Shown here piece after piece: positions 1 through 64,000 of a stretch of DNA of 64,000 bases. The notes beneath the pieces are model-generated. The model saw only the letters and a program-made list of their open reading frames with translations. It did not search any database and had not been told where the DNA came from. The DNA comes from a virus: positions 1 to 64,000 of IMG/VR virus record IMGVR_UViG_3300025769_000095. One strand, written 5' to 3'. Each line of letters begins with the position of its first letter. Position 1 is the stretch's first letter. Position numbers and translations under genes: made by a program.

Positions 1-42
1 ATTACTCTTAATTTTTTTCAAGAAACTTCATAAACAAGCGTC

Positions 43-258
43 ATGGGCAAAATGAAAGAATTATATGCTCAACTTCTTCAAGGTTTGATTGATGAGGAAG
101 AGTATTTAATCGAAAGACTTAGAAAGCATGAGGAAGAATTTCCATCTCCAGAACAATACTATGGAGATAGATATCAAGAAATGCTTGACAAGTATGAAGA
201 ACAGTATTTGACACCAGAACAATATTTCAAACTCAAATCTGGATCTGAAGAAGAATAA
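43..258 (+). CDS. Small acidic hypothetical protein
   Basis: A 71-residue protein very rich in Glu, Tyr and Leu, predicted to be mostly helical, with two similar segments (FPSPEQYYGDRYQ and YLTPEQYFKL) that suggest a short internal duplication. It has no recognisable enzyme motif, signal peptide or membrane segment. The 42 nt before the ATG are AT-rich with no Shine-Dalgarno, like other genes here. It is the first complete gene of the + strand block and is followed after 29 nt by another unknown gene. The ORF is credible because of its composition and position; the function is unknown. Confidence 0.6.
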   Translation: MGKMKELYAQLLQGLIDEEEYLIERLRKHEEEFPSPEQYYGDRYQEMLDKYEEQYLTPEQYFKLKSGSEEE

Positions 259-287
259 CTTTCCTAACCATTTAAATTTTAAATCTT

Positions 288-677
288 ATGTTCAACATTA
301 ATTATGCTCTTGATTTCTTAGAGCAAAAACTCGTTATTAATGACAAACCATTGCCAAATACAAGGCATCCAGAAATTATTTTCTGTGGTTTGTCAGGTGT
401 TCCTATTGATCGTCTTTATGTAAAGCGTGTAGTATATAGCCTCAAGGATTATGATTCTTGGGAACATATTACTGCTGATACAGACTTCTTGTTTTATTAT
501 TCACAAGACATGAAGGAAATAATTATAAACGCTTTCAATTACAATGGTTCTCCATACACAGCTATTTATTCTGTTATGTTGGATGATGGAGATCCTCATT
601 TTTCAGTAGAAAAGGGAATCCTTGTAAACAATTCGATTTCATGGAATTACTTTGCTATGAAAATGACTGAACAATGA
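288..677 (+). CDS. Hypothetical protein
   Basis: A 129-residue soluble protein that I do not recognise. It has alternating hydrophobic and polar residues consistent with a mixed alpha/beta fold, one Cys, and no membrane segment. Its last bases overlap the ATG of the RadC-like gene as ATGA (674-677), which implies translational coupling. The AT-rich leader lacks a Shine-Dalgarno. Confidence refers to it being a real gene. Confidence 0.65.
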   Translation: MFNINYALDFLEQKLVINDKPLPNTRHPEIIFCGLSGVPIDRLYVKRVVYSLKDYDSWEHITADTDFLFYYSQDMKEIIINAFNYNGSPYTAIYSVMLDDGDPHFSVEKGILVNNSISWNYFAMKMTEQ

Positions 678-1114
678 AGATAAACGAAATACAAGTATCC
701 TACAAGAATCCTCTTGTAGAAGATACAGAACGCATTTCTGTTGTTGGGAGTGAGAAAGCCTTTGAGGTTTTCTCCTCTCATTGGCAGGAGATTGAACTTG
801 TAGAATCATTTTATCTGCTTGCTTTGAATAGAGCAAACAAACCTTTAGGTATTAAAAGACTATCTCAAGGTGGATTAAATGCTACAATCATTGACACACG
901 AGTAGTCTTTAGTATCTTACTGAAAGGCTTAGCAAGCAGTTTTATTATTGCACATAATCATCCATCCTGTAATTTGGCTCCAAGCGAAGCTGATAAGGCT
1001 ATCACCAAAAGACTTCAAGCAGTAGGTGATGTAGTTGATATCAAAATGCTTGACCATTTAATACTCAGTCCACAAGGAAAGTATTATTCATTTGCAGATA
1101 ATGGATTGTTGTAG
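674..1114 (+). CDS. RadC-like JAB/JAMM domain protein
   Basis: A 146-residue protein matching the catalytic-type domain of RadC without the N-terminal helix-hairpin-helix part. The JAMM zinc signature is visible as HNHPSCNLAPSEAD at about residues 95-108, preceded by the usual RadC stretch ending in an acidic FYLLALNRANK segment and by QGGLNATIIDTR. In bacteria RadC-like proteins sit near mobile elements and are loosely linked to DNA repair or anti-restriction; the biochemical role is not established. It starts inside the stop of the preceding gene (ATGA). A host-like promoter and a hairpin follow it, so it probably ends a transcription unit. Confidence 0.85.
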   Translation: MKINEIQVSYKNPLVEDTERISVVGSEKAFEVFSSHWQEIELVESFYLLALNRANKPLGIKRLSQGGLNATIIDTRVVFSILLKGLASSFIIAHNHPSCNLAPSEADKAITKRLQAVGDVVDIKMLDHLILSPQGKYYSFADNGLL

Positions 1115-1122
1115 TATATTTG
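1091..1122 (+). promoter_or_regulatory. Putative Bacteroides-type sigma-70 promoter
   Basis: TTTG at 1091-1094 and TATATTTG at 1115-1122 are separated by 20 nt. They match the Bacteroides housekeeping consensus of a -33 TTTG box and a -7 TAnnTTTG box. The predicted start lies near 1129, upstream of hairpin 1168-1206 and the glucosaminidase gene at 1231, so the transcript would carry the hairpin in its leader. The site overlaps the end of the RadC-like gene. I found no equally good copy in the other + strand gaps I inspected. Confidence 0.45.
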
Positions 1123-1167
1123 GGTTTTATTTAATCATTTTTTTTATTTTTTGTGTAACTGTTGGAC

Positions 1168-1206
1168 GCAATGCAAGGGTGTATTAATCCTTGCATTGCT
1201 TTTTTA
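1168..1206 (+). terminator. Intrinsic terminator or leader hairpin
   Basis: Perfect 11-bp stem (GCAATGCAAGG at 1168-1178, CCTTGCATTGC at 1189-1199) with a 10-nt loop containing TTAA, followed directly by seven T. This is a classic rho-independent form. It sits between the RadC-like gene and the glucosaminidase. Because the putative promoter at 1091-1122 is upstream, it may act as an attenuator for the lysis gene. Confidence 0.8.
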
Positions 1207-1230
1207 TTAAACTAAATAAATTAATTCCTC

Positions 1231-1884
1231 ATGAGATTTATAGCTGATTCAATCATTCTTATCCTTATTCTCACAATTGTATACTTTCTTGCAGAAGCAA
1301 GACGAGTAGATGATAGTGATTTCCAGATTGTACAAGATTATGACTTTGACACTTCACAGTATCAAGTTGCCACTTCATTAGAAATGGTAAAACAGAGCAG
1401 TAAAAAGTCAGAAAAGCATCTTGTAAGTGCCAATACTTTCATTGGTACAACGCAAGATATTACCGACTATGTAAAAAGATTCTATCCAACCGCTGTTGCT
1501 GAGAATGTGATATATAATATTCCTATCAGCATCAAACTTGCACAAGGTATTTTAGAATCTTCTTGTGGTAAATCTAAGATTGCTATCCGAGCCAATAATC
1601 ATTTTGGTATTAAGTACAGGAAATGGCCTAAGGATATGCAAACTTTGGTTATTGGTAAGTATACTTGCCGTGAAGGTAATTTTACTTCCTTCATTTCTGC
1701 TTGGTCATCTTGGAGAGCACACAGCATTGTTTTGCAAGCAGAACGATATCAAAACTTGTACATGACGGATGATTATATGTCATGGGCATATGGACTTGAG
1801 CATTATGGATATGCTGAAGATCCTCAGTATGCTGAAAAGCTAATCAACGTCATTGAAAGAGAGAAACTGTATTTATTTGACTAA
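1231..1884 (+). CDS. Membrane-anchored glucosaminidase, probable endolysin
   Basis: A 217-residue peptidoglycan hydrolase of the FlgJ/GH73 N-acetylglucosaminidase type. The first about 20 residues (RFIADSIILILILTIVYFLA) form a signal anchor or signal-arrest-release type membrane segment. The catalytic part, from about residue 85 to the end, shows ISIKLAQGILESSCGKS with the expected catalytic Glu, then NNHFGIK and a C-terminal YAEDPQYAEKLINVIE segment typical of this family. It would cleave host cell wall from the periplasmic side at lysis. It stands behind its own hairpin and putative host-type promoter. No holin is evident beside it, which fits an anchored lysin exported by the host Sec system, though that is inference. 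Confidence 0.85.
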   Translation: MRFIADSIILILILTIVYFLAEARRVDDSDFQIVQDYDFDTSQYQVATSLEMVKQSSKKSEKHLVSANTFIGTTQDITDYVKRFYPTAVAENVIYNIPISIKLAQGILESSCGKSKIAIRANNHFGIKYRKWPKDMQTLVIGKYTCREGNFTSFISAWSSWRAHSIVLQAERYQNLYMTDDYMSWAYGLEHYGYAEDPQYAEKLINVIEREKLYLFD

Positions 1885-1899
1885 TTAAAATTGTAAACA

Positions 1900-2250
1900 A
1901 TGAATGTTACTGATGTTATTAACCTGACTCCCCACAACATCAACATTATGGATGATGATAACAGAGTTATCCTAATTGTCGAACCAGAAGAGCAAATAGC
2001 GCGTATTGCTGCTACCACTGGTAGAGTGGGGATTATTAATCATTCAGGTGAAGTAGAAATACCTGTAAGTGAAAGCCAATTTGGAGAGCCTGTAAACTTG
2101 CCCAACCCAATCAATGGTGCAATCTTTATTGTATCAAGGTTGCTTGTTGCAGCTTTACCACAACGTACAGACTTGTACTTTCCTAATGAAATTGTCAGAG
2201 ACGACCGAGGTGTAGTACTTGGTTGTAAGTCTTTGAGCCGTAGTGCATAA
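1900..2250 (+). CDS. Conserved phage protein, paralogue of 22548-22871
   Basis: A 116-residue protein starting NVTDVINLTPHNINI and ending in a conserved block IVRDDRGVVLGCKSL. A 107-residue protein at 22548-22871 has the same plan: NLT.H..VI near the start, the segment F.....NLP.P..G..FIVS..., then R.DLY.P.E.VRD..G.VLGCKSL. The fold family, which I also remember from actinophage genomes, has no known function. It follows the lysin by 15 nt. There are no membrane segments or catalytic motifs. Confidence 0.75.
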   Translation: MNVTDVINLTPHNINIMDDDNRVILIVEPEEQIARIAATTGRVGIINHSGEVEIPVSESQFGEPVNLPNPINGAIFIVSRLLVAALPQRTDLYFPNEIVRDDRGVVLGCKSLSRSA

Positions 2251-2279
2251 TTCTCTTAAATCATTAAATTTAAATTGTC

Positions 2280-2507
2280 ATGAGTAAATCAAATTCTGGA
2301 AGTGTAACTTTTAAAATGGCTGATGGTCGCAGACTAAATGTATCAAAAGATACATTTGAATGCAATCTTTACAGTACATATCCTAAGCCGTATAAGGGTC
2401 AAAGGGTAATGATATTTGTAACAAGACATGGCCAAGCATTTACTGTTTTAGGTTCTTGTTTAGAGAACAACGCATGGACAGTAGAACGAGCGTTCCAAAC
2501 TGAGTAG
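2280..2507 (+). CDS. Small hypothetical protein
   Basis: A 75-residue basic protein with a likely all-beta small-barrel look (GSVTFKMADGRRLNV, KGQRVMIFVTRHGQAFTV). It has no recognisable family. The ATG follows an AT-rich leader without Shine-Dalgarno, and the gene ends just before the terminator at 2546-2580, so it probably closes the transcription unit begun upstream. Function unknown. Confidence 0.6.
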   Translation: MSKSNSGSVTFKMADGRRLNVSKDTFECNLYSTYPKPYKGQRVMIFVTRHGQAFTVLGSCLENNAWTVERAFQTE

Positions 2508-2545
2508 GTTTTTCTTATTTTTTTTCAATAGTGTTTTGTGATTTG

Positions 2546-2580
2546 CCCCGATGCGTATTAACTTATGCATCGGGGTTTTT
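2546..2580 (+). terminator. Intrinsic terminator before DNA polymerase
   Basis: Perfect 9-bp stem (CCCCGATGC at 2546-2554, GCATCGGGG at 2567-2575) with a 12-nt loop containing TTAA and a TTTTT tail. The ATG at 2551 lies inside the left arm, which is why I place the polymerase start at 2605. Confidence 0.85.
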
Positions 2581-2604
2581 GTATCTTCACCAAAAAGACA
2601 GAGA

Positions 2605-4563
2605 ATGAGAAGTACGCACTACATACATGACACAGAGAGTTTTCCTGATTTTTGGTGTACCACAATCAAAGCATACAAGACTGATGAAGTTTATGTTTAT
2701 GAAATAAGCAAGAGACGTAATGATTTAAACGCCATTGCAAAGTTCTACAAAAACTTCAGAGGTAAACTGATTAGTTTTAATGGCAAACATTATGACAATT
2801 ATTTGGTAAACTATATAGTAGCAAATCATAGAAAACTATCTTCTATGTCTGCTGATGAAGTTGCCAATCAATTATATAATGTTTCTAAGTCAGTTGTGTA
2901 TGATCTTGAGGGGTACAAAAGATACAAGTATGGTCACAAATGGACTGATGTAGATTTATTCTTCTTTTGGTCCAACCTTATCAGGATGAGCAAGAATCTT
3001 TCTTTAAAGACTATTGCTATTGCTCTAAACTATGATGAAATACAAGAACTGCCTTATCCACCTAATAAGCCATTGGAGAGTTATGAAAAGTTTGATGAGG
3101 TAATCAGATATAACAAACGCAATGACATAGGTGTAACTGAAAAGTTATGTCTATTCTTTGAACAGCAAGGAGAAATGGAATTGCGTAAGTTTGTAACCAA
3201 ACAATTCCATATTAATCCTTGGTCATTGGATGGTGTAAATATTGGTTCTGAGATTCTCAAGTACTATTACAAACAAGCACATCCAGATCATGATTTTAAC
3301 AAGCAAACATTTAGAAAGAGTATCAAACTCAAACATGTATTGCTAGATAATTATGATTTTGTAGAACATACATATGGATTTACCACAAAGAGTAAACCCA
3401 ACAGTAAAGAGCGTAAGATGGTCTTTAACAGTCCATATAGTGCATTGATATTCTTAGAGGATCTTGTTATCAAAGACACAAAAAGTCTTTCTTACAGCAT
3501 TCACTTTGAGAACCCTGATGGCAGTACGCTCATTTCTGATTATGGTTCTGGTGGTATACATGGTTTGGGTTTTACAGGTGTACTTGAAGCAGATGACAAG
3601 CACAAGATTATTGACATTGACGTAAGTTCTTACTATCCTACTCTTGTTGTAGAAAATAACTTTATCCCAAAACATTTGGATAATGAGGTGTTTAGCAAGG
3701 TATTTTCTAACATTATTAAAACAAGACTCAGGTCTAAGAAACTAAAGAAAGAAAGTCAGTTTCATGATCTTTTGCAATCAGTACTAAAGTTGTCTATTAA
3801 TGGTACTTACGGTAATTTTAACAATAAATATTCTTGGTTGTACGATCCTTTTTGTACCTTACAGGTAACAATCAATGGCCAGTTTATTTTGACTGAACTT
3901 ACTGAAAAACTTATTAACAATGGCATTTCTGTATATTATCAAAACACAGATGGCATTACATGTAAAGTTCCTGTTGAAAAGGAACAAGTGTTGAAAGATA
4001 TTGTCACCTCTATTGAAAATAAATTTAGATTAGAGTTTGAATATACTTATTTTAGTAAATTCATTGTTCGTGACGTAAATAATTTCATTGCTGTAACTGA
4101 TTATGGTGGTGTAAAACAAAAGGGTTGGTTTGTAACAAAACCTAACATTGAAGACAGTCATAATTATTTAGTCATTAAGAAGGCTATTTATGAGTATTTT
4201 GTCAACAATAAAGATCCTTATGAATTTATACGCAACCACGATAATATCTATGATTTTTGTCTGTCAGAAAAACCTTCAAAGAAATTTGATGTATATTGGG
4301 GTAATGACCAGATTCAAAGACTAAATAGATATTACATATCAAGGAGAGGTAAGAGGATATATAAAATATCTAATGATAATAAGAAATCATCTTTGCAAGA
4401 TGTAGCTAATTGGGCTGTACAATTACTAAATAAGTATGAAGACAAACCAATGGATGATTATCATATAGATTATACATTCTACATATCCAAGTGTCGCAAT
4501 GAGATATTTAATATTGAAAACAACGCAACTATTTCTACAGGTAATCAACTAAAATTATTTTAA
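2605..4563 (+). CDS. Family B DNA polymerase with proofreading domain
   Basis: A 652-residue replicative DNA polymerase. The exonuclease domain is N-terminal: Exo I HDTESFPDFW (about residues 8-17), Exo II FNGKHYDNYLV (about 56-66), Exo III YNKRNDIGVT (about 170-180). The polymerase domain has motif A DIDVSSYYPT near 337, motif B KLSINGTYGNF near 395 and motif C YYQNTDGIT near 445. Motif C reads N-T-D-G where cellular family B enzymes have D-T-D-S; I believe related phage polymerases share this, so it is probably active. The ATG at 2605 was chosen because an earlier in-frame ATG (2551) lies within a terminator stem. The long thumb and terminal-protein regions of cellular and phi29 enzymes are not evident. 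Confidence 0.93.
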   Translation: MRSTHYIHDTESFPDFWCTTIKAYKTDEVYVYEISKRRNDLNAIAKFYKNFRGKLISFNGKHYDNYLVNYIVANHRKLSSMSADEVANQLYNVSKSVVYDLEGYKRYKYGHKWTDVDLFFFWSNLIRMSKNLSLKTIAIALNYDEIQELPYPPNKPLESYEKFDEVIRYNKRNDIGVTEKLCLFFEQQGEMELRKFVTKQFHINPWSLDGVNIGSEILKYYYKQAHPDHDFNKQTFRKSIKLKHVLLDNYDFVEHTYGFTTKSKPNSKERKMVFNSPYSALIFLEDLVIKDTKSLSYSIHFENPDGSTLISDYGSGGIHGLGFTGVLEADDKHKIIDIDVSSYYPTLVVENNFIPKHLDNEVFSKVFSNIIKTRLRSKKLKKESQFHDLLQSVLKLSINGTYGNFNNKYSWLYDPFCTLQVTINGQFILTELTEKLINNGISVYYQNTDGITCKVPVEKEQVLKDIVTSIENKFRLEFEYTYFSKFIVRDVNNFIAVTDYGGVKQKGWFVTKPNIEDSHNYLVIKKAIYEYFVNNKDPYEFIRNHDNIYDFCLSEKPSKKFDVYWGNDQIQRLNRYYISRRGKRIYKISNDNKKSSLQDVANWAVQLLNKYEDKPMDDYHIDYTFYISKCRNEIFNIENNATISTGNQLKLF

Positions 4564-4564
4564 C

Positions 4565-4744
4565 ATGACGTACGGAAAGGTATTTAGAAAGCTTCGTTAC
4601 ATTGAAAAGAAAATGTCACAAGAACTAACTGAACGCAAGAAACAACAGTTAGAAGAAGAGTATGAGAATCTAAAGAAACTCATACCTAAACTTGTCTATT
4701 TACCTTCTCTGCACAGAAACAAACCTTATAAAAATGATATTTAA
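4565..4744 (+). CDS. Small basic coiled-coil-like protein
   Basis: A 59-residue ORF that starts one base after the polymerase stop codon. The protein (MTYGKVFRKLRYIEKKMS at the start) is dominated by Lys, Glu, Gln and Leu in a heptad-like pattern over residues 10-42 and ends KNDI. It has no known domain. Tight spacing after the polymerase and sensible codon use support a real gene; a polymerase accessory role would be a guess. Confidence 0.55.
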   Translation: MTYGKVFRKLRYIEKKMSQELTERKKQQLEEEYENLKKLIPKLVYLPSLHRNKPYKNDI

Positions 4745-4745
4745 T

Positions 4746-4808
4746 ATGACAGCAGGTGCAATAGTAATTTTGTTATTACTATACATCATGATTGAGGAAT
4801 CAAATTAG
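4746..4808 (+). CDS. Twenty-residue membrane microprotein
   Basis: A 20-codon ORF one base after the preceding stop. It encodes MTAGAIVILLLLYIMIEESN: a short start, a 13-residue hydrophobic core and an acidic C-terminus, the form of a single-span membrane peptide. It is followed by a T-rich AT stretch and then the hairpin at 4864-4897. Such small membrane peptides occur in phages as lysis or exclusion factors, but nothing here proves function. Confidence 0.4.
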   Translation: MTAGAIVILLLLYIMIEESN

Positions 4809-4863
4809 CGTTTCATTTTATTTTTATTTTCATTTATTTTTTTAACCGTGAGTGAAAAGATTG

Positions 4864-4897
4864 AACAGCAGTTGGTATATCCAATTGCTGTTTTTTT
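4864..4897 (+). terminator. Intrinsic terminator before helicase
   Basis: A 12-bp stem with one G-U pair (AACAGCAGTTGG at 4864-4875 with CCAATTGCTGTT at 4881-4892), loop TATAT, followed by T residues to 4897. It separates the polymerase unit from the helicase gene. A GTG at 4852 is in frame with the helicase but would place this hairpin inside the coding region, so it is not the likely start. Confidence 0.75.
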
Positions 4898-4917
4898 CAC
4901 TTAACCAATACAGGATA

Positions 4918-6192
4918 ATGACATGGATAGATAAGAAAATTAAAGCAATGGACATTGTCCAAGATGAGGCAGTAAATACTTGGGCAAATAATAACTACAA
5001 AGGTACTGTCGCTGCAACTACTGGGTCTGGTAAGTCTTTTATTGGTTGTAAAGCCATTATCAAAGCTTATGAAGATGGAGTTATTAAGAAAGGTAATAAG
5101 ATTGGTTTCTTTGCAGAAACACAAGTAAGAGAAAATACCTTTCGTGAAGAAGAGTTTCCCAAGTTTAAGCAAGTAACAGGACATGATTTGGAAAAACTCT
5201 TTGACGTACAATTCAGATGCTATCAAGGTAATCCTACCAAGAAGGAACAGTTTGATATGATTATATGCGATGAGATATCAGAAATGCTCACAGCAAAGTA
5301 TCATGATCCTTTGTTCTTTGATGGGCCAAAGATTGGTCTGGATGCTACTGTCCCTGAAGCATTGTCTGTGTACAGAAATGAACTTCCTCACACAATGCTC
5401 AACAAAATAAATCAGGGCAAGAAAAAACGTGATGAGGGTATTATTACAGAGCTTATCAACAAGGGTGAGCTGCTTGATATGTACATGCCTGTTGTGTATG
5501 AGTTGTCTTATGAGGATGCTGTAAGATTTGGTATTGTTGCTCCATCTAATGTCTTTGTGATAGACCATTCTTTGGACAACAATAAAAAGAACATGAAACC
5601 CTTTAAGTCAAAAGATTTTTACACCACAGAGTTTGATTATTGGAATAGAAAGTTTAACTTGTCAAGAGATTTCACCAAGAGTCCCTTTGTAAGGCTTTCT
5701 CAGGCAAGAGAACTGTCTGCTTTTATATCTACTATGCCATCCAAATTTGAAGCAATCAAAGGCATTGTAGCATCTTCTGTTAACAAGACTATTGTATTTA
5801 ATCAAAAGCTTGAACCATTGAGGTTGATAAATCTCAACGTGGCAGAGAAAGACAACACTCAGTATTTAATTGACCAGTTTAATGATGATGAAATTACAAA
5901 CATTGCATCTGCTATTAAACTAAAACGTGGTATTACGCTCAAGAAATGTACAAATGTGGTAATTGCAACACCTTACCAGAATTTTCATCATTTTGAGCAG
6001 ATGAGAGGACGTGCTGTAAGACTTGATTATGAAAACAAGATAGCCAATATCATTGTGTTCAGAACAAATGGAACATACGAGGAGAAATGGTTTGATAACA
6101 TGCAGAATGTATATAGTCTGGATGGTGACCTAAAACGAACAGTATATATGGGAGATGAAATTAAATTTGTATCATCTAAAAGATTTTTATGA
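4918..6192 (+). CDS. Superfamily 2 DNA helicase
   Basis: A 424-residue SF2 helicase. Motif I is TVAATTGSGKSFIG (about residues 28-41), motif II is MIICDEISEM (a DEIS box, near 97), and motif VI is QMRGRAVRLD near 358. The arrangement resembles UvsW/RecG-like DNA remodelling helicases or the SF2 helicases of crAss-like phages. It would unwind or remodel branched DNA during replication and recombination. The start was placed at the ATG (4918) after the terminator hairpin, just before DKKIKAMDIVQDEAV, which looks like a Q-motif region. It overlaps the next gene as ATGA. Confidence 0.88.
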   Translation: MTWIDKKIKAMDIVQDEAVNTWANNNYKGTVAATTGSGKSFIGCKAIIKAYEDGVIKKGNKIGFFAETQVRENTFREEEFPKFKQVTGHDLEKLFDVQFRCYQGNPTKKEQFDMIICDEISEMLTAKYHDPLFFDGPKIGLDATVPEALSVYRNELPHTMLNKINQGKKKRDEGIITELINKGELLDMYMPVVYELSYEDAVRFGIVAPSNVFVIDHSLDNNKKNMKPFKSKDFYTTEFDYWNRKFNLSRDFTKSPFVRLSQARELSAFISTMPSKFEAIKGIVASSVNKTIVFNQKLEPLRLINLNVAEKDNTQYLIDQFNDDEITNIASAIKLKRGITLKKCTNVVIATPYQNFHHFEQMRGRAVRLDYENKIANIIVFRTNGTYEEKWFDNMQNVYSLDGDLKRTVYMGDEIKFVSSKRFL

Positions 6193-6815
6193 ATGCGTTT
6201 AATTATGAGTTATTGCAAGGCTTGCCACCAAATGACATGGATTTGGCAAAGATTATTTTATTCACAATCAACCAAAATTTGAGAATCTATGATTACTTAG
6301 AAGTAGAAGATGGAAGAGTCGTTATGTGTAATGACTTAAAACAAGATGTAAACAGGATAGTACGTCAGCTTATTGATAATAATGTAATTGTGGCTGATTA
6401 TGAAGGTGAAATTAGATTGTCACCAATGATGCCATTATTTGCAACTGATGCTGTCAATAATAACCTTGATGTACAATCTATCCGTAAGTATTTCAAACAC
6501 ACTTATCTTGAAGAAAACTTTGGGTTAAGTATTGCAGGTAAAATGGGTGATGTTAAAACCTGTCAAAGAAATTTGGAATATGTCAAACAAGATTATGCTG
6601 AGTTATTTAGGCATGTGACGAATGAATTACTAGAAGAAGCGTCTCGCAGGTATATTCAATCTTGTATTGACCAAGATAGATTTATACTTGATTGTGATAA
6701 CTTCATCTACAATGGAAAGAGTAAATTGTGTGAATTCATAGAAATGGTAATAGATGAAGGAATTAGAGAAGATACAATCAAACCAGGACAGGCTCAAGAT
6801 TGGACTGAGGAATAG
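6189..6815 (+). CDS. Hypothetical protein between two replication helicases
   Basis: A 208-residue protein that I do not recognise. It starts in the helicase stop (ATGA) and overlaps the next ATPase gene by 62 nt. The N-terminal half resembles a winged-helix layout (ILFTINQNLRIYDYLEVEDGRVV, then VNRIVRQLIDNNVIV). The C-terminal half is helical and acidic. By position it could be a helicase loader or the N-terminal partner of the DnaB-like ATPase downstream, which lacks the usual DnaB N-terminal domain; this is inference only. Confidence 0.65.
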   Translation: MNAFNYELLQGLPPNDMDLAKIILFTINQNLRIYDYLEVEDGRVVMCNDLKQDVNRIVRQLIDNNVIVADYEGEIRLSPMMPLFATDAVNNNLDVQSIRKYFKHTYLEENFGLSIAGKMGDVKTCQRNLEYVKQDYAELFRHVTNELLEEASRRYIQSCIDQDRFILDCDNFIYNGKSKLCEFIEMVIDEGIREDTIKPGQAQDWTEE

Positions 6816-7794
6816 TCTTATTCTTGATACTTACTTTCCTAAGCTCTCTCAATACGTTCCTGCAATTATTCCTAACGATTATATTATTCTTGCTGGCAGA
6901 ACTGGTACAGGTAAATCAAGAATGCTAAGAACATTTATTAAAGTTATTATTTCTGATGCTAAGAAATATAACTATCAAGCAAAAGTGTTCTTAAATGCAT
7001 TAGAAGAAACACCTGAAAGAATCAGAGCTGCATGGGTTCTTCAAAAGCTTATTACTGATTACAACATTAATATGACATTTTATGACCTGATGGGTTATAA
7101 AGGAAGAATCCATACTTTAGAAGAATCTAAGGCTATTGAAAAATGCTATCAATCATTCTATGATGAGGTGCATCCTTATCTTGATATTGTAGCAATTAGA
7201 CAGCCATTTGGATTTTACAAGTATGTTCGTGAATGGGCATATGGCAAGGGTAAATTCTATTATGATCAAAGGGATAATGATAGAATTGTTTCAAGCAGGG
7301 AGGTTGATCCTAAAACTGAAGCATACAGTAGGTTTGAACCACATGATCCTAATCTAAAGGTATATGTGGCAACAGACCATATACTGTTCTATGCTCCTGA
7401 GAAAGGTAAAAGCAAGTGGGAAACTATTATTGATTATTCCAAGACGTATTGTCGTGGCATGCTTAATAATGTGTATAACTTTACTGTTATTAATCTTTCT
7501 CAGTTCTCAGCAGAAAGCGAGAAGAAGCAATTCAATCTCAAGGGTCAGAATATTGTAGAGAAGCTTGAACCAGACCTTACAAGTTTTGCAGAGGTAAAGC
7601 CTATTGTAGATGATGCAACCATTGTGTGGGGTATGTTCTATCCAAAGAGATATGGCATCAAAAAGCACAATGGATTTGAAGTATTTGATACAATGCGTTC
7701 TATGCACTTGCTTAAAACTCGTGAGGGTAGGGCTGATGATATTATTTCTTTTCAAATGCTACCTGAAAAAGAATTGATGGTAGAATTAAAATGA
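6754..7794 (+). CDS. DnaB-like RecA-fold replicative helicase
   Basis: A 346-residue ATPase with Walker A ILAGRTGTGKSRM at about residues 46-58, the DnaB-type segment FLNALEETPERIRAAW near 84 with its conserved Glu, a Walker B-like ATDHILF near 205, and INLSQFS (sensor/Gln motif) near 247. The DnaB primase-binding N-terminal domain is absent. The family would be a hexameric 5'-3' helicase at the fork. The chosen ATG overlaps the previous gene by 62 nt because there is no later Met before the P-loop. The gene stops just before the next ATPase. Confidence 0.75.
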   Translation: MKELEKIQSNQDRLKIGLRNSLILDTYFPKLSQYVPAIIPNDYIILAGRTGTGKSRMLRTFIKVIISDAKKYNYQAKVFLNALEETPERIRAAWVLQKLITDYNINMTFYDLMGYKGRIHTLEESKAIEKCYQSFYDEVHPYLDIVAIRQPFGFYKYVREWAYGKGKFYYDQRDNDRIVSSREVDPKTEAYSRFEPHDPNLKVYVATDHILFYAPEKGKSKWETIIDYSKTYCRGMLNNVYNFTVINLSQFSAESEKKQFNLKGQNIVEKLEPDLTSFAEVKPIVDDATIVWGMFYPKRYGIKKHNGFEVFDTMRSMHLLKTREGRADDIISFQMLPEKELMVELK

Positions 7795-7800
7795 TTGTTT

Positions 7801-8481
7801 ATGAAAATTAAATCTGTTGTCATTGACACACTTACTGGTCTCATGGAGCAAGAATATGCAGAGGCTGGTAGACGTAAAATGATTGATCGTGTAAAATGGA
7901 AAGATTGGGCATTAGATGTTGCCCATCTTGTAGATTTCCTTCGTAATGAGGGTTTTGTTTGTGTGCTTGTTGTAGGTTATCCTGGTTCAGGTAAATCCTA
8001 TGGCATAAAAACTTTACCTGAAGGTTCTAATGTATGGTATAATTGTGACAAAAAGAATCCTACTTGGCAAGGTGGTAAAGCTGTTTATGGCTCTATCAAT
8101 ACACCTACTAAGTTTCATGTATTGCCTAAATCATATGATGATATTATGAATCATGTGAAGGTATTGAAGAGTAAGGATGTATTTGATGCAGAACCAATAG
8201 CATTTCTTATTGGCCATATTGAGGACTTCAAAACAAAGGATGGTCAGATTAGACAGAAATTTAAAACTCTGGGTAGTTTGACTAACAAGCTTGATATAGA
8301 AGCAAAGATGACAGAGGTGTTGTATTCCGAAGTTATTATGGATGATAATGACACACGTAAGTATTTGTTTAGAACAGCTGCTCAACCTACTGACAGTTGT
8401 CGTTCTTCAGAAGGTATGTTTCCAACTGAGTATATCAGCAATGACTTTAGAGTTATAATCGAATCTATTAATAATTATTAA
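7801..8481 (+). CDS. Sak4-like RecA-fold ATPase with permuted motif order
   Basis: A 226-residue P-loop ATPase of the phage AAA_24/Sak4 type. The Walker A motif (VVGYPGSGKSYG) lies at about residues 57-68, followed by the family-typical YNCDKKNPTWQGG. The Walker B-type block, VVIDTLTGLM then a KWKDWALDVAHLVDFLR helix, comes first at residues 6-48. In the family as I know it, that block follows Walker A and precedes sensor 1, seen here as FLIGHIEDF near 133. The rest (LGSLTNKLDIEAKMTEVLYSE, AAQPTDSCRSSEGMF) is in normal order. Sak4 proteins are RecA-like single-strand annealing or recombination ATPases. The start is the ATG at 7801; a TTG six bases upstream is also in frame. Confidence 0.75.
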   Translation: MKIKSVVIDTLTGLMEQEYAEAGRRKMIDRVKWKDWALDVAHLVDFLRNEGFVCVLVVGYPGSGKSYGIKTLPEGSNVWYNCDKKNPTWQGGKAVYGSINTPTKFHVLPKSYDDIMNHVKVLKSKDVFDAEPIAFLIGHIEDFKTKDGQIRQKFKTLGSLTNKLDIEAKMTEVLYSEVIMDDNDTRKYLFRTAAQPTDSCRSSEGMFPTEYISNDFRVIIESINNY

Positions 8482-8512
8482 CCTTTTTCTTAATTCTTAA
8501 ATCTTAAATGTT

Positions 8513-9070
8513 ATGTTGGATTTTTCAAAGATTTCTTACGTTGGTCAGTCCACAGGTTCTTCACGTTCAAAAAGTTCTGAGCCTAATTGGCCAGTAGTTC
8601 AACTCCAAACTACAGGTTTTAAGCAGGCTCGTAGCCTTTGGTTTAGCAAACTTGCTCTCAAGGAGCTTGGTGTTGATCTTGAGCAGGATGCACGTCCTTT
8701 CGTGTCTTTCTGGTCTATGGATGGTCAAATGGGCTTCCTCTTGGCTGATGAGGATAACCACGTTGGTACATCTTTCAAGCTTGGTAAAGTTTCCCAAAAG
8801 GTAAACTGTAAGCCAGCATACAATGCGCTTTGCAAGCACTTTAATCTTCAGACTGAAGCCATCATGAATGAGAGTGAAGACACAGGTGATATTACACTTG
8901 TGCAAAATGAAGATTTTAGTTTCAATTTGGTAGGTGAACACGAAGGACGTAAGTATTATGTTCTTGAGTACAGTCCAAGTGAAGAAGCTCCTGAAGTAAT
9001 TGAGGAGCAACGTGCTGATGCTCAAATGGCAACTATTGAGCAAGATAATGGCTATGACACTCCGTTCTAA
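8513..9070 (+). CDS. Unknown replication-region protein with acidic SSB-like tail
   Basis: A 185-residue protein rich in Ser, Lys and aromatic residues in the first 120 positions (for example PNWPVVQLQTTGFKQARSLWFSK). It is followed by an acidic low-complexity stretch ending QDNGYDTPF. This end resembles the acidic C-terminal tip of bacterial SSB (DDDIPF), which recruits partner proteins. It lies in the replication cluster before a terminator and before another protein with a similar acidic tip. A single-strand DNA-binding or annealing role is plausible but rests on the tail and context only. Confidence 0.6.
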   Translation: MLDFSKISYVGQSTGSSRSKSSEPNWPVVQLQTTGFKQARSLWFSKLALKELGVDLEQDARPFVSFWSMDGQMGFLLADEDNHVGTSFKLGKVSQKVNCKPAYNALCKHFNLQTEAIMNESEDTGDITLVQNEDFSFNLVGEHEGRKYYVLEYSPSEEAPEVIEEQRADAQMATIEQDNGYDTPF

Positions 9071-9082
9071 TTAATTTTTAAT

Positions 9083-9110
9083 GGGGGTTTGTTATTTATG
9101 GCAAACCCCC
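9083..9110 (+). terminator. Hairpin, probable terminator
   Basis: Perfect 9-bp GC-rich stem (GGGGGTTTG at 9083-9091, CAAACCCCC at 9102-9110) with a 10-nt loop. The downstream T-tract is poor (TATCTTTAACTTC), so termination strength is uncertain. It lies between two replication genes. Confidence 0.6.
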
Positions 9111-9148
9111 TATCTTTAACTTCTTTTCTTCATTACAAATTTTAACGT

Positions 9149-9997
9149 ATGAGTGATTTCTTAGGTGTAAATCAAGAGAGTAGAGCACCCTACACAGGCC
9201 CTGTTGTTGCACAAGTATTGGGAGTAAATCTCAATGAAGATCAACTTAAACAGTTGAATGCTTCAGAAAACTTTGCAAAAGCATTTGGTAATCCATTGGA
9301 AACACCTCTGACTAACGAGGTAACACTTCCTGACGGCACAACTACAACAGTAGAGCTGCAAAGCCTTACTGTGTTCTTTCAGCCAAACAGAGAGGAAGTA
9401 AATCAAATCTTTCCTGCTACATTGTATCTTGGTAATGCTGTTAGATATTCCCAAAGTGGGAATGCTCAGTATATTACTAAGCAAGGTGTAACTTCTTATC
9501 CTAAGAGGGACACAGGTAAGGTACCTGATTTTATTCTCAACATGGATCCAACTCCTCGTGAAGCTCGCATTGGTGAGGGTGAATACTATGACTTTCTTGA
9601 GAAAGCTCTTGGTTTTGATTCTGTCAAAGCAAAGGAACAAAATATTTACATTGTTCCGTGGGCAGAGCAGAATGGATTTGGCTTTACCCATGTTGTAGAA
9701 GGTAATGTTACTAAGCTGAATGAAATGCTGAATAAATTCAGCAAAGGCATGGTCATTACTATTGGTGTAAATCCTGACACATCTCAAATGAAGGTTATTC
9801 TTCGTCCTGAGTCTACTTACAAGAACTATAATGAGGTTCCAGCTGGTTTTGTAAGTAAGCTACAAAAGAAGATTACTGACCCTGACTATCCTTTGAGCAA
9901 AACATTGGATGTCACATCTACTTTCCAGAAATATACTGGGGAGGATCAAAATACTTCTCCTCAAACAGGAGGTATTACTGATGATATAGGTTGGTAA
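9149..9997 (+). CDS. Candidate single-stranded DNA-binding protein
   Basis: A 282-residue soluble protein with no motif that names it directly. It is likely beta-rich (TTTTVELQSLTVFFQP, TLYLGNAVRYS, YIVPWAEQNGFGFTHVV, GMVITIGVN). A Ser/Thr/Gln linker precedes a C-terminus ending GGITDDIGW, which mimics the acidic tip of SSB and T7 gp2.5-like proteins. It is flanked by hairpins on both sides and lies between RecA-fold ATPases and primase. crAss-like phages are known to encode an SSB in this cluster, so I propose that role without certainty. Confidence 0.55.
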   Translation: MSDFLGVNQESRAPYTGPVVAQVLGVNLNEDQLKQLNASENFAKAFGNPLETPLTNEVTLPDGTTTTVELQSLTVFFQPNREEVNQIFPATLYLGNAVRYSQSGNAQYITKQGVTSYPKRDTGKVPDFILNMDPTPREARIGEGEYYDFLEKALGFDSVKAKEQNIYIVPWAEQNGFGFTHVVEGNVTKLNEMLNKFSKGMVITIGVNPDTSQMKVILRPESTYKNYNEVPAGFVSKLQKKITDPDYPLSKTLDVTSTFQKYTGEDQNTSPQTGGITDDIGW

Positions 9998-10004
9998 AAA
10001 AAGT

Positions 10005-10036
10005 AAGAGTCTTGGGGTAGCTCCCAAGACTCTTTT
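10005..10036 (+). terminator. Intrinsic terminator
   Basis: Perfect 12-bp stem (AAGAGTCTTGGG at 10005-10016, CCCAAGACTCTT at 10023-10034) with a 6-nt loop, continuing TTCTTT. It lies 7 nt after the candidate SSB stop and upstream of the primase. Confidence 0.8.
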
Positions 10037-10067
10037 CTTTAAAAACTCGAATCTATATACAAATGTT

Positions 10068-11090
10068 ATGCAGAACTCTTACCTAGGTTGTATTCAAAAT
10101 GAATACATAAACAAAGATACTCTTTTAACACAAATCAACCAAGAAAAAGTTTGGTCTGACTTACTTAATTTTGACGTAAGTGTAGGTAGACATTTTGTAA
10201 ATCCTTGGAGATCAGACAATTCACCTGGTTGTTATTTGTATGAAAGTAATGGAATTTTAAGACTTTGTGATTTTGGCTCAAGAGATATGTTTCACACAAT
10301 GGATATTTGCTCTGTTATAATGTATCTGCATAATATATCTTTTGCAGAAAGTTTAGTGTATATAAAGAACAATTATCTATTTGCTAACTTCTCTTCTAAT
10401 TCTTACGAACAAATTAAATCTACAAATAGTTTTGAATTCTTTCTACAAGTGATTCCACGAGCAAGTTTTGATTGTCCTATATGGAATAAAGCCGATGCAG
10501 ACTTATGGTCTGTTATAGATGTTACACGAGATGATTTATATGAAGAGGATATATGGCCTGTACATTCGTTTAGAATGAATAGTCATAAAGAACCTCATAT
10601 CTTAAAAAAGTATTTTGCTCAAGCACCATCGTATGTTATATTCATAGATGGTAAAGCAAAGATTAGATTATATGGCAATGACAATATTAGATTTATCAGC
10701 AATTTTGATGCTTCTACACTTGGTGGTAAATCTCCTATTTATAATCACAAGTTTTTAATTGTAACAAAGAGTCTTAAAGACTATTTTGTATTTACTAAAC
10801 TTGGTTATCAATGTAGATATATCCACAATGAGGGTATTTTGCTTGATAGTAAGTTGATTAATTTCTTTAATAAGTTTGATGAAGTATTATTCTTTATGGA
10901 TAATGATCAAACAGGTATTTACAATGCAGCTCGTTATGCCCAACTTGTAAAGAATGGCAGAACTGGATATATTCCTGAGGTATTTGCTCTTCAAGGTATA
11001 AAAGATCCTTATGAATTTTGTGAAAAGTATTCAATGGATAAGTTTAATGAACTAATTACTCATCAGAATTTTAAAATTATTACAAAATGA
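10068..11090 (+). CDS. DnaG-type primase with Toprim domain
   Basis: A 340-residue primase. The N-terminal part carries GRHFVNPWRSDNSPGCYLY near residue 40, which matches the position of the DnaG zinc-binding region but lacks its full set of Cys. The Toprim domain is C-terminal, with the acidic pair in VLFFMDNDQTGIYNAARYA near 275. It would make RNA primers for the family B polymerase with the DnaB-like helicase. The stop overlaps the start of the next gene as ATGA. The absence of a complete zinc finger is typical of shortened phage primases. Confidence 0.8.
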   Translation: MQNSYLGCIQNEYINKDTLLTQINQEKVWSDLLNFDVSVGRHFVNPWRSDNSPGCYLYESNGILRLCDFGSRDMFHTMDICSVIMYLHNISFAESLVYIKNNYLFANFSSNSYEQIKSTNSFEFFLQVIPRASFDCPIWNKADADLWSVIDVTRDDLYEEDIWPVHSFRMNSHKEPHILKKYFAQAPSYVIFIDGKAKIRLYGNDNIRFISNFDASTLGGKSPIYNHKFLIVTKSLKDYFVFTKLGYQCRYIHNEGILLDSKLINFFNKFDEVLFFMDNDQTGIYNAARYAQLVKNGRTGYIPEVFALQGIKDPYEFCEKYSMDKFNELITHQNFKIITK

Positions 11091-11821
11091 ATGCACAGGT
11101 TGTAAGAAACCCTAAAATGCCCAAGGTCATACATGATTCTTGGGCATTTTTATTTAACAAAGTAATGGATGATCCAAGATGGCGTGAAATAGAAAGAGTA
11201 GTAGGGACAAACAAACACAACATCTGCCCTGAACCTCAGAATATATTCAAAGCCTTCTCTATTCCAAGAGATAAGGTACAAGCAGTATTTCTTGGTTTGT
11301 CTCCTTATCAAAACTACAAGAGCGGAATGCTCTTTGCAACAGGTCTTGCCTTTGGTGTACCTGACAGAACTATGGACACTCCATCATTGCAAATTATTCG
11401 TGATGAATTGGAAAGAACGTATCCTACTTTCAATGTAGATGATCCAAGGATATTTGACTATACACTTGAGCATTGGCACAATCAAGGTGTAATGCTTCTT
11501 AATTCAGCATTGACTGTTATCAAAAGAGCTGATGCAAGATGTCATTTGCATTTATGGGATTGGTTTACTCAAGAAGTTTTATGGTATATATCCTATAATA
11601 CTGCTCCAAAACCTTTTGTTTTTATGGGTAGAGACGCACAAAAGTTTAATAAGCATGTAGATGACAGTCTGCATACTATTATCAATGTGTATCATCCTGC
11701 TGCTGAAGCAAGAAACAAAGGTGGTCAGTATAGATTTACTGGAAGTGATGTATTTATTAAAGTAAATAATGTACTAATCAATCTTTATAACGAAAAAATT
11801 AACTGGCTTTATGAAAATTGA
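11087..11821 (+). CDS. Uracil-DNA glycosylase family 1 homologue, altered active site
   Basis: A 244-residue protein with the family 1 UDG layout. In place of the water-activating motif GQDPYH it has GLSPYQ (residues 70-75), so the catalytic Asp is Ser and the His is Gln. The later signatures are kept: MLLNSALTV near 140 for uracil recognition and YHPAAEARNKGG near 205 in place of HPSPLS. It may be a weak or inactive glycosylase or a DNA-binding replication factor. The start at 11087 overlaps the primase stop (ATGA); an alternative start at 11117 lies inside hairpin 11114-11150. The end overlaps the next gene by 11 nt. Confidence 0.78.
   Translation: MNAQVVRNPKMPKVIHDSWAFLFNKVMDDPRWREIERVVGTNKHNICPEPQNIFKAFSIPRDKVQAVFLGLSPYQNYKSGMLFATGLAFGVPDRTMDTPSLQIIRDELERTYPTFNVDDPRIFDYTLEHWHNQGVMLLNSALTVIKRADARCHLHLWDWFTQEVLWYISYNTAPKPFVFMGRDAQKFNKHVDDSLHTIINVYHPAAEARNKGGQYRFTGSDVFIKVNNVLINLYNEKINWLYEN
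11114..11152 (+). terminator. Terminator-like hairpin inside glycosylase start
   Basis: Perfect 12-bp stem (AAAATGCCCAAG at 11114-11125, CTTGGGCATTTT at 11139-11150) with a 13-nt loop. The right arm ends in T residues, giving the form of a rho-independent terminator. It lies within codons 10-22 of the glycosylase ORF, and the alternative ATG (11117) is in the left arm. It may cause partial termination after the primase or control translation. Confidence 0.6.
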
Positions 11822-14072
11822 AACTAATTACAATGATTCAGTATCTACTCTGAGTGGCTTTGACATGAAGGTAGATGGTGAGTCAAATGAGCTGTTGATG
11901 TATATTCTTTCTCAAGGCTATTCTGATCCTATTGGTAGTATTGTGAGAGAGTATTCTACAAATGCCATTGATGCCCACATTGAGGCTGGTAAGATGGATG
12001 AGCCTATTGTTATTCATGTTGATGACTCTGTCTTTCAAGTACAAGACTTTGGTACTGGCATGGATAAGGAAAGGATTACCAATGTGTTTTGTAAGTTTCT
12101 TGGTTCAACCAAGAGAGATACAAATGAAATACATGGTGGCTTTGGTCTGGGTGCAAAGTCTGCTTTGGCATACAGAGATCATTTTATGATTTATACTGTG
12201 AAAGATAACTATCATCACAGGCTTGTTATGCGTAAAGGCAATAATTCTATTCGTCTTGAAACAATCTCTGAAGGCTACACAGATGAGATTAATGGTACAA
12301 AGATTACAGTACCATTACTTAGTGTCTATGATAAGTCTAAGTTTGTTCAGGCCATGAAGGATCAATTGGCTTACTTTGATAATGTTACATTTACTCCATC
12401 AACAAGAATCTCTAATGATTTTAAACTGTATGAGGGTAAGCATTTCAAAGTATCTTCTCTTGCAGAAGAAAACAAACCTACAATCTTGCTTGGTAGTGTA
12501 AACTATCCTTCTTCTAATAAACTGTCAAGTTGGTATGGTTGGCCAATAGCTCTTAAGTTTGACATTGGAGATTTAAAAGTTACTCCTTACAGAGAAAGTA
12601 TCATTTATGATGATACGGCCATTGAAAAGATTAAAGAGAAGTTTGAATTAGCTAAGAAGGAAATTACAGAATATGCAATAGAATTGTATAATGAAAGTAT
12701 TTCTGATGCTAAGGAATATATGATTCATTTGTTTCAGTATCAAAGAAAAGGTGTACAATTATTTGATAAAACCTTTCCTGAGTTATCTGTACCAAAGAAG
12801 AGGTATTCTAAGTTCAAGTACATCAAAAGTGCACACTTTTATCAGGATTCTGTAATAGGGCCTTTAGATGCTAAACTTCAGTCTTATTACACATTAGATC
12901 ATACTAATAATGGCAGACGTTCAAGAGAGTATGTTGTTTCTAAAAGTACCAAAGGATGGACTTTAAAGGATATGCTTCACAATAATGACTTAAACTTGAT
13001 ATGTACTTATCCAAATACAAAATGGTCTACTGTGACAAATAAGTATTTGACAAGAACATTCAATAAAAGCATTAGGATTTTTAATATCAAGAGAAAGCGT
13101 AGTCTGTGGAAGCATTTTTATCTTCCTTTGCAACTAAATGAATATCCTCGTTCTCAATGGAGAGGTATTATCAATGAGTATCTTGAGTTTGAACGTGATT
13201 TGTTTAATGAGATTGTGTTTTATGATGACATCATAGTTCCAGAAGAGTTTAGAAAGCAGCTTAATAGTGAGAGGAAAAAGTCAATTCAAAAGAGAAAGAC
13301 TTCTCCTAATGTAAAAATTAAAGTAGGTCGTAAGGGTCAAACATACCCTTATCTTCAGGTATTTGATATATCAATGAAGCTTGATGATGTTTATAATTTT
13401 AGAGAAGTCAGAAAGCATTCTCCTAAAGGCATTATTATTCATCATGATATAAATGTTCTTAGAAACCTACATTATCTTTTTACAACGCGTATTACCAATA
13501 GTCATGTTGAGAATTCTCATTTTGCTGTAGCTCTTGTAAATAAGAAAGTTTACAAACAACTTGAAACTTCTCAATTTCTGATTAAGTACGATGATTTTAT
13601 AAGTAATTACTCCAGACATTTGAGTAAATTGTGCACAGCACTTATTATAAGCAATTGGTTTGGAAATATTTATAGAAAAATTCCTAACTTTAACAATAAA
13701 TTGTTTGAAGTTAGAATTCCTTTTTATAGTGATGAAACAAGAAAATTGCTTGATAAGCTACAAGACTATGTAAGGGATAATATGAATCATCGTATTTGTG
13801 ATATTGACAGCAGATTTATATACAATGGGAGAGAGTATCATTTTTCTCATTTATTAGACAAACACAAGGATCTTATTGATATTGCTGAAAAGAACAACTG
13901 GTGGGATAAAGCAGCACTTGATGATCTTAATAAATTTAAGAATTTAGTGTTTGACTTTTTACCTGTTGGCCAGACTAATTTTTCAGATCCTAATAGCACA
14001 AACTGTGGATTTCTAGTAGAGTATTTTAAGTTAAAGAAAATTAAGTTAAATAAATCGTTCTATAACCTTTAA
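11811..14072 (+). CDS. rIIA: T4 rIIA-like GHKL ATPase
   Basis: A 753-residue protein with an N-terminal GHKL (Hsp90/MutL/histidine kinase) ATPase domain: N-box REYSTNAIDAH at about residues 45-55, DFGTGMD near 78 (G1), and GGFGLGAKSALAY near 106 (G2). The remaining about 550 residues are basic and aromatic and unlike other proteins that I know. Length and partner match T4 rIIA (about 725 aa), a membrane-associated protein affecting lysis inhibition and growth on lambda-rex hosts. The next gene is rIIB-like. It overlaps the glycosylase gene by 11 nt. Confidence 0.8.
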   Translation: MKIETNYNDSVSTLSGFDMKVDGESNELLMYILSQGYSDPIGSIVREYSTNAIDAHIEAGKMDEPIVIHVDDSVFQVQDFGTGMDKERITNVFCKFLGSTKRDTNEIHGGFGLGAKSALAYRDHFMIYTVKDNYHHRLVMRKGNNSIRLETISEGYTDEINGTKITVPLLSVYDKSKFVQAMKDQLAYFDNVTFTPSTRISNDFKLYEGKHFKVSSLAEENKPTILLGSVNYPSSNKLSSWYGWPIALKFDIGDLKVTPYRESIIYDDTAIEKIKEKFELAKKEITEYAIELYNESISDAKEYMIHLFQYQRKGVQLFDKTFPELSVPKKRYSKFKYIKSAHFYQDSVIGPLDAKLQSYYTLDHTNNGRRSREYVVSKSTKGWTLKDMLHNNDLNLICTYPNTKWSTVTNKYLTRTFNKSIRIFNIKRKRSLWKHFYLPLQLNEYPRSQWRGIINEYLEFERDLFNEIVFYDDIIVPEEFRKQLNSERKKSIQKRKTSPNVKIKVGRKGQTYPYLQVFDISMKLDDVYNFREVRKHSPKGIIIHHDINVLRNLHYLFTTRITNSHVENSHFAVALVNKKVYKQLETSQFLIKYDDFISNYSRHLSKLCTALIISNWFGNIYRKIPNFNNKLFEVRIPFYSDETRKLLDKLQDYVRDNMNHRICDIDSRFIYNGREYHFSHLLDKHKDLIDIAEKNNWWDKAALDDLNKFKNLVFDFLPVGQTNFSDPNSTNCGFLVEYFKLKKIKLNKSFYNL

Positions 14073-14082
14073 AATCTAAAGT

Positions 14083-15354
14083 ATGTTTAATTTCATTAAA
14101 TTAGGTGACCAGTACACTGTATTTGTAGGTGACAAAATCTATGAAGGTACACCTGAAGACCAAAGTGCTTTTATTGTAGATCTTCACAATGAAAATGAAG
14201 ATTTAGTTATCAAACATCTTTCTCCTGAGAGGTATTTTGAATCTGTAAAGAACAAGATTCTTGAGTCTATTGCTCAGTTTGATGAGTTTAGCTTAGAGAA
14301 TGGTTACTTGTTTTACAAGAACATTCCTTATGCATTACCTGATTTACTTGTTGATAAGATTGTAAAAGCTTATGATGGGCATCAGTCTTTGCTTCAGTTT
14401 GTGAAAGATATTACTCCTTATACAAACTTTTGGGGTTGGTGTGCATTGAATCCTAATGTTCATAGCAGAAAGCAACTGTTTAACTTTCTTGACAGGGCTG
14501 GTATTCAAATTACCAAAGATGGCATGCTTGTGTGTTACAGGAATGTCAATGTAAAACAAGAAGGTGATCTTGAATTGACAGAGTTTGTGTCTCAGCAGTA
14601 TACTCGAATCAAGAAATGGAATAGTTCTCCAAAAGATTACATTATCCTTAGGGATAGTAGTGGTAATTTGCAATGTACAACAGTTACTCCATCCAATAAT
14701 GATATTGTATATGGTAACTTGCAGGGATTGTATGACAACATTGACAGGTTTGAATCTGTATTTACTGACAACTACACAGGTAAGTTTAGGATTGAACTAA
14801 ATAAGCCTGTTGTTATGGACAGGGAAAAGTGTGATCCTGACCCAGATTCTGATTGTTCTCATGGTTTGCATGTAGGTGGTGCATCATTTCTTAGAAGTGG
14901 AGACTTTGGTAATAAGCCAATAGCAGTATTGGTTAATCCAATGAATGTTGTTGCTGTTCCAGCATATAATCAATGGAAGATGCGCGTATGTGAGTATATG
15001 CCATTTGCTATTGTTGAGTATGATGAGGATAACAATATTAGGCCTATTGACACAGAAGTGATTGAGTTTGACTATAGTAAGTATTCAATTGATGAATTGT
15101 ATTCTGCTATTGATTATCCTCATGACCCTGATCATGCAGATGGAATTAGTGCCATTGCTGGAGATAAGAATGTTTATCTTAACTTTGTAGATAATATGCG
15201 AGAATTAATTGATAAACGAGTGACTTATTTATTCAAGCAGCAAGTAAACTATACTACCATTCAGAATGAAGAAGACAATTATTATACTGATGAGTATGAT
15301 TATGATGAGGATGCTGATGTTAATGAAGAATGGGTCTATGATGACACAATGTAA
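14083..15354 (+). CDS. rIIB: T4 rIIB-like protein
   Basis: A 423-residue protein similar in plan to T4 rIIB. The middle region (about residues 125-155) has NPNVHSRKQLFNFLDRAG, then ITKDGMLVCYRNV. Later come VVMDREKCDPDPDSDCSHGLHVGG (about 245-268), NPMNVVAVP and QWKMRVCEY, all of which I associate with the rIIB family. The last 40 residues are strongly acidic. It follows the rIIA-like gene by 10 nt, and this pairing supports both assignments. T4 rIIB acts with rIIA; the molecular function is unresolved. Confidence 0.8.
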   Translation: MFNFIKLGDQYTVFVGDKIYEGTPEDQSAFIVDLHNENEDLVIKHLSPERYFESVKNKILESIAQFDEFSLENGYLFYKNIPYALPDLLVDKIVKAYDGHQSLLQFVKDITPYTNFWGWCALNPNVHSRKQLFNFLDRAGIQITKDGMLVCYRNVNVKQEGDLELTEFVSQQYTRIKKWNSSPKDYIILRDSSGNLQCTTVTPSNNDIVYGNLQGLYDNIDRFESVFTDNYTGKFRIELNKPVVMDREKCDPDPDSDCSHGLHVGGASFLRSGDFGNKPIAVLVNPMNVVAVPAYNQWKMRVCEYMPFAIVEYDEDNNIRPIDTEVIEFDYSKYSIDELYSAIDYPHDPDHADGISAIAGDKNVYLNFVDNMRELIDKRVTYLFKQQVNYTTIQNEEDNYYTDEYDYDEDADVNEEWVYDDTM

Positions 15355-15356
15355 TT

Positions 15357-15785
15357 ATGAATAACAGATCAGTTGGACACAGGACCGAGCGTACTTTTAT
15401 TCGCAAATTTGCGGAAAGGCTCGGTCTTGTGCCTTTTAACAACAAGAATCACGCAGAAGCCGAAATAGGTTCTACAAGACAATTTTCACAGCAGTTGGAT
15501 GCTATGAAGATAGATGTGTGGTTATCTGATAAGCTTGTTTGGTTAAGACATTTATTTATTCAAATTAAAAACAGACAGATTCAATCCAAGAATACATGGA
15601 CTATTGATGTAACTCCTATTAGAGATATGCCTAAAGACAAAGGTAAGTATCGTTGTGTTGTTACAAGGCTTACTTACAAGCCTAATAAGAAGCAACAAGA
15701 AATAGGATGGTTTGTATCAATGCCATTAGAAGAATGGATGGATCTTGTTTCAAAAGCTAATTATCATGAATTATCAAGAGATTGA
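15357..15785 (+). CDS. PD-(D/E)XK resolvase-like nuclease
   Basis: A 142-residue protein resembling archaeal Hjc-type Holliday junction resolvases and other small PD-(D/E)XK nucleases. RTERTFIRKFAERLGL at residues 9-24 supplies the N-terminal Glu. KIDVWL near 51-56 gives the acidic residue and IQIKNR near 69-74 gives the Q-x-K pair. It starts two bases after the rIIB-like stop and overlaps the next nuclease gene. A role in resolving recombination intermediates before packaging fits the neighbours. Its first codons lie in a large hairpin (15375-15436). Confidence 0.68.
   Translation: MNNRSVGHRTERTFIRKFAERLGLVPFNNKNHAEAEIGSTRQFSQQLDAMKIDVWLSDKLVWLRHLFIQIKNRQIQSKNTWTIDVTPIRDMPKDKGKYRCVVTRLTYKPNKKQQEIGWFVSMPLEEWMDLVSKANYHELSRD
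15375..15436 (+). other. Long hairpin in nuclease N-terminal codons
   Basis: CACAGGACCGAGC (15378-15390) pairs with GCTCGGTCTTGTG (15419-15431), 13 bp with one G-U. The enclosed 28 nt contain the perfect palindrome CGCAAATTTGCG (15402-15413). CCTTTT follows. It starts 20 nt into the ORF, so it could terminate readthrough or fold over the ribosome entry region. Confidence 0.6.
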
Positions 15786-16884
15786 TGCAGCTAATCAAAG
15801 TTTAATTAAAGCCCTTTACTACAAAGGGCTTTCTGCTTTAAGAGAGAAAGAACCTGAATTGTTTTATCAGGAGAAAGAACATTTTCTGTTAGGAAATATG
15901 TTTGATACTATAATGACTGATCCATCAAACTTTCGTAAGAAGTTTTATGTGTCTGAACTTGACAGTAAACCATCTCCAACATTGATGTCCATAATCAACA
16001 AAGCATTTGCACTTCGTAAGGATAATATATTTCATTATAATGATCCTAAGTTCTTGCAATACATGGATGAAGAAGGATGGCATGTTGGTAAAGGTGAGAA
16101 GAGATTGACGTACAAAGCATGGCTTGAATCTAATGTAAGAGAGTATTGGAATGCTCTTGTAGAATCTGAAGGTAAAGAAACTGTAACTATAGAAGAATAT
16201 GAAAAAGTTATGAATGCATCTCAAAAAGTTATAAAGTCAATACCTTTTGTTACTATGATACCAGAATTAAATGTACATAATCAGTTGTCTCTTGAAGCTA
16301 CATATACTCTTGACAAAGACACAAAAATACCTATCAAAGGTCTGCTTGATCAAGTTATATTTAGAAATGAGAATGAAGGTAAATGGGATGAGATTTGTGA
16401 GAGTTTACAAATTGAGAATAACCATGATGCCATCATTATTGATTATAAGACATTCTCTGGATTATCTATGAAATACAGGTATTCTATTCGTAAATTTAGA
16501 TATGATGTGCAAGCTTCATTTTATCAGTTATTACTTGAAGAGAATTATGCTAACTATCTTCAAATAGGGAATATGCCTGTCAAAGAACTGTATAAAATAG
16601 CTGTAGTAAATGTAGTTGCCAATCTAAATACTGATGAACCTTCTTTTGTATGGAAGTATAGTCAAGAAGATTTGGATATTGCTGAGTTTGGTGCATGGCA
16701 CACAACTCCACATGAATATCATATTGCAGATCCACATTATGTTAATGATTTGGACATTGATGAAGTAGATATACCAGGTTTTAGACAGATGTTACAAAGA
16801 TACCATTGGTATAAAATGAACAACTTTGAAACTGAGTATGGTTTTGAAAATAACATTTTAAATAACAATGCATGGAACTACTAA
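15766..16884 (+). CDS. PD-(D/E)XK exonuclease, RecB/Cas4-like
   Basis: A 372-residue nuclease. The catalytic core is in the second half: IPIKGLLDQVIF near residue 184 gives the metal-binding Asp, AIIIDYKTFSG near 223 gives the D-x-K motif, and DVQASFYQLLL near 246 gives the following Gln-Tyr motif, in the order seen in RecB/Cas4/lambda exonuclease-like enzymes. It would resect double-stranded DNA ends for recombination, and so pair with the RecA-fold ATPase. The ATG at 15766 was chosen over an upstream one because MNYQEIDAANQSLIKAL is a natural start of this family. It overlaps both neighbouring genes. Confidence 0.8.
   Translation: MNYQEIDAANQSLIKALYYKGLSALREKEPELFYQEKEHFLLGNMFDTIMTDPSNFRKKFYVSELDSKPSPTLMSIINKAFALRKDNIFHYNDPKFLQYMDEEGWHVGKGEKRLTYKAWLESNVREYWNALVESEGKETVTIEEYEKVMNASQKVIKSIPFVTMIPELNVHNQLSLEATYTLDKDTKIPIKGLLDQVIFRNENEGKWDEICESLQIENNHDAIIIDYKTFSGLSMKYRYSIRKFRYDVQASFYQLLLEENYANYLQIGNMPVKELYKIAVVNVVANLNTDEPSFVWKYSQEDLDIAEFGAWHTTPHEYHIADPHYVNDLDIDEVDIPGFRQMLQRYHWYKMNNFETEYGFENNILNNNAWNY
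15808..15832 (+). other. Hairpin in nuclease early codons
   Basis: Perfect 10-bp stem AAAGCCCTTT (15808-15817) and AAAGGGCTTT (15823-15832) with loop ACTAC, followed by CTGCTTT. It lies 42 nt into the exonuclease ORF and 23 nt after the end of the preceding gene. Confidence 0.55.
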
Positions 16885-17537
16885 CAGAAGATAACTTACA
16901 AGAAAAGATTATTGATGCTAGAGAAAAGCTCATAATCAATAACAGAACAAGAAAGTTCCTGCTCCCCTTATTGGGGAGTATGGATCCTTCTTGGATTGCT
17001 GAGGTAAATAAATTTTACAGCGTTGCTGTTGGCTTGGCAGATGGAAAGTATTATCCTTATCTAGAAGAACCTTCTATTCTTTTATTGAAGAATGTAAAGT
17101 CCTCTAGAATTGATTCTTTTAATGAGTCTTTAGACATTATTAAAGAGAATCAATATTTTATTAAGGATTATATCTTTGCTGATGCTATTGACAGCTGGTT
17201 GCATATGTTTGTAGTAAGGATACCTAAGAATTTTGAGAATGCATATAATTACTTTTTGCAAAGTAAGTATTCTATGATGTATAATGATACTCAAAAGAAA
17301 AGATTCTTTACTCCTAATCGAACTAAACTTAACTGGCAAGCCAAGAAGAAAGTCAGAGAAATCTTAGATAAAAGCCCTTCTGCAAAAACTGAATTGGAAT
17401 TGAAGCTTAATGTAGCTATTCCAGAACAAGCAGAATTGGACAGTAAGATTGACTTAAACTACGAAGTATTTAATTATGAGGATAATACATTTATTTCTGT
17501 AAACCAACAAAAATTAGAATTCAATGAGCAACAATAG
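16872..17537 (+). CDS. Hypothetical protein
   Basis: A 221-residue protein, mainly helical, with a basic region (RFFTPNRTKLNWQAKKKVREILDK, seen around residues 140-163) and an acidic end. I recognise no family. It starts 13 nt inside the exonuclease gene and overlaps the next gene by 14 nt, so it is part of the same recombination/nucleotide operon. Its early codons include a short hairpin (CTCCCC at 16962-16967, GGGGAG at 16973-16978). Function unknown. Confidence 0.65.
   Translation: MELLTEDNLQEKIIDAREKLIINNRTRKFLLPLLGSMDPSWIAEVNKFYSVAVGLADGKYYPYLEEPSILLLKNVKSSRIDSFNESLDIIKENQYFIKDYIFADAIDSWLHMFVVRIPKNFENAYNYFLQSKYSMMYNDTQKKRFFTPNRTKLNWQAKKKVREILDKSPSAKTELELKLNVAIPEQAELDSKIDLNYEVFNYEDNTFISVNQQKLEFNEQQ
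16962..16978 (+). other. Short hairpin in early codons
   Basis: Perfect 6-bp GC stem (CTCCCC / GGGGAG) with loop TTATT, 90 nt into the 16872 gene. It has no T-tract, so I do not call it a terminator. It is listed because similar early-codon hairpins occur in the preceding genes. Confidence 0.4.
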
Positions 17538-18186
17538 AGAAGCTGAAGAAAGAAGTGTCATTAAATGGCTTGAAACTATTGGAGGACTTAATTATAAGTT
17601 TGAAAAAGATTTGTATGAATCTCTGATAAAAGAAGAGTTATCAGAATATTTAGAAGCTTCTGAACGTCATGAGCAGGTCAAGGAAATCCTTGACTTGCTA
17701 TGGGTTGTTATTGGACATTATGCCAATATAGACTATGGACATAAGGAAGAAATGTTTAATGAATTTATTATGATTGAACAAGGTATTATAATGCCTTATA
17801 AGTTTAATTATCATAATAGATATACTGTTAGCAATGCAAGTCTTATAAAAGCTGTAGATTTATATCTTGAACATCCAACAATGCTTAATTATGTGTATGT
17901 CAAGAATATAATTTTCCTTACAGTTATTTATAAACTTGATTGTGATTATGAAAAAGCTTGGAATGAGTTGTGTCGTAGTAACTATTCTAAGTTTATTCCT
18001 ATTGATAGTGATCCTACAGTTGTAACAGAAAGTTTAATGAAAATTGACAAGGATAGATATAGTCCTGTTGTTGCAACTACAGATACTCATTATCTTATTA
18101 GAGATAAGAATACAAAAAAGTTGTTAAAACCTATTACTTACAGCAAAGCTAATATGAAGTCTGTTAGTAAACCTGCTATTATGTAA
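17524..18186 (+). CDS. MazG-like nucleotide pyrophosphohydrolase
   Basis: A 220-residue protein with the all-alpha NTP-PPase signature. IKEELSEYLEASERHEQ (about residues 35-51) and VKEILDLLWVVIGHY (about 52-66) give the EExxE plus ExxD metal-binding pattern. A second helical unit ends WNELCRSNYSKF near 142, as in MazG and phosphoribosyl-ATP pyrophosphatase relatives. The C-terminal 70 residues (RDKNTKKLLKP) look like the substrate tail of phage members. It would hydrolyse (d)NTPs or an alarmone. Terminator 18209-18246 follows. Confidence 0.75.
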   Translation: MSNNREAEERSVIKWLETIGGLNYKFEKDLYESLIKEELSEYLEASERHEQVKEILDLLWVVIGHYANIDYGHKEEMFNEFIMIEQGIIMPYKFNYHNRYTVSNASLIKAVDLYLEHPTMLNYVYVKNIIFLTVIYKLDCDYEKAWNELCRSNYSKFIPIDSDPTVVTESLMKIDKDRYSPVVATTDTHYLIRDKNTKKLLKPITYSKANMKSVSKPAIM

Positions 18187-18208
18187 ATATATTTTGTTTG
18201 TTGTTGTG

Positions 18209-18246
18209 ACCCCGTGGAGTTAATTCTTCATGGGGTTTTTTATTTT
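18209..18246 (+). terminator. Intrinsic terminator
   Basis: An 11-bp stem with two G-U pairs (ACCCCGTGGAG at 18209-18219, CTTCATGGGGT at 18226-18236), loop TTAATT, then TTTTTATTTTT. The earlier in-frame ATG at 18214 lies in the left arm, which sets the next gene start at 18268. Confidence 0.8.
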
Positions 18247-18267
18247 TCATTATTAAATAAAATTATT

Positions 18268-18738
18268 ATGGGACTTGATATGTATTTGCACAGAGGTTAT
18301 GTTAGAAAGTGTGAATTTAAAACTGATTATGTTGATGATAAGCCTGAACTTAATATTAAAGTTACTGATCTTGAATCAGAAGAAGTAGGTTATTGGCGTA
18401 AAGCCAATCATATCCACAATTGGTTTGTACAAAATGTTCAAGGTGGTAAAGATGATTGTAATGACTATGCTGTTACTTTGTCTGAACTAAGAAATTTGAG
18501 AAATCTTTGTGAACACATTCTGCATTTTTATAACAATGATAAACTTAAGAAAGCTGAAGAAGAAGCTTTATTATTGTTACCTCCTGTTTCAGGATTTTTC
18601 TTTGGTAGTACAGAGATAGATGAGTATTATTACAATGAGCTACAATATACTATAAAGACAATTGATGGTATATTAGAGAGTCATGCTGATGAAAATAATG
18701 ACTGCCCGATTGTTTATGTTTATCATGCTTCGTGGTGA
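18268..18738 (+). CDS. Conserved phage protein, MGLDMYL family
   Basis: A 156-residue protein beginning MGLDMYLHRG, a start that I recognise from a family spread through many phages and some bacteria. Other family blocks are VGYWRKANHIHNWFVQ (about 42-57), QGGKDDCNDY and, near the end, SGFFFGSTEIDEYYYNEL. No enzymatic role is known. The start follows a terminator, so it heads a new unit. The stop overlaps a GTG start of the radical-SAM gene. Confidence 0.75.
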   Translation: MGLDMYLHRGYVRKCEFKTDYVDDKPELNIKVTDLESEEVGYWRKANHIHNWFVQNVQGGKDDCNDYAVTLSELRNLRNLCEHILHFYNNDKLKKAEEEALLLLPPVSGFFFGSTEIDEYYYNELQYTIKTIDGILESHADENNDCPIVYVYHASW

Positions 18739-19592
18739 TTACTTACAGCAAAAGAAAAGCTCTCTCTATTCGGGATAATGGCAGGTCATCTGATTTTGTT
18801 ACACCCTCCATTATATGGGGTTGTGGGTATAGGTGTTCTTATTGTACAATGAGAAGACACAAACCAGAAGGTGTTGATGTAGCAACAAACATTGATACTA
18901 TACTTGACAAGATTAATGACCATGCCTTATCCCTACCTATTAAAAAACCCAATCAGGTTGATGACACCTATTGGGTATATGAGATAGGAATGAATAGTGA
19001 TTTGTCACTACATGCTAAACATTTTGATTGGCAGAAGGTTTTTAGGTTCTTTTTAGATCATAAAACAGCAAAAGCAACCTTCGCCACAAAACGGTATTAC
19101 GTTCCCCTAACTAAAAGTTATTACTTTAACAAGAAAGTTAGGATAAGGTTTAGCATAATGCCAGAAAATTTAAGAAAAATTTACGAGCCCTATACGGACA
19201 GCATTGAAAGACGACTTGAAGGTGTAAATTATCACATTGAATCTGGTTATGATGTGCATTTGAACTTCTCTCCTGTAATTGTTTCTAAGAATGGTTTGGT
19301 AGAATATGAAAAGCTTTTTAACTTAGTGGACAAATATGTTCATCCTGAGTATAAACCTTCAGTTAAAGCTGAGGTTATATTTCTTACCCACAATGAAAAG
19401 CTTCACAACTACAACGTTCAGAACAATATACCAGGAGAAGATTTACTTTGGAATCCACAATACCAAGAGAAAAAAGTGTCTCAGTATGGTGGCACCAATG
19501 TAAGATATAAGAACAAAGCAAAGCTTATATCTCAATGGACTGCACTTCATAACCAATGTATACCTTGGAACACCATTAGGTATATATTTTAA
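18735..19592 (+). CDS. Radical-SAM enzyme, spore photoproduct lyase-like
   Basis: A 285-residue radical-SAM protein. The 4Fe-4S cysteine motif is CGYRCSYC at residues 30-37 (CxxxCxxC), followed by YEIGMNSDLSLHAK and ATFATKRY segments that recall SplB/DNA photolyase-type radical-SAM proteins. SplB repairs thymine dimers using SAM; this protein may repair UV lesions in phage DNA or modify a nucleotide. It starts with GTG overlapping the preceding stop (GTGA); another GTG lies one codon upstream. The CxxxCxxC motif is intact, and there is no obvious C-terminal truncation. Confidence 0.78.
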   Translation: MITYSKRKALSIRDNGRSSDFVTPSIIWGCGYRCSYCTMRRHKPEGVDVATNIDTILDKINDHALSLPIKKPNQVDDTYWVYEIGMNSDLSLHAKHFDWQKVFRFFLDHKTAKATFATKRYYVPLTKSYYFNKKVRIRFSIMPENLRKIYEPYTDSIERRLEGVNYHIESGYDVHLNFSPVIVSKNGLVEYEKLFNLVDKYVHPEYKPSVKAEVIFLTHNEKLHNYNVQNNIPGEDLLWNPQYQEKKVSQYGGTNVRYKNKAKLISQWTALHNQCIPWNTIRYIF

Positions 19593-19600
19593 ATTGCAAC

Positions 19601-19825
19601 ATGCGATATTTAAGATTCAAAACTGTGATGGGTGAAATTAAGACAGTACCTTATGTCCTTTGTGATGAAGGTGTAAGGATTACTATCGACAAATCTATTG
19701 AAATTATAATACCTCCTAATCATGAAAGAATCATTTTTGCTCCAAATTTTAAGAAGGATAATGTACACGCAAGGAAAAAAAGTGACTTTGAAAAGTCCAA
19801 CAGAAAGAATAGTAGTAAAGCATAA
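19601..19825 (+). CDS. Small hypothetical protein
   Basis: A 74-residue protein with an N-terminal beta-type half (MRYLRFKTVMGEIKTVPYVL) and a basic, Ser/Asn/Lys-rich tail. No family is recognised. It starts 8 nt after the radical-SAM gene. The overlapping ORF at 19761 shares its last 65 nt in another frame; both have plausible starts, so they may both be expressed. Confidence 0.5.
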   Translation: MRYLRFKTVMGEIKTVPYVLCDEGVRITIDKSIEIIIPPNHERIIFAPNFKKDNVHARKKSDFEKSNRKNSSKA

Positions 19826-19958
19826 GGAGTTTCTTAACAAAATTGACAGGCTTACCGAGCAATTATGTAAAGATTTTGAACACTCCATTAAGCAATGGAA
19901 TGATGAACCTGATTTATTAATTAAAACAGTAAATTATGAAAAAGCCAATAGTAATTAG
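19761..19958 (+). CDS. Small hypothetical helical protein
   Basis: A 65-residue protein (start MYTQGKKVTLKSPTERIVVK) with a central helix containing EFLNKIDRLTEQLCKDF. It overlaps the preceding gene by 65 nt in another frame and the next by 23 nt. I prefer the ATG at 19761 to the one at 19722, because 19722 would deepen the overlap and adds a Leu-rich segment unlike the rest. Function unknown. Confidence 0.45.
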   Translation: MYTQGKKVTLKSPTERIVVKHKEFLNKIDRLTEQLCKDFEHSIKQWNDEPDLLIKTVNYEKANSN

Positions 19959-20148
19959 AAGCATTGGTGAGTTTAGATCAAGTTATTTCCATATGAGAAG
20001 AAGTGAAGATAAAGTATGGTATGGTTGGCAAGTAATGGAACCTACTCGTATGTTATCTTTACTGGAAGCTTATCGAAAGAAAGAGAATGATGATATAATG
20101 AGGGAAAAAGCTTTTAAGATTATGGAACAACTTACAGCAACTAATTAA
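19936..20148 (+). CDS. Small hypothetical protein
   Basis: A 70-residue basic protein (MKKPIVIRSIGEFRSSYFHM at the start, KVWYGWQVMEPTRMLSLLEAY in the middle). It is probably helical at the C-terminus. I recognise no family. The start lies inside the end of the preceding gene, and terminator 20154-20184 follows 5 nt after the stop, so it closes this unit. Confidence 0.6.
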   Translation: MKKPIVIRSIGEFRSSYFHMRRSEDKVWYGWQVMEPTRMLSLLEAYRKKENDDIMREKAFKIMEQLTATN

Positions 20149-20153
20149 TAACG

Positions 20154-20184
20154 AGTGCACCTCATTAATTTGGGGTGCACTTTT
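20154..20184 (+). terminator. Intrinsic terminator
   Basis: A 10-bp stem with one G-U pair (AGTGCACCTC at 20154-20163, GGGGTGCACT at 20172-20181), an AT loop with TTAA, and TTTT tail. Confidence 0.8.
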
Positions 20185-20195
20185 AATTTAAAACT

Positions 20196-20771
20196 ATGAA
20201 AAAATTATCTTTTTTAAAAATATTGTTCTCTCCATTTAAGAAATTCAAATTAGAGTTTTACTTTGGTAGAGTAGCTATTGGAACTCCTTACTTTTTCCCT
20301 AGAAAGTTTGTAAGAATTTCTAAGAAAGAAGCTCATGTAAAAACTCAATTGTTAGTAGAGCTTCGTGGTAATGCAGATGAGAATCACAAAAAAGAACTTT
20401 ATGAAAGACTGTATTCTATTCAAAAGAATATGAAAAAGTCAGTTCCTAAGTTAATAGGCTTTGATTTTACACCTTTAGGATGGAAGCTTAAGTGGGATGA
20501 TAATGACTTTAGACATGAGTATAATCCTGTATGGTCTTTTGTGTTCTTTGGATTTCAAATAGCTGTAAGATTCCACGCGCCTATTGAACATCAAGATTCT
20601 TATTGGACAGCTTGGTTGTATTATGAACTACGAACTGCTAAAATTCTAACTAAAGCTGAACGTATTAAACAATGCAGAGAAAGATTTCCAGTAACTTATA
20701 TGGTTAAACAAGATAGTGATTATGTAGAAACAGATTATTATCAACAAATACTTAAACCTAAATACTTATAG
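20196..20771 (+). CDS. Hypothetical protein
   Basis: A 191-residue basic, aromatic-rich protein. It has a short Lys/Phe-rich start (MKKLSFLKILFSPFKKFK) that could associate with membrane, then a segment with many Trp, Phe and Tyr (FDFTPLGWKLKWDDN, YNPVWSFVFFGFQIAVRF). I do not recognise a family. It begins directly after a terminator and is followed by a small gene after 1 nt. Confidence 0.65.
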   Translation: MKKLSFLKILFSPFKKFKLEFYFGRVAIGTPYFFPRKFVRISKKEAHVKTQLLVELRGNADENHKKELYERLYSIQKNMKKSVPKLIGFDFTPLGWKLKWDDNDFRHEYNPVWSFVFFGFQIAVRFHAPIEHQDSYWTAWLYYELRTAKILTKAERIKQCRERFPVTYMVKQDSDYVETDYYQQILKPKYL

Positions 20772-20772
20772 T

Positions 20773-21033
20773 ATGGAATATAAGAATAGATACGGATTGA
20801 CGTATCATTTTGATCACAATGATGATGGTAATATTGATTGGAAAGGTAACTTTCGATATACCAGATTTGGATTTGATGAAATAGATGACAAAGAAATCAT
20901 CAATTTTATTGATCCAAGTGGAGGACCATTTATTCGTGTGGGTATGGATATGTCAGAGTTTGGATTTGAAGGTACAGTAACTGGCTTTGTAAACCACAAA
21001 GATCATTATGAAATTGTAATAGATAAAGAATAA
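20773..21033 (+). CDS. Small hypothetical protein
   Basis: An 86-residue acidic protein, probably beta-rich (YGLTYHFDHNDDGNIDWKG, GFEGTVTGFVNHKDHYEIVI). DHNDDGNIDW resembles a calcium-binding loop, but one copy only. No family recognised. It is one base after the preceding stop and 11 nt before the next gene. Confidence 0.6.
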   Translation: MEYKNRYGLTYHFDHNDDGNIDWKGNFRYTRFGFDEIDDKEIINFIDPSGGPFIRVGMDMSEFGFEGTVTGFVNHKDHYEIVIDKE

Positions 21034-21044
21034 AATAAAGAGAA

Positions 21045-21476
21045 ATGAAGACAACATTGCGAGAATTATTAGATTGGATTAGAACAACCTTACCAATGGA
21101 TTTAAATACACCCAGATTGATTGAAGAAAAGATACAATCAATGCTTGAGAAGGAGAAAAAACAGATGATTGATTTTGCCGAACAATATTTCGTAAGTTTA
21201 GGGCATAAGTCAGCAGAAGATTATTTTAATAAAGTATATAATATAGAAATTACAGTACATGAATTTATAGAGTTGACTGTTGAATGTCTTGAAGCTTTAC
21301 TTGATCGAGGTCACAATCATGATTATGCAGTAAAAACTATTCAGGATGCATACTATCCATACAAACCAGAAATGGCTAAAGGGAATTATGATGAGGTTGC
21401 AGAGATGTTATCATTAACTTTCCTAAATAGAAAGTATCAAACTCCTAATATTATTCCAAGATATCAAAACAGTTAA
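21045..21476 (+). CDS. Hypothetical protein
   Basis: A 143-residue, mostly helical protein (MKTTLRELLDWIRTTLP at the start). I do not recognise its family. The middle (ITVHEFIELTVECLEALLDRG) is amphipathic. It sits 11 nt after one small gene and two bases before another, in a cluster of unknown small genes that leads into ThyX. Confidence 0.65.
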   Translation: MKTTLRELLDWIRTTLPMDLNTPRLIEEKIQSMLEKEKKQMIDFAEQYFVSLGHKSAEDYFNKVYNIEITVHEFIELTVECLEALLDRGHNHDYAVKTIQDAYYPYKPEMAKGNYDEVAEMLSLTFLNRKYQTPNIIPRYQNS

Positions 21477-21478
21477 TA

Positions 21479-21913
21479 ATGACTACATTACATTTAACAG
21501 AAGAACAACTGCGACTCGTACAACAAGCATTAGATTTGTACACTCGCATTGGTATTGGCCAGTTTGAACGTATCAAAGACCATCCGACATTCGAAAAACA
21601 TCTTTGGAACAAACTAAAGGATGAAGATGGTAAAACTGATTTTACTCAGTTTCATAAAATTCGTGAAGAGGTTGATATAAAATTGGCAGAGGCTCGCAAT
21701 ATGCTTATTCAAGAAAATTTGCCTCCAAATGGAGGTTGGGGAATTGGTATGCCAAAGGTCGATGAATCTTGTAGAGTTGCCTATGACATAGTTCAAGTAA
21801 TTCGCCATGAATTTTGGAAAGCAAATCCTGAACGCAGTAATTTGACCGTAGATTCCAATGTATCTTTACTAGCAGAAAATAGTGATAAGATTCTGTGTAA
21901 GTTGAGTATTTAA
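21479..21913 (+). CDS. Conserved phage hypothetical protein
   Basis: A 144-residue protein. The blocks LTEEQLRLVQQALDLYTRIGIGQFERI (N-terminal), DHPTFE, VDESCRVAYDIVQVIRHEFW and the C-terminal DSNVSLL are ones that I associate with a conserved family in gut phages of unknown function. It starts two bases after the preceding gene and is followed by thyX after 14 nt. A nucleotide-related role is possible from context but unproven. Confidence 0.72.
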   Translation: MTTLHLTEEQLRLVQQALDLYTRIGIGQFERIKDHPTFEKHLWNKLKDEDGKTDFTQFHKIREEVDIKLAEARNMLIQENLPPNGGWGIGMPKVDESCRVAYDIVQVIRHEFWKANPERSNLTVDSNVSLLAENSDKILCKLSI

Positions 21914-21927
21914 GATTAAAATAAATT

Positions 21928-22551
21928 ATGTATAATAACAAAGTAGAACTAATCGGATATTATGGTAGTGACCTAACCCATGCACAATCTGCATGGACAT
22001 CTACCAGCAGAGAGCTTACTGAGGACAAATTAAACCGTGTGGACAAACTACTTAAAATGTTAGCTGAGAATGGCCACCATACACCATTTGAGAAATCCTC
22101 ACTGCACTTTCTTGTTACTTGTGACCAAGCCTCACATATTCATTTATTGAAGCACAGGATTGGTGTAAGCATCAATGGAGAATCAGCACGGTACAAAGAG
22201 CTGAAAGATGATAAGTTTTATGTACCTGAAGATTGGCCAGACACATTTCAACAAGATTTGATAGAATTTACTGAACAAGCTAATGAATTCTATCATACTT
22301 ATCTTGATATACTTATACCTATTGTTGGGAGAAAGAGAGCTAAAGAATCAGCTCGTTTGTTTAAAACAATGAACTCCCAAATTACAATGGACGTTATGTT
22401 TAACTGGAGGTCGTTCTATCATTTTCTAAATTTAAGAAATAAACCTGACGCTCAAATGGAGATTAGGCAAATTGCAAGTCAAATGTTGGATTTGGTAGTA
22501 GGCATTGAAGGTAACCCATTTCAACATACTATTAAAGCGTTTGGTCTGTGA
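21928..22551 (+). CDS. thyX: Flavin-dependent thymidylate synthase ThyX
   Basis: A 207-residue ThyX, which makes dTMP from dUMP using FAD/NADPH and methylenetetrahydrofolate. The signature, classically RHRx7S, appears here as KHRIGVSINGESARY near residues 75-89, with Lys in place of the first Arg and one extra residue. AENGHHTPFEKSSLHFLV (about 46-63) is also typical. The gene ends in a GTGA overlap with the next start. With the MazG-like and dCMP deaminase genes it suggests a phage-run pyrimidine pathway. Confidence 0.92.
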   Translation: MYNNKVELIGYYGSDLTHAQSAWTSTSRELTEDKLNRVDKLLKMLAENGHHTPFEKSSLHFLVTCDQASHIHLLKHRIGVSINGESARYKELKDDKFYVPEDWPDTFQQDLIEFTEQANEFYHTYLDILIPIVGRKRAKESARLFKTMNSQITMDVMFNWRSFYHFLNLRNKPDAQMEIRQIASQMLDLVVGIEGNPFQHTIKAFGL

Positions 22552-22871
22552 CAATTAAGAATCTTACTGATCATCCTATTGTAATATTAAATAGCGACAA
22601 TAAAAGGATTATGTACCTTCATCCTGAAGGCGAACCTGCAAGAGTAAAAAAGATAGTGGAACAAGTAGATTATTTAGGTGCTATTCCTTTATCTGAAGCA
22701 AGGTTTGGTAAGATTAAAAACCTCCCACCACCAAGTCCCAATGTGATATATATTGTATCTAAGATGGTCTTTGAAGCAGCAAAGGATAGGTACGATTTGT
22801 ACTACCCTGCTGAGAAGGTAAGAGATAATAAAGGAAGGGTCCTAGGCTGTAAAAGCTTAGGACTCTCCTAA
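22548..22871 (+). CDS. Conserved phage protein, paralogue of 1900-2250
   Basis: A 107-residue protein starting with GTG inside the thyX stop. It ends R.DLYYPAEKVRDNKGRVLGCKSL, closely like the 1900-2250 product (R.DLYFPNEIVRDDRGVVLGCKSL), and the two share the rest of their layout. They lie 20 kb apart at opposite ends of the + block. Function unknown. It is the last + strand gene and faces the convergent - operon 13 nt away. Confidence 0.75.
   Translation: MTIKNLTDHPIVILNSDNKRIMYLHPEGEPARVKKIVEQVDYLGAIPLSEARFGKIKNLPPPSPNVIYIVSKMVFEAAKDRYDLYYPAEKVRDNKGRVLGCKSLGLS
22839..22863. other. Hairpin at the convergent junction
   Basis: A 10-bp stem with one G-U pair (GTCCTAGGCT at 22839-22848, AGCTTAGGAC at 22854-22863) and loop GTAAA, inside the last codons of the + gene. 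On the - strand a T-rich stretch precedes it (complement of AAAAAAATTT at 22873-22882). It could end transcripts from either side, but the U-tract geometry is not that of a standard terminator. Confidence 0.4.
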
Positions 22872-22884
22872 CAAAAAAATTTCC

Positions 22885-23034
22885 TTAACCTTTCTTTTTC
22901 TTAGTCTTAGCTTTAATCTTACGTTCTTGCTTAAGCATTTCTTGAGTTGGTGCTTTACCACTACCTCTTTTTGCACGGATATTATTCCATAAACTATTTT
23001 CTACTCCAAGTTTATTAAGCTTCTTCTTTGGCAT
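22885..23034 (-). CDS. Small basic conserved protein, LWNNIRAKRGSGKAPT motif
   Basis: A 49-residue very basic protein: MPKKKLNKLGVENSLWNNIR at the start, then AKRGSGKAPTQEMLKQE and a poly-Lys tail. Small proteins with an LW-N-I-AKR...GSG-KAPT pattern are, as I recall, widespread in gut phages, often near virion genes. No enzyme motif. It overlaps the 66-residue ORF upstream by 20 nt and ends the - block. It may bind nucleic acid because of its charge; that is inference. Confidence 0.6.
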   Translation of the reverse strand: MPKKKLNKLGVENSLWNNIRAKRGSGKAPTQEMLKQERKIKAKTKKKKG

Positions 23035-23215
23035 GATCATTTGCTTTATTGAGGGATTCTAATGTTCTTAAAACTTCACCAGTAATAATATTGTTTGCTT
23101 CATCTAACACCAAATGGATAGGATAAGTTTTAGCAATGTTTAGCACTTCTTCCATTGTTTCACACATGAAACTTACTTTTTCAGAGGCTGGGTTAACATA
23201 AATTACATCATACAT
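23015..23215 (-). CDS. Small hypothetical protein
   Basis: A 66-residue acidic protein (MYDVIYVNPASEKVSFMCET at the start), probably one small alpha/beta domain. It lies downstream of a 47-residue ORF and overlaps the 49-residue basic ORF. No family is recognised. Confidence 0.55.
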   Translation of the reverse strand: MYDVIYVNPASEKVSFMCETMEEVLNIAKTYPIHLVLDEANNIITGEVLRTLESLNKANDHAKEEA

Positions 23216-23242
23216 GATTAAGGTTTTTGATTAAAAAATTTC

Positions 23243-23386
23243 TTATAGTTTATCTATCTTCCAAAGATAAACTTGAATTGTAAAAAAAGGTATTTCAATA
23301 CAAAAGTATGCACGTTTAGGTATTACTGCTTTACCCCATGATATTCCTATGCAAATTTGATTAGAGGTATATGTTACAACTTTCAT
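23243..23386 (-). CDS. Small hypothetical protein after tRNA-Leu
   Basis: A 47-residue ORF that starts 13 nt after the tRNA-Leu 3' end. The protein (MKVVTYTSNQICIGISWGKA..., ending YLWKIDKL) is rich in Ile, Val, Lys and aromatic residues. It has a believable composition and an AT-rich leader, but no family. Its placement in the tRNA trailer means that RNA processing would separate or expose it. Confidence 0.45.
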   Translation of the reverse strand: MKVVTYTSNQICIGISWGKAVIPKRAYFCIEIPFFTIQVYLWKIDKL

Positions 23387-23450
23387 ATTTTAATATTTGT
23401 ACTCGGAGCGGGGCTTGAACCCGCACGGCCATTACTGGCCACAGGATTTT

Positions 23451-24117
23451 CTTACCACTATAGTTTTCACTACCATTAAGCGCATAATGTTTGTGGTCTG
23501 GACTTTCTCTTCATCATATCATTTCTGACTTAGATGCCTTCCGTCAAGTCTCTACACGTTCTCCTCTTTTGGAGCTTCGCTCGGGATTGCCATTTTACAG
23601 GTTTCCCCGAATTTGAAAGGTTCTACTCCTGAAATTTCTTTCAAGGCACTCTTTGGTTTGTATGAATCTTTTTTCAAATTCATTTTAGTTTTTAATGGAA
23701 TGCCTCCGTTTTGTACAAAAGCTCCATATTGACCAGTGCATTTTTTAGAACAAAAGCCAGAAGACTTTCTTCTGTTTCTCTGTCCTAATTTATTGCCTTT
23801 AATAACAAACTCACTATTACACCAAACACAAATATGTTTTTCATCTTTATATTTTAATGCGTCTTGATAAGAATGAGTTTTTCGGTCAATAACTCTTAAA
23901 TTTGAAAGTTCGTTATTTGTAAAATCACCATCAATATGATCAATGGTTTCATTATCGCTCAAATAACGATTTAAATACATCTCTACTAAATACTTAGGGT
24001 AAGAAATGGTTTGTTTCCTGCCATCAGGATGTTTTAAAACCATTCTTTTCCTACCATCTTGTTTAGATGTATAAGGCCCATACGTTTTGCAATTATTATA
24101 CATAATAATTACTCTTA
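23451..24117 (-). other. Group I (IC3-like) self-splicing intron in tRNA-Leu
   Basis: A 667-nt intron. P1 can form from exon ACUU and intron GAGU with the expected U-G pair at the splice site. Near its 3' end is the core: GGGGAAACC then TGGCAATCCCGAGCGAAGC (P4-P6 side), GTAGAGACTTGACGGAAGG (P7 5' strand and P3 3' strand), and AGAAAGTCCAG (P7 3' strand). These closely match the Anabaena tRNA-Leu intron. CCTTTC/GGAAGG can make P3, GACTT/AAGTC makes P7, and the last base is G. The HNH ORF fills the region between P1 and P3 and extends into the core. Confidence 0.9.
23552..24103 (-). CDS. Intron-encoded HNH homing endonuclease
   Basis: A 183-residue HNH endonuclease wholly inside the intron, starting 14 nt after the 5' splice site. 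The HNH core is ETIDHIDGDFTNNELSNLR at about residues 53-71. A zinc ribbon-like pair CVWC and CSKKC follows near 91-122, then a basic region. Such enzymes cut intron-less alleles so that repair copies the intron. The final about 23 codons (EPFKFGETCKMAIPSEAPKE then ENV) are encoded by the ribozyme P3-P6 sequence, and the TAG stop lies just before the P7 strand. Expression must precede or compete with splicing. Confidence 0.9.
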   Translation of the reverse strand: MYNNCKTYGPYTSKQDGRKRMVLKHPDGRKQTISYPKYLVEMYLNRYLSDNETIDHIDGDFTNNELSNLRVIDRKTHSYQDALKYKDEKHICVWCNSEFVIKGNKLGQRNRRKSSGFCSKKCTGQYGAFVQNGGIPLKTKMNLKKDSYKPKSALKEISGVEPFKFGETCKMAIPSEAPKEENV

Positions 24118-24151
24118 AAGTCCTGCGTGTCTACCAATTCCACCATCCGAG

Positions 24152-24595
24152 CTATTGTTGAGGTATAAAAACAACATTCACATCTGCTTCATCAAACATT
24201 TCTAATGCTGCAGCAAAGCTTTCAGTGTATCTTTCAGGAACTTTGTTAAACTCCCAAGTACATACTTTCTTAATTCCACATTGGATTATAGCTCTTGCAC
24301 AATCAGCACAAGTCATAAGAGTGGTATATATTGTCCCTCCTATTGGTGAAGCATTTGTTCTATGAGCATTGTAAATAGCATTGCGTTCTGCATGCTCAGT
24401 ATACAAGTACTTTTGTGGTCTTTCATACCTCCAAGTTTTGTCATCATCTACTTCTGATGGAAATCCATTGTATCCAATAGAAACAATACGATTTGTAGAG
24501 TCAACAATTACTGCACCTACTTGAGTATGTGGGTCTTTTGACCAAGTTTTAATATGCTCAGCAAGATGTAAAAAGCGAAGATCCCAATCAGCCAT
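24152..24595 (-). CDS. dCMP/cytidine deaminase
   Basis: A 147-residue zinc deaminase that converts dCMP to dUMP, the ThyX substrate. The zinc-binding motifs are HAERNAIY (HAE) and CADCARA (CxxC), with PHTQVGAVIVD near the start, as in phage T4-type dCMP deaminases. I take the ATG at 24595, whose A is shared with the preceding stop (TAATG), rather than an in-frame ATG 33 nt upstream inside the phosphoesterase. The TAG stop ends on the first base of tRNA-Leu. Confidence 0.9.
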   Translation of the reverse strand: MADWDLRFLHLAEHIKTWSKDPHTQVGAVIVDSTNRIVSIGYNGFPSEVDDDKTWRYERPQKYLYTEHAERNAIYNAHRTNASPIGGTIYTTLMTCADCARAIIQCGIKKVCTWEFNKVPERYTESFAAALEMFDEADVNVVFIPQQ

Positions 24596-25641
24596 TATGG
24601 TGTTTCTTGTAAAGTTAAAGCTTTCCAATGTTTTATACTAATGAATGGAGCAATAATTTTTTCATTGGGATGCAAAACCATACAGGGGTATACAGGGCTT
24701 GTAAGAATAGAAAACCAAGTAGCAGCATATTCGTCATGGGTTTTTAATGTAGCACTATTCAAATATACTTTGAGCTTACCACTTTCCCAATCAAATGCAC
24801 CTCCTGGTCTATGTGTATGAGCACCTAAATAAATATCTCCCTCAGGATATTGCATTGCGCTGTACTTTTTATTTGCATGGTTTACATTCCACATTGAATG
24901 ACCTGGGAATTTATGTGCAGCTGCTATCTTATACAAGACATCACCTACTTGCAAATTAACATGACAAATACCTGTACTGTAAGGCACTACTTTGGTAATA
25001 ATATTTCTTGGTACATCAACTCCAGAGAATTGTTTAATTCGAGCATCATGATTACCCTGAACTGCAAACAACACTTTATGCTTAATGTCATTTAGCCATG
25101 ACTTCATAAACTGTATTTGCAATTCAGGGGTCAATACGGAGGTCAATACTTCTGCTATAGACCTCAATTTTATGGCGAGATCAATCTCGTCTCCCATTAG
25201 AATGATATATAGATTCGGAGTTTTTATTATTTCGTCAGTAATCTTTTGAAACAATTCATAATCAGTACCAATAGCACCAATGTGTACGTCTCCAAAAGGA
25301 ATAATACAGATTGGATTCTTTGTACTAACTGATACATCTATAAAGTGAGATGATGCATTATTCCTCCCTCTGAGTTTTTTCATTTGCTCAATAGCAGGAA
25401 TCATATCTCTCCATGAAATGTCATCAATAGATACTGTGTCTTCAAGTACTGTTGGACTTTCAATAAGTAACCTTACACCATTAACTCCTTGTGGAAGGTT
25501 ATTCTTTTTGAGAAGTCTTTTAATTCTACTACCAGCTGCAATGCTGCTGATATCAAGTAGAGTTCCTATTTTTTCAAAATAGCTTTCTGAGGTATCCTCT
25601 TCTGAAGGATTGTTAGTTTTTAGTAGTTGTAGTAGTTCCAT
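24595..25641 (-). CDS. Calcineurin-like metallophosphoesterase
   Basis: A 348-residue protein with the binuclear-metal phosphoesterase motifs in order: GDVHIG (residues 117-122), ILMGDEID near 147, VQGNHDARI near 195, HKFPG and GAHTHRPGG near 265. The family includes SbcD/Mre11 nucleases and phosphatases. The N-terminal about 90 residues, including SSIAAGSRIKRLLKKNN, resemble a helix-turn-helix, so it may be DNA-directed. It is in the virion operon, coupled by TAATG to the genes on both sides. Nuclease versus phosphatase cannot be decided here. Confidence 0.82.
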   Translation of the reverse strand: MELLQLLKTNNPSEEDTSESYFEKIGTLLDISSIAAGSRIKRLLKKNNLPQGVNGVRLLIESPTVLEDTVSIDDISWRDMIPAIEQMKKLRGRNNASSHFIDVSVSTKNPICIIPFGDVHIGAIGTDYELFQKITDEIIKTPNLYIILMGDEIDLAIKLRSIAEVLTSVLTPELQIQFMKSWLNDIKHKVLFAVQGNHDARIKQFSGVDVPRNIITKVVPYSTGICHVNLQVGDVLYKIAAAHKFPGHSMWNVNHANKKYSAMQYPEGDIYLGAHTHRPGGAFDWESGKLKVYLNSATLKTHDEYAATWFSILTSPVYPCMVLHPNEKIIAPFISIKHWKALTLQETP

Positions 25642-28600
25642 TAGTTACTTGTTAAGTATTCTCCCATAGCAAAAGGAGCATTGTTAAGTTGTTTATTAAC
25701 AATAAATTGATTAATTGATTTTGGATCTCTTAAGTTAAACAGTCCTTTGATAACAGGAATAAAACGAATTATAAATCTTTCTCTTTCCGTCATTCCTTCA
25801 AATGGACCTCTTGATATTTCTTCACCTGAAAATAACTGTGTGATATCTAACATATACTCAGCATATTTTAATGATGCAACAGGATTTTGTAACACAGTAA
25901 TAAATTCACCAGGGTTGAGAATTGGTAATGAACTACCTATCTCAACAGCTGCTTTGTTGGTAAGATAAGAAAGTAATTCAAGATCTTCATCATCATCTGC
26001 CATACCATGAATCATACCAGCTAACATAAATATTCCAATTGCCCTAACAGTATCAGTTAAAACCATTTTAACTCCATACTTTTCAGAAGGAGTTAATTGT
26101 TCCCACATTTCTAATTGTGCAGCAGATCTTAATAAATTACCTCTAAAAAACATTCCTAGTTTTTTCAATGTAGGTTTACCAGATTCCCTGTCTCTAAATG
26201 CAGATAACCAATATCCTTCATCATAATCACCTGTCATTGGATCATATCCTCTTTTTTTAAGACGATCATAAAACACTCTAAACAAAAAACTTCTATGTAA
26301 TGTTAAAGATGCCAATGCATAATGTTGGTGAAGATACGTTTTATCTTGAGGAGATAACTGTCCTTCTACTCTAGCTACTAAATCTTGAGCTCTTAAAGAT
26401 ACTTGATTCCATATTTTTTCTGCACCTTTTGGTAAAACCATTTTACCTGTCTTGTCAACTGTTATATTTTCATAAAGGTTAGGTAAGTTATCCCAGTTAT
26501 CACCTTTGTAAAATGCTTTACTTACCCAATTTCCATTTTCATCTTTTTTAATATCTAAGGTCAAAGCTATCAATAATCTTGAACTTAAAATGTGTGAAGG
26601 TATTGTATATGGAGCCCATCCTAAACTTTCTCTTAAAAGAACACCTCTATCAAAGTTTTTAGTTATTTCCATCAACCCTGCACTTTCAGCCATTACATTA
26701 AGCTTTGCTTTTTTTACCTTGCTTAAGCCATCCATTCCGTTCTTTACCATTTCTGCCATTTGGATTTTCATGGCTCTAGTTTGCAATCCTCTACTGATAT
26801 AATAATCCATTATACCTTCTTGCAAAGCATTGACTCTAGCTGTAACAGCAGAAGAAAATATACTACCTAAGTTGCCCATAAGGTTAACTGATCGAGTATA
26901 GCTATTAATCTTTTCAAAGGCTTTAGTTATATTAAAGCCCATAAACTCAACTTTTTTCTTAGGTTTGTCAGAAAGATTTATATCTAATCCAGTCTGAAGT
27001 AATTTGTAAGCATTTGTTTCTACGCCTTTTTTACCATCAACTGTACGCCTTGCATATTGCTGTTCAATTACTTGTATTTTTTTAATAATCTTTTTTCTAT
27101 TTTGATAAGTCTTACCAACTCTTGCGTATTCTACTAAGGCACCTACTAAATCTCTACTAATTAAATTAGGGTCTTTAAGTTTTTTATTATGGTGTACAGG
27201 AACTCCTCGCATTACAAACTCAGTATCTGCATTTTGTATAGATTCAGGATCTCCAAACATTAAAGTATCATCTTCATCAGTAAAGAACTCAGATTTAATA
27301 CCTCCTTTAATTCTTTGGAATAAGTGTTTATTCCTATGAATAACAGCTCCCATCATATCTTCACGAATAGGAATCATCATATCAGAAGGAGTATTTCCTG
27401 GAAGCACATCATCAATTTTCTTTTTTTCATTTTTGTAAAACTCAATAAAATCTCTTTGTTCTTGACTTAAAGAATTCCATTTTTTATTAGTATAATCATT
27501 AGTTTTAATTGACCCATACTTATCATGTTTAATAGTTGAACCATCACTAGGTTCAACCATATCACCTTTCCAATATTTCTTAAGTTGTCCGTTGTGATAA
27601 TAATATCCTATGTTTTGTTTTTTCCATTCTGCAAAAGCATAAGGATTTAATTCTTTTTGAGCAAGAGCCATTATTTTGTTAGCATCCTTTTTAGGCATTG
27701 TATTTTGAGAATACCATTTGTTAAGTTTGCTTTTATATTCTTTATAATTTTTAAGTTCAGCTTTTTGACTTTCCAATAAAGAATCAGGATCAGCTCTGTT
27801 TATATCTTCCATTCTTTCTTTGTAAAGCATTCTTTCTTCACCACTTTTAGGAATGTTGTGTTCATTATATAATTTTTCAAAAAACTCAGCTTTTGCTTTT
27901 TCAAACTTACCTTTATGGATTCTACCCATTAAATATCCAGTAGCTTTTCCATCATCTAATGTTTCTAATGCAAAATCATAATTGTTAAACTTAAACTGCT
28001 TAAGTTTAGCATCAAGATCTTTAACAAAATTAGATGTCTCACGAGTAGATTGTATTTTTGCTTGACCTAAAATAGAGTTTACTAACCTTAAAATAGGATC
28101 AGATGCGTATCTACCTGACCCAGTATATCTTTCAACTGAATATACATCTTTTGTACCTTTTATAATTTCCCTGTAATCAATGTAATCTTTAGATGATTCA
28201 TCCTCTCCAAATAGGATTTTATTAATTTCCCTATCAATAGAATCGTTGTTCTTTTTAAGAACCTGACCTGATGGAGTAACTGTTTCAGTAGAAATAGAAA
28301 GCTCTTCAATATAAGATTGGCGTACTGTATCTATTGCTAAGTTTTGTAGCTTCCAATTTAAAGAAGCTTCAGCAGATGCAAAAGCATTTAATGCTTGTTG
28401 AGTTAACTCTAAAAGTTCTCTTTCTCCTACAAGTGGAAGATCATTTTTAGTTCTTTTAATAGTATCATTTTCAAGCTCATTAATCCTAATATTTAAATAC
28501 TCTTGAAGATCTTTTAAAATAGGTTTGTAATGACCATAAAATTCCATAATTTGATTAAGTGTCTCATCAGTAAGTTTGTACTTACCTGTTGTATCAGTTA

Positions 28601-29759
28601 AATAACTTAATACTTTTTGAGAATCTTGCATTACATGGGTGATAAATTGAGATAACCCTACACCTCTTTGAATAGATATTTTTTCTAAATCTAAATCTTG
28701 TAACTGTGTTTTAATAGATTGTTTAATAGTATCAGTAAGTTCTTGTCTACGAGCTAGTTTTCTAGATCTAGCTCTTAATTTTTGTTTTATAAGCCTTACT
28801 TTACCCATAAAAGCAGGGTCAACAGCAATAGTGTTTTTGTATTGATTTTTAATATAATCTTTTAAATCTGTCTCATTATAAAATTTTACTTTACCATTAC
28901 TGTCTTTACGTTTATAAATAGTTTCTTGATCAAAATTATCTAAATAAGATTCTGCAATTTCTCTTTCAGCCTCTGACAAAAATCTCATGCCTCTTTTAAT
29001 ATCATTTTTAGAAGCAGTTTTTATGTCACCAGATTTAATTTCATTTTCTATTTGAACATCAGCTAAAGAATAATAAATATTTTTATCTTGAACTGGATTT
29101 TTTAAATCAACCTCGTTTAAAATATCTTCTAAATATAATTCCAATCTAATATTTACATCAAACAATGCTAAAAATTTATTCCAAAGTTTTTTTAAATACT
29201 TTGACAGTAAAGTACCTTTTTGGACTTTCATATCTTTAAGTAAAACTCTAGACCCTATTTGATGAAGTATTTCCTTTTTAGCTTTTATTTCATCACCTTC
29301 GTACTTCTCTAAATATTTAGCATAGTTTTTCTTATATTGATCTGTTCTTTCTACATAACTAAGAATTTTATCAAAGTCAGGATCTTTTTCATACTCACTA
29401 TGAGCTAACATAATATGAACAAGTTCTTCTGATAACATTTCTTTAGTAAGATTACCTTTTCTATAAGCAATAGCATTTCTCATAGGATCGGCTAATGCTT
29501 GCACATCATCTGCTAATTTGTTACCAGTAACTTCTTGCCACCATTCAAGAGATTCTAATCGAATACCTGATTGTCTAGTAAAGTTTATTAAATTACCCAA
29601 ATCAGTATCTATCATTTCAATGACAGGATAAGTTTCTACTTTGTTTTTGTTTTGCCAAATAGCAGTTTCCATTTCAAACAAAGCAGGGGCATACCCATAC
29701 TTTTCAGCTTCCTTTAATTTTCTTTGATAATCAGGGTGTGATATGTTAACACATTTCAT
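25641..29759 (-). CDS. Giant virion cargo protein, 1372 residues
   Basis: A large, charged, mostly helical protein in the crAss-like cargo series. Its start (MKCVNISHPDYQRKL, then YG) matches that of the 31916-35389 protein (CPNKNHPDWKAL, then YG). Near residues 110-116, SEELVHIML resembles a zincin helix in which the first His is replaced by Glu. The C-terminal quarter has hydrophobic stretches (RAIGIFMLAGMIHGMADDDE) and NPGEFITVLQNPVASLKYAEYML, suggesting membrane contact during ejection. It would be packed in the capsid and delivered with DNA. The function of the body is unknown. Confidence 0.72.
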   Translation of the reverse strand: MKCVNISHPDYQRKLKEAEKYGYAPALFEMETAIWQNKNKVETYPVIEMIDTDLGNLINFTRQSGIRLESLEWWQEVTGNKLADDVQALADPMRNAIAYRKGNLTKEMLSEELVHIMLAHSEYEKDPDFDKILSYVERTDQYKKNYAKYLEKYEGDEIKAKKEILHQIGSRVLLKDMKVQKGTLLSKYLKKLWNKFLALFDVNIRLELYLEDILNEVDLKNPVQDKNIYYSLADVQIENEIKSGDIKTASKNDIKRGMRFLSEAEREIAESYLDNFDQETIYKRKDSNGKVKFYNETDLKDYIKNQYKNTIAVDPAFMGKVRLIKQKLRARSRKLARRQELTDTIKQSIKTQLQDLDLEKISIQRGVGLSQFITHVMQDSQKVLSYLTDTTGKYKLTDETLNQIMEFYGHYKPILKDLQEYLNIRINELENDTIKRTKNDLPLVGERELLELTQQALNAFASAEASLNWKLQNLAIDTVRQSYIEELSISTETVTPSGQVLKKNNDSIDREINKILFGEDESSKDYIDYREIIKGTKDVYSVERYTGSGRYASDPILRLVNSILGQAKIQSTRETSNFVKDLDAKLKQFKFNNYDFALETLDDGKATGYLMGRIHKGKFEKAKAEFFEKLYNEHNIPKSGEERMLYKERMEDINRADPDSLLESQKAELKNYKEYKSKLNKWYSQNTMPKKDANKIMALAQKELNPYAFAEWKKQNIGYYYHNGQLKKYWKGDMVEPSDGSTIKHDKYGSIKTNDYTNKKWNSLSQEQRDFIEFYKNEKKKIDDVLPGNTPSDMMIPIREDMMGAVIHRNKHLFQRIKGGIKSEFFTDEDDTLMFGDPESIQNADTEFVMRGVPVHHNKKLKDPNLISRDLVGALVEYARVGKTYQNRKKIIKKIQVIEQQYARRTVDGKKGVETNAYKLLQTGLDINLSDKPKKKVEFMGFNITKAFEKINSYTRSVNLMGNLGSIFSSAVTARVNALQEGIMDYYISRGLQTRAMKIQMAEMVKNGMDGLSKVKKAKLNVMAESAGLMEITKNFDRGVLLRESLGWAPYTIPSHILSSRLLIALTLDIKKDENGNWVSKAFYKGDNWDNLPNLYENITVDKTGKMVLPKGAEKIWNQVSLRAQDLVARVEGQLSPQDKTYLHQHYALASLTLHRSFLFRVFYDRLKKRGYDPMTGDYDEGYWLSAFRDRESGKPTLKKLGMFFRGNLLRSAAQLEMWEQLTPSEKYGVKMVLTDTVRAIGIFMLAGMIHGMADDDEDLELLSYLTNKAAVEIGSSLPILNPGEFITVLQNPVASLKYAEYMLDITQLFSGEEISRGPFEGMTERERFIIRFIPVIKGLFNLRDPKSINQFIVNKQLNNAPFAMGEYLTSN

Positions 29760-29769
29760 GATGATTTAT

Positions 29770-31929
29770 TTAATCTACTTGGTAGTTTACAACGTTAGCT
29801 AAAACATTATTACTGTAATCCCAATCAAAATTCTTTAAATTCTTAAGGTTAGTCATATTTCCTTTAGAATCTTTAAGCAATGCTTTGTTTGGTGATTGCC
29901 AGCTGTTAGTTAAGGCATACCAAAATAACTCTGGATCATTACCATATCGTTCAGGGTTTCTAGCAAATGTTCTGTAATTCTCTGCCATAAAAGCAAATGA
30001 TAATTGACCTTGAAGTTTTTTATCTTTATTTAATGCATTTTCCATTTTAAGTAAGAGCCTTCTTTCAATTTCTTTATCTGAAAAAATATTTTTCTTTTTA
30101 AGCTCTTTTGCTTCTTTTATTAACTCTGGAAAATATTGATCTCTTAATTTAGGTGATAATGATGATACATTAAGTTGAGAAACTCCTAAACTTAAAGTTT
30201 TACTTGGAGAAGTACCTCTTGTAATTTGTCGATATGATTTAGCAAGACCTGGTGCTGCAGATTCAGCTCTATATGTAGGACTATAACCTTCATTTGTTTC
30301 AGCATGAGGAATGGCAGCTGTTATTGCACCTATCTTCTTTAGATCTTCTATTGGAATATCACTATAATTAGTTAAGTCTACTGAGTTAATACCTTCTAAA
30401 TAAGACCTCATTGCAGGTGTTTTCTTTGCTTGACTTTTGTAAGAATCATCTTCAGATAAAGCTAAGTCAGCATACTCACTTTCAGGTACAGGAGAAATAT
30501 TTAAAGTTTGACCTGAATGATCATACCTTTCACCTTTTAATTCTTCAGGAATATTTAATGGTTTTTCAGCTTCAATAGCATTTAAGTTTCTTGCTCTTTC
30601 TGCAACATCAACATCTCCAAATCTTGTCCTTCTGTAAAATCCAACTTTTCCATTGTTAGATGAAAAACGTTTCATAGCATCTTCTATAGAATTAAAGGTT
30701 CTTATTCTTCCTTGCTTGTCACCTGTATTGTCTAAAATAGTAATCTTAGATTGCATTGGGTCATCTTCATCCTTTTCTAAATCTACAACTACTAATGCAT
30801 GACTACCTCTAGAACTAGTACCATCTTCATTCATATAATTAACACGAATAATATCTCCAACATCAGGTGTTGTTATTGAAGTATCAGAGTGATATTGCCA
30901 CCCTTCTTTTTCAGCAGCTTTTGCAAAATCATAATTAGAAAAATAAATACCTTCTGAAAATCCTGTGTCAGTATATCCTCCTTTAAATAATCCAGGCTCT
31001 ACTTGTTCATCTAAGAAAGTACAAACTCCTCCAATACATTGAGATACAGCTCCATATTCAGAACCTGCTTCTAATCGTTTGTTTACACTTTCTTTCATTG
31101 CAAAATCAGAACCTGGTTTATAATTTTTACCTGCTGCTCTGACTTTATCTTGATAATCTTGTCTTATACTTCTACCTTCTTCTACACTTGTTCTTGCTTC
31201 ATTCATTCTTTGTTGATACTCTTCATCTAACCCTCCTTGACTTCTTAAATGAAGTACTGTTTTTTCATCTAATGCTCCTGTTACAGGCAAGTTATTTTGT
31301 TGTTGGTAAGTTTTAATATTTTCAACTGACTGAGGAACTTCAAATGATGAAAAGTTTAAACCTCTAACAGGATCACTTACAGGAGTTTTTCTTGGAGCTG
31401 TAACTGATACTTCTGGTAAATTTTGAATAGACTCGTCATATCCACCTTTAAATATATAATCTAATGTCCCAAATATACTTGCTTCTTCTGTTGGTAAAGT
31501 AGGACCTAATGGTTCTGACGAAATTGGTGTAGTTGTTTTAATAGCAGTTGGCTCAGCAGAAGTTGGCTCAGTAGTTGGAGTATTCCTAAAGTTATAATCA
31601 TTAATTAATTTTTCCTTTAATCTTAAATTAGCTTCTGCTGATCCATCAGTTAATCCTTCTGCTTTAGCAGTATCCCACGATTTACCTGTAAGAGTGGTGT
31701 ATACTTCATAAGGTTTCATATTAGCATATAATCCACCATCAGGTGCATAGTCAGGTGCTGCAGGTAATGTATCCACTAACTCATCAATACAGCCATAACA
31801 ACCCTCTTGTAATTTTTGCTGTACAAAATTTCTTTTATTAGCAGGTATAATTACTTTATCCCCAAAATCATTTTCAAGGATAAGCTCATTATGTTCAGCT
31901 TCTACTTCTATATTTCTATACATAATCAT
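29770..31929 (-). CDS. Virion peptidoglycan hydrolase, multidomain
   Basis: A 719-residue protein with three wall-active modules. First is a peptidoglycan-binding type 1 repeat (IKTYQQQNNLPVTGALDEKT) at about residues 203-235. Second is a CHAP/NlpC-like cysteine peptidase domain with likely Cys298 (SQCIGG), PDVGDIIRVNY and His377 (GSHALVVVDL). Third is a C-terminal lytic transglycosylase-like domain with HAETNEG (Glu544), SLGVSQLN near 590 and a FWYALTNSWQSPN end. It would open the wall during DNA entry. It overlaps the gene upstream by 14-20 nt. The peptidase assignment is less certain than the binding repeat. Confidence 0.72.
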   Translation of the reverse strand: MIMYRNIEVEAEHNELILENDFGDKVIIPANKRNFVQQKLQEGCYGCIDELVDTLPAAPDYAPDGGLYANMKPYEVYTTLTGKSWDTAKAEGLTDGSAEANLRLKEKLINDYNFRNTPTTEPTSAEPTAIKTTTPISSEPLGPTLPTEEASIFGTLDYIFKGGYDESIQNLPEVSVTAPRKTPVSDPVRGLNFSSFEVPQSVENIKTYQQQNNLPVTGALDEKTVLHLRSQGGLDEEYQQRMNEARTSVEEGRSIRQDYQDKVRAAGKNYKPGSDFAMKESVNKRLEAGSEYGAVSQCIGGVCTFLDEQVEPGLFKGGYTDTGFSEGIYFSNYDFAKAAEKEGWQYHSDTSITTPDVGDIIRVNYMNEDGTSSRGSHALVVVDLEKDEDDPMQSKITILDNTGDKQGRIRTFNSIEDAMKRFSSNNGKVGFYRRTRFGDVDVAERARNLNAIEAEKPLNIPEELKGERYDHSGQTLNISPVPESEYADLALSEDDSYKSQAKKTPAMRSYLEGINSVDLTNYSDIPIEDLKKIGAITAAIPHAETNEGYSPTYRAESAAPGLAKSYRQITRGTSPSKTLSLGVSQLNVSSLSPKLRDQYFPELIKEAKELKKKNIFSDKEIERRLLLKMENALNKDKKLQGQLSFAFMAENYRTFARNPERYGNDPELFWYALTNSWQSPNKALLKDSKGNMTNLKNLKNFDWDYSNNVLANVVNYQVD

Positions 31930-34900
31930 CTAAGTTTTGATTGTTATTAGATGCTACACTATTTAATAATTGTCCAATATCAGTGCCTTGTTTTAAATTA
32001 AGTTGAATAAGCTCTCTAATATTAGGATCATTTATAATATTAGGATTTTGTAACATTTGTTGTATATGCTCAGGAGTTGCTGATTCTATCATAGGATTGT
32101 AAATACCTTCATCTTGCATTAACTTTTTAAGAGTCGTCAGCTGAGAATGAATTCTTGTAGGATTATCAAAAGCAGAATAAGTTTTATTCAATTCTAAATC
32201 TTTTTTTACAGGTAGCTCAGCTTTAGCATTAAGATCTGCTACATCAGTAGCATTCATTAGTTTTTCTCTTGTGCTACTGACCAATCCTTTATTACCAGCA
32301 GTAGATGCTTTGGCCAGTTCTCTAATAACATCACTTTGATTTGATCCAATTAAGTCAGGATTTACTGATAGATTTGATGAAGGAGTTGGTGACAAACCAA
32401 GTGTTTCATTTATTCCTTGAGGTAAAAAATCTGCAGGATTTAAACTAAAATAATCATTAACAGGTTTGTTTGTATCTGCATATACTTCATTAGGATTAGC
32501 TTCATTAATTAAGCTTGAAGCTGATACACCAATAGAAGGATCTTCTTCTATTGAAACATTTGAAACCCTGCCTGCACGTCTTGCTATTTCTTTATCAACT
32601 AAGTTTGGATCCATGCCTGACTCTGTAAATTCATTAGTAAGAATTTGTTTGTATTGAGGAGAGTTAATATAATCTAATTGCCAATCTTGTTGATTTTGAT
32701 AATTACTAGGAGGGTCACCTATAACCATACCTTGTTGAGCTTTGGGTAAAACTAATCCGTACTCAGCTTTAAAATTAGATTGACCACTTGTAATACTAAC
32801 ACCATCCTTACCTATCATAAGATCTACTCCGCCTTTTTCATGCGTAGGATAACCTTGTAAATCTTTAATAAGTCTCCATTTACCACCTTTAGTAAACTTA
32901 GAAGATTTCATTCCTTGCTCAGCTTTTGGAAGACTTGAAGTATTTATATTAGCTTTGTTTGTAGACCTACCTTTTAAACAATTGTTTATCCAATTTTCAA
33001 TATCACTTATTGAATTTTTATTTTTAGATATAGATTTGATTAGCATTTCTGCTGTAATACCTTCACTTTCCAACAATTCTTTATTTTCTTCAAACACTTC
33101 ATACACACCTTTTTGACCTTCTTTAAATCCTTCTAATGACATTTCATTATTTGGATTGGTAGGTTTGGTAAGTTCCGATCCTTTGTAAATTTTTTTATAC
33201 TTAGTTGGATCTTCAACTTCAGGTTGAGTATTTTCTTTATTTAAATTTATATTATTATAAGTAAATTCATTTAAATCTTGTCTGTTAAGAAAACTATCAG
33301 TAAGAATTTGTAATAACTGTCTGTCAGATAATAAATTTAATATCCAATTAGTAAACTTTTTCCACCAATTATATGCTTCACCTTTTTGTTTTACTACTTG
33401 TTCTCCAATAGCTTGTACTAATGCTTCTTCACTGCCAAACCTTTTAATACCTTCTTGTACAATTGGAGTATCTCTAAACCAAGAAATATAATGATGTGCG
33501 TATTCATGAGGTATTGTATCTGCCTTCTTATTTACAGCATCTACAAGTACAGTCATAGCTTTAATATTAGCTTGACCTATTATTTGGTTAGCTTCATTTC
33601 TTTGAAGCATTATTTCAGATAATACCTCTGGAGTTATAGTAATTTCATTCCATTTATTACCATACTCATCAGTAATTTCTTTTACATCATATAATTTGTT
33701 AAGAGTATTAGTAACTCTGTTTTCATAAAAATCATATATAGGTCTTAAAGCACCAAATCCTTCTTCTTCAACTCTTTTGATTTCTTGTTTGAGTTGGTTT
33801 ATTTCATTATTTAATCTTTCTCTGTTAAAAAGTAATATATAACTCCCCTCTACATCTTCTGGTAATTTAGCATTTTCTATTTTTACATAATCTTTAGCTT
33901 CTTGTTCTGTTTCAAATATAATGTTTTCATCACCATATCCTGAAGTATCTAACCAATCAACTACATATTTAGGTTTTTCTAATTGTTTTTCAATTTCTTT
34001 AATCCTATCTTCTTTCTGCTTCTTAAACTCTTCTAAAGTTGTGTGACCTTCAATTTTACTAATAGTATCCCCTTTAGGAAATAATACTTTTTCATATCCT
34101 TTCTTAGCACTGTCTTGAATAATAGATTGTATAAAGAAGTTAACCCAATTACCTTTTTTATTTAGTAACTGTAAAAATTTATTTTCATTAAATCCTTCTT
34201 TTGAAGAACTTAATCCAAGTAATCTTTTTCTTTCTTTACTTACTAATTCATCTGCTTCTTCTTTAGTTTTATTTTCATATTCAATTAAACTGTACTCATA
34301 AGCAGATAACATTTCTTCCATATTAGTCACTCCCCTCATACCAGAGGTGTTTAAAGCATTGACTTCAGGATTTGTAATTAAATCTTTTCTATTTCTACCT
34401 TTCTGAAATAAATCAGATTGTAACTCAAGTATTCTGCGAGTTTTAGTATCTTTTCCTCCTATAGTAACATTATCTGGGTTTATTTTTCGACCGTTAGGAC
34501 CTTCTATAAAATCATCTGCTCCCATTTCTGTAGCAGTTTTACCTCCTACTCTTTGCTCATCACTTCTAAACCACCCAATACCATTATCTGTAGCAAATTG
34601 AGCATGTCCTTTAATAGCAGGTTTAATAGCTGGTGTGACTATTTCATTTTCTGTGTAATTAGCACCTCCTGGAACTGTTAAATAAGAATAGTATTGAGAT
34701 TCTTTTTCTAATACTACATTATTAAATTCTTCTTCTGATATTTTATTTCCATTTTTATAATGTACATATTCAAATTCAGGAGTAACAATTCTTTTATAAA
34801 CATCATTACCTATTTTATACTCATCTTCTTCTGAGGGAAGTTGTTGTAAATTAATTTTAGATTTAGCAGTATTAATCTCAACAACAAAGCTATTATCAGC

Positions 34901-35389
34901 TAATAAAGATGCAATTATTTCTTCTCTATCAGTAATATCTTTATCTAATATGATTTGTTTTTGCTCTTTAGATATTTGAAGTTCTGTAAGTATTTTATTT
35001 AAACCCCAATTATTATTTTTACCTTTTTCAAATATTTGTTTAGCTTTATCAGAAACTAATGTGTTAACTGCTTTTAATCTATATTGAACTTGATTATTAT
35101 ATTCTTTTTGATTAAATACATTATCACCTTGTTCCCATACAGGATTATTAGAAATCTCTAATTTAATCTCAGGATATTTTTCTTTAAGATACTCAATAAG
35201 TTCTTGTTCAGTCCTACCTTTATTTCTTGAAGTAGGTTGTAAATTGATTGGAACTTCTTTAGATTTAGTATAATTATCCACTTTAGATTGACTATCTAAA
35301 CCTGCCATCCAATACCTAAAAGCTTGGGTAGTTCCATAAGTAGCTTCTAAAGCTTTCCAATCTGGGTGGTTTTTATTTGGACACATCAT
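31916..35389 (-). CDS. Virion cargo protein with HExxH metalloprotease motif
   Basis: A 1157-residue protein with the N-terminal tag MMCPNKNHPDWKALEATYG shared with the 1372-residue cargo protein. Residues 628-638 read HEYAHHYISWF, a zincin HExxH helix, followed by acidic residues that could supply the third ligand. Near residue 840 is KGGKWRLIKDLQG, then YPTHEKGGVDLMIG, a pattern echoed as PPHSMGGQAVD in the 891-residue protein. It may process virion proteins or host targets. The ATG at 35389 overlaps the giant gene stop (ATGA); the upstream TTG is unlikely. Confidence 0.72.
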   Translation of the reverse strand: MMCPNKNHPDWKALEATYGTTQAFRYWMAGLDSQSKVDNYTKSKEVPINLQPTSRNKGRTEQELIEYLKEKYPEIKLEISNNPVWEQGDNVFNQKEYNNQVQYRLKAVNTLVSDKAKQIFEKGKNNNWGLNKILTELQISKEQKQIILDKDITDREEIIASLLADNSFVVEINTAKSKINLQQLPSEEDEYKIGNDVYKRIVTPEFEYVHYKNGNKISEEEFNNVVLEKESQYYSYLTVPGGANYTENEIVTPAIKPAIKGHAQFATDNGIGWFRSDEQRVGGKTATEMGADDFIEGPNGRKINPDNVTIGGKDTKTRRILELQSDLFQKGRNRKDLITNPEVNALNTSGMRGVTNMEEMLSAYEYSLIEYENKTKEEADELVSKERKRLLGLSSSKEGFNENKFLQLLNKKGNWVNFFIQSIIQDSAKKGYEKVLFPKGDTISKIEGHTTLEEFKKQKEDRIKEIEKQLEKPKYVVDWLDTSGYGDENIIFETEQEAKDYVKIENAKLPEDVEGSYILLFNRERLNNEINQLKQEIKRVEEEGFGALRPIYDFYENRVTNTLNKLYDVKEITDEYGNKWNEITITPEVLSEIMLQRNEANQIIGQANIKAMTVLVDAVNKKADTIPHEYAHHYISWFRDTPIVQEGIKRFGSEEALVQAIGEQVVKQKGEAYNWWKKFTNWILNLLSDRQLLQILTDSFLNRQDLNEFTYNNINLNKENTQPEVEDPTKYKKIYKGSELTKPTNPNNEMSLEGFKEGQKGVYEVFEENKELLESEGITAEMLIKSISKNKNSISDIENWINNCLKGRSTNKANINTSSLPKAEQGMKSSKFTKGGKWRLIKDLQGYPTHEKGGVDLMIGKDGVSITSGQSNFKAEYGLVLPKAQQGMVIGDPPSNYQNQQDWQLDYINSPQYKQILTNEFTESGMDPNLVDKEIARRAGRVSNVSIEEDPSIGVSASSLINEANPNEVYADTNKPVNDYFSLNPADFLPQGINETLGLSPTPSSNLSVNPDLIGSNQSDVIRELAKASTAGNKGLVSSTREKLMNATDVADLNAKAELPVKKDLELNKTYSAFDNPTRIHSQLTTLKKLMQDEGIYNPMIESATPEHIQQMLQNPNIINDPNIRELIQLNLKQGTDIGQLLNSVASNNNQNLDDYV

Positions 35390-38300
35390 AATCCGCAAAG
35401 CTTTTGATGGAATGAAATTACATCTTCATTCCCTGATGAAAGGAATAATTCTTTTTGTAAATCAGGATCCATATTTTCACCATACTCAAATTCTGAAGTG
35501 TGTAAAAACTTTACTACACCTTGATATGGGTCTAATAATACTGCATAAGGTCTTCCTTCAAATTCAAAATCCATAATGTTTTCTTTTGCTTCAATTGGCG
35601 ATGTTATAGCCCAACGATTATACTCTAAGGCAAATTTGTTTATTTTTAATTCAGAAGGTTCATTTTCATTTTGGTCTAATAATTTTAACATAGAAGGATT
35701 CTGATCTGATTTAAGTAAAGTTATGTATTCTTCATTAATAGTAACTCCAAATATTGGTGAATAATCTTTAAGTGTTGCAAAACCAGTATTCTTTGGAGCT
35801 TTTTCAGCTTGATCTATAATAGTTTGTTTTTGTTTTTTACTAGAATCATCAAGTCCTTCATAAACTTTTTTACCTGTTGCAGTAGAATATATTGTATTGT
35901 TATCAGTTACAATATACTTTGTACCATTGTACATAGTAGTTTTGTATCCGCCTATAACTTGTAACTTACTAGTACTTGGTGTACCACTAAACTTACTTCC
36001 ATCTATACCTATTAACTGAGCTTTACCTGAATTATTTATATTCCAAAGTAAATAAGTTTTACCATTATATTTTACAACAGCTCCTGGCCTAATACTTCTA
36101 TCATTAGGATCAAACATTTTAGATTGAGTAGTAGGTTGTTGCACCTGTTGTGTTGGTTGGGTAGTTTTAGACCACCTTGAATAACCATTCATTTTTTCTT
36201 CTATATATCCTTTTGTAGATAAATAATCTGCAACTAGTTTATCTGATAAATTACCTTTAGCATATTGATTACCTACTCTAAATGATGCACCTGCTTCAAT
36301 AGCTTGTTCTAATAATGGTTTGTATTTTTCTTTTAAAGTTTTAAGAATTTGCGCTTCTGTTACACCTCTAAATGTTCCACTACCAGAAACCATAACTACA
36401 TCAGAAGATGTATAATTTCCAGTATTAGCTTTATCTCCCCAAGCTAATCTATATTTATTAGTAGAACTTACAGTAGCTGAGCCTGATTGAAACCCAATAA
36501 ATTGAGTAGATTCAGAAGCCATTTGAATATCTTTAGCAGCATTACCATACATGTCTGTAGGTTTTACACCTGCTTGACTTAATGGATTTACTGCTTGTTG
36601 TGACCCACCTGTTTCAATTGCAGGTGAAGTAGAAGGTGTAGGAATAGGCAAGTTTCTAAGAATAGAATTGGTATTATTTAAAAATTTCTCAAAAATTTCA
36701 AATTCTTTTTGTGCTTTAGTTTCATCACCTAACGCTATTTCTAAAGACTCTAAATGAGAAGCTTTAGCTTTGTCAGTAAGGTTATAATCTAAAGCTTCCA
36801 AAGCAGTACCTTCTCCATCTAATACCCATCCTAAATACTCACTAGCCCAATTTTTAGCTTGCTTAAGACTTGTAAACTCAGGCATTCTATTGTTTTTAGC
36901 AAGGACATTAATATCATTTAAAGTTAATGAGTCAATACCACTATCAAATGAGCTTTTTACATCTTTATAAGTTATCTTTAATTTTATTGTAGGAGCTGCT
37001 TTGGCTTTTGCAGTTTTTTCTAAAGGTCTAAATTGTCTTAACCCTCCTGTGTAAGGAGTTGCAGTATCGTACTGATGAGGTTGTTTACTTCCATCAAAAG
37101 TAACAATATCTCCATGTTCATTAGTTACTGAATCTAAAAGTTTATGTTTTATAAAATACTCACCCTTAGAAAAGTCATTTGTACGATCTCCTTTTAAAGT
37201 TAAACTTTTTACTCTTGTATCATTTGCATTATAAACATTTAATACAACAGGCATAATATAACCTGTTCTATTATATTTTCTTCCATGAGAATTAAAAGCT
37301 GTTATTCTAATTATTGAAAGTTGTTTTTGATGCTTAGCTCTATCATATTGTTCATAACGCCCATCACTTATCTTATCTCCTCTCATTGTTTTAATATCAT
37401 ACACTCTTTCTTCACCAGCTTCATCTACAGTTACTAAGTCTAAAGTAGTACCTATTCCATTATAAAGATCAATGAAAGTACTTTCTAAAGCAATAGGTGT
37501 TTCACCTTTAGATTCAAGGTACTTTGAAAATTGATCTAATTGTCTTATTAAACCATTTAATGCCCCTTCATTACCTTTTTCTACAATTTCATAAGTGCTT
37601 AAATCCTTTGATAATACCCCACTAAAATAGTCTCTTAAAAATCTATCTACTTTAGTACCTATTGTAGTAGCTGTTTCACTAAGTTGACTTTTGTTAGCAT
37701 TGACATACATTCCTAATCCATCATGCTCATAGTAGCTAACTCCTTTAGAATATAAATATCTTATCAAATCTTTTTCATAAGGAGTTCCTTCTTTTGTAAG
37801 ACCAGCTATTGTTTTAAATACAAATGTAACTGACTTCTGCCATCCTCCTGCACCCATTGCTTTGTCAATCAATGCCTTTATTTCTGCTAACTCTTCTTGT
37901 GAATTAACACTTAGCATGATTGTTTCATCGCCATTAAAGTTTTTAGTAACCCCACCAAAAGCAGCAGCTAAAGGATTATTAGAAGCACTAACAATACCAT
38001 TTGAATAATTAGCCATCCTTTGTTCTAACTCAGAAGCATTAGTAAGTTGAACAGGAGAAGTTAGTTTTTCAAATTTAGGCTTACTTATAAAGTGAGTATT
38101 ACGCATTACCGTATTAGATCCATCAACATAAGAGGTTTTGTCTTTACTAATTTTAACATTCTTAGTAGCTTCAGGAAGTTCTTTAGTATAAAAATCAAGA
38201 GCTTGCTCTTTTGGACTTTTTACAGTTTGACCATTTGGATTTACCTTACCATTTAAAGTAGAGCTTATAAAAACTCTATCTGAAAATCTTGTAATAGCTG

Positions 38301-41300
38301 TGTACATTGATTTAGATAAATTATCTGGATCATCCTTTGTTACACTATAAATATCATCTTCTAATACAAGACCTTCTGCATAAGTAGAACCTTGAGATTG
38401 GTGAGAATTAATAGCATATGCATAATCAAATCTTACATAGGCATCACTTATATCTCTAAAAACACCTCCTAATTGTCTGTGTGCAGAAGGATTACTAAAC
38501 TTTAATTTATTTCTTTCTTGCTTTAAAGCTTTACGGAATTGCATTATAATATTATAATCCTCAGGGAAAGGAACCCTTTGTGTAGTAGATTCACCATATA
38601 TTTTTAAAGGAAGTTGATGGCTTCTTATTTTTACTTTACTCCATTGCTCATAGAAAGTTTTAGGTAACAAACCAGCTACTTCTAATCTATCAATAACATT
38701 TTTGAAAAAGTAATCTTCTCTTTCTTCAGGCCTCCCTACAATTTGAGCAGCTGTATTTTTAGTAATAGCTATTGCTTGACCATCTACCATTAATCTAAAT
38801 GGATCTAAAACTCTAAGTAGTTCACCCTTATAATAAGGTTTTGGATTATCTCCAAATATAGTTTGTCTAACCCTTGCATTTGTTTTATTTACTGTAGCAT
38901 TTCTATATCCAATAATTCTAAACAAATTAGGATTATTCTCTTTAATAGCTTTTTTATACCTTTCTATAGCATAATTAAATAAGTTATTTTTTTCTTCTTC
39001 TTTTATAAATACTAATTCTTCAGTATCAATACGTTGGAGACTACTGTAAGGATTTTTAGGTTTATTTTTTTTATCAGAATGAGAACTATCCCAAGCATGA
39101 TCTGCCCAAGGAAGAATAGAACTGTCTTCTCCTTGTCTTACTCTTTCAAACAATTTGACTGATGAACTATCATTATCTTTTAATTCTAAGAAAGGTCTTG
39201 ACAAATAACTTCCTAATTTATGTTTTTTAACAAAATCATTAAGTTTAGCTTCAGCTATTGTTTTAGCTTGACCTCTAGAAGTATCAACTTCAGTATTAAT
39301 ATTTTCTAATTCAGAAATAATAAAAGGATCTAATTTTAAATATTTAGCTAACAACAAATAATCTTTACCTTCTCTTACAGGAATTAATTGTCCACTATCA
39401 CCAGCAAATAAAATCTTAGCAGTAGGATTTTGTTCCCTAATTTTAGCATATGTACTTTCACTTATCATAGAAGCTTCATCTATAATAATGTAAGTAGCTT
39501 CTTCTATTGCAGTTGTTTTTTTACCTCTTTTAAAATTATTAGAAGTTGGATCATATTCTTCACCTAAACCAGAACTAATAGTAGAAACTTTAATAGTTTC
39601 TTCTTTTTCTACTCCTGCGTTCTTAAGATTATTAGCCGCTTGATTAGTAGGAGCTAATACTAAAATAGGTTTTTGCATATAGCTAGCCGAGGCAGCTAAT
39701 TTCTGAGTTATAAACTTAATAATTGTAGTCTTACCTGTACCTGCTTTACCTTGTAATAAAAAGTCAACACCTTTATTATTACCCATAAAAAAGTCAAGAA
39801 TTCTATTATGAGCATTCTTTTGACGATCATTTAAATTTTCATAACTAACTGCTGATATGTCTTTACGACCTTCTTGTTCAACAGGTTGTTGCTGTTCAGT
39901 AGAAGGTTGTTCAGTAGGGGTTGGCTTTTGATCTGTTTCTTCTTCTTTAGAAATTAACTGAGGAGGAATATTACTAGATGAAGGAATTGAAGAATCACCA
40001 TCTTCAAATTCTGAGTCAAAGAAATCTTCTCCAAAAGATTCACCACTACCAGTAGTACCCATTGGAGGAGCATCACTTGCAGATGGGGGTGGAATGAATT
40101 CTTGTCTTGTGAAAGTTTTTAAAGTGGGTTTACTGCTATACACATCTTCAGCATGTTCTCCAAAGAAATATCTTTGTACTCTCTTTGTGTTATCTTCATA
40201 AGTACTCAGTTCACTAACACTTACCCATTTTTTAATGTTATAATAATACTTAAACAACATATTACCATATCCAGGAACATATGTTTTAAGATAAGGAAAC
40301 CTAATCCCTCTTTGTCTTTTATGTTCATTTATATATAGTACTGAAGGATTATTAGGATCTGCGTAAGGACTATAAATTGGTTCTGGAATATAATCCAAAT
40401 CTCTAAAGTTATTTCTTATAAACTGGTCTAAGAAATTATTTACATGGCTATCACCTTTATCAAAATATTCTAACTGAGATTTTAATGTTTCAAAATCTTT
40501 CTTGTTAGCCCATGTTTTTAAAGGTAATAATTGATTAAACCCTCCCATAGTAAATCTAAATCCACTTGCATAGAAAGAATAAACTTTTAAAAATTCAAGT
40601 ACATCTGATGGTAATTTCTTAACATCATTTTTTATATCTTGAACTTCATTCCTATCCATATTAATATTACCTTGATAGATAATATATCCAGCTTTAGTAA
40701 ATTCAAGTTTCTTTAAAAATTTATTGTTAGGGTTTGACTTTTGAAGAGCCATTAGTTTTTTTCTATTCTCCGCGTAAGACTTTTTAAACATGTCATAATC
40801 ATACAACACAGAACCTAAGTACTCAAAATACTGCCTGTAAAGAGAATCTATTTGATCATTAGTAAGGTCCCACTTTTCATAAATGTTTTTCTTTAGTCTT
40901 TCAGCCTTATTTAGAATTTTTTTAAAGGTCTCACCTTTTATATTTGGAAACCCAATTTGATTTACAATAGTATCTAGTGGTAAAGAAATACCATACTCTA
41001 CAAGAGTCTCCATGTAGAAAGGTATTTCTAAAGAAGATTCAAACATCTCTTTAGCTCCTACAAAATAAGCATCAAAAGATGCTTTTTGATACCTTCTTTC
41101 AGAACCAGCACTTTCACTTAGATTAGCTCCTAATCCACCATCTCCAATTTTAGTATTAGTAATAAGATCTGAAATATTACTTACTAAATCTTTCATACCA
41201 AAAAGAGTACCAATAATACTTTCACTACTATTTAATACATTACCATCAGCATCAAAATATAAAATTGAACTACCTGCTTTTGGTAAAACATTAGCTAGTT

Positions 41301-44300
41301 TACTTTTACTAAGCAAAGCATCTTCAGTATATTGTAATACTAAAGGATCATTAAGAACTGATATTGCTTGAGGAATACTATAACCAAGAGACAACAACCC
41401 AAACAAATAATCACTTGTAGCAGAGTTAACATTAATATATCCAGCTAATGGATTCTTTCCATTATCCACAGCAGCAGCTAAAAACTCTGCCATGTTTTGA
41501 ATTTTAGAAACACCTGTATTGTCAAATTCTTTTGACAAGTTTGTTAATTCTTCAATTTCAATATTAGTAGTTCCATTTTTAAAAGTTAAATTATTAATCA
41601 TTGAGTTAAAAATAGAATCTATTTCTTCTTGAGTAAAGCTAATAGATTGTTTTTCTTCTAATCTACTTTTTTCTTTTTTTGCAAATGCTGCTTCTGAAAT
41701 AGCTAGTTTTATTAAATTTTGTATTACAGCATAAGCATTTGCATTAGAAGATGTATTAATTAAATCTTTTGCAAGATTAGGGTAATTGTAAGATTGTTTA
41801 TTGTCAATATTTTCAGAAAAAGATTTATAGAATTTTAAAACCTCTTCTATTATTTTAGTATGATTAGATGGGTTACCTAATAATTCTCTAAATACTTCTT
41901 GTACAGCACCATTTGCTTCAAATTTAGCATCAAAGTTTTTAATTGAATTTAATAATTTTTCATTAAAGAAATTATCATTTTTTATATTATTTGTTATTTC
42001 AACAGGTAACTTAACTATTCTAGTTAAAAATCCATCTTTATGTTGAATATTATAATGTTGCCACAACGCATTTGATGCTAAAGCATTAGCTGCAATACCA
42101 GTCAATGCTTTACCTTGATTCATTCGTTGAGCAATATTAACAGTGGTAACAGGGTCTAACATTAGCAATTTAACATCACCCTCCTTGTATTTATTTGCTA
42201 ATCTTTCAACAGTAGCAAAACCTCCAGGCTTAAGTTGTTTAGATGCAACACTAGAATCTCCTAAAATATCATTCCACATTAAATTAAATAATGTCTTTTC
42301 ATTAGCTCTTTTAGTTTGAATCCTTTCTGTTTGTTGTACAACTTCAAAATCTGTTAATAATAAATCATCTCTTTCAGCAACTAAATCTTTTATGTTTTGA
42401 TAAAGAGTGTCTTTATAATTATAAAGGTCACCTAATCTTTTTTTAAGTTCTTTATATTCTTCTGAGTTAAGACTTTCAAGAAGTTGTTTTTCAGCTTCTT
42501 TAGGATCACTAGACAATGATAAATCTGAAATCTTTGAGCTTAAAGTAGCTAACTCTAACTTTAATTCAGGTATTGATTCTTTAGTATTTACTAAATTCTC
42601 ATATAACTTCTCTATTCTTTTATTATAATCTTCTACTATTTTTCTACCTGCATTAGTTCTTTTTGCTATTTGTAAAGCTGTCTGTACTTTAGAAGGTGCG
42701 CCAAAACCTTTTACCTTATCAATGTCAAAGTCAAGACCTGCAATAGCAGTAATCTCATGAGGCAATGTCATTGTATCTGAAAATGGATCAAATGCAATAG
42801 CTTTGATTTTAAAATCAGAATAGAAATATTCATTAGGAATACGATACCCTATTGATTCTTTTAAAGACTCAGGCATTGTATTAAATGCTTCTTGATCAAT
42901 AAAGCCTTCATCATTAATGTATTCTGCTATTTCCTTATTTGTTACAGGAAGAATAGCTTCCATATAAGCTATTGACTTAGGTACTGATTTAGTATCATTA
43001 GCTTTTATAATCTTACCATCAGCATCTTTAAATACAATGCGAGGTTTCTTTGCAAAACCTACAGCTGAACGGTTAATTAAAGAATACCCATTAGAAAACT
43101 TTTGATCACTAACTCCTTTTCTATACATACTTGATAGTAAAGACTCAATGGTTTTACTATTTACAGGATGCCATAAAGGAACTGTTGGATCTCCATTTTC
43201 ATCAAGTTGAAGCATTTCTAAAAAGTCATCTCCTAACCCTCTGTTAATTACATCTTCTCTTAATTTTTTAATAAGATCATTCCAATTAGAAATTTCATCT
43301 GTAAGCTCTGCATATGAAATCTTAATATTATCTATAATAAGTTGTTGGTAAGCTTTTACAATTTTATCGTAGTTAGGATGATTATTTTTTAAATCAACAA
43401 TAATAAGCTTTTGAATCTGTGTTCCAAATAATTCACTTGATTCATAATAGTGGCTTGGATTTTCTTGTTGCTTACCCCAAGCATCATAACTAAGTGAAAC
43501 TATAGGAGCACCTTCACCAAGATAAGAATCAATGCTTTCTTCAACATTGTATTCATCACTAAGATTTAAGTTTGGCTTGTATGCTTTTAAAGTAGAATCA
43601 AAAGTATATACGCCATTGTCAACTTCAGTATCTACATTTGAATAATCAACCGTACCATCAGGGTTAAACACATAACCTGATTCTTCTAATAATCTTTTAT
43701 AGAAAGGATTGTACAAAGGGTTATCTACTTCACCTTTTTCAGTTTTTATTTTTTTCAATCCATAAAATGGAATCATTAATATTTCAGAATCTTTCTTTTG
43801 GAAAGGTGTAAGCTTAGAAGTGTTAGGGTCATTTAAAACCTTTTGAAGTACCATTGTATAAACATATGGTTTGATAGTTTCAAAAGATCTTATACTCTTA
43901 AGCTCTTCTATTATTGGAGAGTTTTCAGGTAGTGCTTTAACAATAGCATCTATATGTTTTTTAGAAGGTAATTTACCTGAACTAATAAGTTTCCAAACAA
44001 GATCTTTAGCTTCTGTCCATTCTCCCATAGCTATCATTCGATACTTATAACTATGAGGAGTAAGAAGAGTCATACCATCAGTTAAAGAAACGCCCTGTTC
44101 ATAAGCTGATAAGTTTTCATCTCCTAATATTTTACCTAACTGATTTAACTGAGGAGCAGGTGTTTCAATATCAGGAAGAATCCTGATGTTCATTGTACTA
44201 GGTACTTTAGTAACTTCTCCTTTTGAATTAGACCAAAATGCATCAGAAGAAGCATATGTTACAGGGGAGTATAACTCTTTAACTCTCTTAAAGAAATCAT

Positions 44301-47300
44301 CTACTACATTCCCAACTCCTTTAGACTTATAAAAAGCAGGGTCTCCTGCTGTAATTAAAATCATTTGACCTTGCCAAGCAACATGATTTAATACAAAATT
44401 AGTTAGGTAATCTTGTAGCTTTTCAGGGTCTAATTCAATTCCTTCATGAAGTTGAATGTTAGGATCTGATATTAATTTTTCTGCTAAGTCACTAGCTGTT
44501 TTTCTAGCCCATGCTTCAAACTCTTTAACATCAGATCCCATTTCTTGAGGTACTAATAATCTAGATGAGGCATTTTTTGCAAAGTTAGAAGGTGCATTTG
44601 CAACAGTACCATTCTTATCAACTTGTTGAATTCGATTTGATTCAAAATCAAAAACCTCTTTTATTAAACCAAGAGCTTCTTCGTTATTAAGTTTATTGAC
44701 CTCCATCATTTCATTTACTGGAGAGTCTGAATAAATTGGTAAAGAAATATGACCTTTAGATTTGCTATCATTATTAAACCAGCTGTTAATCATTATATTA
44801 TAATGATCAGCTGTAGTTAGTTTATCATAACTAGTTCCTTTTTTATCTCCCTTATACTTAATACCTCCATTACTAGAGATAGTAATCTGCTTTAAATATT
44901 TAAAAACAGAAAGGTTTTTATATAAAGGATCTTTAAAGTAAAACTCTTGGAAAGTTCTAGGATCATTTTTAGCCTTGTTTAATAAATTACTTAAAAATCC
45001 TGGCTTGCCCCATTCAAATAACTTTTCACCCTCTACACTAAAAGTAGTATCTTGAAAATCCTGAACATAAAAATCAGCTAAAGTATCTGTCAAGAAACCC
45101 AAGTGGGTTTTAAGTTGCAATTCCCTTTGTAATGTTATAGCAGGGCTTTCTTTAGGATTCGCTTCTTCAGATTCTTTTAATAATTTTTTAGCTTCTAACC
45201 AATGGCTTTCTAACAAGGAAAGTAATCTTTCATTTCTTTTGTTTCCTAACTCAGCTTTTGCTTCTTTAGTTAAAGGAAGATCTAAAATACTCTGACCCCC
45301 TTCTTTATACAAGTTTTTTAAGTTGTTAGTAATGTATTTGTTAATTGTAAACCTATTAGCTTTTATGTATAAAGGCTTATTAGCTTCTCTATTTGACCCA
45401 GGTAGATAAACCATTACATGGGTGTTAGAATTTTTCTGTTGAGCCAATTTAAATAGTTGAACAACAAACTTATTAGCTCTTGCATTTTTCTTTAATTCTT
45501 CTACATTAGTAACTTGATTATTATTCCATCCTTCGTAATATTCTTTTAATTGTTTAAATATAGGATGAGCATCAAGTTTCTTTAACATAGCAGGTATGTT
45601 ATGAGCTCCACCAATAACCCTTTGTAATTCTGGATATAATTGATGATGATCATAATATAAAGGCATACCATGAAAACCAATCTTTCCTTCTTTTTTTATT
45701 AAAGACAAAGCCCTTTTAATAAAATACCCCATGTTTTCTTTTGGAGAAATCTTTGATTGATCATAACTCCATGCATCACGAGGATTTTCTTCTTTATCTT
45801 TATTGATAGAATCTTGCTCATCAGTTGTATCATCTGTGTCTTTTTCAATTAAAGAACTAGTATCTAACTTAATTGAGTATCCTCTTGAAGCAAGACCTTT
45901 TAAAAATTCAATGTACAATGGCCCTTTAACAGGTTCTATTTCATATATTATTATATCGTCAATCTTTCCATCTTCATTAAAACTAAATTCTTTAATGTCA
46001 GGTCTTAAAGCTTTAAGCACCTTTAATATGCCTTCTTGATGGGATGGGTTACTTTTTGCATACTCAATAAATGCATTTACTACTGAATTTGTATCAGGGT
46101 CTATTGAAGTAATTAAATCTAACTCAGGATCTTCATTTAAAGCATTAGCATAAATAGACATTAAAGAATCAGGGTTGTTTTTATATTCTTTAGTTAAGAG
46201 AATATCTAAAGCTGCAAGACCTGATGATACAGACTGTTGTATTTGAAGAGTTGTAAGTTCAAATGGTTGGAATGCATCATTAAAATTATTAGCAACAATA
46301 CCTTCTTTGTATTCTCCTCTGTCTAACTTTCTAAATACTGTATCTATTTGTTTCCAATTACCACTAATCTTTTTTATAAAATTCTTTAACACTCTAAAGA
46401 ATTTTCTTAAAGCTCCTTTTACCCCAGTATCAGCTATTCTATATTCTTGAAACTCATTAGCCATTTTTTCTTCAAGAGCTATTTCTTCAATAGTAGACTC
46501 AGGAAGATTTTTATATTTCTTTCTAAGATTGTCATATATCATTCTAGCCTCTTGCATTTCAGCTTCAGTAAGATTATATCTTTCTTTGGCTTCTGCTAAA
46601 AGAGTTTGTCTTGTCTCATCAGAAAGCATTCCTCTAAACACAATATGAAATGCCTCATGATACAAGGTTTTATTACTAGCTTGATTTGATAACTTAATTA
46701 AACTTCTCTTTGCTACTCCATAAGCTTGGAAAGAACCTACATCAATTAGACCATCTACAATCTGAAGAGGAAAATCTCCAAGAAGCTCTTTCATTTCTTT
46801 ACGAGCTTGCTCCTCATTTAAACGGAATTTTTTACCTCTAAAAGGTGAAGTTGTTTCATCATCAAATATATTTCCACCTAATTTTCTGCTACCTCTTTTT
46901 CCGCTACCTCTTTTTTTTGAGGATGGTTCTTGAGTTGGTTCTTGAGTTGGTTCAATAGCTTCTGAAGCACCTTCACCTGTAGGAGTTGGTTGTGAAGGGG
47001 GAGGTGTTGATTTACTTTCCCTACTTCGTTGAGATGGACCAAAAGGACTTTTTGAAGAAGGTTTTTGTTCTTCAGAAACATCTTCTGAAGATCCTTGAGC
47101 CTCATAACCTTTAAATCTAAAAGCAGGGTACACATAAAAATCTCCATCAAGTAATGAAGTTTCCATTCTATCTAAAACACTTTCTACATAAACGTCATTT
47201 GACAATTTAGTATAGTCTACTTGACAAGGTCTATTATAAAGGTTATGACTTTCTATAAATGCTTCAGGTGAAAAGAATCCATTTTCATCTAAATATTCTT

Positions 47301-50300
47301 TTTCAAAAAGAGTATTTTGTTTAATATTAGGTTCATAACTATAATTTCCATTTTCATCAAACTTCTTATACCTAACAAGACTTATTAACTCAGCTTTATA
47401 AGCTTTAAGTTTTTGTTGCCATTCTCTAAACTCAGGGGTACTTGTTTTTCTAGTACCTGACTTTCTAATAGCAATTGAATGTTCTCTTATTTTATTTAAA
47501 ATATCATCTACTTTAGCTTTTACTTCAGCATGCTTACCTACATTTACTTCATATACTCTAACCCATCTATATTCACCAGAAGTATCTTGAGCAAGAATAA
47601 ATAAGTTATCTTCATTTTTTCTTAACCTGTCACTTTGAATCTGAATGTCTGCAGTAATTCTATCTGTAGTACCTTGAAGGTTACTCATTTTTAAATCAAA
47701 AGCAGCTTTACCTTTTATAGGTAAAGCAACAGCTATGCCTTTTACAGATAACTTATCCCATATTTCAGATACTCTTCTTCTTTTAGCTCTAGTTGAATTA
47801 TTAACTCGACCTGGCCTTATTTGATCAAAAATAGCAAACCCACTAGACTCAATATATTTACCTGAAAAGTTTTTATCTAACAATGCTTTTTTATAAGCTT
47901 TAAATAATTCGTTTCTAATTTCAAAAGTTTGACTTCCAATTTCAGATTCTTTATTTAAGAAACCTATGTGATGTTCTTTTCCACTATTGTCTATTACTGT
48001 TACTAGTATATATAGATCTTTAGGCTCTGGATTAGTTTGACTTGCATTTCTTTTAAAGTTAACAGGTACTTTAAACTTTATTTTAAATTCAAATGGGTCT
48101 CCATATAAATGCATATTTCTTAGAAAATGAACATCAACCTCATACCCATCTTGTTTTAATTCACTTATAAAATTATTTTCCCAAGGATTACCAGTTTTAA
48201 AGTTCCTTCGTAAAGTAAAAAGTTCTGTTCCTGGAATCCTGTCAACCCAAGAATCTAAAGTCATTATTTTTTCTCCAAAACCACTAGTTTCTAATGCAGG
48301 TGATTCATCTACATTTTCTTTATTACCAAAATCATCTCGATGTATTTGTAACTGATCAAAAATGTAATAAATTATATCACTTGGGTCAACTTTTTTTAAG
48401 GCATCTTTTGAAATATTTATTTTCTTTAAAATACCTTCTACCAATTTATTAAAATCATCTCGATCTAATGATTCAAAATAATTTCTAAACTCCTCACTTT
48501 TAAAATCTCTTAAAAGAGCTGTCTTTGCTCCTTTGTATTCTTGATTATTTAGAAGTTTAAAAATTGAGTTTAAATGATTTTCATTTGGGTTTGTAGTTAT
48601 CTCAAATAATAACTTATCTATCTGCTCAGATAATTTTTCAATAGGAGTTTTTGTTTCTTCTTCTTTACCTTCTTTTTGCTGGCTTTCTTTTTTAGGTTCT
48701 CCTTTAACAATCTCTGTATTAGAAGCCAATACAGTTTTAGTAATACCAGTGTTACCTTTTGATTTATCTATTTTTACAACTACTCTATTACCTTTAAACT
48801 CTGTAACTACACCTTCTATTTCATCTCTAAGTCCAACTTTAGTGAGTACTTTAACACGGTCACCTTTCTTTATAGGATTTCCATTTTTATCTAACTTACC
48901 TTCTGATTTTTTACCTTCTTTTTCCTCAGTACTAGGTTTATCTTTTGAAGCTTCTACTTCTGCTTTTATACGTTCTTTTAACTCAGGAGTAATATATTTA
49001 TTAACTAAAGCTTGATGAGGTGGAATCATATCTTCAATAGATTCTCCAGCTAATAATGCTTTTTTATAAATAGCTATAGCTAATTCTTCTTCACTAGAAG
49101 GTAATGAACTCGGATCTTCTTCAGTATCTGTTTCTTCTTTTATTACTGTTGAGGTTAAATCTTTGGGTACTTCATTTTTAATGTCACCTATATAAGCACT
49201 AAGCTCATCATGAGTAACAAAAAAAGCTGTATCTGAACCTAATTCTTTTTCTAATATAGCTCCTGCAGAATCAATATCTTCTCCTGTTGGAGATACTGTT
49301 ATTAATGGTCCATAGTAATTACCTTCTAAATCAGTAACTCTTTGAAATGTAAAAACCTTTGCTATTGTAACAGTTTGAACAATTCCCCCTTCATAAAATT
49401 CTAATTGAATACTTCCATTAGAACTATCAATAGATTTACTACTATGAAACTTACCTATAAGAGCTTCCCTTTTATCAGGATCTTCTATAAGTTGTTTTAC
49501 ATCATCAGGTGTAAGATTCTCTACGCCTTTGTAATCTCTTCCTTCGGCTTGTTCTTTCTTTTGTTGATCAGTAGTCTTTTTTTGTTTTGGTTTAGTAGTA
49601 ACTTCAATCTTTTCAAGCTTACTAATATCTTCTTCAATTAACTTATCATATTTGTCATTGATTTCATCTAAAATAATTTCATCAATAAAGCCATCAATAA
49701 GTTCATTTTGTATTTCTTTTTCTCTTTCAGCATTTCTTTTTTCAACTATATCTATAATTTTTAAAGCTCTTTCTAAATGAGCTTCTTGTTCTTTAAGTTT
49801 ATTAAGTTTAGCTTCAGGATCATTTTCATCAAAAATATCTTCTTCATCAGAAAACTCTTCATCTATTTCACTATCTACTCCAGACTCATCAATAACAGCT
49901 CCTTCAGAAGGATCTGGTGCAGCAGATTGATCTTCAACAGCTTTGTTAAACATATCAACTGAAGTATTAAAATCTTCAACCTTTGTACTGTTGTTGAGTA
50001 GATCAAAACCCTCAGCTACTAAATCATAATAAGTAGTAGGAAATCCTATAAGCTTTAAAATTCCCTGAATAATTCTTTCAAAGAAATTAGCTTTACCTGC
50101 TACTTTTTTATTTTTAAGTTTATTGACAAATCTTTGATCTGTCAAAGCAGCTAACATTTCTCTTGTATTAGTTAAAGCAAACTCATTTGCAAATTCAGGG
50201 TCTCTAACTAAATCTTGTCTTATTAATTCTAAATCATAAATAACATCCATTTGCTCTTCTGTAAGAGCTTCAGGGTTGGTATTTAATAAATGAAACATGT

Positions 50301-53300
50301 AATCTAATGTACCATGAACCATTTCATGTACAATAGCCTTGCTGACATCACCAGATTGAAATAATGCAGGTATATTAATGTATATCTTTTTGTTAGCATG
50401 ATCATAAATACCACCTAACATTTGTCTACCTGTACCAAATACTATACTATCTGGAGAAGGGAATATTATTTTTAATCCAAACTTTTTAGCATTCTCTTTT
50501 AGCTTTTCAAAAATATTTCTAGTAGCATCATCTACATCAAGTTGATCAAGAATAGCATCTAATTCTTCAATAGTATATTCCTTATCATATTCTAACTTTG
50601 ATTTTTTTACATGCCTTCTTTTTCTTGATGCAAGTTTTCCTCTTCGATTATTTTTAATTAAAGCATCATGCCTTTCTTGAACATCTGTTAAAGTAATTTC
50701 TACTCCTAATTCTTTTTTAACTTTTCTTTGAAACTTTTTAAAAGAGTTTTTATAATCATAATCATTAATAAACTCAGACAAAAGCTTTTTAAATAATGGA
50801 TTTTTATTATAAAGCTCAGAGTGTCTACTTGCTAAATCAATAACAGCAATATAAAAGTCATTATATGAAGTACTTCTTCCTTCGTTTATAAGATCTTGTA
50901 GTTCTCTTCTTACCTGTTCTAATTGTTGTTGAACAGAAGTCCTAGCAGCCTCTACATCAAAATCAGCATATGAACCTTCCTCTTGCTCAGGATCTTGTAA
51001 TTCAATTGCTGGAGCCTCACTATTAACCTCCTCAGTACCAGACGATGTATCATCATTATTAGCACTTGTATCTTCTTCAGCTGTTTCAGCTTCAGGTGTT
51101 TCTTCTAAGATAGGAACATCTCCTTTTTCAGAATTATTAATTAACTCTTCAGCTTGCTCTTTTGGTAAAGTTGTTTCTTCTTCTGTTCTAGAATCTTTAA
51201 TAGTATAAGTGTTACCTTCAGGATCAATATTAGATACTATTGCAGTGCCACCATTTGGAGTTGCAAATACTTTACCTATATTATATTTATACTTAGCTTC
51301 TTTTGGGGATTTGTTATTTGGATTTGCTTTGTCCCATTTTTCAGCTTGAGTAGCTTCTAATTTTGTTTTAGCATCATTGTCCATTCCACTAATAAATGGA
51401 CTACTCATTACATCTGTCATGTACTCTCCAAAACTATTATAATCACTCATGTTTAATGACTGCAATTCTTCAGCTACTCTAGCATCTCTTTGAGCAATAG
51501 CTCTATTTTTAATAGTTTGGAAAAAGTCTCTAGCTTTTTTATCTTGATTAGCATCTTTAGAAAAACTAGGGTTATCTAAATTCTCTTCAGCATCTTTAAT
51601 TATACTTTGATAAGAATCATAATTACTTGCTTTTTTTAATTTATCATTGTATATCATTTCACGAGTTTTTATATACTCGTCTGAAATGTTACCATTTTTT
51701 AAATCTTGCTCTTCTAAAAATGTACTTTTGTGATTAATTTCATGTCCTACTTTTTCATTAGACAATTTTTGAATATCTGTCCAATACTCTTCATTAATTT
51801 TGTAATCTTCAGCATTAAAACCTTCTTTAGATTCTATTTCAGATAGTTTTTTCTTTTCTTCATTAAGTAAATCTTGTATAGCATTTTGTTGATAAGGAGT
51901 TAAAGTTGGATCTTTACTTCTTTCTTCTAAATTTGAAATTCTTTTTTTAGTAACATTATAATTTACTACTTCAGAAGAACCTAGTCCTGAAACAAGAGTA
52001 TTAATTTTATTTTGAGCAGTATTAATAAGATTATTATAAAAAGCTCTCATTCCCCTTGCTACACTTACTCTTTGTTGATTAGGACCATTAGGATCTTCAC
52101 TATTAGAAGGATTACTAGCATCAATCGCTGCATTAATAGCTTCTATATTACTGTCTTGAGCATTATCAGGATTTGCAGCATTAAGCTCATCATTAAGAGC
52201 ATTTAATGTCTTTTTTAAAGCTTCTTGATCTCCACTTTTAACACCTTCTTCAATTATATTTCGAGCAGCTTCTACTTCAGGATCTTTACTTTGAAAAATA
52301 TCATTTATTTTTTGACCAAAGTTTTTAATCTTTTCTCTTGCTCCACCAATACCACCATAAAATACTCCACCTCCAAGAGCTCCAAAAAAACCAGAAGTAT
52401 ATAACGCAGGATCTTTAAAGTATTTTTCTAAAGGTGCTTGACCTAATCTATAATTCTCTGTATCTTTTCCATATCTTCTAGCTTCTTCCCCTAATATATA
52501 TTGGAATACTTCTTCCCCACCTTCACCTAACATATTAGCTATAAGACCTTTAAAAGATTTTGCAGCAGCTTTTCCTAATTTCTTACCCATTAATCCCATC
52601 ATAAACTGAGGAGCGTCTGTAAGCATAGCTACATAACCAGTTCCATAATGAGCCATTGCTGCTTCACCTGCTAATTTTCTTGCATCTTCTTCACTTAAGT
52701 TTTTTTCTTCTATTCCATATTTATAGATTTCATCAAATGTTTCTTTTCCTTCCATCATCATTTCAAAGTGACGAGAAACAAGAGCTTGACCAAATCCAGC
52801 AGCAGCTTGCCTAGATATACCTTTAGCTGCTAATCCTTGACCTATTTTTTTAGTAAAATCTGTAATTCTAAAACCTCTACTTAATTTTCCAAACCTTGCT
52901 AAATTACCAAGTGCTCCTAATGTTCTAATTGTACCAACCGCAGGAATAGCTAATGAAATAGCAGATGCAATTGAACCTACATTTAATGCCCACCATTCTC
53001 CATCAAAAAATCTAAACCCTTGTTGGGCTTGTTGACTAGCATATATTTTTCCAAAGGCATCCGTCTCTCTAATGTTTTCTCCCAATTTCATTAAAGCATT
53101 ATCAAAGTCAGTGTAACCTTGAGTTATCATTTCAGGTATTTCCCCCAAAGAACCAATAGCATATACTACATCTCCTAAAAACTCAGGAATAATCTTAGCA
53201 ACACCTATACCAAAAGCAACAAGGTCATTTTGATTAGCAGCCCTTACTTCGTTTTGGTCCATTCCTCTAAGTAGACCTATGTCATACTTATTTAGCTCCT

Positions 53301-53559
53301 CAAAGTTTAAAGCTTTTTCTTCAACTTTAAAAGCCATGTCTCCATAGTCAGGCTCAGGTACAGAACTTCTAATCTTACCCAATTCCTTAAAATGCTTAGA
53401 CGCAGCATTTAAATCAATAGTATTAGACAAATCTTTAAATCCATCTCCATTTTTATCAACATTAGTATTTTGTTGAGGAGTAGATTGTGGATCTGTATTT
53501 GCACCTTGAGGGTTTGTACCTTGTGGATCTGGTGGCAGATTAGAATTATTTTGGCTCAT
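35386..53559 (-). CDS. 6057-residue virion RNA polymerase fusion protein
   Basis: A single intact ORF. Visible parts are: disordered start; hydrophobic helices at about 100-420; zincin motif VHEMVHGTLDY (His1078); a KOW/SH3-like segment KKGDRVKVLTKVGLRDEIEG near 1560-1600; a low-complexity linker near 2150-2225; a second zincin motif YHEAFHIVF (His2301); the RNA polymerase region with catalytic DFDID at 3610-3614; a second linker near 4480-4560; an SF1 RecD/Pif1-like helicase (Walker A GKAGTGKTT at 4604, IIIDEASM, FAGDSGQL, AITRF); a PD-(D/E)XK nuclease (TTLDLV, YDIKTMRG, Asp5388); and a Rossmann-like SLOG-type segment near 5690-5800. It would be packed in the virion, enter the cell and transcribe early genes. 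Maturation by proteolysis is likely but not shown. Confidence 0.88.
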   Translation of the reverse strand: MSQNNSNLPPDPQGTNPQGANTDPQSTPQQNTNVDKNGDGFKDLSNTIDLNAASKHFKELGKIRSSVPEPDYGDMAFKVEEKALNFEELNKYDIGLLRGMDQNEVRAANQNDLVAFGIGVAKIIPEFLGDVVYAIGSLGEIPEMITQGYTDFDNALMKLGENIRETDAFGKIYASQQAQQGFRFFDGEWWALNVGSIASAISLAIPAVGTIRTLGALGNLARFGKLSRGFRITDFTKKIGQGLAAKGISRQAAAGFGQALVSRHFEMMMEGKETFDEIYKYGIEEKNLSEEDARKLAGEAAMAHYGTGYVAMLTDAPQFMMGLMGKKLGKAAAKSFKGLIANMLGEGGEEVFQYILGEEARRYGKDTENYRLGQAPLEKYFKDPALYTSGFFGALGGGVFYGGIGGAREKIKNFGQKINDIFQSKDPEVEAARNIIEEGVKSGDQEALKKTLNALNDELNAANPDNAQDSNIEAINAAIDASNPSNSEDPNGPNQQRVSVARGMRAFYNNLINTAQNKINTLVSGLGSSEVVNYNVTKKRISNLEERSKDPTLTPYQQNAIQDLLNEEKKKLSEIESKEGFNAEDYKINEEYWTDIQKLSNEKVGHEINHKSTFLEEQDLKNGNISDEYIKTREMIYNDKLKKASNYDSYQSIIKDAEENLDNPSFSKDANQDKKARDFFQTIKNRAIAQRDARVAEELQSLNMSDYNSFGEYMTDVMSSPFISGMDNDAKTKLEATQAEKWDKANPNNKSPKEAKYKYNIGKVFATPNGGTAIVSNIDPEGNTYTIKDSRTEEETTLPKEQAEELINNSEKGDVPILEETPEAETAEEDTSANNDDTSSGTEEVNSEAPAIELQDPEQEEGSYADFDVEAARTSVQQQLEQVRRELQDLINEGRSTSYNDFYIAVIDLASRHSELYNKNPLFKKLLSEFINDYDYKNSFKKFQRKVKKELGVEITLTDVQERHDALIKNNRRGKLASRKRRHVKKSKLEYDKEYTIEELDAILDQLDVDDATRNIFEKLKENAKKFGLKIIFPSPDSIVFGTGRQMLGGIYDHANKKIYINIPALFQSGDVSKAIVHEMVHGTLDYMFHLLNTNPEALTEEQMDVIYDLELIRQDLVRDPEFANEFALTNTREMLAALTDQRFVNKLKNKKVAGKANFFERIIQGILKLIGFPTTYYDLVAEGFDLLNNSTKVEDFNTSVDMFNKAVEDQSAAPDPSEGAVIDESGVDSEIDEEFSDEEDIFDENDPEAKLNKLKEQEAHLERALKIIDIVEKRNAEREKEIQNELIDGFIDEIILDEINDKYDKLIEEDISKLEKIEVTTKPKQKKTTDQQKKEQAEGRDYKGVENLTPDDVKQLIEDPDKREALIGKFHSSKSIDSSNGSIQLEFYEGGIVQTVTIAKVFTFQRVTDLEGNYYGPLITVSPTGEDIDSAGAILEKELGSDTAFFVTHDELSAYIGDIKNEVPKDLTSTVIKEETDTEEDPSSLPSSEEELAIAIYKKALLAGESIEDMIPPHQALVNKYITPELKERIKAEVEASKDKPSTEEKEGKKSEGKLDKNGNPIKKGDRVKVLTKVGLRDEIEGVVTEFKGNRVVVKIDKSKGNTGITKTVLASNTEIVKGEPKKESQQKEGKEEETKTPIEKLSEQIDKLLFEITTNPNENHLNSIFKLLNNQEYKGAKTALLRDFKSEEFRNYFESLDRDDFNKLVEGILKKINISKDALKKVDPSDIIYYIFDQLQIHRDDFGNKENVDESPALETSGFGEKIMTLDSWVDRIPGTELFTLRRNFKTGNPWENNFISELKQDGYEVDVHFLRNMHLYGDPFEFKIKFKVPVNFKRNASQTNPEPKDLYILVTVIDNSGKEHHIGFLNKESEIGSQTFEIRNELFKAYKKALLDKNFSGKYIESSGFAIFDQIRPGRVNNSTRAKRRRVSEIWDKLSVKGIAVALPIKGKAAFDLKMSNLQGTTDRITADIQIQSDRLRKNEDNLFILAQDTSGEYRWVRVYEVNVGKHAEVKAKVDDILNKIREHSIAIRKSGTRKTSTPEFREWQQKLKAYKAELISLVRYKKFDENGNYSYEPNIKQNTLFEKEYLDENGFFSPEAFIESHNLYNRPCQVDYTKLSNDVYVESVLDRMETSLLDGDFYVYPAFRFKGYEAQGSSEDVSEEQKPSSKSPFGPSQRSRESKSTPPPSQPTPTGEGASEAIEPTQEPTQEPSSKKRGSGKRGSRKLGGNIFDDETTSPFRGKKFRLNEEQARKEMKELLGDFPLQIVDGLIDVGSFQAYGVAKRSLIKLSNQASNKTLYHEAFHIVFRGMLSDETRQTLLAEAKERYNLTEAEMQEARMIYDNLRKKYKNLPESTIEEIALEEKMANEFQEYRIADTGVKGALRKFFRVLKNFIKKISGNWKQIDTVFRKLDRGEYKEGIVANNFNDAFQPFELTTLQIQQSVSSGLAALDILLTKEYKNNPDSLMSIYANALNEDPELDLITSIDPDTNSVVNAFIEYAKSNPSHQEGILKVLKALRPDIKEFSFNEDGKIDDIIIYEIEPVKGPLYIEFLKGLASRGYSIKLDTSSLIEKDTDDTTDEQDSINKDKEENPRDAWSYDQSKISPKENMGYFIKRALSLIKKEGKIGFHGMPLYYDHHQLYPELQRVIGGAHNIPAMLKKLDAHPIFKQLKEYYEGWNNNQVTNVEELKKNARANKFVVQLFKLAQQKNSNTHVMVYLPGSNREANKPLYIKANRFTINKYITNNLKNLYKEGGQSILDLPLTKEAKAELGNKRNERLLSLLESHWLEAKKLLKESEEANPKESPAITLQRELQLKTHLGFLTDTLADFYVQDFQDTTFSVEGEKLFEWGKPGFLSNLLNKAKNDPRTFQEFYFKDPLYKNLSVFKYLKQITISSNGGIKYKGDKKGTSYDKLTTADHYNIMINSWFNNDSKSKGHISLPIYSDSPVNEMMEVNKLNNEEALGLIKEVFDFESNRIQQVDKNGTVANAPSNFAKNASSRLLVPQEMGSDVKEFEAWARKTASDLAEKLISDPNIQLHEGIELDPEKLQDYLTNFVLNHVAWQGQMILITAGDPAFYKSKGVGNVVDDFFKRVKELYSPVTYASSDAFWSNSKGEVTKVPSTMNIRILPDIETPAPQLNQLGKILGDENLSAYEQGVSLTDGMTLLTPHSYKYRMIAMGEWTEAKDLVWKLISSGKLPSKKHIDAIVKALPENSPIIEELKSIRSFETIKPYVYTMVLQKVLNDPNTSKLTPFQKKDSEILMIPFYGLKKIKTEKGEVDNPLYNPFYKRLLEESGYVFNPDGTVDYSNVDTEVDNGVYTFDSTLKAYKPNLNLSDEYNVEESIDSYLGEGAPIVSLSYDAWGKQQENPSHYYESSELFGTQIQKLIIVDLKNNHPNYDKIVKAYQQLIIDNIKISYAELTDEISNWNDLIKKLREDVINRGLGDDFLEMLQLDENGDPTVPLWHPVNSKTIESLLSSMYRKGVSDQKFSNGYSLINRSAVGFAKKPRIVFKDADGKIIKANDTKSVPKSIAYMEAILPVTNKEIAEYINDEGFIDQEAFNTMPESLKESIGYRIPNEYFYSDFKIKAIAFDPFSDTMTLPHEITAIAGLDFDIDKVKGFGAPSKVQTALQIAKRTNAGRKIVEDYNKRIEKLYENLVNTKESIPELKLELATLSSKISDLSLSSDPKEAEKQLLESLNSEEYKELKKRLGDLYNYKDTLYQNIKDLVAERDDLLLTDFEVVQQTERIQTKRANEKTLFNLMWNDILGDSSVASKQLKPGGFATVERLANKYKEGDVKLLMLDPVTTVNIAQRMNQGKALTGIAANALASNALWQHYNIQHKDGFLTRIVKLPVEITNNIKNDNFFNEKLLNSIKNFDAKFEANGAVQEVFRELLGNPSNHTKIIEEVLKFYKSFSENIDNKQSYNYPNLAKDLINTSSNANAYAVIQNLIKLAISEAAFAKKEKSRLEEKQSISFTQEEIDSIFNSMINNLTFKNGTTNIEIEELTNLSKEFDNTGVSKIQNMAEFLAAAVDNGKNPLAGYINVNSATSDYLFGLLSLGYSIPQAISVLNDPLVLQYTEDALLSKSKLANVLPKAGSSILYFDADGNVLNSSESIIGTLFGMKDLVSNISDLITNTKIGDGGLGANLSESAGSERRYQKASFDAYFVGAKEMFESSLEIPFYMETLVEYGISLPLDTIVNQIGFPNIKGETFKKILNKAERLKKNIYEKWDLTNDQIDSLYRQYFEYLGSVLYDYDMFKKSYAENRKKLMALQKSNPNNKFLKKLEFTKAGYIIYQGNINMDRNEVQDIKNDVKKLPSDVLEFLKVYSFYASGFRFTMGGFNQLLPLKTWANKKDFETLKSQLEYFDKGDSHVNNFLDQFIRNNFRDLDYIPEPIYSPYADPNNPSVLYINEHKRQRGIRFPYLKTYVPGYGNMLFKYYYNIKKWVSVSELSTYEDNTKRVQRYFFGEHAEDVYSSKPTLKTFTRQEFIPPPSASDAPPMGTTGSGESFGEDFFDSEFEDGDSSIPSSSNIPPQLISKEEETDQKPTPTEQPSTEQQQPVEQEGRKDISAVSYENLNDRQKNAHNRILDFFMGNNKGVDFLLQGKAGTGKTTIIKFITQKLAASASYMQKPILVLAPTNQAANNLKNAGVEKEETIKVSTISSGLGEEYDPTSNNFKRGKKTTAIEEATYIIIDEASMISESTYAKIREQNPTAKILFAGDSGQLIPVREGKDYLLLAKYLKLDPFIISELENINTEVDTSRGQAKTIAEAKLNDFVKKHKLGSYLSRPFLELKDNDSSSVKLFERVRQGEDSSILPWADHAWDSSHSDKKNKPKNPYSSLQRIDTEELVFIKEEEKNNLFNYAIERYKKAIKENNPNLFRIIGYRNATVNKTNARVRQTIFGDNPKPYYKGELLRVLDPFRLMVDGQAIAITKNTAAQIVGRPEEREDYFFKNVIDRLEVAGLLPKTFYEQWSKVKIRSHQLPLKIYGESTTQRVPFPEDYNIIMQFRKALKQERNKLKFSNPSAHRQLGGVFRDISDAYVRFDYAYAINSHQSQGSTYAEGLVLEDDIYSVTKDDPDNLSKSMYTAITRFSDRVFISSTLNGKVNPNGQTVKSPKEQALDFYTKELPEATKNVKISKDKTSYVDGSNTVMRNTHFISKPKFEKLTSPVQLTNASELEQRMANYSNGIVSASNNPLAAAFGGVTKNFNGDETIMLSVNSQEELAEIKALIDKAMGAGGWQKSVTFVFKTIAGLTKEGTPYEKDLIRYLYSKGVSYYEHDGLGMYVNANKSQLSETATTIGTKVDRFLRDYFSGVLSKDLSTYEIVEKGNEGALNGLIRQLDQFSKYLESKGETPIALESTFIDLYNGIGTTLDLVTVDEAGEERVYDIKTMRGDKISDGRYEQYDRAKHQKQLSIIRITAFNSHGRKYNRTGYIMPVVLNVYNANDTRVKSLTLKGDRTNDFSKGEYFIKHKLLDSVTNEHGDIVTFDGSKQPHQYDTATPYTGGLRQFRPLEKTAKAKAAPTIKLKITYKDVKSSFDSGIDSLTLNDINVLAKNNRMPEFTSLKQAKNWASEYLGWVLDGEGTALEALDYNLTDKAKASHLESLEIALGDETKAQKEFEIFEKFLNNTNSILRNLPIPTPSTSPAIETGGSQQAVNPLSQAGVKPTDMYGNAAKDIQMASESTQFIGFQSGSATVSSTNKYRLAWGDKANTGNYTSSDVVMVSGSGTFRGVTEAQILKTLKEKYKPLLEQAIEAGASFRVGNQYAKGNLSDKLVADYLSTKGYIEEKMNGYSRWSKTTQPTQQVQQPTTQSKMFDPNDRSIRPGAVVKYNGKTYLLWNINNSGKAQLIGIDGSKFSGTPSTSKLQVIGGYKTTMYNGTKYIVTDNNTIYSTATGKKVYEGLDDSSKKQKQTIIDQAEKAPKNTGFATLKDYSPIFGVTINEEYITLLKSDQNPSMLKLLDQNENEPSELKINKFALEYNRWAITSPIEAKENIMDFEFEGRPYAVLLDPYQGVVKFLHTSEFEYGENMDPDLQKELFLSSGNEDVISFHQKLCGL
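46927..46956 (-). repeat. Short direct repeat in linker of giant protein
   Basis: Two tandem 12-nt units (GGTTCTTGAGTT at 46927-46938 and 46939-46950) plus a partial third encode the EPTQEPTQEP linker, followed in the protein by a basic SSKKRGSGKRGSRK stretch. It marks a flexible joint upstream of the second zincin motif and is a candidate processing site. Confidence 0.6.
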
Positions 53560-55669
53560 AATAATCTTTTAATAAAAGGCGATATTCATCTGTTGTAAGA
53601 ATACTACCATCATTTTTATAAATAGGTTGATTATTACCATTATACATATGACCTATTCGAGTTTCAAACTTATTTAAATAAGGATCTTTTTTTATCTTTT
53701 CTATTTGCGAATTAATATCATTTAATTTTTCTTGATCTACCTGTGTAAAATTACCACTTGCTCTGTTTCTTAATATATCAGCTCTCTGTTCTTTTAATTG
53801 ATCTAATGTATAAACATCAACTCCCCTACTATAAATTTTACCATATTTTTGATCCCACCCAGGAAGAGTTGATTGAATAGGAGTTGTCTTTTCAACACCT
53901 CCTTTTAAAGCTGCTTGAGAAATGTGATGAAATTCTCCTTGATAAGGATGGTGGGTTCTATTAGGATCTGGAATATAAAAAGTTACTCTTTTACTAGAAT
54001 TAGCTTTATTTATATAAACTCCTTGTATTCCACCAATTAACAATTCGTTATCAGGTCTTACTTCTCCTAAAAGAGTAGCGTTTGCTAAAAATTCAGCATA
54101 CGATTGCTTTGATGTAGCATCAATTAAATCATCTACAGTTCCTTTACGAGGTGGTTTACCAGGTTCTATTATCCAAGCACCTAAATCTTTTATAGATCCC
54201 ATTCTAGCAGTTTGATTAGTTCCACTACCTAAAAGAGTACCTAAATAAGATTCAGTCCTTTCTTCTCTTAAATCATTGTTATAAGCATACATTGTATCTG
54301 TTGTAGATGACAACTGTTCTTTCTTTTCTTCGTATTTAGTTTTAATAAATTTATATGCTTCAGCAGAACTCATTCCATCAACTTGACTTTTAAGGCTTTG
54401 ATACACTTGATAAATTAAAGGATTTTCTTCTTGAGCTCTAGTATTTAAATAATCTTTAAAATCAATTTGTCCTGTTAAAGGTATTACTTCACCTGCTTCA
54501 TTTGTAAGTCCTGTAATAACACCTGTATATTCAGATACTTTTAAATCCCAATCTGGCAACCCACTATTTTTTGTATAAACAGCTGTTTCTATAGCAGTAT
54601 GAGGATCGTCTAATTCTTTTTCATAATCTTTTAATGCTTTGCCTACAGCTAAGGTATTAAATTTAAAAGTTTTATCTACATACTTGTACCCTAATTTTTT
54701 AACTACTGGTTTTAAATAATTACTTTTAATTTCATTATAAGCTATTGCATTAGGGTCTCTAGCTAATAAATCTTTTTCATATTCAGATATAGCATTTTGA
54801 AGATCTGTATTATTTGTTCCATCAACAGCTCCTTTATAATAACCTGCAGTAAGAAGCATTTGTTGAACTTCTTTTGTTTTACCATCTGCTATTGAATCTT
54901 TTAAACCATTAATAAAAGTTTCTGTGCTTGTTTTAATTGTGTCTTGTGTATAACCTAATAATCCAGCTTCAATTCTTAATTGTTGTTTGTATTTAGGTTG
55001 ACTTAAAATTGATTCAGCAGCTTCTAAAACTTCTTTTTCAGTAAGTTGTTCTATTGTTTCACCAATAACCATAAAACCTTTCTGATCATCATAGATATAG
55101 GTTCCCCTATCACCTTTCATTCCATTCAACTGCTCTAAAATATCTTTTGTAATATCTTGATACTTACCCCAAGTAGGTGAGTTTACTGAACCTACAACAT
55201 AATTACCATCAGCATCTATAGTAGAACCTTTAGTTTTTATAGCAGCTCGTGCAGCTTGTTTCCAATGCACAGGGTCATCTTTTAATAATTCATCTTGGTC
55301 TGCAATAACCTTTTGTGCTTTTTTATATAAAGATTCTTCTTCAGCAAACCATCCTCCAGGTTGTACAGCTCTTTTAACTTCACCAACTAATTCACTTTGT
55401 AATTGTAACCCAGCAGCTAAGTTTCCATTTTTATAAGCATCTACTATTTTGTCACGGGAATCTCTAATTTTTCCCATTTGTGTTTCAACAGCATCTTTAC
55501 TTTCACTAATATGTTGAGGTGTTCTTAAATCTCTAATAAGATTAAGCTCCTGTTGTTTTTGACCCAATACTTTTCCCCACAACTCCATATTGGGTTGCCA
55601 CTCCATTGGAGTGTACATTTGAAAAGATACATCTTTTCTAGTAGGAGTATAAAATCTATTTATAGCCAT
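53546..55669 (-). CDS. Virion cargo/ejection protein, 707 residues
   Basis: A charged helical protein with N-terminal MAINRFYTPTRKDVSFQMYT and long Lys/Glu/Gln segments. At about residues 268-300 is a peptidoglycan-binding-like repeat (MLLTAGYYKGAVDGTNNTDL, then QNAISEYEKD). It lies between the 891-residue protein and the giant polymerase and overlaps the latter by 14 nt. By position it is one of the crAss-like cargo proteins that leave the capsid with DNA. No catalytic motif was found. Confidence 0.68.
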   Translation of the reverse strand: MAINRFYTPTRKDVSFQMYTPMEWQPNMELWGKVLGQKQQELNLIRDLRTPQHISESKDAVETQMGKIRDSRDKIVDAYKNGNLAAGLQLQSELVGEVKRAVQPGGWFAEEESLYKKAQKVIADQDELLKDDPVHWKQAARAAIKTKGSTIDADGNYVVGSVNSPTWGKYQDITKDILEQLNGMKGDRGTYIYDDQKGFMVIGETIEQLTEKEVLEAAESILSQPKYKQQLRIEAGLLGYTQDTIKTSTETFINGLKDSIADGKTKEVQQMLLTAGYYKGAVDGTNNTDLQNAISEYEKDLLARDPNAIAYNEIKSNYLKPVVKKLGYKYVDKTFKFNTLAVGKALKDYEKELDDPHTAIETAVYTKNSGLPDWDLKVSEYTGVITGLTNEAGEVIPLTGQIDFKDYLNTRAQEENPLIYQVYQSLKSQVDGMSSAEAYKFIKTKYEEKKEQLSSTTDTMYAYNNDLREERTESYLGTLLGSGTNQTARMGSIKDLGAWIIEPGKPPRKGTVDDLIDATSKQSYAEFLANATLLGEVRPDNELLIGGIQGVYINKANSSKRVTFYIPDPNRTHHPYQGEFHHISQAALKGGVEKTTPIQSTLPGWDQKYGKIYSRGVDVYTLDQLKEQRADILRNRASGNFTQVDQEKLNDINSQIEKIKKDPYLNKFETRIGHMYNGNNQPIYKNDGSILTTDEYRLLLKDYYEPK

Positions 55670-55678
55670 ATCTATAAT

Positions 55679-58354
55679 TTATTGCCCAGCAGCAGCTGGG
55701 TTTGCCTGTTCAAGAAAAGCCTGTAATTCTTTATCTGTTAATTCACCTAACGTTTTAAATACATTTGCAAAGTCAGGGTTTTGAATTCCTAATGCTGCAG
55801 CAAATTCTTTGACAGTCATTCTTGCTAACTCATTTTTATTTTTAATAGCATCTTTCATATACTGCATCTGATTAAGAGTTGATCCAGTATCCATCATTAT
55901 ATTCATTAAATTGTCTCTAGCTGCTGCTTGAGCAGCTCTGTTTTGAGCATTAAGTACATCAGCTTGTTGTTGCATCTGAGAAGTAATACCTACATTTCTA
56001 TCACCTCTTGACCCTCTTGCCATAGACATTTGGTCATTGTATTGCTGAGCTGATAATAATGATTGTGACTGAGCATCTTGAGTACCTCGCATAATAGCAT
56101 TAGCTCTATTTAAAAATTGACCATAACTACCTGCTCCTTGAGAAGCTGCTTGCATTGCAGCATTCTTTTGAAGGTTAGCTTGGTTAAGCATAAACTGTGG
56201 ATCAATTCCTGTTTCAGAAAAATATTGGTCCTGTGCTGCAAAGTTAGGTAATCTTGGATCTACTACTTCAGGTTTTTGAAATGCATCAATAGCAGATCCT
56301 AAAATACCTGCTCCTTTTAAAGCTAATGCTGCAGTATTCAATCCTCCTAAATCATCAACAGTTTTAGTTATAGCTGCACCAACACCTTTTCTACCTTGTG
56401 GAGCTACAGCAGGTTTAACTAATGAAGCAGCTGCTTGTTGACTAGCTGCAAGTTGAGCTGCTTGTACTTGACTAGGATCAACTCCTTGATTTTTATTAAA
56501 AGCAGCACCAATAGCAGGTAATGTAGTTGTCCAACGAGCAGGTTTATTAGCAGCAGCAGAAGGAGTAGTAGTAGAAGAAGTAGCAGCAGAAGGAGGCGAA
56601 CTTGTTGCTGCATTTCCACTTGCACTTGTCCCTCTATTTCCTCCACTTCCTTGACTAGCTCCTTGTGATGAAGATGATGAAGGTGGTGAAGATGATGTTG
56701 CATCTACAGGATTAGTTAAAATAGCTTGTTGTAAATTTGGAGCAAAAAAATCGTATGAAGGAGCATAAGGAGTAGTTGAATTATTAGTTGTTCCCGCAGC
56801 TAATTGTTTTAAAGATTCAGCTTCTGCGTCTTTCATAGCTTGTGTAGATCCACCATATGCTTTATATACATTATCTAGCCTAGTACCTCTAATAGGTTTA
56901 AAACCTGAATCATATATATAAGAGTATGGATATTTCATTCCCCAAGTTTCAAGAGCAGTTTTATATTCGTCACTACTAGAATAATCACTTCTGCGAGGTG
57001 CTGGAGGAGGATCACCTCCTGAAACAAGACCATTACTAGCTTTTAACTTTCCACCGTATTGTCTTTTAGAAAACATTTTTTTTTGATCAGCATAAAAGTT
57101 ATTAGGTTGGCTATCATCCATAAAATTATTAGCCATGTTATAAGCGTCATTTAAATTAGAAACAAAATCTATTCCTTTACCAAATATTCTTGCTATTTTA
57201 GTACCCGTTCCAACAATAGGAATAGCTGATGTTAAATCTGATATTTCACTTAATGTAGGTAATGTTTGTGGAAAATTTTTAAGTGGTCCCATATCTCCTT
57301 TACCCCTGCCAATCCAACTTTGATATGCTCTATGTGCATCATCCCATGATGATACTCCAGTTGGGTCTGCTAATTCAATAAGATTTTCTAAAAGAGTATC
57401 TTCTTTAAGTACAGCTTTATTAAGATAGTCATCAATATCTTGGTTGACTTGAGCTCTTTGTGTTTTAACAGGAGGTTCTTGCATAACACCCCCAAACGGC
57501 ATCATAGGCATTTGACCTTGTTGCATTTGTTGTTGAGGCATGCCTTGCTGCTGTTGCATCATTTGTTGCTGTTGTATTTGCTCTTCTGTAGGAGCACCTG
57601 CTTGCATTCTTTGAGAAGCTTGCATTTGTTGTTGAGCAGCTTGTTCTTGCATTTGTTTTTTCATTGCTTCTCCATACTCAGCAAGTTTCTTTAACTCTCT
57701 TTCTTTAGTAGCCATTGAAATAGAGTCTGTATATTTTCCAAACTTCTTTTCTATTTCAGCAGCTTTCTGAGCTAATGTCATACCGTTAGGTAATGTAATT
57801 GCATCAGAAAAAACAAATCCATCTCCAGGGCCAGCTGAAGAATACATTTCTTGTTTTTCTATTTCAGCAGCACCTTGTTGTGGGTTCATTGTAGGATTAC
57901 CATTTGCATCAACAGCTTGTCCACCCATTGAATGAGGAGGAGCATTGTATTGTTTCATTGGACCACCAAACTGATAACTCTTTAATTTACCCCCACACAT
58001 ATAAGGATTAGAAACTTGTGGTAATACTTGCCCAGGTTTAAATTCTTCTTGTTTATTACCTAAGCCTTGTAGAACAGAACCAAGGATATTAGTACCTGCA
58101 CTTGCAATAGTACCAACTCCAGGAATCATATTTAAAGCAGGAGAAGCACCTTGCAAAACACTTCCTATATCACCTACATTAAATTTTTCTCCACTTGCAA
58201 GTTTAGTAGCAACTGTACCTAATGCTGGTGTAGCACTGCTTAATAAATTATTAGCAAGGCTTTCTTGAGTATCTTGTTGTTGCGTATTTTGCTGTTGACC
58301 ACCAGATGCATTACTAAACATCTGCATCATCATTCGCATCATTAACTCATTCAT
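55679..58354 (-). CDS. Virion cargo protein, Gln/Ala-rich
   Basis: An 891-residue low-complexity protein. It starts with Met/Gln-rich sequence, then glycine-rich hydrophobic segments (NMIPGVGTIASAGTNILGSV) near 75-95 that may insert into membrane. PPHSMGGQAVDANGNP lies near 138-153, a Gln/Met stretch at about 225-290, a Pro/Ser/Thr/Ala linker at about 550-610, and helical Gln/Ala-rich C-terminal repeats. This resembles internal head or ejection proteins downstream of the muzzle gene in crAss-like phages. It overlaps the upstream gene as ATGA. Confidence 0.68.
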   Translation of the reverse strand: MNELMMRMMMQMFSNASGGQQQNTQQQDTQESLANNLLSSATPALGTVATKLASGEKFNVGDIGSVLQGASPALNMIPGVGTIASAGTNILGSVLQGLGNKQEEFKPGQVLPQVSNPYMCGGKLKSYQFGGPMKQYNAPPHSMGGQAVDANGNPTMNPQQGAAEIEKQEMYSSAGPGDGFVFSDAITLPNGMTLAQKAAEIEKKFGKYTDSISMATKERELKKLAEYGEAMKKQMQEQAAQQQMQASQRMQAGAPTEEQIQQQQMMQQQQGMPQQQMQQGQMPMMPFGGVMQEPPVKTQRAQVNQDIDDYLNKAVLKEDTLLENLIELADPTGVSSWDDAHRAYQSWIGRGKGDMGPLKNFPQTLPTLSEISDLTSAIPIVGTGTKIARIFGKGIDFVSNLNDAYNMANNFMDDSQPNNFYADQKKMFSKRQYGGKLKASNGLVSGGDPPPAPRRSDYSSSDEYKTALETWGMKYPYSYIYDSGFKPIRGTRLDNVYKAYGGSTQAMKDAEAESLKQLAAGTTNNSTTPYAPSYDFFAPNLQQAILTNPVDATSSSPPSSSSSQGASQGSGGNRGTSASGNAATSSPPSAATSSTTTPSAAANKPARWTTTLPAIGAAFNKNQGVDPSQVQAAQLAASQQAAASLVKPAVAPQGRKGVGAAITKTVDDLGGLNTAALALKGAGILGSAIDAFQKPEVVDPRLPNFAAQDQYFSETGIDPQFMLNQANLQKNAAMQAASQGAGSYGQFLNRANAIMRGTQDAQSQSLLSAQQYNDQMSMARGSRGDRNVGITSQMQQQADVLNAQNRAAQAAARDNLMNIMMDTGSTLNQMQYMKDAIKNKNELARMTVKEFAAALGIQNPDFANVFKTLGELTDKELQAFLEQANPAAAGQ
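56540..56700 (-). repeat. Trinucleotide-rich low-complexity tract
   Basis: Runs of GCA/GAA/GTA-type triplets on the + strand encode Ser/Thr/Ala/Pro-rich linker sequence within the 891-residue protein. It is in frame and causes no interruption; the tract may vary in length among relatives. Confidence 0.6.
57490..57680 (-). repeat. Gln/Met-coding low-complexity tract
   Basis: CAA/CAG/ATG-rich coding sequence on the - strand gives QQQMMQQQQGMPQQQMQQGQ and nearby Gln-rich segments. It is a disordered stretch typical of phage internal proteins. Confidence 0.6.
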
Positions 58355-61300
58355 AAGCTTCTATTTCTGTGCAAGGTTCTGATTAAGTCTACAATAATTT
58401 TACTTGAAGAACTGTAAAACAATCTGACTTTCCAAAATCTGCTTTTTATTGGGGCTAAATAATATTGTGATAAATTAGGGTTAATACCAATTGGTACTTT
58501 GTCAATAAAATATTGTCCTTTAATTGAGTTCCAATCAGACGTAAAAACAATATTACTCACAGCCATATTATAAATTTGATTAACTCTATAATGATCTGTG
58601 GCATATGCAACTGTTGCTTGGAATCCAGAAAAGAACCTAAAGTGATCTTGCTTTCCAGTTAAAAATAATTCTCCAGTAGATTGATTGTCCGTATAAACTA
58701 TCATTTTGTCAAACGTAGGAAATATAGATCTTGACCAAGTTTTAGTACTTTCAACCCATTGTCTTGTATATGCATAATAGTCTACATGGTCTATGTCTGA
58801 TGGTTCAAAGTTTTGTGCTGTTGCTATAAACTCAATAATGAAGGAATGTGGTTCATTAAAGAAGGTATTAAATGTTTTACTGTCATGCCTCCATACATCC
58901 TTTCCTTGACAAGAGTAAATATGCATTGCATCATTAAAAGTCCATGATGGAAACCAAGAATGAAATGATGCCCATGCCATTAACTCAAATGAAAATGAAA
59001 TAGAAAAAGATCTATTTTCAAAATAGTCAGGATTACCTAATTTAACAAAAGTGTAGTCCTGAGTTTTAGCATCAATCCACACAAAAGAATTATAACGAGT
59101 TGAATAATACAATCCTGTATTTTTAACTAAATAAGGATTACCGTATATAATTCCTCCACCATTAAGATTTTCTAATATTCCTACATAGTTTATTGGATAA
59201 TAATCTCGTTTATAAATAAATACTCTTTTATGAAACGGATCGTAGGTGCATTTAATTCCCACACCTGATACAATACTATCAGTAGCAACATACGGATGAA
59301 GCTCTTTAGGTAAAGCTAAAGGAAGATTATTTCTTAAAAACTTTTGATTTCCAAACTTCTTTGAAGATAATTCTTGAACCCCTTGACTTATAAGGAATAC
59401 TGTACCATTGTCACCATCTACATAAACTCTTCCAAACTCAGTATCACAATGAGCAAATCTTCCTTGCGAACCTGCATATCCATAATCAGTTTTTGAAAAC
59501 TCACTTGGTGGAATTGCTAAGAAATCTCCTGTACCTAAATAAACAGTATTTACATCTGTTTGGAGTTGTTGGGGATTAGGATATAAGGCATGGAGAGACT
59601 CCCATGTATGCACCCACAATGTTTTACCATCATAGTAGAGTCCTGATATTTCTCCTTTGTCTTCTCCAACAATTGTATAATTTTCATTAAGGTAAGTCCT
59701 AAATTCATCACTAATACTTTCTACAAATTGTTTATCTGACCATACAATATGATTAGGATAATAACCTATACAATCTTTGCAATAATTATATGATAATGGT
59801 AGACTTACAAATGTTGTAATATTTAAAGTAGAGAAATCATTATTGTAATAAAACTGAATTGGTTTAGGATCTAATTGGTAATTTCCTTCATCTGTAATGT
59901 TTCCAAATTTGGAAAGTATAAAATCCGGAGGAAGAGGATCTACACCTGTATAAATAGTATTGCTAGGTATTGTACCTCCATGTCTAAGAGCTACATTTAT
60001 TTCAGAAGAAAAGAATAGGTTTTTAATTTGACGAGCTTCTATATTATAAGGGTCATTATTATAATCTGTATAGTGAGTATGTTTTATTGAAAAGAAAGAT
60101 AAAGGTCCAACATATACATCCCCTCCTATAACTGTGTTGGGCGCATCGTTTGTAAGTAAATCACTTTGTACTTTTACATAAGGTATAGTAAATAAGTTAC
60201 TGTGTACATTAGGATTATCTTGTTTTAATAATCCCATTCTTATTTTAGTAGTAGAAACAAATTCATCTTCTCCATACGCAGGAATTAAAGGTACAGGTTC
60301 TGATGTATGAGCTACCGTAAATTTATTATATTGACTTTCATTATTTACAGCATATGGATAAAATGCACTTCCTGCAGCAATAGTCTCTTTAGGTCTTACA
60401 TTAACTGTTTGTTGTAATTTAAAAGTATTAGGTACATAAACAGAATTAATTTTAGCATAGTTAAACCTATCTCCACTAATAGAAATGTCATTATTTTCTA
60501 TTGTTTTCCAATTATCAGATACTGCTTGATTAGGATCATATCCTTGAGTATCAGTAGTAACATAACAAAAAGTTTCTACTGTTTTACCTATCATTGTTTG
60601 TTTTTCAAACAATAATTTAGGACTAAATATTTGTATTTGATCACTAAACCAATCAGGATCTCCTTCATCTACAAAAGGATCAGATGGATTATAATCTTGA
60701 TTTAAGAAATCAAGTTTTGTAATATCTTCACCCCTAGGTGATATTCTTGTATAAGCTACTGTATCAAGGACAGTTCTATTTATAAAATCTCTTTTACCAT
60801 ATACTATATAATGACCTGTAATATCTGGATGTGGGTATTCAACTTTTGAAACAGTAATACCTAGTCCTCGACTAAATACTTTTTGATTTGGAAATTCCCC
60901 TTCAACTCTAAATAAACTTGTTGGGCTTGGAAACCTATGATGTTTAATTGGTTGACCTGTTAAGTCTCCAAAAATATGTTTACCATTACATGATATGTCA
61001 GGATAAGTTGATTCAATATTTTCATTACCTGGAATATGAAACACAGGAGAATAAAATCCTTGTTTAAATACATATACAATCCCTAATGCATATATTTCTC
61101 CATATTGAAAATAGGAGTGATTGATTGCATTTTTACTATTGCCAATAGGAGCTCCATAAGTAACAAGTAAATCAATGTCATAGATAATCTTATGCAAAGG
61201 ATTAGGATCATTAGTAATTGTATCTGATACAAAAGTTATGTTTACTGGTCTTACCCAATAAGTACCTTCTTGAATCCAACCTTCACCTAATGGTTTGCCA

Positions 61301-62586
61301 GGCCCTTCTACTTTTTCTCTTGCATAAAATTTCTTTTCTAACCATTCTCCCTCTGGAGTAGCTTTACCTTCATACTCATAATATGTCCACCCACTACCTG
61401 TTAAACACAATGGAATATTATCAGGCCCTAATTTTGTAGGGCCTAAATTTGAACATACATCAAATTCAATGTTTTCTAAAATGTTGTTAAAGTTTTGAAA
61501 TACTCTTGCTTCTTTAACAAAAGGTTCTACTTTAACTTTATTAGCAGACTTTTGAAATTCACTATAATCAATATCAGCAAGACCTCTAAGATTAGCTCTT
61601 ACTAATCTACTTTGGACAATCTTCATATCTTGAGAAGTAGTCCATACAGGATCTCGTGTTGTTACTTTTGCTAAATCAGATTGAATATCTGAAGCAATAT
61701 TTACACCTCTGTAAATATATTCTTTATAATTGTCACCTTCAATAGGGATTAATTCTCCTGTTTCATAGACAGCTGCTGTTGTAGAATCTCCTGTATTGTA
61801 TACAATAGTGTATAATCTGACATAAGCATAATCAGGATCTAAGTTTGAAAATGCAAGTTTGATACTTTTATCAGCAGGAGGTACTCCACCATCAGCAGGT
61901 AATGTGTGTCTTATATTTTCATTACCTGTAATAGAATCCCATGTATCTTGAAAAGAAGAGGCATAAATATTTACACCATCTGAAAGTATTGACTTTTGTA
62001 CGGTATTAAGTTCTTTGTCTAAAATTTCAATAACAAAAAAATACTTCCCTAATTCTAAACTACCTCCAGAATCATATACTTCAACTGCTTGCACAGTTGG
62101 CATTTGAATAACTCTTTGTAATCTGAGTTTTTCAATATTCCAAGAATCATCTAAGTTTTTATATTCTTTAAGATTATCAATATTAACAACTCTATCAGGA
62201 TTTACACCATCTTGAAAATATACATATGTCTCACAACCATTAAGTGTTTTGTATAAACCTTTGATTGGATGATCAGTATTAAACCTTAAATCTATGTCAT
62301 TGATAAGAGTAGTATACTTGTCATCTTCTACAATACCTATTTCAGATTGATTTTCAACACTAGTAGAAAATACAATAGTTTTTCTACGACCAATATTAAC
62401 AGTGCCTATTACAGTATAAGGAGCTGAATAAACATATTGATTTCCTTCCTCATTTTGTACTTTAAATGAGTCTCCATCAATATTGTCATAAGTACCATTA
62501 AGAACAAAACTAGAAGATTGATCTAGCCGACTTGTTTCAAAGTCGTCCGTTCTTAATCCCCTCGTAAGTGTATCTTGTGAAATCAT
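58351..62586 (-). CDS. Muzzle-like tail protein, 1411 residues
   Basis: A large, beta-rich protein. The start RGLRTDDFETSRLDQSSSFV and the NGTYDNIDGDSFKVQNEEGN segment are of the type seen in P22 gp10/T7 gp12-like tail nozzle proteins and crAss-like muzzle proteins. In these, multiple blades carry GT.N.GRR..VFST and similar strands. Length and position, after two smaller tail proteins and before the cargo genes, match the muzzle gene of characterised crassviruses. It would form the distal end of the short tail. It overlaps the upstream gene by 50 nt; there is no later Met to use instead. Confidence 0.78.
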   Translation of the reverse strand: MISQDTLTRGLRTDDFETSRLDQSSSFVLNGTYDNIDGDSFKVQNEEGNQYVYSAPYTVIGTVNIGRRKTIVFSTSVENQSEIGIVEDDKYTTLINDIDLRFNTDHPIKGLYKTLNGCETYVYFQDGVNPDRVVNIDNLKEYKNLDDSWNIEKLRLQRVIQMPTVQAVEVYDSGGSLELGKYFFVIEILDKELNTVQKSILSDGVNIYASSFQDTWDSITGNENIRHTLPADGGVPPADKSIKLAFSNLDPDYAYVRLYTIVYNTGDSTTAAVYETGELIPIEGDNYKEYIYRGVNIASDIQSDLAKVTTRDPVWTTSQDMKIVQSRLVRANLRGLADIDYSEFQKSANKVKVEPFVKEARVFQNFNNILENIEFDVCSNLGPTKLGPDNIPLCLTGSGWTYYEYEGKATPEGEWLEKKFYAREKVEGPGKPLGEGWIQEGTYWVRPVNITFVSDTITNDPNPLHKIIYDIDLLVTYGAPIGNSKNAINHSYFQYGEIYALGIVYVFKQGFYSPVFHIPGNENIESTYPDISCNGKHIFGDLTGQPIKHHRFPSPTSLFRVEGEFPNQKVFSRGLGITVSKVEYPHPDITGHYIVYGKRDFINRTVLDTVAYTRISPRGEDITKLDFLNQDYNPSDPFVDEGDPDWFSDQIQIFSPKLLFEKQTMIGKTVETFCYVTTDTQGYDPNQAVSDNWKTIENNDISISGDRFNYAKINSVYVPNTFKLQQTVNVRPKETIAAGSAFYPYAVNNESQYNKFTVAHTSEPVPLIPAYGEDEFVSTTKIRMGLLKQDNPNVHSNLFTIPYVKVQSDLLTNDAPNTVIGGDVYVGPLSFFSIKHTHYTDYNNDPYNIEARQIKNLFFSSEINVALRHGGTIPSNTIYTGVDPLPPDFILSKFGNITDEGNYQLDPKPIQFYYNNDFSTLNITTFVSLPLSYNYCKDCIGYYPNHIVWSDKQFVESISDEFRTYLNENYTIVGEDKGEISGLYYDGKTLWVHTWESLHALYPNPQQLQTDVNTVYLGTGDFLAIPPSEFSKTDYGYAGSQGRFAHCDTEFGRVYVDGDNGTVFLISQGVQELSSKKFGNQKFLRNNLPLALPKELHPYVATDSIVSGVGIKCTYDPFHKRVFIYKRDYYPINYVGILENLNGGGIIYGNPYLVKNTGLYYSTRYNSFVWIDAKTQDYTFVKLGNPDYFENRSFSISFSFELMAWASFHSWFPSWTFNDAMHIYSCQGKDVWRHDSKTFNTFFNEPHSFIIEFIATAQNFEPSDIDHVDYYAYTRQWVESTKTWSRSIFPTFDKMIVYTDNQSTGELFLTGKQDHFRFFSGFQATVAYATDHYRVNQIYNMAVSNIVFTSDWNSIKGQYFIDKVPIGINPNLSQYYLAPIKSRFWKVRLFYSSSSKIIVDLIRTLHRNRSL

Positions 62587-63340
62587 CCCTTAAGGCTTGT
62601 GGTACACCAATTCTTCTTGCTGTCTTTAGAACGATGTCCTTGTTTAATTTATAATTAAATGCTGTCAATCGCAATATACTACGCGCTTCTCTAATTCTTA
62701 GCAAAGCATCCATTTCTAATTGCTTAGGATTAATCTGCATTCTTTCTCCATATAACATTCTATTCTCAACATGCTTCCATTTAGCCCAGTCAGCAAGTGC
62801 CTCCCAAAGTTCAACTGGGTATTCTGGAATCATAATATCTCCTTCACTATCTTCCTCTTCCCTGTAATATTCAAGTGCAATTACACCTTCTTCAAAAGAC
62901 GCTTGTTTTATATTAGCAGAACCTTCTACATCCATATAAACATGAGTGCATGTACTCACATTAATTTTAGAAGTATAGTTCTTATCACCAGAACCAAAGT
63001 ATTCCATTGGAATCCAAAATGAGTTCCAATGCTTTGACTCTATCCATGTTTCATAATTAATAGTACCATCATCATTAAAGATACTTGTTGATTCTTCCTC
63101 AGTTAAAGGTGTTCCTGTCCATACTTTGATACTGTTAATCTTTCTTACATTATCTGGTATTTGAAACTTATGATTATTTACAGGTATAAAGCATATGTCC
63201 TTTACCCACAGAAGAGAAGGATAATTAAACTTCTTAAATGCTTGAGCAGCCCATGATAACAACTGATCATCATCTCCTTCAAGTTTTCTAATTGCATTAG
63301 GCAAATAGTTAAACACATGCTTTAATGGGAACTTTCTCAT
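62537..63340 (-). CDS. Tail ring/stabilization protein
   Basis: A 267-residue protein. Its beginning (FPLKHVFNYLPNAIRKLEGD, then LLSWAAQAFKKFNYPSLLWV) and its helical end (ELWEALADWAKWKHVENRMLY, QLEMDALLRIREARSILR) resemble the P22 gp4/T7 gp11-type adaptor proteins that form a ring between portal and tail. The next gene is the muzzle-like protein, as expected. It overlaps both neighbours (ATGA at its start). The exact ring assignment (R1 or R2) cannot be decided. Confidence 0.65.
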   Translation of the reverse strand: MRKFPLKHVFNYLPNAIRKLEGDDDQLLSWAAQAFKKFNYPSLLWVKDICFIPVNNHKFQIPDNVRKINSIKVWTGTPLTEEESTSIFNDDGTINYETWIESKHWNSFWIPMEYFGSGDKNYTSKINVSTCTHVYMDVEGSANIKQASFEEGVIALEYYREEEDSEGDIMIPEYPVELWEALADWAKWKHVENRMLYGERMQINPKQLEMDALLRIREARSILRLTAFNYKLNKDIVLKTARRIGVPQALRDDFTRYTYEGIKNGRL

Positions 63341-63927
63341 TTTGATATATTATCTAAATTATGAATCTTGTGAGGATTATCCATAAGTATTTTACTAATT
63401 AACTTTTTTGTACTCCTTACAAATCTAAAATGCCAGAACTCTGCAAAATAAACACTTCCTGTTTTATACCATTTTAACAAGGGGGAATAATTGTCAGTAT
63501 GTCTATTATCAATTTTTGTAATAGGTACTTTATTCTTTTTCCCATAATCAAGAGATTCTCTAATAGATAGATTTTCATTCCCTTTTATACGTTTAATCTT
63601 TTGTACTTGATTATACAAATCCATCCTTCCATTCTTAGGTTTCCACTTATACATTTTTAAATCTCCTAGTCTGTTAGACATTCTGTATGAAGAACCTTCC
63701 ATTAAATATGGAATAAGATGTTTATAAAATGATTTTACTATTTCTGAATATTGATAATAATCAAGTGAATATTTATGATCTTCTACTAAGTTTTTAGTTG
63801 GAACATAAGGTCTTGGTATAACACCATCAGGAGACTTATAATTCTTTTTGTATGGATACATCAAGAATAAATCAATCATCCCTCTTACCTTTCTATATCC
63901 CAACTTCGGGATTTCCTTCTTGGACAT
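63337..63927 (-). CDS. Virion structural protein, probable tail or ring component
   Basis: A 196-residue basic, Tyr/Lys-rich protein (MSKKEIPKLGYRKVRGMIDL at the start). It contains YEGSSYRMSNRLGDLKMYKW-like sequence near residues 77-96 (its actual start is MEGSSYRMSNRLGDL), and MRSTK-like basic patches at the end. I associate this layout with small virion proteins that precede the ring protein in crAss-like phages, similar to adaptor proteins that contact DNA. No enzyme motif is visible. It overlaps the partial upstream ORF by 35 nt and the next gene by 4 nt. Confidence 0.6.
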   Translation of the reverse strand: MSKKEIPKLGYRKVRGMIDLFLMYPYKKNYKSPDGVIPRPYVPTKNLVEDHKYSLDYYQYSEIVKSFYKHLIPYLMEGSSYRMSNRLGDLKMYKWKPKNGRMDLYNQVQKIKRIKGNENLSIRESLDYGKKNKVPITKIDNRHTDNYSPLLKWYKTGSVYFAEFWHFRFVRSTKKLISKILMDNPHKIHNLDNISK

Positions 63928-64000
63928 CTGCTTGTTCTCTTTGTAACATTCCTGGTAATGTAGCTGCTACCTGATTAAAAATAATATTATTTATCTCAGC
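63893..64000 (-). CDS. C-terminal fragment of an unknown gene
   Basis: An open frame runs in from the window edge for 35 codons and ends at TAG (63893-63895). The visible end contains NQVAATLPGMLQREQADVQE and GNPEVGI. It overlaps the start of the 196-residue gene, consistent with the compact late operon. Too little is visible to name it. Confidence 0.55.
   Translation of the reverse strand, partial: AEINNIIFNQVAATLPGMLQREQADVQEGNPEVGI

Follow-up and report, generated by a model that had tools for sequence, protein, structure and literature searches.

A probably mobile group I intron of the bacterial tRNA type, with an HNH endonuclease ORF, in the tRNA-Leu(UAA) gene of a tailed phage

The window, i.e. 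the whole 64,000-nt stretch of viral DNA that was analysed (out of a record of 68.9 kb), carries on its minus strand, from position 24152 to 23399, a tRNA-Leu(UAA) gene in which a 667-nt group I intron splits the anticodon. It is the single gene that ARAGORN reports for these 64 kb in intron mode (tRNA-Leu(taa) c[23399,24152], intron i(36,667)), and it consists of the following parts:

24118..24152, minus strand: 5' exon of tRNA-Leu(UAA), tRNA positions 1-34 (ARAGORN intron mode, sequence)
23451..24117, minus strand: group I intron of 667 nt between U34 and A35 (RF00028, ARAGORN, covariance model R1)
23399..23450, minus strand: 3' exon of tRNA-Leu(UAA) (ARAGORN intron mode)

With the splice sites marked by slashes, the junction reads CAGGACTT/TAAG...GTAAG/AAAATCCTG, and the terminal base of the intron is a G (omega-G, 23451). 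ARAGORN folds the spliced product into a canonical tRNA-Leu of 87 nt, which has a long variable arm and all stems intact; its 3' CCA is incompletely encoded, the 3' exon terminating in ..GAGTACA. A preliminary description of this DNA had recognised two exons forming a complete tRNA-Leu(UAA), interrupted between U34 and A35 as in cyanobacteria and plastids, and had proposed an intron-aware ARAGORN run; that run recovers the gene and agrees with the insertion point, whereas the length of 86 nt and the span of 23400-24152 given earlier are off by one base at the 3' end (87 nt, 23399). Default ARAGORN calls no tRNA in the whole window, a verdict which is wrong given what intron mode reveals. The first base of the tRNA (24152) is at the same time the final base of the stop codon (TAG) of the dCMP deaminase gene, and because of this one-base overlap the mRNA and the pre-tRNA probably lie on one transcript.

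The 68.9-kb record encodes a polymerase, helicases, a primase, rIIA/rIIB, thyX, dCMP deaminase and very large ORFs, and the split tRNA-Leu(UAA) is the sole tRNA found in it. At a GC content of 32%, UUA (TTA) is the commonest leucine codon (47% of leucine codons), a share that fits a use for tRNA-Leu(UAA). One of the giant proteins has matches in crAss-like phages, at 22-24% identity. The block of giant ORFs resembles that of crAss-like phages with giant polymerase proteins and includes, at 35386-53559 (minus strand), a single ORF of 6,057 aa.

RF00028 is the sole Rfam family above threshold in the 64 kb, matching 23663-23481 on the minus strand (58.3 bits, E 3.2e-12). The same family model reports none of the tRNA introns at the loci L003, L004 and L006, even at E 0.01, for which reason a covariance model (R1) was built from 18 bacterial tRNA introns, which we take to be of the IC3 subgroup, and zero viral rows. 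R1 scores these three introns at 53-112 bits and the window at 119.1 bits (E 4.4e-28), with no second match in the 64 kb. The preliminary description had made its assignment depend on an IC3-type covariance match, which R1 now provides, and the two core blocks that it quoted (GGCAATCCCGAG and GAGACTTGACGG) are both present in the core. As RF00028 misses such tRNA introns, surveys relying on it undercount them. The elements of the core are:

23628..23645, minus strand: P2 hairpin with GAAA tetraloop (covariation)
23615..23620, minus strand: 5' strand of P3, CCTTTC, partner at 23537-23542 (100% of cells paired, two-sided changes in 5/6 pairs)
23581..23610, minus strand: P4-P5 domain (RF00028, covariation)
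23546..23550, minus strand: 5' strand of P7, GACTT, the guanosine-binding helix, partner AAGTC at 23501-23505 (covariation)
23512..23536, minus strand: P8 (covariation)
23461..23472, minus strand: P9 hairpin with GAAA tetraloop (covariation)

This structure was assessed in an alignment of 34 diverse viral homologues, using the textbook helices including P3 and P7. Overall, 95.1% of cells are paired and two-sided changes occur in 34 of the 48 pairs, while the covariation score is 0.527, compared to 0.05-0.10 for controls in which the partners were slid by 1-3 columns. Pairing is complete (100%) in P3, P6, P7, P9 and the closing helix, and reaches 98% in P4; the fifth pair of P7 covaries between A-U and U-A. 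Pairing and covariation across these homologues thus indicate that the window intron is a ribozyme under selection and no chance match. The P3-P9 core with its P3/P7 pseudoknot (RF00028; P3 and P7 fully paired and covarying), together with a U.G pair at the 5' splice site (5' exon ACUU opposite GAGU) and the terminal G23451, identifies it as group I, and the small core with GAAA loops on P2 and P9, a short P5 loop and no P5abc is the architecture of IC3.

Most of the intron is taken up by an ORF, accompanied by two candidate guide sequences:

23552..24103, minus strand: HNH endonuclease ORF of 183 aa in the P1 loop (ORF call, HNH_3, ORF-less relatives)
23648..23651, minus strand: distal GAGT, which likely serves as internal guide sequence by pairing with ACUU of the 5' exon (ORF-less relatives, duplex energy)
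24111..24114, minus strand: proximal GAGT, alternative guide, 3 nt past the 5' splice site (sequence, duplex energy)
24091..24110, minus strand: perfect palindrome AATTATTATG/TATAATAATT with the ATG of the ORF near its apex (sequence, predicted fold)

The endonuclease ORF that had been noticed within the intron is open across all 183 codons, and its product matches PF13392 (HNH_3) at 25.6 bits, above the Pfam cut-off of 24.8; a PDB search with the protein gave no meaningful match. In relatives of the intron that lack an ORF, about 7-13 nt separate the 5' splice site from the guide GAGTGC, which directly precedes P2. It is this gap that the ORF occupies, which places it in the loop of P1; over its final ~100 nt it runs on through the guide sequence and into the ribozyme core, as far as P6. 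Because AAGAGT is present at either end of the insert, two guide sequences are conceivable. The distal GAGT directly abuts P2, with the same spacing as in the ORF-less relatives, and its predicted P1 energy is -3.7 kcal/mol versus -1.9 kcal/mol for the proximal one; the distal copy is thus likely to be the internal guide sequence. The proximal GAGT as sole guide was set aside, given that the guide of the ORF-less relatives lies directly before P2. A UU before the guide, for P10 pairing with the 3' exon, is found in 138 of 174 viral introns; it precedes neither the proximal nor the distal candidate of the window intron, so that splicing may be weaker here. The palindrome around the ATG may hold back the start of translation of the ORF, to judge from its predicted fold.

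The HNH protein shares 34% identity with the ORF of L124, another intron-split tRNA-Leu. Among named homologues, those closest to it (43% identity over 96%) are the products of free-standing genes that lie directly 5' of an intronless tRNA-Leu(UAA) in the Salmonella phages PVPSE1, SSE121 and R7 and the Klebsiella phages KP13-16 and KP2025; a faecal phage contig is arranged likewise. Weaker homologues precede tRNA-Arg(UCU) in Bas91, tRNA-Asn in RaK2 and tRNA-Thr(UGU) in AM24, and another sits within the tRNA cluster of CBB. The simplest reading of these neighbourhoods would be that the HNH family attacks tRNA genes and has here become lodged in an intron that shields the target. Since some relatives adjoin other tRNAs (Arg, Asn, Thr, Met) or none at all, tRNA-Leu(UAA) is not certain to be that target. 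In Escherichia phage Bas91 (L397:1456-1944) the free-standing gene of the same family overlaps the 5' end of tRNA-Arg(UCU), and tRNA-Arg(UCU) holds introns in other phages.

The arrangement, which could have been taken for a curiosity of a lone phage, turns out to be widespread. A strict DNA pattern retrieved at least 119 viral contigs from IMG/VR, most of them with an intron at the U34/A35 site. Counted over the strict-pattern contigs, an HNH-based scan and the loci of named phages, ARAGORN places at least 118 introns of tRNA-Leu(UAA) at precisely this position (the window accounting for two of them), besides further introns in viral tRNA-Arg(UCU), Ser(UGA), Thr(UGU) and Ala(UGC). Labels of tRNA-Tyr(ATA), Ser(AGA) and Stop(TTA) in the same output were rejected as misplaced splice points in tRNA-Leu(UAA), judged by their CTT/..G/AAAATC junctions. 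The same site is filled in the huge phages LR756501 (735 kb) and LR756511 (595 kb), in Agrobacterium phage Atu_ph07, a cultured jumbo phage (278-nt group I intron, L400:2995-3356), and in Pseudomonadota, Cyanobacteriota, Bacteroidota, Acidobacteriota and other bacteria. The annotation of Atu_ph07 overlooks the split tRNA-Leu(UAA), a hypothetical ORF overlapping the gene; the paper on this phage lists 33 tRNAs, and the intron goes unmentioned (PMC6102473).

Horizontal movement of the intron between tRNA genes, which the preliminary description had proposed, gains weight from the discordance between introns and exons. Introns are more alike than exons in 7,336 of 8,778 viral tRNA-Leu pairs, versus 947 of 3,081 bacterial pairs, counts that are descriptive because the pairs are non-independent. 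In the pair L154/L157 the introns are 98% identical and the exons 71%; as these loci are also alike in their flanks, this points to movement, or to exon replacement, within related phages. A search for close relatives yielded two: a near-identical contig, L318, which ends ahead of the tRNA, and a syntenic sister phage, L316 (thyX 91%, metallophosphatase 75%), in which the tRNA-Leu(UAA) of this neighbourhood lacks an intron. The L316 gene does not represent a clean empty site, since a small ORF separates its position from that of the window's tRNA and its anticodon arm is different. The comparisons clearly support the view that tRNA-Leu genes exchanged such introns in the past.

Where the intron of the window came from can be judged by its core and its exons. 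Direct arrival from cyanobacteria, i.e. the ancient tRNA-Leu intron carried by a cyanophage, finds support in the tRNA, the site and the core blocks, which are all identical in kind, and an AU test does not reject the window and the cyanobacteria as one clade (p 0.264). In the intron-core trees, however, the cyanobacterial introns form one long-branched clade (100/100), while the window intron falls into a viral neighbourhood (each of the five rows nearest to it is viral); the deepest branches are weakly supported. The signature GAGTG...GTAGAA of the window intron, moreover, is carried by 85 viral, 34 Pseudomonadota and 3 Bacteroidota rows but by 0 of 9 cyanobacterial rows, and the identity of the exons to cyanobacterial tRNA-Leu does not exceed 71%, as opposed to 95% for Bacteroidota. 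Direct arrival from cyanobacteria is therefore very improbable; given the weak deep branches and the AU result, non-cyanobacterial descent of the intron is probable but not proved. The term "cyanobacterial-type" used earlier thus suits the family and the site but probably not the descent, and the exons do not look cyanobacterial.

The exons look Bacteroidota-derived: their 95% match is the intron-bearing tRNA-Leu of Phaeodactylibacter, and introns at U34/A35 occur in several genomes of its order. It could therefore be thought that the whole intron-bearing gene was taken from a Bacteroidota host, intron and exons travelling together and the HNH ORF alone being added later, especially as the closest intron cores from hosts are up to 76% identical when compared by HMM alignment and 83-85% identical when aligned pairwise with gaps. 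Phage introns are nevertheless nearer (L057, the closest, 85% in the HMM alignment, in exons just 73% identical), the tree joins the window with viral rows, the Phaeodactylibacter intron itself is ~70% identical, and exons nearly as close (92-94%) belong to intronless tRNA-Leu genes in other genomes of the order, which makes such a pick-up unlikely. That the locus is a relic, with a dead tRNA or a ribozyme that lost splicing through the insertion of the ORF and the loss of P10, would agree with the missing UU before both guides and with the overlap of ORF and core, but it is hard to reconcile with intact tRNA stems, an intact ORF of 183 codons and the pairing of P3, P6 and P7 in 100% of sequences (P4 98%). 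Work on the Anabaena intron (Zaug et al. 1993, in so far as it is related in PMC3984707) also indicates that exon pairing in the anticodon stem aids splicing, and a relic seems quite improbable. Host DNA misassembled or misbinned into a viral contig, finally, is suggested by the host-like exons but is hardly credible: the flanking genes are those of a phage (dCMP deaminase, metallophosphatase and thyX, with polymerase, primase, rIIA/rIIB and giant ORFs), the sister phage L316 retains a tRNA-Leu(UAA) in the same neighbourhood, and the HNH ORF of the intron is related to phage homing endonucleases.

Hence, the only tRNA gene found in this tailed phage is highly likely to house a mobile group I intron that is self-splicing and belongs to the bacterial tRNA (IC3) type. 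The pre-tRNA would be co-transcribed with the dCMP deaminase mRNA, and P1 would form between ACUU of the 5' exon and the GAGU just ahead of P2, with the ORF looped out. Two transesterifications, begun by an external G, would then free the intron and ligate the exons into a functional tRNA-Leu(UAA) for reading UUA, the commonest leucine codon of the phage. The HNH protein, presumably translated from unspliced RNA, might cut the intronless tRNA-Leu(UAA) of co-infecting phages (or of the host) near the anticodon, after which repair would copy the intron in. A broader suggestion, which we make tentatively, is that group I introns of tRNA-Leu(UAA), and likewise of Arg(UCU), Ser(UGA), Thr(UGU) and Ala(UGC), form a large reservoir that still circulates among phages. 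Their movement would be due to HNH endonucleases whose genes were at first free-standing and targeted tRNA genes. If this were true, it would be phages, and not vertical descent, that account for the patchy occurrence of the intron over the bacterial phyla.

Among old introns, that of tRNA-Leu(UAA) is a textbook case. With the IC3 introns of cyanobacteria and plastids (e.g. that of Anabaena) the window intron has in common the tRNA, the position between U34 and A35, the ribozyme core and the small IC3-type architecture, whereas it differs in residing in a phage genome, in its 550-nt HNH ORF starting in the P1 loop, in its signature of J1/2 and J2/3 and in its separate branch in the tree. It is matched by R1 (119 bits), made from such introns as those in tRNA-Leu(UAA), Arg(CCU) and Ile(CAU) of Pseudomonadota and other bacteria, part of which have the GAGTG...GTAGAA signature as well; the sampled bacterial introns, unlike that of the window, lie in cellular tRNA genes and are mostly too short for an ORF. 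Free-standing HNH genes beside phage tRNAs (the T4 SegB type, and those of Seunavirus, Kuravirus and RaK2) are related, the HNH protein of the window being 31-43% identical to those directly 5' of tRNA-Leu(UAA), Arg(UCU), Asn or Thr, but its gene lies inside an intron that splits the tRNA. The phage group I introns in td, nrdB, DNA polymerase and capsid genes are of the self-splicing type with a homing endonuclease ORF, as is probable for the window intron, but split protein genes instead of a tRNA. Introns inside phage tRNA genes are also known from the Lak megaphages, to which the window phage does not belong. Devoto et al. (2019) stated that these were previously unreported and termed them "enigmatic", the main text naming tRNA-Tyr and tRNA-Thr without a group I assignment and, for the baboon Lak genomes, a tRNA-Tyr intron only (PMC6784885).

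According to a 2014 review, every phage intron then known lay in a protein-coding gene, despite the many tRNA genes of phages (PMC3984707), a statement that phage introns avoid tRNA genes which many phages now contradict. A literature search, with most subscription journals outside its reach, turned up no paper that describes tRNA-Leu(UAA) group I introns for phages or says how abundant they are. It seems, then, that a known ribozyme family at a known site has an unexpected and evidently common habitat in phages, with a putative homing endonuclease in its P1 loop. As default tRNA finders and Rfam thresholds miss such genes, the tRNA inventories of phages are incomplete. The sequence evidence for passage of the intron between phage tRNA genes, in turn, makes the spread of bacterial tRNA introns testable in phages.

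A few further loci deserve mention. In Prevotella phage Lak-B1 (L460:826-1569) there is an apparent tRNA-Leu with a 649-nt group I intron, which R1 scores at 41 bits. The introns in the capsid genes of Pelagibacter phage HTVC120P and a deep-sea phage (L008:1967-2154 and L009:1946-2126) score 98-100 bits with R1 and group among the phage tRNA introns in the tree, so a jump between a tRNA and a protein gene is possible on the strength of this grouping. Two phage contigs (L038 and L082) each have two intron-split tRNA genes, Arg(UCU) and Leu(UAA), whose introns differ. At L020:14263-14512, a tRNA with the anticodon UCA, called as SeC and possibly a UGA suppressor, is split by an intron of the same kind.
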